From Clostridiales bacterium (GTDB lineage Bacteria; Bacillota; Clostridia; Saccharofermentanales; Saccharofermentanaceae), in contig JAFSPU010000011.1 in the NCBI GenBank assembly GCA_017451265.1, positions 1 to 40,125 of the forward strand: a stretch of DNA of 40,125 nt, given 5' to 3'. Below are positions 1-40,125 of this stretch, one piece after another (positions within the stretch are counted from its first letter, which is position 1; each line of letters opens with the position of its first letter). A model generated the notes under the pieces. That model was not told the DNA's origin. It did no database searches and saw nothing but the letters and a program-made list of their open reading frames with translations. The translations under genes and the position numbers were made by a program.

Positions 1-270
1 CCAGCTATCAGGTATCTCAAACGGCACCTCATCGGATATACAAACCGGCTCATTTTTGCCGACCTTCTCATAAGGCAAATTATCCTCACCACGGAAGATG
101 TAGGAAGGATTCTTTTCTTTCTTGATTTTGCCTTCTTTTATGAGCTTTTCTTTCTCCTCACGGATTCGTTCGAGCAAAACACTTGCAGGCTCGTCATTAG
201 GATCTTGCGGCACAAGCTTGCCTTGAACCGCCATCTGGAGTATGGAGTTCTTTAATTGCTGCGCGTTCAT
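1..270 (-). CDS. hsdS: Type I restriction enzyme specificity subunit HsdS (N-terminal part, cut by window edge)
   Basis: HsdS supplies the target recognition domains that direct the methylase and nuclease subunits to a bipartite DNA site. Reverse translation from the ATG at 270 gives 90 residues open to the window edge. It begins MNAQQLKNSILQMAVQGKLV and continues with PQDPNDEPASVLLERIREEK, the opening helix typical of type I S subunits, followed by a lysine-rich stretch and the start of a recognition domain near PFEIPDSW. The ATG follows the hsdM stop after one base, so the two are translationally coupled. The variable recognition domains, and any recombination repeats that would allow specificity switching, lie outside the window. 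Confidence 0.9.
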   Translation of the reverse strand, partial: MNAQQLKNSILQMAVQGKLVPQDPNDEPASVLLERIREEKEKLIKEGKIKKEKNPSYIFRGEDNLPYEKVGKNEPVCISDEVPFEIPDSW

Positions 271-271
271 A

Positions 272-1753
272 TTACTCCTCCAGATTATCTATACCGAGTA
301 TAGATGTGATTTCCGCAAGTATCCTGTCAATGTCAGCGTTAAGACTAGCTCTCTTCTCCTGATATTGACGAATAAGCTCATCGGGAGGAAGTATCTCTTC
401 TTCTTCGTGAGGATATCCGCAAAGATCGATATTATAATTTCTTTCTGCTATATCCTTCGCTGTGTACTTCTTCGCCTTATCGAACCCCTCAATGGTAATC
501 TCTTCTCTGTTATTCCACCACTTAATCGCCGGTTCAAAGTGTTCCAGCTTCATCGGCTTGGTCTTAGAGAAATTCTTATATCCTTCCGGCATATCAAGAC
601 GATAGAACCAGACATCTTCTGTCGGCTTTGTGTTATCAAAGAACAGAATGTTAGTCGTAATGGATGTATATGGAGCAAACACGCTATGTGGCATACGTAT
701 TACCGTATGAAGATTGAACTCTCTAAGAAGTTTCGTCTTAATAGCAACTTTTGCATTATCAGTTCCAAACAGAAATCCATCCGGGAGAATTACAGCAGCT
801 CTTCCATTCTTCTTTAGACGATACATGATAACTGACATAAACAAATCAGCTGTTTCACTACTGGCTAGATCATCTGGAAAGTGGTTCTTTACTTCGGACT
901 TTTCGCTTCCGCCATACGGAGGATTCATCAAGATAACATCAAACTTGTCGTCATCTGTATAATCCAAAACGTCTTTCAACAAAGAGTTTGCGTGATAAAC
1001 CTTCGGTAAATCGATATCGTGCAACAGCATGTTAGTGATACAGAGCATGTACGGGAACTGCTTCTTCTCAATACCATATATGGAATTATTGAAGAGTTCC
1101 TGATCCTCCGTCGTCTTAACCTGCTTGGAAAGTTCCTTCAGCCAGCTTGTAAGGAATCCACCGGTACCGCACGCAAAATCCGCAACTTGTTCTCCTATCT
1201 GCGGCTTTATCATCTGCGCCATAAAGTCTGTCACCGCACGAGGTGTATAGAATTCACCGGAAGATCCAGCGCTCTGCAATTCTTTAAGAATAGACTCGTA
1301 GATCTCACCAAATGCATGGCTCTCTTCATAATCCCCGAGATCGAGACTGTCTATGATATTGATAACCTGGCGGAGAAGAACACCATCCTTCATATACTGA
1401 TTGGCATCTTCAAATGTTGTCTTAACAATGGATTTCTTGATAGGTGTGTCCATATCAATCGGAAGATTCTTCAACGAGGGAAACAATTCGTTGTTTACAA
1501 AATTCAGGAGTGTATCTCCTGTCATAACATCCTTGGAACGATCGTCATGCGCCCAATTACACCATCTGAACTTCTCTGGGATTATGGACTGATAGTTGTC
1601 TTCATTAATGTCCCAGTCTTGTTCCTTGGCATCATATACCTTTAGGAAAAGCATCCACGCTATCTGTTCAATTCTCTGAGCGTCGCCGTTTATACCGGCA
1701 TCATTACGCATTACATCTCTTATTTGCTTTACAAAGCTCGAAAGATTACTCAT
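272..1753 (-). CDS. hsdM: Type I restriction-modification DNA methyltransferase subunit HsdM
   Basis: N6-adenine methyltransferase of a type I restriction-modification complex (M2S methylase, R2M2S nuclease). The 493-residue product has an N-terminal helical HsdM_N domain (about 5-130). The AdoMet-binding motif I reads ADFACGTGGF (191-200), and the catalytic motif IV NPPY is at 277-280, followed by GG. The EFYTPRAV segment near 167-174, typical of HsdM, is present. The length is normal for the family. The ATG overlaps the hsdR stop codon by one base (TAATG), with GAGG upstream inside hsdR, so hsdR, hsdM and hsdS form one operon. No truncation or missing motif is seen. Confidence 0.95.
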   Translation of the reverse strand: MSNLSSFVKQIRDVMRNDAGINGDAQRIEQIAWMLFLKVYDAKEQDWDINEDNYQSIIPEKFRWCNWAHDDRSKDVMTGDTLLNFVNNELFPSLKNLPIDMDTPIKKSIVKTTFEDANQYMKDGVLLRQVINIIDSLDLGDYEESHAFGEIYESILKELQSAGSSGEFYTPRAVTDFMAQMIKPQIGEQVADFACGTGGFLTSWLKELSKQVKTTEDQELFNNSIYGIEKKQFPYMLCITNMLLHDIDLPKVYHANSLLKDVLDYTDDDKFDVILMNPPYGGSEKSEVKNHFPDDLASSETADLFMSVIMYRLKKNGRAAVILPDGFLFGTDNAKVAIKTKLLREFNLHTVIRMPHSVFAPYTSITTNILFFDNTKPTEDVWFYRLDMPEGYKNFSKTKPMKLEHFEPAIKWWNNREEITIEGFDKAKKYTAKDIAERNYNIDLCGYPHEEEEILPPDELIRQYQEKRASLNADIDRILAEITSILGIDNLEE

Positions 1754-4137
1754 TAACCTGCTACCTCATATAATTCATTCTCTAATTCATGTACGGCATC
1801 GAGATATGCCTGCTTTCCGCCAAAGTAGCTAACTATTTTGGCAGGAGCACCATATTTATTAATGGGATCGAGTTTCAATACGTCCATCTTCTCAATCTCA
1901 TATATATTGGAATCAGTGTACTTCTCAATAAGAATATCCAGCACTTCACGGGCCTTATCACTGTATTTCGAAAGGAAATCCCTTTTCTTTACACCTTCGG
2001 CTCGTTCCTTACGTGTTAAAGGCTTCTTATCGAATGCTATATGGCAAATGAAATCAAAGTCATCTACATCATCCATTCCCTGATCGTGTTTCAGCACCAA
2101 AAGGTCTATTCCACGTTCGCGGAATTCTTCGTTAATTGCTTCTTTACGATCCTCAGCATTCCATCTAAGAATAAAATCCTCAAGAGATGCATATTCACCG
2201 GTTATACTTGTTTTTGTGTAATCAATGATATTCTCTTGTCTTAACAATTTGCCGTTTGTATCGTAAACAGAAACTGTTTTATTGATTACCCTTACCTCAC
2301 AACCATTAACATCAACATACGGCTTATACTTAGGATCACTCGGGACAGGTGGATCAGGATAAACCGGAGGATCAACCTGAATAGTTCCTCGCGGCTTACC
2401 ATTAGGATCGAACCCCTCGTCGGGCTCAACTTCACCATCCCACTCCGGATCAGCAAAAAGTCGAGACACGCCACGGAAATCCATAATAGTAAAATGTGTC
2501 TTGCCTTCTTTCTCCCTCAGACGAGTTCCACGTCCGATAATCTGCTTAAACTCCGTCATCGAATTAATCATCTGATCCAAAACGATAAGCTTGGTCATCT
2601 TGCAATCAGCGCCTGTCGTAAGAAGCTTTGATGTTGTTGCAATGACAGGATACTGTGATGATACGGAAATAAAGTAATCAAGCTTGCTCTTTCCATAAGT
2701 ATCACTTCCGGTAATACGCACTACATAATCTGGATTCTCTTTAACCATATCAGCATTAAGATTCGACAGAGCGATTCTCATTCGTTCTGCGTGGTCTTCT
2801 GTAGCGCAAAAAACTATCGTCTTGGCCATACGATCTGTTTGTCTGAGGTAATTAGTGATTTCAAGTGCGACCTGATTGATGCGGTCTTCTATGATTATGT
2901 TGTAATCATAATCGCTGTTGTTATAGATTCTGTCTTCAATCTCATTACCATAAACGTCAAGCTGCCCAGCATGAGGTCTCCAACCATCCCCTATATCTGT
3001 TGTTATATTGATTACTCGGAAAGGCGCCAAAAAGCCGTCCTCTATTCCTTCTCGCAAACTGTATGTATAGATAGGATCTCCAAAATAATTAATGTTAGAT
3101 ATATACTTTGTTTCCTTAGGAGTTGCCGTCATACCTATCTGTGTTGCCGAAGAGAAGTATTCAAGTATTTTTCTCCAATTGCTATCCTTCTTCGCAGATC
3201 CTCTGTGACACTCGTCTACAATTATCAAGTCAAAAAAATCCGGCTGGAATAGTGCTGCCAGTTTGCTTACTGTATCATCATTATCACTCTCATCATCCAC
3301 ATCAGTGTTTCCCGTCAGCTGATGATACAATGAGAAATACACCTCATGAGAAGTGATTGTCGTAGGATCGTCTTTGGCAAAATTAATCTTGTGTATTGTC
3401 TTTTCCAGAGGTGCAAAATCCTGCTGTATAGATTGATCAACAAGTATATTGCGATCGGCAAGATAAAGAATCTTCTTTTTCAATCCAGAGTTAAGCAGTC
3501 TGTAGACTATCTGAAATGCAGTATATGTCTTACCTGTACCAGTTGCCATGACAAGCAACAACCTATTCTTACCCTTGGCTATCTCGTCTATCGTCCTATT
3601 GATTGCTATTCTCTGATAGTATCTAGGTGGATATGTGGTTTGACTTGAATAATATGGTTGATTAATAGCATCCAGTTCGCTGTCACTCAACCCATTTCCT
3701 TCATTAGATTCATTTATATAGCGTTCTTTTAATTCATCATACGTCGGGAACTCATCCAAAGGAATCTGTCTTTCAAGTCCAGTAAGAAAGTCATGTTCCA
3801 TGAATGCATCTCCATTGGAGCTATATGCAAAAGGAACATCAAGGGTCGTCGCATAATCTATAGCTTGCTGCATTCCATAAGAAACAGAATGATGATTGTC
3901 TTTTGCTTCAACAACTGCAATAGGATTGTTGGCATTGAAGTAAAGAACATAATCTGCTTTCTTCGGATTGCTTCTTGATACTATATTCCCTCTAAGATTG
4001 ATTTTACCATCAGTGAACTTAACCATAGTTTCCATGGTAATCTTATTGGTCCATCCACGACTCTGAATCGCCGGCGTGATGAAATTCAGCTTTATATCTT
4101 CTTCGGTCATCTGACTTTTAGGTATTAAAGTATCCAT
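1753..4137 (-). CDS. hsdR: Type I restriction endonuclease/translocase subunit HsdR (EcoEI-like)
   Basis: Motor and nuclease subunit that translocates and cleaves unmethylated DNA. The 794-residue product opens with a PD-(D/E)xK nuclease domain: D62, then E77-A-K79 in the string VVEAKD. An SF2 helicase core follows: Walker A MATGTGKT (198-205), DECH box (308-311), GMTATP motif III, and motif VI IIGRGTRLR near residue 540. The remaining C-terminal part fits the EcoEI-type R subunit. The ATG is preceded by GGAGAG at a normal distance. An AT-rich stretch at 4170-4225 contains a TATAAT on the minus strand (4191-4196) but no convincing -35. It is first in the hsdRMS operon, and all key residues are present. 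Confidence 0.95.
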   Translation of the reverse strand: MDTLIPKSQMTEEDIKLNFITPAIQSRGWTNKITMETMVKFTDGKINLRGNIVSRSNPKKADYVLYFNANNPIAVVEAKDNHHSVSYGMQQAIDYATTLDVPFAYSSNGDAFMEHDFLTGLERQIPLDEFPTYDELKERYINESNEGNGLSDSELDAINQPYYSSQTTYPPRYYQRIAINRTIDEIAKGKNRLLLVMATGTGKTYTAFQIVYRLLNSGLKKKILYLADRNILVDQSIQQDFAPLEKTIHKINFAKDDPTTITSHEVYFSLYHQLTGNTDVDDESDNDDTVSKLAALFQPDFFDLIIVDECHRGSAKKDSNWRKILEYFSSATQIGMTATPKETKYISNINYFGDPIYTYSLREGIEDGFLAPFRVINITTDIGDGWRPHAGQLDVYGNEIEDRIYNNSDYDYNIIIEDRINQVALEITNYLRQTDRMAKTIVFCATEDHAERMRIALSNLNADMVKENPDYVVRITGSDTYGKSKLDYFISVSSQYPVIATTSKLLTTGADCKMTKLIVLDQMINSMTEFKQIIGRGTRLREKEGKTHFTIMDFRGVSRLFADPEWDGEVEPDEGFDPNGKPRGTIQVDPPVYPDPPVPSDPKYKPYVDVNGCEVRVINKTVSVYDTNGKLLRQENIIDYTKTSITGEYASLEDFILRWNAEDRKEAINEEFRERGIDLLVLKHDQGMDDVDDFDFICHIAFDKKPLTRKERAEGVKKRDFLSKYSDKAREVLDILIEKYTDSNIYEIEKMDVLKLDPINKYGAPAKIVSYFGGKQAYLDAVHELENELYEVAG

Positions 4138-4352
4138 AATGACTCTCCGATCTACTTCTCATAAGATTGAATTATCAGAAGATACTTATAATTATACTCT
4201 AAAATATACCGATTATTGGTACATTCACCCCTGTCTCCGACACCCTCGACAATCTCAAAGGAACGGGTTCGAGGCCCGAAAATCCCAAAATCGCGCAAAA
4301 GTTAGCTCCGTTCAGGTAAACTTTTTGCCCGGGATTTTTTGCAAAAATAAAT
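4138..4352. other. Intergenic region upstream of hsdR
   Basis: This stretch lies between the hsdR start and the tRNA-Gly terminator. The part nearest hsdR (4170-4225) is AT-rich and probably holds the hsdR promoter. The rest shows no believable ORF. A short segment at 4263-4277 (GGGTTCGAGGCCCG) looks like a tRNA T-arm on the plus strand, but no other tRNA arm can be drawn around it. Confidence 0.4.
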
Positions 4353-4383
4353 CCGCAAACGCCCGTCGTTTGGGTATTTGCGG
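4353..4383 (-). terminator. Rho-independent terminator of tRNA-Gly
   Basis: CCGCAAA pairs with TTTGCGG and an inner CCC/GGG, with a 2x2 internal loop and a short apical loop. On the minus strand the stem is followed by a T-rich run (4344-4352). It lies 29 bases past the 3' end of the minus-strand tRNA-Gly. Confidence 0.75.
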
Positions 4384-4411
4384 AAAAACTAGCTATTCCG
4401 TAGCGCTAGCA

Positions 4412-4487
<76 letters not shown>

Positions 4488-4500
4488 ATAATGCCTAATA

Positions 4501-4529
4501 ATTCTATTTCAGGCACCTTTTTATGTCAA
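4501..4529 (-). promoter_or_regulatory. Sigma-70 type promoter for tRNA-Gly
   Basis: On the minus strand TTGACA (4529-4524) is separated by 17 bases from TAGAAT (4506-4501). The predicted start is about 7 bases upstream of the mature tRNA 5' end at 4487. It sits in the 47-base gap after the GH26 gene. Confidence 0.8.
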
Positions 4530-4534
4530 TGAAA

Positions 4535-5632
4535 TCAGGGAGCCATCAGGATCCTGGAATCCTTGCAGAACTTGATGAAATCGTCACACATCTCATGACG
4601 GAAAACGATCTCACCCTCATCATTCTTCAACTCATAAGGAACCCAGAACTGCTGATCTGAGAAATTAGCCCATGTGAGTATATAAGAACACCTTGAACCC
4701 GCCTCAAACGAGCTCAAGAAAGACAGGAACTCTGTAAACCAATTCTTTATCTTATTATCTTTAGGAGCGAGTCCTTCATAATATCCTTCACCGGAATCAA
4801 GCACACGTATTCCAAGCTCGGTTATTGCATAGGGCTTGCCGTGCTCGAGTGATGCAGCCCACAGGACCTCCAGTGACTTCTGAAGATTATCGTAGAACTT
4901 ATCGGTCTCCGAAGGACGGTCACGGTAGATATCCATGCCGAGAACATCTATATAATCATCACCGGGATATCTGTCCATATACTGCTTTACGCTGTCGAAG
5001 AATCCGTTCGGCGAATACGCATAAGCAAAGGACTTAACACCCTTCTCATCCTGCAGATAATTAATCGTATATCTGAACAGCTCTATGAACTTATCATCAG
5101 GAAGATGCTTTCTTCCCCACCAGAACCATCCGCCGTTATCCTCATGAAAAGGTCTGAACAGCATCGGAATCGGCTCTCCGTCAACATCTACGCACAGCGA
5201 GGCAAACTCAGCGATCTTATCCAGGAATCTTAAATACTTCGCATTCAGATCACCGCCCGGAAGAATACGTATGCCGATATTACCGTCAGTAAAGTTAGGA
5301 GAATAATCGAAGAAATCATCGCCGCCTAAAGAGAAATTAGGCATATGCGCGGACAAAGTGATCAGACAGCCTTCACGGTGAAGTTCCTTAGTTACCTTTA
5401 TAAGCTGATCAAAATTACCCTCATATCCGTAAAAACTCAAGGTATCGATTCCGACGACGGCGGGATGCTTACCTACAAGATTCTTAATATCGGACTCGGT
5501 TCCGTCACAGTTACTGATCGATATACCGATATGGCCGGCGTTCTGCTGCCCGAACATGAAATCATTCGAGTAAGCTACGTCTTCTATCCTGCCTAAAAGC
5601 TTGTAAACACCCGGTATACGTTCGTTTAACAT
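4535..5632 (-). CDS. Glycoside hydrolase family 26 protein (beta-mannanase-like), no signal peptide
   Basis: Retaining glycosidase of clan GH-A, most likely acting on beta-mannan or manno-oligosaccharides. The 365-residue product is essentially one GH26 domain. The acid/base glutamate is E164 in FRPFHEDNGGWFWWG, the diagnostic GH26 string. The nucleophile is E272 in AITELG. A substrate-binding aromatic set (WAN near 325) follows. There is no N-terminal signal peptide and no added binding module, so the enzyme should be cytoplasmic and act on imported oligosaccharides, unless the start is misplaced. The ribosome site is weak (AGGG). It follows the hypothetical gene at 5652-6602 by 19 bases and is probably co-transcribed with it. 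Exact substrate is inferred from family only. Confidence 0.88.
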   Translation of the reverse strand: MLNERIPGVYKLLGRIEDVAYSNDFMFGQQNAGHIGISISNCDGTESDIKNLVGKHPAVVGIDTLSFYGYEGNFDQLIKVTKELHREGCLITLSAHMPNFSLGGDDFFDYSPNFTDGNIGIRILPGGDLNAKYLRFLDKIAEFASLCVDVDGEPIPMLFRPFHEDNGGWFWWGRKHLPDDKFIELFRYTINYLQDEKGVKSFAYAYSPNGFFDSVKQYMDRYPGDDYIDVLGMDIYRDRPSETDKFYDNLQKSLEVLWAASLEHGKPYAITELGIRVLDSGEGYYEGLAPKDNKIKNWFTEFLSFLSSFEAGSRCSYILTWANFSDQQFWVPYELKNDEGEIVFRHEMCDDFIKFCKDSRILMAP

Positions 5633-5651
5633 TGTTACAAACCCTTATTTA

Positions 5652-6602
5652 TCAGCCTTTCTTCTGAAAATCGCCGAAAGGATCGGAAATATCCTCTATA
5701 TCGCCTCCGAGGTTCTGTATCGCCGACATCATCTCGTAGAAAAGCTCTCTCGTGATGTCTGTCTGGTGACGGTTAATGTAATTCTTAAGCATCGGGACCG
5801 CCCTGTCATCACCGTAATCGGCAAGACAGATAACAGCATAGATCTTGTTGGTCATGGAGCGGAATGCAAGTCTTAAGGCATTATAGATTTCCTCAGACTT
5901 CTTCTCCTTGCCGATATTGGTCAGCATAACGACCAGATCCTCACAGGGACCCTCCATACCGTCGTCCTTATGTTCCTCAAGGCGCTCTATCAGCTTGGAA
6001 GGCGCCTCATCAGGGAATGATTCGATATATTCTGCGATGGAATCAGCAACAAAGCTGTGCGTTCTCTCATAACTCATGAATCTGTCGAGGACATCATCGA
6101 TAAGGGTGCTGTCATGCCTTCCCGCAAGAATTCTCAGACTCGCCTTCACCTTCTGGAACTCCATCTCAAATAGCTTGTCCTCGTCATCCATCTCCTCGTC
6201 ACGCCATGCGGACTCTCTTACCATGGTGCGGGCATAACCCTCTACCATGGCAGCGTCATCTATCTTAACAAGCGCATTTACAACGCTTGCAGGCACGCCG
6301 CGGTCAAGCTCTACGGCACAGAACTCAAGAATTTCCGTTAGTTCTTCAAAAGAAAGCTGTGCGAAATAATCATTCATGGACATTCCGCCGAGAGACTCCT
6401 GGGGCTCTGCCTCCATGAGAAGGCTCTGCTCCTCTGTCTCCTGCATGGCAACGCGGTGCAGATACTGCTCGTAAGTTACGTCATCCTCCTCAGGCGGCTT
6501 CTCGTCCATCTTATCCGCGAACTCGTCAACCTTCTGCTCGAGAATGAGACCTGCGATCTCATCGTATCTTCTGAGAGTATCTATTACCTTCTGTTCGATC
6601 AT
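5652..6602 (-). CDS. Hypothetical acidic alpha-helical protein (HEAT-like)
   Basis: I do not recognise this 316-residue protein. It is strongly acidic, has no signal peptide or membrane segment, and is rich in alternating helix-like segments of about 30-40 residues, for example around LAGRHDSTLIDDVLDRFMSY and ADYGDDRAVPMLKNYINRHQ. The latter resembles a HEAT-type repeat, so an adaptor or scaffold role is possible. I chose the ATG at 6602 because GGAG lies 6 bases upstream. The frame stays open further upstream, but that extension would run through the terminator and the tRNA-Cys gene. It is 19 bases upstream of the GH26 gene. Confidence 0.75.
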   Translation of the reverse strand: MIEQKVIDTLRRYDEIAGLILEQKVDEFADKMDEKPPEEDDVTYEQYLHRVAMQETEEQSLLMEAEPQESLGGMSMNDYFAQLSFEELTEILEFCAVELDRGVPASVVNALVKIDDAAMVEGYARTMVRESAWRDEEMDDEDKLFEMEFQKVKASLRILAGRHDSTLIDDVLDRFMSYERTHSFVADSIAEYIESFPDEAPSKLIERLEEHKDDGMEGPCEDLVVMLTNIGKEKKSEEIYNALRLAFRSMTNKIYAVICLADYGDDRAVPMLKNYINRHQTDITRELFYEMMSAIQNLGGDIEDISDPFGDFQKKG

Positions 6603-6632
6603 GTTAATCTCCGTTTTGTGTTTAAAAAAACA

Positions 6633-6661
6633 GGCTCCGCAGGAAATATACCTGCGGAGCC
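6633..6661 (-). terminator. Rho-independent terminator of tRNA-Cys
   Basis: A perfect 11-bp stem GGCTCCGCAGG/CCTGCGGAGCC with a 7-base loop. On the minus strand it is followed by TG and then a run of seven T. It lies 9 bases after the tRNA-Cys CCA end and upstream of the start of the 316-residue gene. Confidence 0.9.
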
Positions 6662-6670
6662 GCCTTTGAC

Positions 6671-6745
6671 TGGAGGTGCCACCCGGATTTGAACCGGGGC
6701 ATAAAGGTTTTGCAGACCTTGGCCTTACCGCTTGGCTATGGCACC
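6671..6745 (-). tRNA. tRNA-Cys (anticodon GCA)
   Basis: The 75-nt minus-strand gene has acceptor GGTGCCA paired with TGGCACC. The anticodon stem AAGGT/ACCTT surrounds loop CTGCAAA (anticodon GCA). The T-arm is CCCGG-TTCAAAT-CCGGG, and T plus an encoded CCA form the 3' end. Confidence 0.95.
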
Positions 6746-6769
6746 GCATTCCTCAAATCGTGCTTGCTT

Positions 6770-6799
6770 ATTATGCAAAAGCAAACGCCCTTTTGTCAA
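6770..6799 (-). promoter_or_regulatory. Sigma-70 type promoter for tRNA-Cys
   Basis: On the minus strand TTGACA (6799-6794) and CATAAT (6775-6770) are separated by 18 bases. They lie about 25-54 bases upstream of the tRNA-Cys 5' end. Confidence 0.75.
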
Positions 6800-6829
6800 G
6801 TGCTCTGTTAATATTATATGCGCGCATGT

Positions 6830-6835
6830 TACAAT
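6830..6835 (+). promoter_or_regulatory. -10 box positioned for a leaderless mRNA (ABC permease)
   Basis: TACAAT ends exactly 6 bases before the ATG at 6842. No Shine-Dalgarno sequence precedes that ATG. Transcription starting about 7 bases after the -10 box would begin at the start codon itself. The -35 is weak (TTAATA at 6808-6813, spacer 16). Confidence 0.5.
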
Positions 6836-6841
6836 ATTCAT

Positions 6842-7996
6842 ATGCGCGGTATATATATAATTATTAAATGGGAAATATCCCGTATCTATTCTAACTGGAG
6901 ACGAGCAGTCGCTACCTTCGTAGTTCCCGCGGCAGTCATGATGGTTGCCTTATGCATCTTCCCTTACCTGATCAATTACATGCTTACAGGTTCTTTATCC
7001 GAGAAACCTGTCACTATTATCAACGCGCCGGACTCGTTCACCGAATATGTCGAGTCTACTGAAGGAACCACCGTATATTCATACAAATATATAACCGAAG
7101 ATGAATTCTCCGAACTTTGGGACTCCGGAGAAATCATTAAGCAGCTTAAGTCCGGCTCCCTGTACGTCATGTTCCGGGAAAATTCTCACACTGCATATGT
7201 AATCTGCAACGGAAACTCATCCATCGCAGGCAGTAAGGCGGACAGTTTCATTGAAGTTGTAATGGATAACTATAACGACACTCTCGCATCTCAGGGACAG
7301 ACCGTTTATACGACGGACTCCTTCAATCCGGTTACTAAGCTTCTTGACTACAGATCAGACGCCAATTTCGGTGCGGCAAGAGTAATACCGCCCGTACTGG
7401 TACTGCTCATCTACTACTGCATCTACTCGCTCACCAGCGACATGTTTGCCTCCGAGCGCGACAGAGGTTTCTACGACAAGCTTCTAATGACTCCGGTCTC
7501 ACCCAAGAGCATCATGCTAGGCAAGATTCTTGCGAGTACTATCCTCGTCACGGGAGCCTCTTATATCACATTCATCTTCCTATTTATCTCATCCTGGCTT
7601 AACCGCAGCAACAGCTCCACTTCCCTCATTCCTTTCGGACTGTTCCTGCTGCCGGACCAGCTTGCGGTAATCGCGCTCGTAATTCCCGTAACGGCTTTTC
7701 TGTGTGCCGTTATATGCGTAAACATAGTCTTTTCCATAAGGCACATGAAGGACATCATCCTGAACCTTCAGATGCCGCTCATATATCTGATGGCAGACCT
7801 GTTCTACCAGATCTTCTCGCTCAATCCCGGATGGCTTGAATTCGCCATTCCGGTCCACGGCAGCATCGCGGTGATCAAGACCGTTTTCCTGTCGGAGTAT
7901 AAGGCGTGGCAGCTTATATGCATGCTCGTGGCGAGTCTCGGCTTCGCACTTATACTGCTTAACAAGACTTTCAAGAAGGAGGGCTACAACCGTTGA
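6842..7996 (+). CDS. ABC-2 type exporter permease subunit (NatB-like)
   Basis: Membrane component of an ABC-2 type exporter, 384 residues. It has one N-terminal membrane segment (about 22-44), then an extracytoplasmic domain of about 150 residues beginning EKPVTIINAPDSFTEYV. A C-terminal block of about five membrane segments follows, with the loop SERDRGFYDKLLMTPVSPKS that is typical of ABC-2 permeases of the Na+ efflux/NatB kind. An in-frame ATG exists 24 bases upstream (6818). I prefer 6842 because of the -10 box six bases before it; neither start has a ribosome site. Its stop overlaps the TTG start of the ATPase by four bases (TTGA), so the genes are coupled. The substrate is unknown. Confidence 0.85.
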   Translation: MRGIYIIIKWEISRIYSNWRRAVATFVVPAAVMMVALCIFPYLINYMLTGSLSEKPVTIINAPDSFTEYVESTEGTTVYSYKYITEDEFSELWDSGEIIKQLKSGSLYVMFRENSHTAYVICNGNSSIAGSKADSFIEVVMDNYNDTLASQGQTVYTTDSFNPVTKLLDYRSDANFGAARVIPPVLVLLIYYCIYSLTSDMFASERDRGFYDKLLMTPVSPKSIMLGKILASTILVTGASYITFIFLFISSWLNRSNSSTSLIPFGLFLLPDQLAVIALVIPVTAFLCAVICVNIVFSIRHMKDIILNLQMPLIYLMADLFYQIFSLNPGWLEFAIPVHGSIAVIKTVFLSEYKAWQLICMLVASLGFALILLNKTFKKEGYNR

Positions 7997-8727
7997 TAAG
8001 CGTAAATGATGTGCACAAGAGCTACACCAAAAACAAAGAGACTATCAAGGGAGTAAGCTTCGAAGTTAAAGACGGAATGATATTCGGCCTTCTCGGGCCG
8101 AACGGCGCCGGCAAGACCACTCTCATGCAGATGATATCCACGCTGCTCTCCCCCTCCTCGGGAAGCATCACCATCGACGGTCTCAACGCCAAGGACAACC
8201 TCCTCGATATACACAAGCGCATAGGCTACCTCACCACAGAGGTCAGACTCGACCCCATGTCGACTCCCGACAAGCTGTGGGACTTCTTCGGCGAACTCTA
8301 CGCCATCCCGCGCGAGGAATCAGCCTCACGCAAGAAAGAGATCTTCTGCAAGCTCGGCATCATGCCCTTCAAGGACAAGAGGATAAACGAGCTTTCCACA
8401 GGTATGAAACAGAAGGCTTCCATCGCGATAAGCCTTATACATAATCCGCCCGTCATCATCTTCGATGAGCCTACAAACGGTCTCGATATCCTGACGAGCA
8501 AGCAGGTTACGGATTATCTCATAGAGCTTAAGAACGAGGGGCACTCCATCATTCTTTCCACACACATCTTCTCTGTAGCCGAGAGCCTGTGTGATGAGAT
8601 CGCCATCCTCGTCGACGGAAAGATCGTGGCACAGGGTGATGTCGATTCACTGGTAAAACAAACCGAAGCGAAGAACTTCGAAGAAGCTTTCTTCAAGATA
8701 TACGTGGAGCATCATGTCGAAGAATAA
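7993..8727 (+). CDS. ABC exporter ATP-binding protein (NatA-like)
   Basis: ATPase that powers the adjacent ABC-2 permeases, 244 residues. Walker A is GPNGAGKTT (near 34-43). The signature reads LSTGMKQKAS, a common variant in NatA-type exporters. Walker B is VIIFDEPTNGLD, and the H-loop is in STHIFS. The start is an unusual TTG, supported by AAGGAGG about 9 bases upstream and by conserved ISVNDVHKSY directly after it. It overlaps the upstream permease by 4 bases and the downstream fusion gene by 14, so the three genes form one operon. Confidence 0.92.
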   Translation: MISVNDVHKSYTKNKETIKGVSFEVKDGMIFGLLGPNGAGKTTLMQMISTLLSPSSGSITIDGLNAKDNLLDIHKRIGYLTTEVRLDPMSTPDKLWDFFGELYAIPREESASRKKEIFCKLGIMPFKDKRINELSTGMKQKASIAISLIHNPPVIIFDEPTNGLDILTSKQVTDYLIELKNEGHSIILSTHIFSVAESLCDEIAILVDGKIVAQGDVDSLVKQTEAKNFEEAFFKIYVEHHVEE

Positions 8728-10867
8728 AGGACAGGCAATAACGAAGAATATGATCTGGAAGAGCGGCCGCGGAGGAACACAGATCTGCGGTACCACCTTC
8801 CTGCTCGCTTTAGGATTCGTGTGGACGGTAATCGTCTGCATGTATGCTGCCGTGCTTTATTACTTCGGATTCAACGATTACACATTCACTTCAAAATATG
8901 TGATAGTCGTAAATGCACCGGACTCTTTCATCGCTTATGAGGATCTTAATCCCTATGAGGAATCACTGATCTTCTATGAGGAATGGGACGCTCCTTTCGA
9001 CTTCATGAAGATGAGCGAATTTATGCATGAACACGCGGCGGGATTAACCGTTGTCTTCCCTGATGACTTCGATGATCAGATCAAGTCAGGAAGCATCCCT
9101 GAAGTACTCACCTATTACCGTACCGACACACTTGGCTATAAGGACCTGAAAGACAGTTTCAACGATAATTATCTTGACGGCTACAAGGCGTATCTGGCAG
9201 ACATCTTCAACCTGTCGGCTCAAAGCGACGCCTGGGCTGTCACCAACGACGGCATCCCCACTAACGGCGACTTGTCCGGGGTTATGCTTTTCGCGCAGGC
9301 CATGGGAAGGAGCTTCCTGCCTATACTGCTGTTCATCGTGCTTCTTTATGCTGCCATGTCTAACGGCACCGAAGCTATCTCTGGACAAAAAGAACGAGGC
9401 ACTTTCTCCAGGATCCTGCTGACACCCGTTTCACGCAGGGACATCATACAATCATTCACGAACGGCGTATTCATAAGCGCATCAATACCCGCGTTCATAA
9501 TAATCGCGCTCGCATTACTGATACCGGTATACCGTCACGCTTCGGGCATCATCCCGCTTATCCTGCTGACACTTTCACTGTCTCTTTTTATCTCGGCGCT
9601 GACGGTAATGATATCCGTAATGAACGACTCCGTATCATCTGCGCAGACGGCCTTCCTGCCGGTATTCTTCATACTGGTATCAGTGGCCGTCACATGCATT
9701 AACGGAGGATCCGATCCCGAGCAGTTCTATTATTTCATACCGGTATACGGCCAGTTCTACGGCCTGGGTGATGCCTTTAACGGTTCGCCTAACCTGAGCG
9801 GTGCGCTGGTATGCTCTGCAATAACGGCGGCACTCGCACTGGCCGTAATCGAAATAAGCACGAAGATACTTTCCAACGAGAAGTTCACCACCACTGCTTC
9901 CTCCGAGGATGAGGATAAAGGAACCGAACCTACCGTATTCAGTTCATTCATTGACTCTGTGATCGGCATGTTCGATGTCATCTTCTTCCCGCTGTTCATA
10001 CTGTCTGTCTTCCAGATCCTCGCCATGATCCCCGTCGCCGTAGTCTATACGAGAGACCCTCTCTATTCGGACTTCATCGCGGGTCTTGCGGACGTTGGCA
10101 CAGTCGGAGACATCATGCGCAAAGCCATGGAGATCATCAGCATCTTCATGAACGACAGCAGATTCCTCGCACTAATGTCGTTAAGCTACATCCTGATAAT
10201 CATCGCCTGCATGTATAAGTCCAGAGGTGCCGCTAACGTCGGCCTCATCAGGAAGGACTTCGGCAAGCTCTACGGCAAGGGTCTGATAGTCGGAAGTGCG
10301 CTCATGACTCTTGTTTTCATCCTGCTTCTTATCACGCGCCACGTGACTGTGGAAGGCTTCGGCTTCCCGTCCTCCAAGGCACTGCTGTTCCTGTTCTCCG
10401 TGATCATGTGGGTCCCCCAGGGTGCTGCCGAGGAAGTCATGTTCAGAGGCTACATGATCCCCAGGGTCAAGTCGCTGTTTAAGAAAAATGCACGCGCAGG
10501 AAGGATCGCTGCCATCGTCATCTCGTCGGTACTGTTCTCAGTATCACATGCATTTAACGGCGGATTTAATATCATCGCGCTCATCAACATCTTCCTGTTC
10601 GCAGTGCTTTTCGCACTCATCTACGAGCGCACGGGAAGCATTGCGCTCACATGCGCAGCACACACCATGTGGAACCTGTTCCAGGGCAATGTTTTCGGCC
10701 TGTCGGTAAGCGGCAATGACGCCGTGCCTTCCATAATAGCCACGAATTATACGGGAAGTGATTTCGGTCCTGAGGGCACACTCGAGGCCACCGCTGTGAT
10801 CACGGCTGCGCTGGTGCTTTTCGTTGTTATGTCGCGTAGAAGATCGTCTTCCCCGAAGAAGTCTTAA
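8714..10867 (+). CDS. ABC-2 permease fused to a CPBP-family intramembrane protease
   Basis: 717-residue fusion. Residues 1 to about 400 form an ABC-2 permease with an N-terminal membrane helix, an external domain starting with VIVVNAPDSFIAYE (much like the first permease of this operon), and the KERGTFSRILLTPVSRRD loop. After an acidic linker come more membrane helices with the CPBP (Abi/CAAX protease-like) motifs: EEVMFRG around 573-579, FSVSHA, and HTMWN. The glutamates, arginine, both histidines and the asparagine are all present, so the protease half may be active or serve a chaperone-like role. Fusions of this type are known in Firmicutes NatB-like systems. The 3' end overlaps the convergent ABC ATPase gene by 41 bases. 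Confidence 0.88.
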   Translation: MSKNKGQAITKNMIWKSGRGGTQICGTTFLLALGFVWTVIVCMYAAVLYYFGFNDYTFTSKYVIVVNAPDSFIAYEDLNPYEESLIFYEEWDAPFDFMKMSEFMHEHAAGLTVVFPDDFDDQIKSGSIPEVLTYYRTDTLGYKDLKDSFNDNYLDGYKAYLADIFNLSAQSDAWAVTNDGIPTNGDLSGVMLFAQAMGRSFLPILLFIVLLYAAMSNGTEAISGQKERGTFSRILLTPVSRRDIIQSFTNGVFISASIPAFIIIALALLIPVYRHASGIIPLILLTLSLSLFISALTVMISVMNDSVSSAQTAFLPVFFILVSVAVTCINGGSDPEQFYYFIPVYGQFYGLGDAFNGSPNLSGALVCSAITAALALAVIEISTKILSNEKFTTTASSEDEDKGTEPTVFSSFIDSVIGMFDVIFFPLFILSVFQILAMIPVAVVYTRDPLYSDFIAGLADVGTVGDIMRKAMEIISIFMNDSRFLALMSLSYILIIIACMYKSRGAANVGLIRKDFGKLYGKGLIVGSALMTLVFILLLITRHVTVEGFGFPSSKALLFLFSVIMWVPQGAAEEVMFRGYMIPRVKSLFKKNARAGRIAAIVISSVLFSVSHAFNGGFNIIALINIFLFAVLFALIYERTGSIALTCAAHTMWNLFQGNVFGLSVSGNDAVPSIIATNYTGSDFGPEGTLEATAVITAALVLFVVMSRRRSSSPKKS

Positions 10868-11525
10868 CCTCGCCGAAAGAAGTGCCATAAGTCATCGTAA
10901 GCAGTTCCGTATCAAGCGCGCCGCACACCTTTATTATCCTGCCCTCTTTCATGAGAACGAATTCATCGCCGTAACGGGCCGCATCGTTGATGTCGTGGAG
11001 GACGATGATAAACGACTTGCCCTGCTCCTTAACAAGCTTCACCGCCGTATCCAGAATGTGCTTGGTGTGAACGATATCGAGATTGGATGAGGGCTCATCC
11101 ATAATGAACCACTCTGCGTCCTGGCAGACCGCACGGGCAGCCATGGCACGCTGCTTCTCGCCGCCAGACAAAGTGTCGTAGATCCTGTGCTGCTTATCGG
11201 AAAGCTCCATGAGCTCAAGCGCACTGTCAATGTGCTTTCTGTCCTCTTCGGTCTCATCCGTAAGGAAGCGCGCCTTGTTATAACGGCCTAAAGCCACCGT
11301 CTCGCGCACGGTAAGGCCTACATTGCCGTAGATCTCCTGCGGGATGTACGCAAGCTTATCCGTGTGTGCAAACTTCTTTACGAGAGCCTTTATGAGCGTA
11401 GTCTTTCCGCAGCCGTTGGGACCGAGCACCACAGTGATCCTGCCCTCGCGGAATGTGTGGGTGGCGTCATCAAGAACGACGTTACCGCCGTAGCTTACAG
11501 TGATGTTCTTGGCCTCAAGATTCAT
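10827..11525 (-). CDS. ABC importer ATP-binding protein (iron-siderophore/heme/B12 type, FecE-like)
   Basis: Cytoplasmic ATPase of a FecBCDE/BtuFCD-type importer, 232 residues. Walker A GPNGCGKTT, Q-loop in YIPQEIYGN, signature LSGGEKQRA, Walker B WFIMDEPSSNLD and the H-loop histidine in IIVLHDIND are all visible. Its ATG overlaps the stop of the permease gene by 4 bases (11522-11525). It is last in the order binding protein, permease, ATPase. Its last 41 bases are antisense to the end of the ABC-2/CPBP gene. Confidence 0.92.
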   Translation of the reverse strand: MNLEAKNITVSYGGNVVLDDATHTFREGRITVVLGPNGCGKTTLIKALVKKFAHTDKLAYIPQEIYGNVGLTVRETVALGRYNKARFLTDETEEDRKHIDSALELMELSDKQHRIYDTLSGGEKQRAMAARAVCQDAEWFIMDEPSSNLDIVHTKHILDTAVKLVKEQGKSFIIVLHDINDAARYGDEFVLMKEGRIIKVCGALDTELLTMTYGTSFGEVKTSSGKTIFYAT

Positions 11526-12574
11526 ACGCTGCTCCTCTCCTTCCCGCTTCTGATCCTGCTCTTCATGAGAAGGATAAGGAAGTAAGGTGCACCTATAAGG
11601 CTCGTAACGGCACCTATTGCGAGCTCGCCGGGTGCAACTACGGTCTTACATACCGTATCGCAGACGACCATGAATACAGCGCCTGTGAGGAAGCTTAAGG
11701 CGAGTCTTCTTCTCATGCGCGTCACGCCGAAGAAAGAAACGATATGAGGAATGATAAGTCCCACGAAACCGATAATGCCCGAGTTTGCTACGCACACAGC
11801 AAGAAGAGCCGAGCACGCGCCTAGGGCTATGGCAAGCGTCCTTTTAGGGTTAACACCCAGGGTAAGTGCCGCTTCGTTTCCAAGCTTAAGCACATCAAGC
11901 CTCGGGGCAATGATGATAAGCACCGGCATAAAGATCGCAGCCGCCACCGCAAGCAGCTTGGTCTTATCTGTAGTCGATGCCGAAAAGGTACCGAGCATCC
12001 ACATGTAAACGCGTTCCATCTGCTCCAGGTGAAGCGTCATGAGCACGGTTATAAGCGCGCTCATTATGGATGAGATGGCTATACCCGCAAGAAGAGTTGA
12101 TGATGTGTCATAGTGGCCGTTATGCGCAGCTATGGTAAAGACCATAAGCCACGTTATCAGCGCACCTATTACAGCACCGATGTAAGCGCCCGTAAAAGCC
12201 TCAAACAGGATTACTCCGTTAAGACCCGTTACGATGGCAACGGCTGCTCCTAAGGCCGCTCCGGAACTGATACCAAGGACGGAAGGATCCGCCATGGGGT
12301 TTCTGAAAACTCCCTGCATAATACAGCCGACAGAAGCGAGCGCGCCTCCGACCAGTGCCGCTGTTAAAGTCCTCGGGATACGTATCCTCCCGATGATCGT
12401 CAGCGTGGTCTGGGGCAGCAGCTCCTTCCCGCCGGTAAAATACTCAATTACGTCTTCCAGGCTGATCCCGGAACTTCCAAGGCATAGCGAAACCGCCATC
12501 ACGCATATCAGCATGATGACGGCTATCGTTAGCTTGATTAGAAATCTGTCTGAGTGGCGATTATGCGCCTGCAT
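11522..12574 (-). CDS. FecCD-family ABC importer permease
   Basis: Polytopic inner-membrane permease, 350 residues, full length for the family, with about nine or ten hydrophobic helices. The FecCD hallmark QGVFRNPMADPSVLGISSGA sits about one quarter in, and the ATPase-coupling segment GFVGLIIPHIV lies near the C-terminus. It overlaps the binding-protein gene by 14 bases and the ATPase by 4. One permease gene means a homodimeric channel, as in BtuCD-type importers. Confidence 0.93.
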   Translation of the reverse strand: MQAHNRHSDRFLIKLTIAVIMLICVMAVSLCLGSSGISLEDVIEYFTGGKELLPQTTLTIIGRIRIPRTLTAALVGGALASVGCIMQGVFRNPMADPSVLGISSGAALGAAVAIVTGLNGVILFEAFTGAYIGAVIGALITWLMVFTIAAHNGHYDTSSTLLAGIAISSIMSALITVLMTLHLEQMERVYMWMLGTFSASTTDKTKLLAVAAAIFMPVLIIIAPRLDVLKLGNEAALTLGVNPKRTLAIALGACSALLAVCVANSGIIGFVGLIIPHIVSFFGVTRMRRRLALSFLTGAVFMVVCDTVCKTVVAPGELAIGAVTSLIGAPYFLILLMKSRIRSGKERSSV

Positions 12575-13592
12575 GGGCTACAGAATTATAGTCCAAAGCA
12601 TACTCGTAAACAGTTCTCAGAGCATCAACATTTCTGGGACCTACTCTCTCAAAAGTGTTGGCATCTACAGCAAGAACTGTGCCGTTCTGTACAGCTGTGA
12701 GCTCTGTGTAAGGCTCTGTCTCCATGAACATATCATAACCCCAGTCAGGTACGAGGATGATGTCAGGATCTGCAGCGAGGAGCTGCTCTGCGGAATAAGA
12801 CCATCCGTCAGCATCGCTTGCAGCATTAACGCAGCCTGCAAATGTGATGATGTCGTTGATGAATGTGTCAGGTCCTGCAGTGTAATCGCCGTACTCACCG
12901 AAGCTCATAGCATAGTAAACTGTGATTCCGTCTTCAGCGATTGTCTCCTGAGCCTCGTTGTATATCTCAGCGATCTCATCGGAAAGACCCATAGCAAGCA
13001 TGTCACCTTCCTCGTGGAGACCGAGAACGTCAGCTACTGTCTGCACTGTGTAGATCATGCCCTCAAGGGATGTCTCGTCCTTGATGATAACTACTGTGAT
13101 ACCTGCATCTGTGAGTGCGTTGTATGCTTCCTCACTGAAGATGGAAGATGCAAGAACTACGTCAGGCTCAAGGGAAACGATGAGCTCTGTGTCAGGAAGG
13201 TCGATGGGACCTACGCTCTGAATGTCAGCAACCTCTGCGGGATAATCGCAGTAATCGGATCTGCCGATGAGCTTATCCTCACCGCCTACAGCATAGATTA
13301 TCTCTGTGATAGCAGGTGAAACGCTTACGACTGTCTCAGGCTCTTCCTCGATCGTTACTACGTTACCGTAAGCATCCTCGAGTGTAAGAGGATATGAAAA
13401 TTCATCTTCATCAATAACAACCTCAGTTACAGTCTCTTCTGTTGTTTCTTCCGCTGTCTCTGTTACTTCAGTTGCTTCTGTTGTCTCTGAAACTGCGGAC
13501 TCCTCGGAATTCTCATCCGAATTTGCACAAGCCGTGAACGCAGCAGCTGCTACGGAAAGGCTGAGTGCCAAAGCTATTAACTTTCTCTTCAT
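12561..13592 (-). CDS. Substrate-binding lipoprotein of the FecCD/BtuFCD-type importer
   Basis: Membrane-tethered binding protein that captures the substrate, 343 residues. The N-terminus has a lysine-rich start, a hydrophobic helix and the lipobox FTAC with C22 as lipidation site. A long Glu/Thr/Ser-rich linker follows (about 25-60). The class III binding fold then starts with VTIEEEPETVVSVSPAITEI, a typical BtuF/FecB opening. AGGAGG precedes the ATG. Chelated iron, heme or a corrinoid are all possible; no cobalamin riboswitch is visible in the 70-base upstream gap and I could not recognise a Fur box. First gene of the three-gene operon. Confidence 0.9.
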   Translation of the reverse strand: MKRKLIALALSLSVAAAAFTACANSDENSEESAVSETTEATEVTETAEETTEETVTEVVIDEDEFSYPLTLEDAYGNVVTIEEEPETVVSVSPAITEIIYAVGGEDKLIGRSDYCDYPAEVADIQSVGPIDLPDTELIVSLEPDVVLASSIFSEEAYNALTDAGITVVIIKDETSLEGMIYTVQTVADVLGLHEEGDMLAMGLSDEIAEIYNEAQETIAEDGITVYYAMSFGEYGDYTAGPDTFINDIITFAGCVNAASDADGWSYSAEQLLAADPDIILVPDWGYDMFMETEPYTELTAVQNGTVLAVDANTFERVGPRNVDALRTVYEYALDYNSVAHAGA

Positions 13593-13649
13593 GACAAAGT
13601 CCTCCTGTCAAATTCGTCATTTATTCGGCTATTGCCGTGACGATTAGAT

Positions 13650-13655
13650 TATAAT
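13650..13655 (+). promoter_or_regulatory. -10 box positioned for a leaderless mRNA (thermonuclease)
   Basis: TATAAT ends exactly 6 bases before the ATG at 13662, with no ribosome site in between. An overlapping TATAAT on the other strand (13653-13648) could serve the divergent binding-protein operon. No good -35 is seen for either. Confidence 0.45.
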
Positions 13656-13661
13656 ATATCC

Positions 13662-14198
13662 ATGTTGACGAAGAATCACAGAATTATTAAGCTATTCCTC
13701 GCTTCTGTTAGTGCATTTTCAATAGCGTTTTGCGCCGCCGGATGCGAGTATATCCTCATCGAAAATGAGCCTTCCGCAGCTGACAGCATGCCGGAAGGAG
13801 TCGAGCTTGAAGGACCTTACGAGGTCGACCGCGTGGTAGACGGAGACACGCTGATCGTATATATCGACGGCGTCCGCACCAGGGTCCGCCTCATAGGCAT
13901 CAATACCCCCGAGTCAGTGGCACCTGAAGAAGAGCGAAATACCGAAGAAGGCGCACTCGCCTCCGACTATGTTAAGACGCTCATGGACGAAGCGGACTAC
14001 GAAGTATGGCTCGAATATGACAACGAGCGTTACGACCAGTACGACCGCACGCTCGCTTATGTCTATATCGATTACGACGGTGAAGTCGTCATGCTCGAGC
14101 GTCTCCTCCTGGAGGAGGGTTACGCCGAGGCCGTCATCTTCGGTACTAACGGCAGATACTACGATGAGTTCTGCGAGCTCGAATCAGACGCGTCTTAA
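13662..14198 (+). CDS. Thermonuclease (SNase-like) lipoprotein
   Basis: Secreted, membrane-tethered nuclease of the staphylococcal nuclease family, 178 residues. The signal sequence ends in a lipobox-like CAAGC (C28). The OB-fold core starts VDRVVDGDTLIVYIDG with D60 and D62. RVRLIGINTPE follows: R76 and E84 match the catalytic Arg35 and Glu43 of SNase, while N81 replaces Asp40, as in many homologues. YDRTLAY supplies the second catalytic arginine, R129. The start is fixed by the signal peptide although no ribosome site precedes it. Its stop codon shares TTAA (14195-14198) with the stop of the convergent MFS gene. Confidence 0.88.
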   Translation: MLTKNHRIIKLFLASVSAFSIAFCAAGCEYILIENEPSAADSMPEGVELEGPYEVDRVVDGDTLIVYIDGVRTRVRLIGINTPESVAPEEERNTEEGALASDYVKTLMDEADYEVWLEYDNERYDQYDRTLAYVYIDYDGEVVMLERLLLEEGYAEAVIFGTNGRYYDEFCELESDAS

Positions 14199-15286
14199 AT
14201 AGAGAATATCAATCCCGCGAGTGGCGACATGAATACCATCACAAAGGAGAAGCACCACGAGTTCACCGAGATGAGCGTGGCGCGCTGCCCCGAGGGCACG
14301 AGTGAGTTTAGCTCCACGTCAGCCCTGATCTGAATCAAGTCGTCCGCGAAGGCCGCCATAAAGCCGCCTGCCGTCATTACCCACGCAATTCCTGTGAAGT
14401 TGGCCGCGAAGCCTGCCGTCACCACCGCAAGGCACATGATGAATATCCTGCCGAAAGACCAGTTCTTTACCTTCACCGACAGCAGAGCACCTAAGACACC
14501 GCCGAGACTCATGGCGAAAAGCAGGGGGCCCAGCACCCAGTCGGGGATGCCTGTCATGGGCAGCTTTGCCTGCAGGAAGAAAAGCAGCAGGATGTCGATG
14601 GCACCGATGAGCGCATTGCGGAAGATCAGCCCCGTTACCCTTGCGTTGCCCTTAAGAAACGAGAAGCTCTCGCCCACGGTCTTTTTGACACGTGCCGTAA
14701 ATTCGCTGTCGGCATTGCCTGCGATAACCTTGTTCTCTTTAAGTGTCAGCGCCACCAGTATCTGTATGGAAGCCAGTATGATGCTGATGATGTGCGCCCT
14801 GGTATTTCCGAGCATGACCGCGACGCCCGCAGCAAGTGTGGCAGCGCCGTTAGTGATGCGGTAGATCATGGTCTGCGTGGAGATGTATCTGTCGTAGCCG
14901 TCCTGCCTTCCGTGCTCTTTAAGAGTGTCGTAAGCAAGTGCCGAGTCAGAGCCGCTCGCAAAGTTATAACTCAGCGCGTTAAAGCCGATAGACACGGCAA
15001 CGCCCCAGAAGCTGCTTATCCACAGAATCCTTAAAACAGCCGAGATGACAGAGCACACGCTCGACATAAGCAGGCTCTTCTTTCTGCCGAAGACATCGGC
15101 GAACACGCCTGACGGGATCTCCGCAGTCAGGCTTACAAGATGAAACACAGTCTCGAGCAGGCCGACTTCAATGACGGTATACCCGCAGGAGACCAGGAGG
15201 AGCACCCACGCAGCACCCGCGATGGAGGCATTCCCGAGAAAATTCAGCACATATAATTTGCGTAATTGTTTCTTACAAAAATTCAT
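14195..15286 (-). CDS. MFS transporter (probable drug or metabolite efflux)
   Basis: Polytopic membrane transporter, 363 residues, slightly short for a 12-helix MFS protein. The signature loop between helices 2 and 3 reads GVFADVFGRKKSLL, close to the MFS motif A (G-x-x-x-D-x-x-G-R-K/R). It resembles drug-efflux MFS proteins, but the substrate cannot be read from sequence. AAGGAG lies 7 bases before the ATG and can pair with an upstream copy of its complement. It is preceded by a 27-codon ORF with its own promoter. This layout resembles translational attenuation of resistance genes, so inducible expression is likely (inference). Confidence 0.85.
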   Translation of the reverse strand: MNFCKKQLRKLYVLNFLGNASIAGAAWVLLLVSCGYTVIEVGLLETVFHLVSLTAEIPSGVFADVFGRKKSLLMSSVCSVISAVLRILWISSFWGVAVSIGFNALSYNFASGSDSALAYDTLKEHGRQDGYDRYISTQTMIYRITNGAATLAAGVAVMLGNTRAHIISIILASIQILVALTLKENKVIAGNADSEFTARVKKTVGESFSFLKGNARVTGLIFRNALIGAIDILLLFFLQAKLPMTGIPDWVLGPLLFAMSLGGVLGALLSVKVKNWSFGRIFIMCLAVVTAGFAANFTGIAWVMTAGGFMAAFADDLIQIRADVELNSLVPSGQRATLISVNSWCFSFVMVFMSPLAGLIFSI

Positions 15287-15292
15287 AATAAA

Positions 15293-15323
15293 ACTCCTTT
15301 TTGATTCACAGATCTTAAGGAGT
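15293..15323 (-). promoter_or_regulatory. Hairpin sequestering the MFS ribosome-binding site
   Basis: In the minus-strand RNA, ACTCCTT (15323-15317) is perfectly complementary to AAGGAGT (15299-15293), which contains the Shine-Dalgarno sequence of the MFS gene. The stem is 7 bp with a 17-base loop, and the ATG follows at 15286. When folded, it should block translation of the transporter. Confidence 0.6.
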
Positions 15324-15360
15324 CAGCGCGTCTATTTCAGATTAAGTCAAATGATGAATA

Positions 15361-15444
15361 TTACCCGAAAAAGGGCGCACTAACCCTGTCGGAGTCATCA
15401 TAGAAACCGTTCATAAGCTGTATGTTAGGTGTTATCCAGAACAT
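15361..15444 (-). CDS. Putative 27-residue leader peptide upstream of the MFS transporter
   Basis: A short ORF encodes MFWITPNIQLMNGFYDDSDR followed by VSAPFFG. AAGGGG lies 8 bases before the ATG, a strong promoter lies 31 bases before it, and codon use resembles the neighbours. The stop is about 75 bases upstream of the MFS start. The ribosome site of this ORF can pair with the last codons (arms 15449-15461 and 15367-15379). I infer a leader peptide whose translation or stalling controls the MFS gene. A non-coding structured leader is the alternative. Confidence 0.5.
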   Translation of the reverse strand: MFWITPNIQLMNGFYDDSDRVSAPFFG

Positions 15445-15461
15445 GAGCTGCGCCCCTTTCG
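15367..15461 (-). repeat. Inverted repeat enclosing the leader ORF
   Basis: On the minus strand CGAAAGGGGCGCA (15461-15449) is complementary to TGCGCCCTTTTTCG (15379-15366) apart from small bulges. The two arms span the leader ORF ribosome site and its last codons. The second arm runs into five T, so the structure could also act as a long-loop terminator. Confidence 0.5.
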
Positions 15462-15474
15462 TTTGATCTGTATC

Positions 15475-15503
15475 ACTATAACGCATCGCCGCTTAACGGT
15501 CAA
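15475..15503 (-). promoter_or_regulatory. Sigma-70 type promoter for the leader ORF and MFS gene
   Basis: On the minus strand TTGACC (15503-15498) and TATAGT (15480-15475) are separated by exactly 17 bases. The -35 box overlaps the stop codon of the upstream membrane-protein gene, so the leader and MFS gene have an independent transcript starting near 15468. Confidence 0.7.
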
Positions 15504-17038
15504 ATGCACTCGATTATTATCCACCTCATACTGCCGACACCCTCGATGCTCGAGTCGACAGTATTATCGTAAACAAGCCTGTATCTTCCTGCTGCATATG
15601 TGTCGATCTCATAAAGAAGATCGGGATTCGGATAATTGATCAGGAAAGCGTCGTTGTCATAACGAGCCCTGAATGCATCCAGATCCGAGAGAGTATCCAT
15701 GCTCATCTGACCTCTTATGTGATCCTCGCCGGAGAACTCACTCATGAAAGGATCGATGCGGTTGTCGATGTGGACCTTCACATCATGGAAAGCAAGCCAT
15801 GAGCCTGTGTCGAAGGAGTTAAAGATCTTCTCATAACCCTGCTCCTTAATAAACTCCACTGCCTGCGGATCATAAGCTGCCATCTTCTCAATGTCCGCGA
15901 ATGTGCCGGTGGGAAGATATGCATTAACCTGGATCACTGCCAGCGCCGCCATCATGAGGACGATGCAGCCGGACAGAACTTTATAGAAGAAATCCGACAG
16001 AGTTAATGAAGGCATCTTCTTAAGCTTTAATACCTCGGAGCCGAGCCACTTCAGCAAGGACTCATACTGCTCGGGAGCAAACATCAGGAATGCGACCGAG
16101 AAGTAAGAAACGAATCTTTTATAAACGCAAGTCAGGATGAAGAACATGCACAGAAGCGCAAGCTTTGTCACAGTCTTCTTCTCGAACTTTCTGATGCCTT
16201 CACCCGTCATGAATCCGATCAGGACCAGAAGTATCAGGACAGCCTGCAGGATGCTGAAGCTCATCGGCTTCCACTCATCCACGAGCACCCAGATATCGGT
16301 GGCACCGGACTGCTTTAAACCGAACAGCCAGTTTCTTATTCCCATCGGGTTAAGAAGAGAGAGTATAAATCCTGAAGCAAGACCAATGCTTAAGGAGCCT
16401 GCATCGCGCAGTTTCTTATACAACAGCTCTATCACGATGAACACTGCATAAACAACGAAGTACAGCGGCAGGATTCCGCCCTGAAACCAGCCTAAAAGGA
16501 AGCACGAAACGGAGAATACGATCACTCTGGTAAGAGGTTTACGGTCAGTCATGAACACTGCCATGAGAAGCGTGACCAGGAAGATGGATGTAACCGACGG
16601 GCGCACATTGTAATCCGGGTAACCGTTAAGCATCGGCGTGATTGCGATCACGAGTGCCGTTATAAACGGGTGTGCCTTGTCCTTGCTGTAGCTTAAAGCC
16701 GTGAATCCGGTAGCGTAATTAAAGAGCGTTCCTACTGCGATCACACCCCACAGACCTATCATCTTGTACATGAAGCCGAGCAGCAGATACCAGCCGCTCT
16801 CGTGGGCCGTGAAGACGAGGTTCTCATGCCAGCTGTAGATCTCATCTGTGATGAGGGTGCCGCGTGCAATGTCGTCGAGACCGATCTTAATCTGGATGGC
16901 GGTGTCTCCCGTCATGCCGAACATAGACGTTATGCCTGCGAAGGGACTGAAGAGCAGAAGCACCACAGCGCACAGGAAAAGGTTAGCTGCAGTAAAACGC
17001 TTCTCGCGCCGGGTTTCAAGGGAATTAAGTTCACGCAT
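15500..17038 (-). CDS. Polytopic membrane protein, possibly GT-C-type glycosyltransferase-like
   Basis: 512 residues with about ten hydrophobic segments in the first 390 residues and a C-terminal soluble domain of about 120 residues. The first extracytoplasmic loop contains GDTAIQIKIGLDDIARG and a WHEN motif with acidic residues. That layout, followed by alternating membrane helices and a C-terminal domain, recalls GT-C glycosyltransferases. The C-terminal segment FNSFDTGSWLAF also occurs in membrane proteins of that broad group. I cannot assign a substrate. It overlaps the diguanylate cyclase gene by 8 bases and is last in a three-gene operon. Confidence 0.7.
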   Translation of the reverse strand: MRELNSLETRREKRFTAANLFLCAVVLLLFSPFAGITSMFGMTGDTAIQIKIGLDDIARGTLITDEIYSWHENLVFTAHESGWYLLLGFMYKMIGLWGVIAVGTLFNYATGFTALSYSKDKAHPFITALVIAITPMLNGYPDYNVRPSVTSIFLVTLLMAVFMTDRKPLTRVIVFSVSCFLLGWFQGGILPLYFVVYAVFIVIELLYKKLRDAGSLSIGLASGFILSLLNPMGIRNWLFGLKQSGATDIWVLVDEWKPMSFSILQAVLILLVLIGFMTGEGIRKFEKKTVTKLALLCMFFILTCVYKRFVSYFSVAFLMFAPEQYESLLKWLGSEVLKLKKMPSLTLSDFFYKVLSGCIVLMMAALAVIQVNAYLPTGTFADIEKMAAYDPQAVEFIKEQGYEKIFNSFDTGSWLAFHDVKVHIDNRIDPFMSEFSGEDHIRGQMSMDTLSDLDAFRARYDNDAFLINYPNPDLLYEIDTYAAGRYRLVYDNTVDSSIEGVGSMRWIIIECI

Positions 17039-18701
17039 AAGGGTTGGTGTTGTTCCCTTTCATCTTTTTCTTCATGCTGTACATCTTGCCATCAGCGAGC
17101 TTCAGCGCACCCTCCACATCGCCGGAAGACAGATCGAACTCCTCGATGCCGTACGCAATCTCGAGCTTGATCCTTGGCTTGTATTCCTCGTTATATTCAT
17201 CGATCATCTTCTGGAACTTAACCTTCGTCTGCTCGAACTCGAGTCTGTCCTTGAGCTCCTCGATCACCACGATGAACTCATCGCCGCCCGTTCTGTAGCA
17301 GTTGCCGATCTGGCCGAAGCTGTTATTTATGATCTCGGCGCCGGCCATGATGTGCCTGTCGCCTTCCTTATGACCGTAGGTGTCATTAACCAGTTTAAGG
17401 TTATTGATATCGAACTGTATGATGATGCCATTGCCCTTAGCACGAGGTCTGCTGAAGTCCTCCTGGTCAGTGAACGCCATCCTGTTTTTAAGACCTGTCA
17501 GAGCATCTGTATAAGCGAGCTTACTTAATGCCTCCGCTTCAGTCTCATACTTTCTGTAGGTCATGAGAGCGTAGATCTCGTTGATTCCGAGGATGAATAC
17601 GAACAGCATCAGACCTAATCTGAAGAAGTAGGCTGAATCTATTCCGGGCTCGCTAACAAAGTAGCGGATGAGATCGATGATACCTCCAACTACTACGGAG
17701 AAGAAAGCCACCGCCATAACGATCCTGGTACCGATGTGTTTCTTGCTGACCTTCATCATGGCCACAGCACTCATTACGGTGTAGACCACAGCCAGAAGAC
17801 ACTCAATGTGATTGACCGTCAGCATGTTATGGTAAGTCGATACGCCTGACGCCGTCAGTATGATCTCTGCTATAAGCGTCAGCCCTGTAAGAGCAATCAG
17901 CACATTGGCAAACCTGGCATATCTTCTGCCCGTAAGCAGGCACACGAACATAACGCCGAATGCCGGCAGGATGATAAGGCTTATATAACTTACGAAATGC
18001 ATCGTGATCGGTGTACCGAGTACCATACCCGCCACACCGGTACTGCAGGCAGTCCATACGCCCGCACACAGGGCAAAAAGGCCCATGGCAGATATCTCCA
18101 TTCCGGAGCCCGTGTTGCGCATCAGGGCAAGGCCGCCTAACACCAGCGAGATACCCATGAGTGCGATTACGACCGAGACACAGTACGGAAGCAGCGAAGT
18201 CTTAAAGATATCCGTAACGAACGAATTACCGGACTCCAGACAGATTTCCGTAAAGCTTCCCTTGGAACTGTCTATGGCTTCCGCACGAATCTCCACAGAG
18301 GAACTGCTTCCCACCGCACCGAGATTGATCTCATGAGGATATGAACCGTAAAACTTACCGAATACCGACAGACTCTTGGGTCTGAAACTGTAGACAACTT
18401 CACCGTCTACAAGAACATCAAAAAGAACATTCTTGGACAGGAAACAGAGGCTTCTTCCGTTTACCTGATCAGCCGACATCTGTGTGCTGAAAGCTGCATT
18501 ATCGTAAAAGCCGGATATTACAGACTCCTCATTCCCTTCGACTATGTACCAGCCGTGATCAAAGCTTATCCTGTCACTGTCAGTACCGCCTACCATAGTG
18601 CCTGAGACACCTATTATTATGGTAAAGAAAACCAGCATAACGGACAGTGAAATGACCGTTATGAAGATCGGGAATTCGTTTTGTCGGTATTTATCACCCA
18701 T
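17031..18701 (-). CDS. Membrane-bound diguanylate cyclase (external sensor, 7TM block, GGDEF)
   Basis: Predicted c-di-GMP synthase, 556 residues. An N-terminal membrane helix (about 10-35) leads to an external domain (about 40-165), then a block of about seven membrane helices (168-385) in the style of 7TMR-DISM receptors. The GGDEF domain occupies roughly 395-550. The active site reads RTGGDEFIVV and the substrate-binding FDINNLKLVND segment is intact, so it should be active. There is no RxxD inhibitory site at the usual place five residues before GGDEF (GQIG instead), so product inhibition is probably absent. It overlaps the zinc-ribbon gene and the downstream membrane-protein gene by 8 bases each. 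Confidence 0.9.
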   Translation of the reverse strand: MGDKYRQNEFPIFITVISLSVMLVFFTIIIGVSGTMVGGTDSDRISFDHGWYIVEGNEESVISGFYDNAAFSTQMSADQVNGRSLCFLSKNVLFDVLVDGEVVYSFRPKSLSVFGKFYGSYPHEINLGAVGSSSSVEIRAEAIDSSKGSFTEICLESGNSFVTDIFKTSLLPYCVSVVIALMGISLVLGGLALMRNTGSGMEISAMGLFALCAGVWTACSTGVAGMVLGTPITMHFVSYISLIILPAFGVMFVCLLTGRRYARFANVLIALTGLTLIAEIILTASGVSTYHNMLTVNHIECLLAVVYTVMSAVAMMKVSKKHIGTRIVMAVAFFSVVVGGIIDLIRYFVSEPGIDSAYFFRLGLMLFVFILGINEIYALMTYRKYETEAEALSKLAYTDALTGLKNRMAFTDQEDFSRPRAKGNGIIIQFDINNLKLVNDTYGHKEGDRHIMAGAEIINNSFGQIGNCYRTGGDEFIVVIEELKDRLEFEQTKVKFQKMIDEYNEEYKPRIKLEIAYGIEEFDLSSGDVEGALKLADGKMYSMKKKMKGNNTNPYA

Positions 18702-19113
18702 TAAAGAAGCTGGCCTCTTCCGGATCCTGTGCGTTAGCTACATCATCATCTATATGATCTGAATACGGATAAAAGACGATCTTCTCACCGCAGAACCTAC
18801 ATCTTCCAAGCATAGGACTGGTCTTTGACTCCTGGATGGCCTTACCGCAGCGGGGGCAGCTCACGATGTGGGCATTCTCATATGCAGGCTTGGTCTTCTT
18901 ATCAGGATCCAGGATCAGCTCATTGATCTTGGCATGCAGCTGATCAATCGTAACTCCGTTCTCCTGCAGCACTTCCCACAGAGCCTGTGAAATGATCTCA
19001 AGCTTTTTTACTCTTCCCTGAAGATCATTGATGTTCTCGGCACTGTGATCATGATGAGGATTCTGGTAGTCCTTCATCTCCGTTCCGAAACTCTTTAGTG
19101 TGTTAATTCCCAT
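18694..19113 (-). CDS. Small zinc-ribbon protein with coiled-coil-like N-terminus
   Basis: 139-residue soluble protein of unknown function. Residues 25-65 form a heptad-like helix (LQGRVKKLEIISQALWEVLQ). A zinc ribbon follows with knuckles CPRCGK and CRFCGEK. The C-terminus is acidic. AAGGAGG lies upstream of the ATG and a good promoter lies further upstream. It heads the operon with the membrane diguanylate cyclase, overlapping it by 8 bases; a regulatory partner role is a guess. Confidence 0.75.
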   Translation of the reverse strand: MGINTLKSFGTEMKDYQNPHHDHSAENINDLQGRVKKLEIISQALWEVLQENGVTIDQLHAKINELILDPDKKTKPAYENAHIVSCPRCGKAIQESKTSPMLGRCRFCGEKIVFYPYSDHIDDDVANAQDPEEASFFNG

Positions 19114-19152
19114 ATCTATCTCTCCTCCTTATCGAAGAAAACTCCACTATTG

Positions 19153-19181
19153 ATTTTATAATATCGGCATTTCTTCATCAA
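19153..19181 (-). promoter_or_regulatory. Sigma-70 type promoter for the zinc-ribbon/GGDEF operon
   Basis: On the minus strand TTGATG (19181-19176) and TAAAAT (19158-19153) are separated by 17 bases, about 40 bases upstream of the ATG at 19113. Confidence 0.65.
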
Positions 19182-19200
19182 GGATAATTGATATAGAAAA

Positions 19201-19222
19201 CCCCGCCGGAAAACCGACGGGG
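19201..19222 (-). terminator. Rho-independent terminator of the hdr-flx-frd operon
   Basis: CCCCGCCGG and CCGACGGGG pair around a four-base A loop. On the minus strand a run of four T follows. It lies 26 bases after the stop of the last gene of the operon. Confidence 0.85.
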
Positions 19223-19247
19223 CTTGAGTGTTTTCTTTAGGAACAGA

Positions 19248-20867
19248 TTACTGTGCTGTTCTCTCGTGTCTTGCGTACTTAGGAAGAAGCTTAGGTGATA
19301 CTTCGTGTGTATCAAGACCTGCGTCCTTAAGCTCCTTATCGTAAGCTGCAACGTGGTCGAGGTTCAGGTTACCAAGCTCTACGGAAGCATACTTGGCAGC
19401 TGCCTTCTTACCTGCGTTTCTACCGAATACGATAACATCGAGGAGGGAGTTACCCATGAGTCTGTTTGTACCGTGGATACCGCCTGCTGCCTCACCTGCT
19501 ACGAGGAGGTTAGGGATAGCCTCTGTGAAGCCGTCACCGTTGATCTCAACACCGCCGTTCTGATAGTGCAGTGTAGGATAGATGAGGATCGGAACCTTTC
19601 TCATATCGATACCGTAGTTCATATACATACGGAACATGGCAGGGATTCTCTTCTCGATCGTTCCCTCACCGCCTAAGATCTCGATCATAGGTGTATCGAG
19701 CCATACGCCCTGGAGGCCGCCCGGGATATCAACACCTCTTCCCTCTCTGCACTCACGGATAACGCCGGAAGCGTTAACGTCACGAGTCTCAAGAGGATGG
19801 ATATAAGCCTCACCGTTAGCATTAACGAGCTGTGCACCTACGGATCTTACCTTCTCTGTAACGAGAGCGCCGAGGATCTGTGAAGGATAAACAGCACCTG
19901 TAGGGTGATACTGGATGGAATCCTGATACAGAAGAGGAGCGCCTGCTCTGTAAGCGAGGATAAGACCGTCAGCAGTAGCGCCGTAGTGGTTGGATGTCGG
20001 GAAGCCGTTGTAGTGCATTCTGCCTGCACCGCCTGTAGCAACTACAACTGTCTTAGCACGTGCTACGGAGTAGTCGCCTGTCTCCATGTTGAGAAGGACA
20101 GCACCTGCTACCTGACCCTTGTCATCCTTAATGAGCTCTACAGCAGATGTGAACTCGATTACCGGGATACCGAGGTTGATAACCTCATCCCTAAGAGTTC
20201 TCATGATCTCAGCACCGGAGTAGTCCTTAGCTGCGTGCATTCTCTTTCTGGAAGTACCGCCGCCGTGTGTTGTAACCATTCTGCCGTCGTCTTCCTTATC
20301 GAACTCAACACCGAGTCTGTTAAGCCACTGAATAGCATCAGGAGCCTCGGATGTAAGTCTCTTAACGAGCTCAGGCTTAGCCTTGAAGTGACCGCCGCCG
20401 AAAGCATCGAGGTAGTGCTGTACAGGAGAGTCGTTCTCCTTGTCTGCAGCCTGGATACCGCCCTCAGCCATCATTGTGTTGGCATCGCCGATACGAAGCT
20501 TTGTAACGATCATTACGTTAGCGCCTGCATTGTGAGCCTCGATAGCGCAGGAAGAACCTGCTCCGCCGCCGCCGATAACGAGTACGTCTACATCGTAATC
20601 AATCTTGCTGATATCAACCTTGTCTGTCATGAGACGGCTTGTGGAGTGGAGCATTTCAGCGAGCTCTACAGGAGCCTTCTGACCCTTGTTGGGGCCGACC
20701 TTAATCTCAGCGAATGAATCAGGGTTATAGTCAGGATGGAACTGCTCGAGGAGCGCATCCTTCTCATCAGCGGTAAGTCTTCTGGGCTCCGTCTTCATAC
20801 GGGCTTCACGTGTTGCTTCCACCTTCTTGATGGATTCCATCATATTTTCGGGATATGGTGCGTACAT
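19248..20867 (-). CDS. frdA: Fumarate reductase/succinate dehydrogenase-type flavoprotein subunit (soluble)
   Basis: Flavoprotein predicted to reduce fumarate or a similar enoate, 539 residues. An extension of about 92 residues precedes the FAD motif VIGGGGAG (97-104). Conserved active-site strings are present: HPTGAVYP, TEKVRSVGAQLV with the arginine expected as proton donor, LHYQNGG, and HGTNRLMGNSLLD. The histidine that carries covalent FAD in membrane-bound FrdA/SdhA is replaced by Asn (N130 in GDANTMMAEGG), so FAD is probably non-covalent, as in soluble relatives. No membrane anchor subunit is encoded nearby. It follows the iron-sulfur subunit by 14 bases and ends the operon. L-aspartate oxidase or thiol:fumarate reductase-type activity are alternatives. 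Confidence 0.85.
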   Translation of the reverse strand: MYAPYPENMMESIKKVEATREARMKTEPRRLTADEKDALLEQFHPDYNPDSFAEIKVGPNKGQKAPVELAEMLHSTSRLMTDKVDISKIDYDVDVLVIGGGGAGSSCAIEAHNAGANVMIVTKLRIGDANTMMAEGGIQAADKENDSPVQHYLDAFGGGHFKAKPELVKRLTSEAPDAIQWLNRLGVEFDKEDDGRMVTTHGGGTSRKRMHAAKDYSGAEIMRTLRDEVINLGIPVIEFTSAVELIKDDKGQVAGAVLLNMETGDYSVARAKTVVVATGGAGRMHYNGFPTSNHYGATADGLILAYRAGAPLLYQDSIQYHPTGAVYPSQILGALVTEKVRSVGAQLVNANGEAYIHPLETRDVNASGVIRECREGRGVDIPGGLQGVWLDTPMIEILGGEGTIEKRIPAMFRMYMNYGIDMRKVPILIYPTLHYQNGGVEINGDGFTEAIPNLLVAGEAAGGIHGTNRLMGNSLLDVIVFGRNAGKKAAAKYASVELGNLNLDHVAAYDKELKDAGLDTHEVSPKLLPKYARHERTAQ

Positions 20868-20881
20868 TATCTTAAGCCTCC

Positions 20882-21556
20882 TTACTTCTCGATCTCTCTT
20901 GTGTTGTAGAGTTCCTTGATCTCATCGATAGGCTTTGTCATCATATCCTTCATTGCCTCATCGAACTTGCCTTCATTGATCTCTGCGACTCTGTTGTTAA
21001 GGTGCTCTGCCTCAGGTGTCAGATACTTACCGTTAAGTCTTCTGGCAAGCATACCTACCATAGGATGTGAGATACCTGCAGGGCATCTTACTGAGCAGCA
21101 TCCGCAGCTTACGCAGTCGAAAGACTCCTCTGCACAAGCCTTGAAGTCACCTCTCTGAGCATAAGCGATGTACTGCATAACGTTGAGGCTCTGTGTGCAG
21201 GCCTTAGTACAAGCGTTACATCCGATACATGCATAGATCTCAGGATAGAGAGACATCATAACTTCCTGGTTAGCCTTGAGGTCCTCGATGTTGTAAGTTC
21301 TCTTATCTGTAGGGAAGTAAGGGATACGTGCGATATACATACCTTCCTGAACCTGTGTCTGGCAAGCAAGACATGTATGAAGCTCATTCTTACCCTTAAT
21401 TCTGTAGATAGTTGTGCATGCGCCGCAGAAACCGTGGCGGCAGCCAACGCCTCTTACGAGTGTATAGCCGGCATACTCAAGAGCCGTCATGATCGTGAGA
21501 TCTGCAGGCACCTGGTATTTCTTACCGTAAAAATAAACATTTACCATCTGTTCCAT
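20882..21556 (-). CDS. frdB: Fumarate reductase-type iron-sulfur subunit
   Basis: Electron-transfer subunit, 224 residues. The N-terminal ferredoxin-like domain carries C39-x4-C44-x2-C47 and C62 for a [2Fe-2S] cluster (CRHGFCGAC ... CLAC). The C-terminal helical domain has C110-x2-C113-x2-C116-x3-C120 and C148-x2-C151-x2-C154-x3-C158. This suggests two further clusters, both with [4Fe-4S] spacing, unlike the mixed 3Fe/4Fe set of classical FrdB. It lacks the CCG (HdrB-like) domain found at the C-terminus of archaeal TfrB, but a separate HdrB is encoded in this operon. It is expected to link the flavoprotein to the Hdr/Flx proteins. Confidence 0.85.
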   Translation of the reverse strand: MEQMVNVYFYGKKYQVPADLTIMTALEYAGYTLVRGVGCRHGFCGACTTIYRIKGKNELHTCLACQTQVQEGMYIARIPYFPTDKRTYNIEDLKANQEVMMSLYPEIYACIGCNACTKACTQSLNVMQYIAYAQRGDFKACAEESFDCVSCGCCSVRCPAGISHPMVGMLARRLNGKYLTPEAEHLNNRVAEINEGKFDEAMKDMMTKPIDEIKELYNTREIEK

Positions 21557-21574
21557 AATCTTGTTCCTTTCACA

Positions 21575-22423
21575 TCAGTATTCATCGGGCATTTCTTCTA
21601 TCTGGTCAAAACGGAAAACCGGGCCGTCCTTGCAGACGTATTTGGATCCGATATTACATCTTCCGCATTTACCGACTCCGCACTTCATACGAAGCTCAAG
21701 AGTTGTATAAACCTGATCATCAGTAAAGCCCAACTCCTTCATTCCCTGAAGAACGAACTTGATCATGATCGGCGGTCCGCAGATAAGACCGATCTTATCT
21801 GTTGAGAAATCGATTTCCTTCAGGTAAGCAGGAACGAATCCTACGTGGCCGTCCCAGCCTTCCTGCTCTCTGTCGATAGTAAGGTATACGTTGACACCTT
21901 CGGTATTCATCCACTTCTCCTTGATCTCCTTAAGCTTAACGAGATCGTCAGCGGATCTTGATCCGTAGAGAATATCGATTGTTCCGTAATCCTGTCTGTT
22001 ATCGATACAGTAATTGATTACTGATCTTAAAGGTGCAAGTCCGATACCGCCGGCGATGAACAGAAGGTTCTTGCCCTTGAGTTCTGTATCAACCGGGAAG
22101 TTGTTTCCGTAAGGTCCTCTTACGGTGATCTCGTCACCTACAGACAGACCGTGGAGGTACTCTGTAAGCAGACCGCATCTTTTGATGGAGAACTCCATGT
22201 ACTCCTTATTCGTAGGTGAAGAAGTAATGGAGAACATTCCCTCTCCTACACCGGGTACACAGACCATAGCGCACTGGCCGGGCATGTGCTCGAACAGCTT
22301 TCCTCCTCCGGGCGCATTAACTCTGAAAGTCTTTACGTCAGGAGTCTCCTGAGTGATGTCGGTGATAATACCGACGTGCGGGACCAGGATGTCTTGATTC
22401 TTATTGTTACCACAATCACACAT
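21575..22423 (-). CDS. flxA: FlxA-like FAD/NAD(P)-binding oxidoreductase subunit
   Basis: NADH-oxidising entry module of a Flx-Hdr type complex, 282 residues. The ferredoxin-NADP-reductase fold is shown by the FAD-binding segment MFSITSSP and the nucleotide site GGIGLAPLRS. The CGPP segment (ICGPPIMIK) binds the nicotinamide side. The C-terminus has C-x4-C-x2-C-x8-C (CGVGKCGRC ... C), a [2Fe-2S] site as in PyrK, sulfite reductase AsrB and hydrogenase gamma subunits. It also has an unusual CDCG near the start. It lies 15 bases after the flxB-like gene. AsrB is a possible alternative name, but the hdrA and mvhD/flxD neighbours favour Flx. Confidence 0.85.
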   Translation of the reverse strand: MCDCGNNKNQDILVPHVGIITDITQETPDVKTFRVNAPGGGKLFEHMPGQCAMVCVPGVGEGMFSITSSPTNKEYMEFSIKRCGLLTEYLHGLSVGDEITVRGPYGNNFPVDTELKGKNLLFIAGGIGLAPLRSVINYCIDNRQDYGTIDILYGSRSADDLVKLKEIKEKWMNTEGVNVYLTIDREQEGWDGHVGFVPAYLKEIDFSTDKIGLICGPPIMIKFVLQGMKELGFTDDQVYTTLELRMKCGVGKCGRCNIGSKYVCKDGPVFRFDQIEEMPDEY

Positions 22424-22438
22424 GTACTGTTCCCCTCC

Positions 22439-23533
22439 TTACTTATTTTCTGCGAAGGCCTTGATAACCTTCACGATATTGAGCGACTGAGGACACTTCT
22501 CAACGCAGCGGCCGCAGCCTACGCACATGAACATACCGTCATTGTTTGTAGGATAGTAAACAAGCTTGTGCATGAATCTCTGACGGAAACGCTGGAGCTG
22601 TGTCTGTCTGTTCTGTCCGCCTGCCATGAGTGTGAAGTCGGAATACATGCAGGAATCCCAGCATCTGTATCTCTGGATGCCGTCCTTGGTGGTGTAATCC
22701 TTGATGTCATAGCACTGGCATGTGGGGCATACGAAAGTACATGTACCGCAGCCGAGGCAGCCCTTGTAGACCTTATCCCAGACTTCAGACTTGAACTTCT
22801 CGTCAGTCTTGCCTGCACCCCAACCCTCGAGTGAGAGGTCAGCGTTGGGAAGCTGCTTTGCGATACCCTCGATGTAAGCCTTCTCTTCCTCGACCTTAGC
22901 GTCAGCATCAGCCTCCTCGAAAAGGTTAGCTACCTTAGCTGTGAGAGCCTCACCCTTCTCGGTAAGAGCCTTCCAGTAAAGCTTGCCGTCGATCATCCAT
23001 GTGGCAACGTCTGCCTTAGCCTTGGAAGGATCAGCAGGATCAACGCCGAATACTGTACAGAAGCAGGACTCCTCGGGCTCGTGGCAGGCAAGTGCTACTA
23101 CGATGCCGTGCTCTCTTCTGGACTTGTAGTAAGAGTCAACCGGATCAGTAAGGAATACGTTGTCCATAACTTCGATGGCACGAACGTCGCAGGGACGCAT
23201 ACCGAAGATTACGAAGTCCTGATCAACGAGCTTACCGGGTGTTACGTTAAGCTTTGTTCTGATAGGTGTATTTGCTGCCTTCTCGGCATCATCACCTGCA
23301 GCAACATCGGCAGGAACGATCTCTCTGTTAACAGTATAAAGCTGCTCAACCTGAGGGAAGAATGCATCCTTACCGGATCTGATCGTCTTTAATGTGTCGA
23401 TGTCACCCTCTGCGCCTTCCTTCCAGAACCCGTAGTTGGTCTGTCCTGCAGTCTTGATGGGCATGAACAGATCATAGGATCCGGCGATGGCGGCATACAG
23501 AGAATTGAGGTTTTCTTTTGCAATAGAATACAT
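22439..23533 (-). CDS. flxB: FlxB-like iron-sulfur subunit (AsrA/hydrogenase-beta-like)
   Basis: Predicted electron-transfer subunit, 364 residues. The N-terminal two thirds is the domain shared with anaerobic sulfite reductase subunit A, including GMRPCDVRAIEVMD and the CHEPEESCFC segment. Two C-terminal [4Fe-4S] motifs follow: CLGCGTCTFVCP (with further cysteines in TCQC) and CVGCGRCVEKCP. Its ATG overlaps the stop of the flxC-like gene by one base. Together with FlxA and FlxC it should pass electrons from NADH to FlxD and HdrA. Confidence 0.82.
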   Translation of the reverse strand: MYSIAKENLNSLYAAIAGSYDLFMPIKTAGQTNYGFWKEGAEGDIDTLKTIRSGKDAFFPQVEQLYTVNREIVPADVAAGDDAEKAANTPIRTKLNVTPGKLVDQDFVIFGMRPCDVRAIEVMDNVFLTDPVDSYYKSRREHGIVVALACHEPEESCFCTVFGVDPADPSKAKADVATWMIDGKLYWKALTEKGEALTAKVANLFEEADADAKVEEEKAYIEGIAKQLPNADLSLEGWGAGKTDEKFKSEVWDKVYKGCLGCGTCTFVCPTCQCYDIKDYTTKDGIQRYRCWDSCMYSDFTLMAGGQNRQTQLQRFRQRFMHKLVYYPTNNDGMFMCVGCGRCVEKCPQSLNIVKVIKAFAENK

Positions 23534-24510
23534 TACTTGTCACCCCTTCCTACAGCATCCTTCGGTTCCAGATCGTCGAAGGTGAAATCGGTAAGAGGGC
23601 TCTGAGCCTCAGGATCTTTTCCTGCCTGGAACTCTCCGTAGAATGTATCAATATCCTTGATGAACTTTCTGTTGAACAGGTGGAGAGGAATACCCTCGGG
23701 ACATACTCTGCTGCACTCGCCGCAGTCTGTACATCTGCCTGCTACATGGAAAGCTCTGATGATATGGAACATCTTCTCCTCGAAGGAGTCGACGTTAGCC
23801 TTCTGCTGTGAATCGAACTTGGTGTTATCGAATACGCACTTTCTGCAGGAGCATGCGGGACATACGTTACGGCATGCATTGCAGCGGATGCACTTGGAAA
23901 GCTCAGACTTGAAGAAAGCGAATCTCTCTTCAGGAGTCATCTTCTCGATCTTGATAACTTCCTCGAATCTGTCAGCATCGCCTGTATCCTTGGACTCGCC
24001 GATGACCTCATCGAAGATCACGTGATCCTTGCCCTTGCATACATGGCAGCGGTCGAGCATGAGATCTGTGTAAGCCATCTTCTTCTCGCCGTAGATAGTA
24101 TCGAATGTAACGTCTCCGTCACCCTCGATATCAATGCCTGAGATGGACTTGATACCCTTGATACCGGCCTTACGAGCCTTCTCGATATCGAGCTTGCCGC
24201 GGCAGCCTACACCGATAATGTAAGTGTTCTCACGGTTAACTCTGTGCTCTCTGATAAGCTGGTTGAAGCTGTAAGTATCACAGGGCTTGAGGCATACTGC
24301 TGTCTTACCCTCGAGCTTACCTGCCTCGATCATCATCTTGGACAGGTTGGCGCCGCAGAATCCGTCATATACGAAGTTGTCAAAATCTTCGGGCTTCTCG
24401 AAGTAAGCGGGTTCCGGATTATAGGGCATGTCACCCTTCTTCCAGCCGATCGCTCTTACGACTGTGCCGTCAGCGATCAGTTCCTTTAATCTATTGATCA
24501 ATTCTTGCAT
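23533..24510 (-). CDS. flxC: FlxC-like iron-sulfur subunit
   Basis: Predicted electron-transfer subunit, 325 residues. The N-terminal domain contains VCLKPCDTYSFNQLI, a PCD motif also seen in the FlxB-like protein, so the two subunits are distantly related. Clusters follow at CIRCNACRNVCPACSC and CTDCGECSRVCPEG, each fitting [4Fe-4S], with extra cysteines (RKC) after the first. It overlaps the flxD gene by 13 bases and touches flxB. The assignment rests on domain content and gene order. Confidence 0.8.
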   Translation of the reverse strand: MQELINRLKELIADGTVVRAIGWKKGDMPYNPEPAYFEKPEDFDNFVYDGFCGANLSKMMIEAGKLEGKTAVCLKPCDTYSFNQLIREHRVNRENTYIIGVGCRGKLDIEKARKAGIKGIKSISGIDIEGDGDVTFDTIYGEKKMAYTDLMLDRCHVCKGKDHVIFDEVIGESKDTGDADRFEEVIKIEKMTPEERFAFFKSELSKCIRCNACRNVCPACSCRKCVFDNTKFDSQQKANVDSFEEKMFHIIRAFHVAGRCTDCGECSRVCPEGIPLHLFNRKFIKDIDTFYGEFQAGKDPEAQSPLTDFTFDDLEPKDAVGRGDK

Positions 24511-24944
24511 CGTAGATCCCCCAATCTGACATTCTCGCCCAAGGACTTGATCTTCTCGCAGAACTCATTCATTGTCTTGGAGAACTTCGCACCTTCAGCG
24601 GCGGAACACCACTCTACTCTTGTTCTACCGTTCTCTACGCCGATGTACTCGAGCATGGAGAAAAGAAGAGCCATTCTTCTTCTTGCATAGTAGTTACCTG
24701 TGGAATAGTGGCAGTCACCCGGATGGCATCCGCAGATGATAACGCCGTCAGCGCCTCTCTCGAATGCTCTTAAGATAAACATCGGGTTAACACGTCCCGA
24801 ACAGGGGACTCTGATGATCTTAACGTCGGCAGGATACGACAGTCTTGAAGATCCTGCGAGGTCAGCACCTGCATAGGAACACCAGTTGCAGCAAAAAGCT
24901 ACGATCAACGGACGGAATTCCTTGTTCTCTTCGTTCATCGGCAT
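24498..24944 (-). CDS. flxD: FlxD/MvhD-like [2Fe-2S] electron-transfer subunit
   Basis: 148-residue adaptor that connects an electron-input module to HdrA. The MvhD-family pattern is clear: FCCNWCSYAGAD near the start, RVPCSGRVNP, then CGCHPGDCHYSTGN. The start at 24944 is chosen because GGAGGT lies 9 bases upstream. The second Met (24938) forms an ATGA overlap with the hdrA stop and is the alternative. The frame continues upstream, but only inside hdrA. Its position directly after hdrA is the standard context for this family. Confidence 0.9.
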   Translation of the reverse strand: MPMNEENKEFRPLIVAFCCNWCSYAGADLAGSSRLSYPADVKIIRVPCSGRVNPMFILRAFERGADGVIICGCHPGDCHYSTGNYYARRRMALLFSMLEYIGVENGRTRVEWCSAAEGAKFSKTMNEFCEKIKSLGENVRLGDLRCKN

Positions 24945-26935
24945 ATAGCATCCACCTCCGTTGTAATCTGTCTGTTGGAGAAGCCCTGGAGATCCATCGC
25001 ACCGGAAGGACAAGCGGATGTACAAGCACCGCAGCCCTGGCACAGAGCGAGGTTAACCTGAGCAACTCTTCTGGTCTCTCTCAAGCCGTGATCCATGACC
25101 TGAACGTCATCATAAGTGATGGCACCGTAAGGACATACATTGGCACATGTGGAACATCCGTTACACAGGAGTGTGTCACACTGAGCTGTGCAGGGGTTGG
25201 TCTTGAGGTGATCCTTGGCAAGGAGGCCGATAACCTTAACGGCTGCAGCACCTGCCTGGGAAACTGTCTCAGGGATATCCTTAGGTCCCTGAGCCATACC
25301 TGACAGGAAGATACCTGCCGTAGGAGACTCTACAGGACGAAGCTTAGCGTGAGCTTCTGTAAGGAAGTTGTTGTTATCGATACTTGCTGTGAGCATTGTA
25401 GCGATCTTTCTTACACCGGGGTTAGGCTCGATGGCAGCAGCGAGAACGACCATGTCGGCCTTCATATTGATCTGCTTACCGTCAAGAAGATCAGCAGCCT
25501 GAACGAGGAGCGATCCGTCGGGCTGAGGCTTAACCTTGCCGACCTGACCCTTGATGTAATTTACGTGATACTGCTCTACAGCTCTTCTGTAGAACTCATC
25601 GAAGTTCTTACCGGGTGTTCTTACATCAATATAGAATACAGTGATGTTAGTATCCGGCCAGTGGTCCTTGATGAGCATGGCGTGCTTAGCTGTGTACATG
25701 CAGCATACCTTGGAGCAGTAAGGCTTACCCTTCTCATCACTATCGCATCTTGATCCGACACACTGGATGAAAACGATGTCCTTAGGCTGCTTGTGGTTGC
25801 TCATTCTCTCGAGGTGACCGCCCGTAGGACCTGCTGCGTTCATGAGACGCTCGAGCTCGATGGATGTGATTACATCAGGAGACTCGTTGTAAGCGTACTC
25901 ACCGAACTTATCAAGATTAATAATGTCGAAGCCTGTAGCAACTACGATGGCACCGTACTTAACTGTTACGATCTCGTCCTGCTGCTCATAATCAACTGCC
26001 TTGGAAGGGCAGATCTTAGCGCAGACACCGCACTTACCTGTCTTGAAGTATGTGCAGTTCTCACGGTCGATAACAGGTACAGCAGGTACAGCCTGAGCGA
26101 AAGGCATGTAGATAGCAGGTCTGTTACGAAGACCTCTGTCGAACTCGCTCGGGATGTTACCGATCTTGCCAAGAGGACACTTTGTGGAGCACTCTCCGCA
26201 GCCTGTACACTTATCGAAATCGATAGATCTTGCTTTCTTTCTGATATCAACGTCGAAGTTACCTACATAACCGCTTACCTTCTCTACTTCACTGTATGTG
26301 TAGAGAGTGATGTTAGGATGCTGGTTAACTTCAACCATCTTAGGTGTGAGGATACAGGAAGCACAGTCCAGAGTAGGGAATGTCTTATCGAACTGGGACA
26401 TTCTTCCGCCGATGGAAGGCTCCTTCTCAACGATATCAACTTCGTAACCTGCATCAGCGATATCCAGAGCTGTCTGGATACCTGCGATACCGCCTCCGAT
26501 AACGAGTGCTCTCTTTGTAACAGGGCTCTCGCCTTCCTTCAGAGGAGTATTCAGGTTAACCTTGGCGATAGCTGCTCTTGCAAGGATGACGGCCTTCTTC
26601 GTAGCCTCTTCCTTATCCTTGTGGATCCATGAGCACTGCTCACGGATGTTGGCAACCTCTACCATGTAAGGATTAAGTCCTGCCTTCTCGGCACATGCTC
26701 TGAATGTCTTCTCGTGCATACGAGGTGAGCATGAGCAGATAACAAGACCTGTAAGTCCGTATTCCTTGATGGCCTCTATGATCTTCTCCTGACCGGCCTC
26801 GGAACACATATACATGTAGTCGTCAGCGTATACAACGCCGGGCTCGTAACGAACGAGTTCGACTACCTTCTTAACATCTACCGTCGCAGCGATATTGGTA
26901 CCGCAGTGACAGACAAATACACCGATTTTCTGCAT
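24935..26935 (-). CDS. hdrA: Heterodisulfide reductase subunit A (HdrA), flavin- and iron-sulfur-containing
   Basis: Core flavoprotein of Hdr complexes, where FAD performs electron bifurcation in characterised members. The 666-residue product starts with the N-terminal cysteine domain (CHCG 9-12, C44, CSCSPRMHEKTFRAC 68-81). The FAD site is VIGGGIAG (145-152), with GGRMSQFDKTFPTLDCASCI containing the HdrA-specific cysteines C191 and C194. An inserted pair of clusters lies at C243-C246-C249-C253 and C294, C302-C305-C309. The C-terminus has two more [4Fe-4S] motifs, CNGCSTCANVCP and CQGCGACTSACP. All expected cofactor sites are present. It lies 3 bases after hdrC and is coupled to flxD. Confidence 0.95.
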   Translation of the reverse strand: MQKIGVFVCHCGTNIAATVDVKKVVELVRYEPGVVYADDYMYMCSEAGQEKIIEAIKEYGLTGLVICSCSPRMHEKTFRACAEKAGLNPYMVEVANIREQCSWIHKDKEEATKKAVILARAAIAKVNLNTPLKEGESPVTKRALVIGGGIAGIQTALDIADAGYEVDIVEKEPSIGGRMSQFDKTFPTLDCASCILTPKMVEVNQHPNITLYTYSEVEKVSGYVGNFDVDIRKKARSIDFDKCTGCGECSTKCPLGKIGNIPSEFDRGLRNRPAIYMPFAQAVPAVPVIDRENCTYFKTGKCGVCAKICPSKAVDYEQQDEIVTVKYGAIVVATGFDIINLDKFGEYAYNESPDVITSIELERLMNAAGPTGGHLERMSNHKQPKDIVFIQCVGSRCDSDEKGKPYCSKVCCMYTAKHAMLIKDHWPDTNITVFYIDVRTPGKNFDEFYRRAVEQYHVNYIKGQVGKVKPQPDGSLLVQAADLLDGKQINMKADMVVLAAAIEPNPGVRKIATMLTASIDNNNFLTEAHAKLRPVESPTAGIFLSGMAQGPKDIPETVSQAGAAAVKVIGLLAKDHLKTNPCTAQCDTLLCNGCSTCANVCPYGAITYDDVQVMDHGLRETRRVAQVNLALCQGCGACTSACPSGAMDLQGFSNRQITTEVDAICR

Positions 26936-26938
26936 ATA

Positions 26939-27334
26939 TTACCTCCTGTACCTGCGGAATGCGCTTACGAGAAGCTGCTGAGGGAGATCTTCTGCAAGAA
27001 GTCCCGGAACCTCTTCGGGCTGGAGGTAATCTCCGCCTCTCTGTCTTGCCACGATCTGACGGGTAGCATCAACGAGCTTACCGGGCTGGACGTCTCTGGG
27101 ACATCTCTCGATACATGCGAAGCATCCGAGACACTTCCATGCAGCCTTGGACTCAACGAGCTCATCGAGGTCGCCTCTGATGATGTATGAAGCGAACTGG
27201 TGAGGCTTAATATCCATCTCACTGTAAGCAGGGCATGAAGCAGTACACTTGCCGCATCTCATGCACTTATAGGGATCGCTGCCGCTGATCTCCTTGATGA
27301 GTTCAATCTTCTTCTCTAATTCAGTCATGCTCAT
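26939..27334 (-). CDS. hdrC: Heterodisulfide reductase subunit C (HdrC)
   Basis: 131-residue ferredoxin-like subunit that passes electrons from HdrA to HdrB. Two [4Fe-4S] motifs are present: CMRCGKCTASCPAYSEM and CLGCFACIERCPRDVQP. The latter is typical of HdrC. The ATG overlaps the hdrB stop (ATGA), with AAGGAGG 4 bases upstream. A second Met six bases on has better ribosome-site spacing and may be the true start. Confidence 0.93.
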   Translation of the reverse strand: MSMTELEKKIELIKEISGSDPYKCMRCGKCTASCPAYSEMDIKPHQFASYIIRGDLDELVESKAAWKCLGCFACIERCPRDVQPGKLVDATRQIVARQRGGDYLQPEEVPGLLAEDLPQQLLVSAFRRYRR

Positions 27335-28122
27335 GCGCCCTCCTTTACACCGAGTGCTTCAGCAAGGAGCTCTGTGAAATAGTAAACAGGAACCTTGGAA
27401 GAAGCGTCGGACTTATTGAGGTTATACATGCAAAGAGGACATGCAGTGATGAGACAGTCAGCACCGAAGCCTGTGCTGTCATCAAAGATCTGTGCTGTTC
27501 TCTGCTTTGTAAAATCAGGGTCCTTAAGAGCTGTGTATCCGCCGCAGCACTCGTTTCTCATGGAGTAGATAACAGGTTCTGCGCCGAGAGCTCTGATGAA
27601 GTCTTCCATGATCTTCGGATTCTCCGGATCATCGAAGTCAAGGATCTTTCCGGGACGGAGAGTAAGGCAGCCGTAGTAAGCGCCGATCTTCTTACCCTCG
27701 AGAGGATTAACGACCTTCTTGGCAAGCTCATCAAATCCGATAACGTCTCTTAAGACCTCAAGGAAATGAAGGACCTTAGTCTCACCTGCATAAGCTTCTT
27801 CGAAGCCGCAGTAATTGTTAGCACGGGTCCTGATGTCTTCAACGTTCTTCATGTCGTCGTTGACGCGCTTAAGCACATGGTGGCATGCCGAGCAAAGAGT
27901 AATAAGATCCTGGCCCTGCTCCTTGGCATAGTTCAGAGCTCTTACAGATGAAAGCTTGGTAGCTATCTCATCCGTACCGAGGGGATAAACTCCGCCGCAG
28001 CACTGCCATTCGGGGATCTCAACAAGCTCGAAGCCCAATGCAAGCGCACTTGATCTGGCATACTTGTCCAGATCCTGCGCCTTGTTCTTCAAGGTGCATC
28101 CGGGGTAATAACTGTATTTCAT
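27331..28122 (-). CDS. hdrB: Heterodisulfide reductase subunit B (HdrB)
   Basis: 263-residue subunit with two CCG domains, the site of disulfide reduction in archaeal HdrB. YYPGCTLK opens the protein and PEWQCCGGVYP with CSACHHV completes the first domain. YYGCLTLRPG, RNECCGGY and CPLCMYNL make up the second. Both CCG cysteine sets are complete, so the non-cubane clusters could form. I prefer the ATG at 28122 because HdrB proteins usually start MKY-x-YYPGC. An ATG at 28137 is in frame but has AGAGG directly abutting it. It is first in the nine-gene operon. Confidence 0.92.
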   Translation of the reverse strand: MKYSYYPGCTLKNKAQDLDKYARSSALALGFELVEIPEWQCCGGVYPLGTDEIATKLSSVRALNYAKEQGQDLITLCSACHHVLKRVNDDMKNVEDIRTRANNYCGFEEAYAGETKVLHFLEVLRDVIGFDELAKKVVNPLEGKKIGAYYGCLTLRPGKILDFDDPENPKIMEDFIRALGAEPVIYSMRNECCGGYTALKDPDFTKQRTAQIFDDSTGFGADCLITACPLCMYNLNKSDASSKVPVYYFTELLAEALGVKEGA

Positions 28123-28157
28123 AATACTTCCCGCCATCCTCTTTCTTAATTATTGGA

Positions 28158-28173
28158 ATATGTAGAAACATAT
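28158..28173. promoter_or_regulatory. Inverted repeat upstream of hdrB (possible operator)
   Basis: ATATGT-AGAA-ACATAT is a perfect 6-bp inverted repeat located 36 bases upstream of the hdrB start. No consensus promoter is clear in this 110-base gap, so the role is open; a regulator site or chance in AT-rich DNA are both possible. Confidence 0.3.
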
Positions 28174-28234
28174 GCAGCTATAATCAGCTAACTTTAAATG
28201 TAACAGAAATATAATCATCTATAAACCTGAAAAA

Positions 28235-28263
28235 ACGGGCCGTCGGGAGCCCCCGCGGTCCGT
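28235..28263 (-). terminator. Rho-independent terminator of the GGDEF/cellulase operon
   Basis: On the minus strand ACGGACCG-CGGG pairs with CCCG-A-CGGCCCGT around a four-base loop, followed by six T (28235-28230). It lies about 60 bases past the stop of the LacI-type/GGDEF gene and separates that operon from hdrB. Confidence 0.85.
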
Positions 28264-28325
28264 TCTCAAATTTAGTTAAAATATAACGGCGTTATTTAAA
28301 AATGTAATTCTAAATGATTTTCAAG

Positions 28326-30644
28326 TCATCTGTAAGAGCCGTATTTTGCCTTCTTCTCAGCCTTCTCTTTATACAGCTTCTCATCAGCCATATCGATGAT
28401 CTCATGGATGTCGATATCACTGCCGCAAGTGAACTCACAGATACCCGTACTCATGTCGATGGGATAAGGCTTATTCGCCGCTTCGTTATGCCTCTTGGTG
28501 ATGCTGATGATACGGTCCTTGATATTCTTCTCGTAATCGCTTACCTGCACCATGGCGAAGACAATAAACTCATCGCCTCCGAGACGTCCGATTATGTCAC
28601 CCTCACGGAAGGATTCCTTAAGGATAGAAGCAATCTCACGCAGCGAGAAGTCACCGTCATCGTGACCGAACTTGTCGTTAACGTACTTGAGGTTATCCAT
28701 ATCGGCAAAGCAGATAAGAGCTCTCTTTCCCCTGTTATCCGGCTTGGCGATCTCGGCCTGTGCGAATTCCAGGAAGCCTCTCCTGTTATAAAGGCCCGTG
28801 AGCTCATCGGACTTCGCGATGACATCAAGTCTGGAGTTATCCTCCATGAACTGGTTAAGTGAAGCCTCGAGCTTCTCCTTGGCCCTGTTCTGATCCTCGA
28901 TCATAAGCAGTGACTTCAGGGTAACCGCAATCTGGTACGAAACCGGAGACATGTTGTTCATGTTGCTGTTGTCCATCTCGGATACCAGCATGCCGTACAT
29001 ATCATCACCTACGAACAGCGGGAATACGACTACAGTCTGTCTTCTGTCTTCGGGAATGAACTCATTCTCAAACATGTTCTCGGTTCTCAACAGCTGCTGC
29101 TCCTCAGGAAGCATCCTGATACCTTGCTCGTCGTTGATAGCCTTAAGAAGCACAGACGGAGGACATCTCCATTCGACATCCGCAGACGTCTTGGTATTGC
29201 CCTGGAACAGATACATATATGTACGTCTGAAACCGACTGTTGTTAATCCGTCCAGAAGATGATCGTATGGGATATCTGAGGTGTTGCTCATTAGGAATAC
29301 ATCACCGGTCTGCTTATTGATAAGTCTGGATATTCTTTCTGTCTTGGACAGATTCTCTCTGGTAAGTGAAAGTCCCGCAAACGAGAGATGACGGTAGTAA
29401 TCCGCGAACATCTCATTAAGGAGAACCTGGTTCTTCTGATCCTTGATAACGATCGTTCCTTCATACAGAAGCGACTGAAGAAGATTAAACACCTTCTCAG
29501 GAGTCGTATATGCAAGAAGGTTAGTCTCCAGGATAGTCTCGAAGGCATAATTAACAGTCTCCAGGATCTCCTTGTCACAGCCTGACATAATGAACTTCGC
29601 ATATTCTTCAAGGAAGGCTCCGAGCGTCTCCTTGATCCTTATGACTGAATCGTCGTCATCAAACATACCGAACAGGTACTTGATGCTCTCATCTACAAAT
29701 CTTCTGCTTCCACTTTCAAGGCCGTCAAGTCTTAATCTTTCACGCTGCAGTTCCACATCAAGACCGTTACATCCGCAGGAGGATCTCTGAACAAGATAAG
29801 TACGGATACTCATCCTCTCGATCTTCTTACCTTCGATAAATCTTCTGGCATTGAGAATGGACTTGTATGTAAGGTCTGCAGAACTTGCATCTACAGTAGT
29901 AAGAGGCGGGTTCATGGACACTGCAAAAATGTCATCATCAAAGCCTGTAACAAGGATATCCTTGCCGGGCATCTTACCCATCTCCTTAAGCTTCTTGTAG
30001 CCTCCCAAAGCCATTACGTCATTGGCAAATGAGATGGCCTGAAGACCGGGATTGGATGTGACGAGCTGCTCGACCTGCTCCGCAACGTCCTCTGTAAAAT
30101 CTCCGTATACGACCTTCTTGTCATCGTATGCAATTCCTTCGGACTCGAGTGTCTCCCTGTAGATCTCGAGACGCTCAAGAGCATCCTTGTTAGTCAGAGG
30201 ACCGCTCACAAAACCGATGTCCTTGCAGTTATGCTTGACGATAAGGTGACGGATAGCCTGACCTAAACCGGTGCGGTTATCGTACATAACGGATGCGTAT
30301 CCCGGATACTCGGTAAACAGAAGAACCGTGGGCACCTTGGGAAGCATCTTAAGGAAGTCTTCCTGCTGCTGCTGATCGGCGCGCGAGCAGATGATACCGA
30401 AAAGAACATAGAGAATATCAATATGCTTCTCATTGATCAGCTTGAAGACTGAATTGTACTGATACTCATACTGCTTATCCTGATATCTGGTATCGGACTT
30501 GCCAATATAATGGCCGGGGAAAATGTACAGATTGGCATCGATCGCCTTGGCTGCGAACTCCGCACCCTTACAAGCCTGAGCTGAAAAATTATTATCAAGA
30601 TCATCTATCAGAAGGCCGATATTAAGGCGCATGTTCTCACTCAT
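28326..30644 (-). CDS. Diguanylate cyclase with LacI/PBP1-type sugar-binding domain
   Basis: Predicted cytoplasmic c-di-GMP synthase of 772 residues with no signal peptide. Residues 6 to about 290 form a LacI-type periplasmic-binding fold (IGFVSGPL, ANDVMALGGYKKLKEMG, ILVTGFDDDIF), which should bind a sugar. It ends in the motif SSCGCNG (288-294). A middle region (about 300-590) includes a GAF-like part. The GGDEF domain starts at LTGLYNRRGF (615). The active site GGDEF is at 689-693, and an inhibitory RxxD site (R680-E-G-D683) is in the correct position, so product feedback is likely. AGGAG precedes the ATG. It lies 29 bases after the GH5 cellulase gene. Confidence 0.92.
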   Translation of the reverse strand: MSENMRLNIGLLIDDLDNNFSAQACKGAEFAAKAIDANLYIFPGHYIGKSDTRYQDKQYEYQYNSVFKLINEKHIDILYVLFGIICSRADQQQQEDFLKMLPKVPTVLLFTEYPGYASVMYDNRTGLGQAIRHLIVKHNCKDIGFVSGPLTNKDALERLEIYRETLESEGIAYDDKKVVYGDFTEDVAEQVEQLVTSNPGLQAISFANDVMALGGYKKLKEMGKMPGKDILVTGFDDDIFAVSMNPPLTTVDASSADLTYKSILNARRFIEGKKIERMSIRTYLVQRSSCGCNGLDVELQRERLRLDGLESGSRRFVDESIKYLFGMFDDDDSVIRIKETLGAFLEEYAKFIMSGCDKEILETVNYAFETILETNLLAYTTPEKVFNLLQSLLYEGTIVIKDQKNQVLLNEMFADYYRHLSFAGLSLTRENLSKTERISRLINKQTGDVFLMSNTSDIPYDHLLDGLTTVGFRRTYMYLFQGNTKTSADVEWRCPPSVLLKAINDEQGIRMLPEEQQLLRTENMFENEFIPEDRRQTVVVFPLFVGDDMYGMLVSEMDNSNMNNMSPVSYQIAVTLKSLLMIEDQNRAKEKLEASLNQFMEDNSRLDVIAKSDELTGLYNRRGFLEFAQAEIAKPDNRGKRALICFADMDNLKYVNDKFGHDDGDFSLREIASILKESFREGDIIGRLGGDEFIVFAMVQVSDYEKNIKDRIISITKRHNEAANKPYPIDMSTGICEFTCGSDIDIHEIIDMADEKLYKEKAEKKAKYGSYR

Positions 30645-30673
30645 ATAAGTTCTCCTGATGATAAGCCTTAAGC

Positions 30674-32074
30674 TTATTTCTTCGCATGTTTTCTGCCAAG
30701 CAGGAACAGCCCTGTATAAGCCGCTGCAACAACGACTGCTCCTACAATTAATAATAATGGATAGTTGACCTTATTTTCGTGAAATTCTTGTGAATTGTCT
30801 GTCTCTACAGAAGTCTGAGCGGTCTCGGTAACGGCAGAGGTTTCGGCTGTCGCTGCCTCCGAAGCCGAAGTCTGGACGGGTTCTGTAGTCTGCACAGGTT
30901 CCGTCTCTTCCGTATTTTGCGAGGGCTGCGCGTCACTTCCCGCGGGAGCATTATCGATAAGGGCAGAAGTGATGCCTTCGTTCCATGTGAGAGCGTTGCG
31001 GTCCAGGATGCCATAGCCGCCGTAATCAGAGATACCGTTATCCCACCAGATACACCTGATTCCGCGTGAAGCTGCCTGCTGCACATAGTAAGCTGCATAC
31101 TCAGCCCTGTCGGCATCATTATTCTGACTCTCAACTCCGAACTCGCCTATGATAACGGGCACCCCGAGTGAAGACGAGAAAGATGCAACCGAGTTCATCA
31201 TGCCGTCGATGGCATCCTTACAGTTCTGATCAAAGCTGGTGTAAGAAGCATCACCTTCATGAGAGCAGAACTGCCACGGCGTATACGCATGAACCTCACA
31301 GATAAGATGGTTCGAAACTGTATCTGTCGGAAGCACAAAGCTGTTAAGCACATTCTGATCTGTGGACGCGACATATGTGTTTACGATGAGGTTTCTTGTG
31401 GAGTTATTGCCGCCTGTGGCACGGACGGTATCAACGAACACCTGAGCGAAGGAATTGACCGCATCATAGGCGCCATTACCCGTTGTCGGAGCATTCCAGG
31501 AATTGTTCATGTCGAGCATCTCATTATAGCCCTCGAACATAAGACGGTTGTCGTAGTCCTTGAACTCATTGGCGATATTGGTCCAAAGGTTAGCAAAGCG
31601 CTGCTGTACCGAATCAAAAGTGCCAGTGTCGGCAATTAGCCAGCAGACCTTGTCTGAACCGTGTTCACCGGTATCATGATGTACATTCAAGATTACATAA
31701 AGGCCCTCATCCAAAGCCCAGTCTACTACCTCATGCACGCGTGACATCCAGGCCGCATCGACATTGCCTTGCGAGTCAGTAAACTGAGCCCAGGTTACCG
31801 GTATCCTGATGGTGTTGAAGCCGCGCTCACGCACAGCGGCGATCATGGCCCTGGTGGTAACGGGATTACCCCAGCATGTTTCCACAGCGGAGGGCGTGAC
31901 ATTATTTATCCATGTTCCGTAAGCATCAAGCGTATTACCGAGATTCCAGCCCACATTCATTGCGGAGACCTGCTCGGAAGCGGTCATGGGCGTATCTGCC
32001 CTGACGGGCGACACTTCAGGAACAGCTGCAAGCATAAACAATGCCGCAACAACAGCCGACAAAACTTTCTTCAT
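30674..32074 (-). CDS. GH5 endoglucanase (cellulase) with C-terminal membrane anchor
   Basis: Surface beta-1,4-glucanase, 466 residues. A signal peptide (1 to about 26, cleavage near VRA-DT) precedes a single GH5 domain: MNVGWNLGNTLDA, RIPVTW, LNVHHD, acid/base E185 in FEGYNE, and nucleophile E311 in IIGEFG. A Thr/Glu/Ser linker (about 380-430) leads to a hydrophobic helix (about 438-460) and the positive tail GRKHAKK. The enzyme is therefore anchored in the membrane by its C-terminus rather than by dockerin or sortase. The start follows the cls stop by 7 bases with GAGGT upstream. It sits between two sugar-binding GGDEF genes. Confidence 0.93.
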   Translation of the reverse strand: MKKVLSAVVAALFMLAAVPEVSPVRADTPMTASEQVSAMNVGWNLGNTLDAYGTWINNVTPSAVETCWGNPVTTRAMIAAVRERGFNTIRIPVTWAQFTDSQGNVDAAWMSRVHEVVDWALDEGLYVILNVHHDTGEHGSDKVCWLIADTGTFDSVQQRFANLWTNIANEFKDYDNRLMFEGYNEMLDMNNSWNAPTTGNGAYDAVNSFAQVFVDTVRATGGNNSTRNLIVNTYVASTDQNVLNSFVLPTDTVSNHLICEVHAYTPWQFCSHEGDASYTSFDQNCKDAIDGMMNSVASFSSSLGVPVIIGEFGVESQNNDADRAEYAAYYVQQAASRGIRCIWWDNGISDYGGYGILDRNALTWNEGITSALIDNAPAGSDAQPSQNTEETEPVQTTEPVQTSASEAATAETSAVTETAQTSVETDNSQEFHENKVNYPLLLIVGAVVVAAAYTGLFLLGRKHAKK

Positions 32075-32081
32075 AACAACC

Positions 32082-33671
32082 TCACATCAACGGAGCTACA
32101 AACTTAAGAAGCTTAGCCATAAGCTTGTATCCGAGTTTCTCATTCTTTATCGTCTCAGGAGTAACCTTTCTGCACTTGGGAACCGTCTCCTGAAAGTCCT
32201 TTTCGATGTCCGCAATGACATCGCACTTGTACATGTAAGCCGCACACTCAAAGTGGTGGTACAAGCTTCTGTAGTCAAGGTTAATGGAACCCACCATGCC
32301 CTTGATGCCGTCCGAGACCATTGCCTTGGAGTGGATGAAGCCGGGAGTGTACTCGTATATGCTGACGCCCGCCTTAATGAGCTCACTGTAGTGCGATTTC
32401 GCGATGGCGTATGCAGCCGCTTTATCAGGGATACCGGGCAGTATCAAAGAGACATCAACGCCTCGCAAAGCTGCGAGCTTGAGCGCGTTTTTCATGGTGT
32501 CGTCAATGATGAGGTAAGGCGTCATGATGTGAACATATTCTTCTGCGTGTCCAAGGGTATCGAGGAAGGCCGCCTCGCCCGCCTGATATGAATCCAGAGG
32601 AGAATCGGAGAAAGGCATGATGAAGCCGGTCGAATCCCCGACATCAACTGACTTGAAGTTATCCACCTGCTCGAAGGACGGCTCAGGAATATAAAGATTC
32701 CAAAGCTCGAGGAACATCTGTGTGAAGCTTCTGACCGCGTCCCCCTCAAGTCTTAATGCATTGTCTTTCCAGTGACCGAATCTGGGCTTCAGATTGATAT
32801 ACTCGTCAGCCATGTTTACGCCGCCCGTGTAAGCCACCTTACCGTCTATAACTAAGATCTTACGGTGATCTCTGTAGTTGTAGTAAGTGGACAGGAACGG
32901 ATAGATACGTGAGAACTCCTTGCACTTTACCCCGAGGTTGTTCATTCTGGCCGTATAGTCAGGAGGAAGCAGCGAGATCTCGCACATGCCGTCGTACATA
33001 ACGCGCACGTCGACGCCCTCGGAAGCCTTATCGGCAAGAATGTCCAGAACCCTTCCCCACATGTAGCCTTCAGCTATTATGAAGTACTCCACAAAGATGT
33101 AATCCTTGGCCTGCTCAAGGTCCTCGAGAAGCTTTTCAAAGAAGTCGGAACCGCTTGAAAAATATGAGGCGGAAGTATTCATAAACACAGGGAAATTACC
33201 CGTATTGGACATGTAGTGGCAAAGTCCTGCCATGTCAGCTTTTTCTGCTGCAAGAGCATCGGTAACAGCCTTATCCTGAGGGATCCTTCCCTCGGTCTTC
33301 TGCTTAACGTCAAGCAGGTTGCGCTTCAGCTTACGGCTGCCGAAATCCAACTTGGTGAAGCCCAGGAAAAGAGCTCCCGGCACAGGGAAAAGACCGATGA
33401 GCATCATCCATGTAAGCTTGCTTGTGGAATCCATGCCGGAGTTATAAAGATAGATGACCATCATCACTGAGAATACGAGCATTACAGTGTTGATGTTGGC
33501 TACATATTCATCGAACAGAATGTAGAGCGTGACAAGCACCACGATCTGAACGATGATCATGAGCAGGATGAACATGAACCTTGAAAAAATGACTCGCAGT
33601 ATCCCCCTGGGACGCGGCTTAATAAGTCTCAATACCCTCCCCTCACGGGAAGAACCTCCGGTGCCGCTCAT
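32082..33671 (-). CDS. cls: Cardiolipin synthase (phospholipase D family)
   Basis: Joins two phosphatidylglycerol molecules into cardiolipin and glycerol at the membrane. The 529-residue product has two or three N-terminal hydrophobic segments (about 25-105). The two HKD catalytic motifs are H269-x-K271-x4-D276 and H447-x-K449-x4-D454. They are followed by GGVNMADEY and GSINLDYRS, as in Cls. Length is normal. The ATG overlaps the stop of the GH16-like/GGDEF gene (ATGA). Why it lies in a c-di-GMP/cellulase operon is not clear; membrane remodelling linked to surface enzymes is a guess. Confidence 0.93.
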   Translation of the reverse strand: MSGTGGSSREGRVLRLIKPRPRGILRVIFSRFMFILLMIIVQIVVLVTLYILFDEYVANINTVMLVFSVMMVIYLYNSGMDSTSKLTWMMLIGLFPVPGALFLGFTKLDFGSRKLKRNLLDVKQKTEGRIPQDKAVTDALAAEKADMAGLCHYMSNTGNFPVFMNTSASYFSSGSDFFEKLLEDLEQAKDYIFVEYFIIAEGYMWGRVLDILADKASEGVDVRVMYDGMCEISLLPPDYTARMNNLGVKCKEFSRIYPFLSTYYNYRDHRKILVIDGKVAYTGGVNMADEYINLKPRFGHWKDNALRLEGDAVRSFTQMFLELWNLYIPEPSFEQVDNFKSVDVGDSTGFIMPFSDSPLDSYQAGEAAFLDTLGHAEEYVHIMTPYLIIDDTMKNALKLAALRGVDVSLILPGIPDKAAAYAIAKSHYSELIKAGVSIYEYTPGFIHSKAMVSDGIKGMVGSINLDYRSLYHHFECAAYMYKCDVIADIEKDFQETVPKCRKVTPETIKNEKLGYKLMAKLLKFVAPLM

Positions 33672-36600
33672 CGTATCTCGTTACTTCCTTTACGGGCCTG
33701 CTTATCAGCATACATACGCATGTCGGCAAGCTTGATCAAGGCCTCGAGATCGATCTCATCTGTGATGATGCACTCAGCAATACCCATGCTGGCATTAACA
33801 CTGTAATCGAGTCCCTGAACGAACGGATCCTTCATGGAATGCTGGTGGATCCTCTCACGGATAGCCTCATAGTCGTCAGCGATATTAACGTCTCCCACCA
33901 TAGCCATGGCGAACTCGTCACCGCCGTATCTGGCACAGATACCGTTCTCACCCGCATATGCCTGCAGAGACCTCGACAGGATGATAAGAGCATTATCACC
34001 CTCCAGATGTCCGTAATGGTCATTGATATACTTGAGACCGTCCATATCGATAGTGAACAGTGAGAAGATACGACCCTTATTCATCGGATCCTTAAGCATC
34101 CTGTCGATGCCTTCGAAGAAGCCGCGTCTGTTGTAAAGGTCGGTAAGATAATCACGCTCGCTTAAGCGGCTGATGGCGCTGTTGGCCTCCAGGATCTTGG
34201 CCTTATCGATAAGCGAGCTTACCATCGCAGATACATAGATACCGAACTCCTCGAATCTCTGATGTCTTCTTATCTGAAGATCAGAAAATGCGCAGCTCAT
34301 ATATCCGTATTCTTCAGTCATGGTCCTGATCTGTCTGAACAGGATGGCATTTACGCCGCTGTCTTTGACAAGAAGCTTATCCCACTCAGGCAGAGGGTAT
34401 CTTAAGTTATAGAATTTCTCCTTGGCTGCGAACACCTGCTTACTTCCGTGGAAGATGGAATGTACGCATCCGTCACGGTAGCCCTTGGTGATGCCAATGA
34501 AATAATAGTCGTCCTTCCAAAGCCACAGGAAGCGGTTAAGGTAATCAAATGTCTCATCGATATTGCTCATGCTAAGTGTACGGGTAACGAGCTTACCCAT
34601 CTCGAGAGTGTGTCGGAAGTAGTCCTGATTGCTTGCTGAAAGTGCGTTGACCGTCTCCTGTAAAAGAGGCACCTCCGCCTTTATGCAGCCGCAGGAGTCA
34701 GCTCTTCTCTCGGTATATTCGATAACGGTCTTGATGGTCCTTCCGTTAAGCCACGGAACCTTGCCCTCGATGATGTCTATTACGTAGTGGCTCAGGCTCT
34801 CATAGGCCGGCACTGCAGTAGTGATCGAAGGCGAATGAAGGACGCCGTTAAGGATACCGTCAAAGCCGGTTACGATACAGTCCTCAGGAATGCTGTATCC
34901 GTGTGCCTTAAGAGCATCACATACGCCGAGCGCCATGGAGTCATTGGCACAGATATAAGCCTCCGGAAGTTCCATTCCCTTATCAAGCTGCTCATTAACC
35001 ACACGCGCAGCAGTAGCATCCCAGAAGTCACCGTAAAGGATATCTTCCTTGGTCACCTTAAGCTTGTGTGCAGCCATAAGTCTCTTATAGATATTCTCAC
35101 GCTCGATGGAGTACGGATTATCAGGATATCCGCCGATGAACTTTACCTTCTTGCAGCCGTGATCATCGAGTATATGATTAACGATCTTCTCGAAACCTGA
35201 AGCATAATTAAGAACTGCGTTGATTACGCCTTCATACTGCCGCTCCAGGAATACGACAGGGATGCACTTTCTCTTACACAGTTCCCTGAGTTCATCCAGG
35301 ATCTCAGAAGTCTTGATCATCTCAGCGAATACGACCATCGCAGACATATTAAATCTGCTTATGAATTCGACAAATTCCTTACCGATCTCAGGCTCCGCCG
35401 AACTCTTGTCATCAAGACCGAAAGTAAAGCCTGTGATCACATAGTCACGGTTAATCTCAGGTACAAGAAGTGACTGAATGAACAGGTTAAAGTTCTCCGC
35501 ATCATCCCATGAACCTACAACAGCGATAGTCTTGCGCTTATTCTCGCAGACAGGAACCTTCTCGAATCTGATATTACGGATCGAAACGGAAGCGTCATTG
35601 GTGCAGTTGCCGAGGTTAAATTCAAGTCGGCCGTTATCGTCATCGGCATCCGTCATCTCGAAAGGAAGATAATGAGTCTGCCAGTCGGTATCAAGCTCGA
35701 TCACGGTATCTTCAAGGTATCTGCACCAGTGAACATTAGGAGCCGTCACGGCAACCTTCATGTGCCTCTTCTCCGTGGCCATGGCCTCGAAGGAAACCTG
35801 ATACTTATCACCCTTAAAAAGCGGGAGACCGCCCTGGTCAAGCTGAACGGAATACTCGGCATCACCGGAATTCAGGATCTCGATCTTAAACGAGTCCCCC
35901 TCCCTCTCACATACAGCCTCACCGGCACATGCCAGTTCGAACTTCCAGTCCTTCGGACCGTTACCGAGGTAATTGCCCGTGGAATCCGGGTCCTTAAAAT
36001 GCTTCTCGTAATCGGGAACGGAAACGTTCTCATCGTAGGATTCTTTCCTGTAGACCCTGATGTAATCAATGAGGCACTCTGCCTCAGGGCCGAAGGATGT
36101 AAGTCTGGTGGGATTAGCTGTACCGTTACCGCCGATGGAAACATCAGCTTCTATGTGGAAGGGCTTATTGTACGGAGCAGGATAAGGATTCATCAGACCT
36201 TCGTCGTTGGTGGAATACCAGTAGGACTCAGAGTAATACTCCTCCCCGTCAAGGAAGAAGGTAAACTTTCCGGGAACCCACTCGACTCCGTAAACATGGA
36301 AATCAGCCGACAGATCAGTCCTGCCGTCACCGTATGTTCCGTTACGAGTCTCTGAAGGATTTCCGAAGTGAACGATACCGTAACCGTTCTCAACATACTG
36401 GCCGTCGGCAACGAGCATATCTACCGAACCGGATCTGGGCCACTTACCGTATGCATTATCTGTGGGCAGAAGTCTTAACGCGGTCATAAAGCCCTTGCCG
36501 CTCGAGACCTTTACCCTGGCTTCCACATAACCATATGTGAAATCCACCTTGCCCTTGGTATTTATCCTTCCGGACTTATATGAAACTGCTTTATCCGGGG

Positions 36601-36805
36601 AAATGATCCTCTCTGGCTTGATTACAAGGTTTCCGTCATTTACAAAAACGTGTTGGCCGTCATCAACGATGATCTGTAATTCATCGTTATCCCAATGATC
36701 GGGATGCTCTTCGACGTTCCAGGAATCGCGGTTAAGATCACCGGCGTCGAATTCATCCTGCCAAAACAGCTTATAACCTTGTTTTTCCAGCTCAGAAGAA
36801 TCCAT
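33668..36805 (-). CDS. Four-domain sensor: inactive GH16-like domain, CBM4/9-like module, LacI-type binding domain, GGDEF
   Basis: Predicted cytoplasmic diguanylate cyclase of 1045 residues with no signal peptide. Residues 8-255 are a GH16 beta-glucanase fold (KLFWQDEFD, GRINTKGKVDFTYGYVEARV, DFHVYGVEW, CLIDYIRVYR). The catalytic GEIDIME motif reads G126-S-V-D-M-L-V132, so nucleophile and acid/base glutamates are Ser and Val and only the middle Asp remains. Residues 275-418 resemble CBM4/9. Residues 425-705 are a LacI-type sugar-binding domain ending in SCGC, as in the GGDEF protein at 28326-30644. A linker domain precedes GGDEF (880-1040, GGDEF 961-965). No RxxD inhibitory site is present. 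The ATG lacks a ribosome site but has TAAAAT 6 bases upstream. It is first in a four-gene operon. Confidence 0.9.
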   Translation of the reverse strand: MDSSELEKQGYKLFWQDEFDAGDLNRDSWNVEEHPDHWDNDELQIIVDDGQHVFVNDGNLVIKPERIISPDKAVSYKSGRINTKGKVDFTYGYVEARVKVSSGKGFMTALRLLPTDNAYGKWPRSGSVDMLVADGQYVENGYGIVHFGNPSETRNGTYGDGRTDLSADFHVYGVEWVPGKFTFFLDGEEYYSESYWYSTNDEGLMNPYPAPYNKPFHIEADVSIGGNGTANPTRLTSFGPEAECLIDYIRVYRKESYDENVSVPDYEKHFKDPDSTGNYLGNGPKDWKFELACAGEAVCEREGDSFKIEILNSGDAEYSVQLDQGGLPLFKGDKYQVSFEAMATEKRHMKVAVTAPNVHWCRYLEDTVIELDTDWQTHYLPFEMTDADDDNGRLEFNLGNCTNDASVSIRNIRFEKVPVCENKRKTIAVVGSWDDAENFNLFIQSLLVPEINRDYVITGFTFGLDDKSSAEPEIGKEFVEFISRFNMSAMVVFAEMIKTSEILDELRELCKRKCIPVVFLERQYEGVINAVLNYASGFEKIVNHILDDHGCKKVKFIGGYPDNPYSIERENIYKRLMAAHKLKVTKEDILYGDFWDATAARVVNEQLDKGMELPEAYICANDSMALGVCDALKAHGYSIPEDCIVTGFDGILNGVLHSPSITTAVPAYESLSHYVIDIIEGKVPWLNGRTIKTVIEYTERRADSCGCIKAEVPLLQETVNALSASNQDYFRHTLEMGKLVTRTLSMSNIDETFDYLNRFLWLWKDDYYFIGITKGYRDGCVHSIFHGSKQVFAAKEKFYNLRYPLPEWDKLLVKDSGVNAILFRQIRTMTEEYGYMSCAFSDLQIRRHQRFEEFGIYVSAMVSSLIDKAKILEANSAISRLSERDYLTDLYNRRGFFEGIDRMLKDPMNKGRIFSLFTIDMDGLKYINDHYGHLEGDNALIILSRSLQAYAGENGICARYGGDEFAMAMVGDVNIADDYEAIRERIHQHSMKDPFVQGLDYSVNASMGIAECIITDEIDLEALIKLADMRMYADKQARKGSNEIR

Positions 36806-36811
36806 GATGCC

Positions 36812-36817
36812 ATTTTA
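36812..36817 (-). promoter_or_regulatory. Extended -10 box positioned for a leaderless mRNA (GH16-like/GGDEF gene)
   Basis: On the minus strand TGATAAAAT contains an extended -10 (TG-N-TAAAAT) that ends exactly 6 bases before the ATG at 36805. No Shine-Dalgarno sequence is present, so transcription should begin at or next to the start codon. Confidence 0.5.
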
Positions 36818-36877
36818 TCACGCATCATATATTAAAAATATTAGTATTTTGTGAATAATAAAAGCCCCGAGATATTC

Positions 36878-37279
36878 TCAAAGCAGATCCGTGAGTTTGA
36901 CCCCGTCCAGATAATCGTTAACCAGCGAGTCCAGTTTCTCCCACATGGATACAGTTCTGCACACATCATAGCGGTCACATTTCTGTGCTCCCTGCGCAAG
37001 GCATGCAACAGGCGCAATGTCACCCTCGGCCGCCCTGATGATCTCGCCTACCGTGTACTCATCAGGCTTCTTCACAAGGCGGTAACCGCCGCCCTTTCCG
37101 CGGTGTCCCAGAACAAGCTTATTCTCTACCAGAAGCTTCATGATGGCCTCCAGATACTTCTCGGAAATCTCCTCTCTGGAAGCGATATCTTTAAGCGAAA
37201 TGAACTCGCCGTCTTTGCCGTATTCGGCCATATCAGTCATAACTCTGAGAGCATAGCGCCCCTTGGTCGATGCTATCAT
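36878..37279 (-). CDS. Rrf2-family transcriptional regulator, probable Fe-S sensor
   Basis: DNA-binding regulator of the IscR/NsrR/CymR group, 133 residues from the preferred ATG at 37279, which has GGGGGG 7 bases upstream. An upstream in-frame ATG at 37294 is less likely. The opening STKGRYALRVMTDMAEY, the helix-turn-helix SLKDIASREEISEKYLEAIM and the wing HRGKGGGYRL are typical. Three cysteines in C-x7-C-x5-C (CLAQGAQKCDRYDVC) lie where Rrf2 proteins bind an iron-sulfur cluster, so redox, iron or NO sensing is likely. It is divergent from the AIM24-family gene. Target genes are unknown. Confidence 0.9.
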   Translation of the reverse strand: MIASTKGRYALRVMTDMAEYGKDGEFISLKDIASREEISEKYLEAIMKLLVENKLVLGHRGKGGGYRLVKKPDEYTVGEIIRAAEGDIAPVACLAQGAQKCDRYDVCRTVSMWEKLDSLVNDYLDGVKLTDLL

Positions 37280-37321
37280 TTGCTGTCCCCCCATGACACG
37301 AAATAATAGAACTTAAGCCTT

Positions 37322-37350
37322 ACCTTAAAGCAACTGAATGTAAAAGTCAA
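37322..37350 (-). promoter_or_regulatory. Promoter of the Rrf2 gene with a partial inverted repeat over the -10
   Basis: On the minus strand TTGACT (37350-37345) and TAAGGT (37327-37322) are separated by 17 bases. The surrounding CTTTAAGGTAAGGCTTAAG forms an imperfect inverted repeat across the -10 and start region, a plausible autoregulatory site. Confidence 0.5.
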
Positions 37351-37379
37351 AAGAACCATTACAAACTGAAGTAAAACAT

Positions 37380-37409
37380 CTGACAATATCACAAAATTTA
37401 TAGTAAAAT
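37380..37409 (+). promoter_or_regulatory. Promoter of the AIM24-family gene
   Basis: CTGACA (37380-37385) and TAAAAT (37404-37409) are separated by 18 bases, about 28 bases upstream of the ATG at 37437, which has its own AAGGAGG. Confidence 0.6.
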
Positions 37410-37436
37410 AAATATTATTTGCGAAGGAGGTTCAGT

Positions 37437-38114
37437 ATGAACTACAGAATCGAAGGCGGGAGCTTACCCGTTGTAATCATCAGTCTTAACCCCGGCGAAT
37501 CAGTAAACTGCGAATCAGGCTCAATGAGCTGGATGTCAGCAGGTATCAAGATGCAGACATCTACCGGCGGAGGTATCGGTAAGATGTTCGGCAGAATGAT
37601 GACAGGCGAATCCGCTATGATCAACACATACACAGCGGAGCAGGCAGGCGAGATCGCATTCGCTTCCTCCTTCCCGGGTTCCATCAAGGCCATCGAGCTT
37701 AACGGCAATTCCTTCCTCGCACAGAAGGGTGCTTTCCTCGCTTCTTTCGGTAACATCGAGCAGAGCGTAGGAATCCAGAAAAATGTTGGTGGCGGTTTCT
37801 TCGGCGGTGAGGGCTTCCTCATGCAGAGATTCACAGGTACAGGTATCGTCTTCCTCGAGGTTGACGGAACAGCTATCGAGTACGATCTCCAGCCCGGCGA
37901 GAAGATGGTCGTTGACACAGGTTACACAGTAATGATGGACAGCACAGTTAACCTTGAAGTTGAAATGGTTAAGGGTGTTAAGAACGTTCTGTTCGGAGGA
38001 GAGGGTCTGTTCAATACAACTCTCACAGGCCCCGGAAAGATCATGCTCCAGTCAATGCCTGTATCGGCTACAGCTATGGTACTGTACAAGTACATGCCGC
38101 ATCCGAAGGGATAA
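37437..38114 (+). CDS. AIM24/TIGR00266-family protein
   Basis: 225-residue protein of the AIM24 family (beta-prism-like fold, biochemical role unknown in bacteria). Typical features are an N-terminal YRIEGGSLPVVIISLNPGES, the glycine-rich MSWMSAGIKMQTSTGGGIG, and FGGEGLFNTTLTGPGKIMLQS near the end. No signal peptide or membrane helix is seen. The start at 37437 is fixed by AAGGAGG 7 bases upstream; the frame extends a further 18 bases without a ribosome site. It is a single-gene unit with its own promoter and terminator, and its codon use suggests strong expression. Confidence 0.9.
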   Translation: MNYRIEGGSLPVVIISLNPGESVNCESGSMSWMSAGIKMQTSTGGGIGKMFGRMMTGESAMINTYTAEQAGEIAFASSFPGSIKAIELNGNSFLAQKGAFLASFGNIEQSVGIQKNVGGGFFGGEGFLMQRFTGTGIVFLEVDGTAIEYDLQPGEKMVVDTGYTVMMDSTVNLEVEMVKGVKNVLFGGEGLFNTTLTGPGKIMLQSMPVSATAMVLYKYMPHPKG

Positions 38115-38135
38115 TCCGATTCTTTCAGAAACAGC

Positions 38136-38163
38136 AAAGCCGGAGACATGTTCTCCGGCTTTT
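38136..38163 (+). terminator. Rho-independent terminator of the AIM24-family gene
   Basis: AAAGCCGGAGA pairs with TCTCCGGCTTT around a short loop and is followed by TTTTT on the plus strand. It lies 21 bases after the stop. It may also insulate the convergent azlD gene. Confidence 0.9.
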
Positions 38164-38174
38164 TATTTGGTTCT

Positions 38175-38498
38175 TTAGAAGTGCAGGTACATCTCCAGCA
38201 GACTTACGAGGAAGGCCGCGGTACAAGTGGCAAGGGCAACCACCAGGAGATTCTTGCCCTTATACGCGAGCACAAGGGCCGTAAGGGCACCGGCAGCAGC
38301 AGAAAGCATCGAGCTTGTGGAGTACAGGATAGCGGGGAACGTCATCGCCGACAACACCGAGTATGGGATGTAGTCGAAGAAAATTTTCACGCGTTTGTTT
38401 TTAATCTTCCTGCGGAAAAGCGTGAATGGTATCGCACGCACAAGGTAGGTCGTCACCGCCATGACAGCAAGCATGATAAAGAAGGCCTTATTCTCCAT
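38175..38498 (-). CDS. azlD: AzlD-family branched-chain amino acid exporter subunit
   Basis: Small partner of AzlC in a two-component exporter of branched-chain amino acids and analogues. 107 residues with about three or four hydrophobic helices. The early segment TYLVRAIPFTLFRRK and IPYSVLSAMTFPAILYS are typical of AzlD. It overlaps azlC by 11 bases. Confidence 0.9.
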   Translation of the reverse strand: MENKAFFIMLAVMAVTTYLVRAIPFTLFRRKIKNKRVKIFFDYIPYSVLSAMTFPAILYSTSSMLSAAAGALTALVLAYKGKNLLVVALATCTAAFLVSLLEMYLHF

Positions 38499-39201
38499 CC
38501 TGCACCTCCTCCTTAAGCTCGCTCTCGGGTGTGATCAGGACACCGATAAGCGCGGAAACCACAGCGCAGATGATGATGGCGAAGCCGCTTGAAACGTGCG
38601 CATTAAGAAAAGGAACATAACGGAAAACCACCGCCAGCAGCACCGCGATGATGCACACAATGCTGATGGTCTTGGACTTGCGGCAGACCGGCAGCACAAT
38701 GGCGACGAACATGCCATAGATGCCTATTGCGAGGCATGAGGTGACGGCAGGCGGAAGCACATTGCCCAAGACTGCGCCGAGAAGCGTGCCCAGCGTCCAC
38801 CCTGCAACAGGAAGGACACCCAGGCCGGTCATGTACTTGAAGCCCACTTTCTCCTGCGTGCTCGCCAGCCCGAAGATCTCGTCAGTGATGATGTATGAAT
38901 CCACAAGGCGTGCGGGAACTGTCATGGAAGAGTCTGTCTTCTGCGACAAAGAGATTGCCATCAGAGAGTAACGGAGGTTTATAACCAGTTGAGTAACAGC
39001 CATCTCGATCAGGCCGCCTCCCGCAGCCATAATCCCTACGCCTGCGACCTGGCCGGCCGAAGTTACGTTGGTAATCGAAATAAGCACTGCCTGCCACCAG
39101 GTAAGGCCGCTGTTAACAGCCATTATGCCGAAGGAAAAAGATACCGACAGGTACCCGAGGCCGATGGCAAGGCCGCTCGTAACTCCGTGTCTGAAAGTCA
39201 T
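38488..39201 (-). CDS. azlC: AzlC-family branched-chain amino acid exporter
   Basis: Large subunit of an AzlCD exporter, 237 residues with about seven hydrophobic helices. Family hallmarks include GLGYLSVSFSFGIMAV, NLRYSLMAISLS and DSYIITDEIFGLA. It lies 6 bases after the lipoprotein gene and overlaps azlD by 11 bases, so the three are probably co-transcribed. The exact substrate is inferred from family. Confidence 0.92.
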   Translation of the reverse strand: MTFRHGVTSGLAIGLGYLSVSFSFGIMAVNSGLTWWQAVLISITNVTSAGQVAGVGIMAAGGGLIEMAVTQLVINLRYSLMAISLSQKTDSSMTVPARLVDSYIITDEIFGLASTQEKVGFKYMTGLGVLPVAGWTLGTLLGAVLGNVLPPAVTSCLAIGIYGMFVAIVLPVCRKSKTISIVCIIAVLLAVVFRYVPFLNAHVSSGFAIIICAVVSALIGVLITPESELKEEVQDGE

Positions 39202-39207
39202 TATGAA

Positions 39208-39765
39208 TTATGCGGGAAGCTGCGTAGCAGTTGTATCTACAGGCTCACCGTAAACTCTTCGCACCTGATCGAAGGTTACGAAGCAGTCGAGCGATGTAAT
39301 GTCCATGATCTGATCCATGGTCTGAGTCTCGTCATTTACATAATAGACGTTCTCGCCGGCGCAGATGTATTTGTCAATGAAAAGGACACCGTCAGCGTCG
39401 GTATGTGTTCTTACGAACATCATAAGACCGTTGTTGAGGTTAAAGTACTCGTCATGCTCTTCGATATCACGTGTTACAACAAGTGAGCAAGATTCGAAAG
39501 CACCGTCAGAACTGCAGATATAACGGGATGAGCACTCGCTGCCAAGGGGCGTATAGCCGCTCGCTGTAACTACCGATACCTGACCCTCCCCGTTCTGTAC
39601 GAAGGAACGGTATGAGTCCTCATAAGTCGTGATAAGGCTTACCGCCTCAGTGTAATCAGGGATATAAACTGTCTCCTGCTGTGAAGCGGGTACATAACAG
39701 CCGCATACAGCCGCTGCCATCACTAAAATCATACCTGCCGCAGCCAAAAGTTTCTTAATACTCAT
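39208..39765 (-). CDS. Hypothetical lipoprotein
   Basis: 185-residue secreted lipoprotein of unknown function. The N-terminus MSIKKLLAAAGMILVMAAAV leads into the lipobox-like VCGC (C23). The mature part is rich in acidic and aromatic residues and has two cysteines close together (SECSSRYICSS) that could form a disulfide, with another later (YICAGENVYYV). No recognised domain. An AAGGGG site precedes the ATG. Being first in the azlCD unit, it may be an accessory to export or only a neighbour. Confidence 0.75.
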   Translation of the reverse strand: MSIKKLLAAAGMILVMAAAVCGCYVPASQQETVYIPDYTEAVSLITTYEDSYRSFVQNGEGQVSVVTASGYTPLGSECSSRYICSSDGAFESCSLVVTRDIEEHDEYFNLNNGLMMFVRTHTDADGVLFIDKYICAGENVYYVNDETQTMDQIMDITSLDCFVTFDQVRRVYGEPVDTTATQLPA

Positions 39766-39818
39766 GTCATCATCCCCTTACCGGCAATCTTACGCGTGAG
39801 ATTGTATCACAAAGCTGA

Positions 39819-39847
39819 TTGACAAAGAAGTACAAAGCAAGTACAAT
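39819..39847 (+). promoter_or_regulatory. Sigma-70 type promoter for tRNA-Ser
   Basis: TTGACA (39819-39824) and TACAAT (39842-39847) are separated by 17 bases. They lie about 40 bases upstream of the tRNA-Ser 5' end. Confidence 0.8.
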
Positions 39848-39887
39848 TATCAGGCATTTGAGCCGAATACGGTTCAGAAACGATCAT

Positions 39888-39980
39888 GGAGAAGTCGCCT
39901 AGCCTGGTCGAGGGCGCACGACTGGAAATCGTGTAAACCCCAAAAGGGTTTCGAGAGTTCGAATCTCTCCTTCTCCGCCA
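39888..39980 (+). tRNA. tRNA-Ser (anticodon GGA)
   Basis: The 93-nt gene has acceptor GGAGAAG paired with CTTCTCC. The anticodon stem CACGA/TCGTG surrounds CTGGAAA (anticodon GGA). A long variable arm (ACCCC-AAAA-GGGTT) is typical of tRNA-Ser, followed by the T-arm GAGAG-TTCGAAT-CTCTC, discriminator G and an encoded CCA. Confidence 0.95.
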
Positions 39981-39994
39981 GAAGCAATGAAGTT

Positions 39995-40035
39995 ACCCCC
40001 ATAATTTGGACCGAGAGGTTACAATTTATGGGGGT
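39995..40035 (+). repeat. Perfect 10-bp inverted repeat before the transposase-like ORF
   Basis: ACCCCCATAA and TTATGGGGGT are exact inverse complements with a 21-base loop. The structure ends 6 bases before the ATG at 40042, so it could hide that ORF from read-through translation, as hairpins at IS ends often do, or act as a terminator after tRNA-Ser. Confidence 0.7.
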
Positions 40036-40041
40036 GCTTTT

Positions 40042-40125
40042 ATGCTCATCACACGAGAAACCAAATTGGCAATAGTGAAAAAACACCTGGAAGATGGTGT
40101 TACACTCAAAGAACTTTCTGAGGAA
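40042..40125 (+). CDS. Transposase-like N-terminal fragment (helix-turn-helix), cut by window edge
   Basis: 28 residues are visible, starting MLITRETKLAIVKKHLEDGV and continuing TLKELSEE. Two helices with a turn match the start of IS3-type OrfA DNA-binding domains. The frame is open at the edge. The identity is based on this short stretch and on the inverted repeat just upstream. Confidence 0.5.
   Translation, partial: MLITRETKLAIVKKHLEDGVTLKELSEE

Follow-up and report, generated by a model that had tools for sequence, protein, structure and literature searches.

Domain architecture of the sensor gene and its neighbors

The window, i.e., the whole stretch of 40,125 nucleotides analyzed here (Clostridiales bacterium, GenBank assembly GCA_017451265.1, contig JAFSPU010000011.1), carries on its minus strand a gene with an ATG start for a protein of 1045 residues (33668–36805), which we term the sensor. 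From the N- to the C-terminus, the sensor consists of a pseudo-GH16 domain (residues 1–262; 36020–36805), a CBM4/9 domain (residues 266–420; 35546–36010), a LacI-type periplasmic-binding-like domain (residues 421–700; 34706–35545), a linker (residues 701–870; 34196–34705), and a GGDEF domain (residues 871–1045; 33671–34195) with the GGDEF motif at 961–965, all encoded on the minus strand. The linker matches no Pfam family and is conserved along with the rest of the protein. All four Pfam hits exceed their curated cut-offs: Glyco_hydro_16 (PF00722, 5.3e-11, residues 49–192), CBM_4_9 (PF02018, 3.6e-9, best stretch 282–400, 37.5 bits versus a cut-off of 25.9), Peripla_BP_3 (PF13377, 6.2e-20, residues 548–683), and GGDEF (PF00990, 1.6e-31, residues 884–1039). 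Thus, the combination of GH16, CBM4/9, LacI-type, and GGDEF domains in a single protein, which a preliminary description had read from the DNA, holds, and the profile search of residues 1–420 that it had called for returns GH16 and CBM4/9 rather than another fold. Among the Pfam hits up to an E-value of 1, no HTH family is present, nor does the protein give an anti-sigma hit; with a periplasmic-binding-like and a GGDEF domain in one chain and no HTH, it belongs to the LacI-type GGDEF proteins.

In a search of PDB sequences, residues 5–253 are beta-1,3-glucanase-like (2vy0, 4.1e-32), and 26 distinct entries match this laminarinase-like part at 1e-10 or better. As the match extends across the complete jelly-roll domain, this part is GH16 by fold and family. 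Structure predictions from two-row alignments reach a mean pLDDT of 34 and 31.

Three genes follow the sensor gene on the same strand, spaced by −4, 7, and 29 bases. The first, cardiolipin synthase-like (32082–33671; NCBIfam TIGR04265, 1.6e-92, over cut-off), overlaps the sensor gene by four bases. The second encodes a GH5 protein of the Cellulase family (30674–32074; Pfam PF00150, 1.4e-65) whose N-terminus resembles a signal sequence and whose C-terminus holds a hydrophobic stretch. The third encodes a second LacI-type/GGDEF protein of 772 residues (28326–30644; PF13377, 2.8e-14; PF00990, 1.6e-32), in which no GH16 or CBM hit is found.

Absence of an export signal

Secretion is usual for GH16 enzymes, if not strictly defining, and the sensor shows no sign of it. 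Neither a signal peptide nor a membrane helix is detected, the highest mean hydropathy over 19 residues being 1.19. A signal peptide overlooked through a wrong start is ruled out by the reading frame, which spans 1048 codons from stop to stop and thereby leaves at most three codons upstream of the start. Moreover, the GH16 match starts at residue 1 in the sensor and at residues 1–20 in 48 of the 49 proteins of the same architecture described below, the exception (L069, residue 106) perhaps having its start called too early; in 11 enzymes of the same order, the match starts at residues 34–108. A plain hydropathy cut-off applied to the first 60 residues is positive in 0 of the 49 fused proteins and in merely 4 of the 11 enzymes, which makes it a weak test. 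The earlier description of a signal-less protein is thus borne out by frame length, GH16 start, and hydropathy.

A family found in one genus among the genomes searched

We searched 148 genomes (the window's own, 84 of the same genus, and 63 other relatives) with residues 1–420 and scored the domains of the matching proteins. GH16, LacI-type domain, linker, and GGDEF are joined in 49 proteins, one each in 49 of the 85 genus genomes, so that the architecture search proposed beforehand is positive, and a frameshift or assembly chimera is ruled out by the same architecture in 48 other genomes. Eight of these proteins form the window's own clade together with the sensor. Whereas 39 of the 49 proteins are 1032–1144 residues long, the remaining ten (868–887 residues) give no CBM hit. 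In the longer group, 37 proteins have a CBM hit, strong in 14 (110 bits or more) and weak in 23 (23–39 bits). The GH16-CBM order also occurs in lipoprotein-like enzymes of the same genus. One further protein, L082 of genome G083, is a CBM-LacI-GGDEF protein without GH16, and its operon still contains the GH5 gene and the second cyclase.

Outside the genus, the architecture is found in none of the 63 genomes of other relatives. Wider scans covered 391 genomes of the class and, at E ≤ 1e-12, 398 of the phylum, both sets including G000 and overlapping other scans. The class scan yielded 30 distinct non-genus frames of at least 800 residues with a GH16 match; GGDEF is present in none of the 18 fetched, of which L109 and L114 gave no domain match whatever, and the 12 left unopened are weak matches (1e-23 or worse). 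Among 16 such frames from the phylum scan, GGDEF is absent from the 13 fetched; G855, G671, and G736:C5, which match strongly, were left unopened. Of four CBM-only matches near E 1e-5 (L134, L135, L136, and L137), the two that were read, L136 and L134, are signal-bearing lipoprotein-like proteins, presumably GH9-like from their appearance by eye; L135 is listed as an ORF.

The gene neighborhood is conserved to different degrees. The four-gene order of the window is also found at loci L034, L035, L036, L038, L040, and L041. A cardiolipin synthase-like gene is present at 8 of the 9 clade loci, and the ninth (L039) has merely 271 bases of downstream sequence. Of the 49 loci, eight have less than 2.5 kb downstream, leaving 41 readable. 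At 33 of these, one of the next four genes downstream has the same orientation and encodes a protein related to the second LacI-GGDEF protein, as the immediate neighbor in 25 cases; the other eight show none in that range. Within four genes, relatives of the GH5 gene occur at ten loci and of the cardiolipin synthase gene at eight, the window included.

Loss of the catalytic pair

The sensor lacks the E-x-D-x-(x)-E pair of active GH16 enzymes. At the catalytic motif position (residues 127–132; 36410–36427, minus strand), S-V-D-M-L-V replaces E-I-D-I-M-E. The alignment of GEIDIME in 2vy0 with GSVDMLV is ungapped there; it places S127 at the nucleophile and V132 at the acid/base, with D129 retained. 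This confirms the reported loss of both catalytic glutamates and rules out glutamates at shifted positions. The accompanying statement that the strings typical of the fold persist applies to 42 of the 60 columns conserved among the enzymes.

Across the family, at least one catalytic glutamate is lost in 44 of 49 proteins and both are kept in five; the nucleophile is lost in 42 and the acid in 17. The letters at nucleophile, Asp, and acid read EDE (5), QDE (17), QNE (5), other combinations with Q (3), SD with A, S, T, or V (8), or are mixed (11), a glutamine standing at the nucleophile in 25 of the 49. In the window's clade, both glutamates are absent from 8 of 9 members and L040 retains the nucleophile only. 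In contrast, all 20 secreted-looking GH16 enzymes, judged as such by eye from their N-terminal letters, are EDE (11 of the same order and 9 of other orders of the class), and E-x-D-x-x-E is present in every one of the 19 GH16 ORFs scored from the phylum scan. None of the five EDE fused proteins has a CBM. Positions 40 and 111 are Phe and Ser in four of the five; the fifth, L073, carries the same letters as the enzymes at 40, 111, 122, 144, and 146.

Could a different chemistry have replaced the lost pair? D129 and D134 might together take over its role in slow hydrolysis or transglycosylation, the product then being seen by the LacI-type domain. Both aspartates are invariant in the clade (9/9), and position 134 is occupied in the 20 enzymes by Leu (15), Arg (4), or Val (1); the sister proteins with an intact motif, L073 with its enzyme-like cleft included, also speak for this reading. 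In addition, the E144S variant of the laminarinase SCLam, whose acid/base E149 is intact, showed signs of residual cleavage and transglycosylation in crystals, as inferred by its authors (PMC7961093). Yet D134 falls on neither catalytic column, both glutamates are gone from nearly the whole clade, and the five kinds of letters at position 132 (V, T, A, S, and N) look like released constraint. We therefore regard altered chemistry as improbable. The same SCLam crystals contained bound oligosaccharides (PMC7961093). The window's natural exchange of the nucleophile for serine equals this deliberate one, and we count the bound ligands in favor of a receptor.

Remodeling of the substrate cleft

The cleft was compared with SCLam at E144, E149, and the nine non-catalytic contacts N53, D146, T161, H163, H169, Y52, W129, W139, and W240, residue numbers being transferred by counting along the 2vy0 alignment. 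Four of the nine are retained, namely N40 (N53), W122 (W139), D129 (D146), and H146 (H163), and all four are invariant across the window's clade. The sensor differs at the other five, which counts against a glycan receptor. At positions 39, 149, and 227, however, the secreted relatives are mostly unlike SCLam as well (0, 0, and 1 of 20 match), so that only two substitutions, W111R and T144I, are real changes relative to them: R111 (36473–36475, minus strand) takes the place of W129 at the −1 subsite and I144 that of T161, while the enzymes keep Trp and Thr in 20 of 20 each. Residue 111 is Arg in all nine clade members and Arg or Lys in every one of the 25 proteins with a Gln nucleophile (38 of 49 overall), amounting to 33 Arg and one Lys in the 34 proteins of clade and Gln group.

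Within the clade, the non-catalytic contact columns are enriched for invariance (6/9 versus 78/250 overall, one-sided Fisher p = 0.028, a single test on nine columns). The 25 Gln-nucleophile proteins show no such enrichment (3/9 versus 113/250 at 90% identity, p = 0.86), a further point against the receptor reading.

This last result and the remodeled cleft would also be expected of a structural or docking module that holds the dimer or a partner, e.g., the second LacI-GGDEF protein, while sensing is left to the LacI-type domain. The second cyclase is indeed a conserved neighbor (33 of 41 readable loci), and Rv0315, discussed below, combines a GH16 fold with a lack of glycan binding. Against a docking module stand the CBM4/9 domain fused alongside, the four invariant contacts, and the GH5 gene in the operon. 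L082 weighs on both sides: an operon that persists without the GH16 domain disfavors a receptor, yet such a loss is not what one would expect of an indispensable dimer scaffold either. On balance, we consider the docking module rather unlikely.

For the receptor reading, Arg at the −1 subsite means that the ligand may have changed from a beta-glucan oligosaccharide. More speculatively, the exchange of Trp for Arg suggests that the putative receptor might now read a charged sugar, e.g., a phosphorylated oligosaccharide, in place of the former substrate.

Descent and selection

In a tree of 69 GH16 domains, the 49 fused domains lie on one side of a branch with support 97/85, or 96/84 when the motif columns are removed. 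The root was not inferred, and L076, L075, and L079 are long branches; the tree would fit a single fusion, with catalysis lost afterwards. We infer the direction from enzyme to dead domain because the enzymes are EDE. Presence and absence of the glutamate pair require at least three changes on this tree. In a quick tree built from the remaining domains, L082 is sister to the window's clade and the ten CBM-less proteins group together (94), but the long branches of L073 and L075 come together in it.

Repeated loss of catalytic residues, together with the missing domain in L082, raises the question whether the fused GH16 domain is a passenger that has been in decay ever since the fusion. Six pairs sampled within the window's clade argue otherwise. 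In the five where it is computable, dN/dS of the GH16 domain is 0.057–0.153, compared with 0.076–0.195 for the CBM and 0.066–0.098 for the LacI domain; for the sixth pair (sensor and L037), no value was obtained for GH16, and that of the CBM is 0.289. As dS is mostly above 1, these values are rough. In line with them, the share of invariant residues among the nine clade members is similar in GH16 (79/258), CBM (46/149), and LacI domain (94/277). The 49 unbroken frames say little here, since the list was built from single ORFs holding GH16 and GGDEF. By these rough measures, the GH16 domain appears to be under purifying selection in the sampled pairs and does not look like a decaying domain; we regard a mere relic as highly improbable.

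GGDEF output and c-di-GMP context

The GGDEF motif is intact in all 49 fused proteins, and D920, D922, N928, D929, and D937 are invariant in a 48-row alignment. The RxxD I-site, common in such domains and not defining for them, is found by motif scan in none of the 49. The window's genome (69.5% complete) contains 32 GGDEF and 13 EAL matches, and c-di-GMP turnover in it is likely. It also has three GH94-family matches. No PilZ match is found in nine genus genomes, the control being detected in 5 of 14; this apparent lack of a c-di-GMP receptor of the PilZ type speaks against the receptor reading. c-di-GMP-I and -II riboswitches likewise give no match in the nine genomes, but the controls matched nowhere either, so that their absence is not established.

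A proposed glycan receptor built on a former glucanase

We favor, at a probability of about 0.55, the reading that the sensor is a cytosolic diguanylate cyclase whose GH16-CBM4/9 module stems from a secreted glucanase lineage and acts as a non-catalytic glycan receptor. The remodeled GH16 cleft and/or the CBM would bind a glucan-derived oligosaccharide or a charged derivative of it, most likely an imported or partly degraded plant-glucan oligosaccharide. The LacI-type domain would bind another small ligand, which its family suggests is probably a sugar. Following the known GGDEF mechanism, binding might alter the dimer arrangement via the conserved linker, bringing two GGDEF domains together for c-di-GMP synthesis, and output from domains with no RxxD I-site would escape canonical product inhibition. 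The co-directional second LacI-GGDEF protein could act with the sensor, perhaps as its partner.

The proposal of the preliminary description that a hydrolase was turned into a receptor fits the widespread loss of glutamates and a domain kept under selection, a fit that extends neither to the identity of the ligand nor to the tuning of the cyclase. That the ligand is a beta-glucan oligosaccharide is a plausible hypothesis because of the GH16 origin, the CBM, and the GH5 and GH94 genes. GH94 enzymes are cytosolic phosphorylases, and the GH5 gene of the operon together with the three genomic GH94-family matches fits an intracellular supply of beta-gluco-oligosaccharides.

A bolder extension, which we put forward tentatively and regard as possible but doubtful, is that one genus preserves a graded series from enzyme to intracellular second-messenger receptor: secreted EDE enzymes, fused proteins with both glutamates (5/49, L073 among them with all cleft letters examined), proteins with a Gln nucleophile (25/49), and finally the window's clade with both lost (8/9). 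In this extension, the receptor of the clade and of the Gln group would now read a charged sugar.

If the receptor reading is true, a bacterial polysaccharidase has been reused as a cytosolic receptor linking plant-glucan supply to c-di-GMP, with intermediate states present in sister species. For many of the input domains found on diguanylate cyclases, no ligand is known; a hydrolase cleft whose relatives have solved structures lends itself unusually well to testing, since ligands to try, contact residues, and sister proteins that retain the catalytic pair are already available.

Comparison with known systems

RsgI anti-sigma factors of cellulolytic clostridia resemble the proposed sensor in that substrate sensing triggers a signal. 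They span the membrane, sense outside the cell, and act through a sigma factor, whereas the window protein has neither a membrane helix (as judged by its low hydropathy) nor an anti-sigma domain.

The glucanase-like domain of the insect beta-GRP/GNBP proteins is GH16-like. Here, a non-hydrolyzing glucanase-like domain is part of a glucan receptor, in which the N-terminal domain binds glucan and some glucanase-like domains bind soluble laminarin (PMC6272582). These are, however, animal immune receptors, and their glucanase-like domain is C-terminal and, according to the accessible text, does not bind insoluble glucan (PMC6272582). Rv0315 is a bacterial GH16 fold without hydrolysis. In contrast to the sensor, it keeps both glutamates and is secreted; it is reported not to bind oligosaccharides in solution, which counts against the receptor reading, and the accessible text mentions no signaling domain (PMC4606783).

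GH16 laminarinases and lichenases, with 2vy0, SCLam, and the genus's own lipoprotein-like GH16-CBM enzymes as examples, match over the whole domain, those of the genus sharing the GH16-CBM order; the window protein differs in lacking both glutamates and a signal peptide and in its fusion to a cyclase.

A glycoside hydrolase family domain joined to GGDEF is already in print in the GH126-GGDEF protein of Bacillus velezensis, which differs in its (alpha/alpha)6 barrel and degenerate motif SAERF, with no LacI or CBM domain mentioned in the accessible text (PMC7479077). A protein with claimed glycosidase activity (PMC5457731) is, as far as its accessible text goes, an ordinary HAMP-GGDEF protein and not comparable. 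The accessible main text of a review from 2022 on the sensory domains of c-di-GMP proteins mentions no glycoside hydrolase, and glycosyltransferase is its only word in "glycos-" (PMC8846402). It notes that Periplas_BP domains "may bind" solutes including sugars, a role not validated (PMC8846402). No GH16-GGDEF protein was found in the literature searched, a set of largely open-access papers. Within that literature, LacI-type GGDEF proteins carrying a putative pseudo-GH16 receptor are new. The closest relatives are the LacI-type or Peripla_BP GGDEF proteins, which share the periplasmic-binding-like domain joined to GGDEF and of which the neighboring protein at 28326–30644 is a plain example; to this common plan, the window's sensor adds GH16 and CBM4/9 in front.

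Relatives with and without the GH16 domain

L073, a locus from a relative of the same genus, encodes a GH16-LacI-GGDEF protein (8809-11469, minus strand). Its GH16 domain retains E-x-D-x-x-E and the tested cleft letters. The protein may be a cytosolic glucanase that is still active and is fused to a cyclase, and it represents the best enzyme control to set beside the window's protein. A second such locus, L082, encodes a CBM-LacI-GGDEF protein lacking GH16 (6366-8750, plus strand), followed by a GH5 gene and the second cyclase. This protein is a natural version of the sensor minus GH16.

Probable c-di-GMP turnover and the search for receptors in the genus

EAL matches occur in all nine genus genomes searched (G000, which is the window's own genome; G005, G017, G030, G074, G081, G058, G060, and G082; 7-16 per genome), and G000 has 32 GGDEF matches. 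PilZ is matched in 0 of these 9 genomes. A c-di-GMP riboswitch search of the same set returned zero matches, but its controls were likewise silent. Within the window, a further GGDEF protein is encoded at 17031-18701 (minus strand), with an additional 7TMR-DISM_7TM match below the cut-off.

Other genes in the window

HsdM-like and HsdR-like genes of a type I restriction system lie at 272-4137 (minus strand), where the DNA has a lower GC content (0.38-0.42). A gene run occupies 19248-28137 (minus strand), and its first genes lie downstream of the sensor operon in several relatives as well. Its domains include Fe-S, FAD and FlpD domains along with cysteine-rich CCG domains, and the run resembles an electron-transfer or heterodisulfide-reductase-type cluster.
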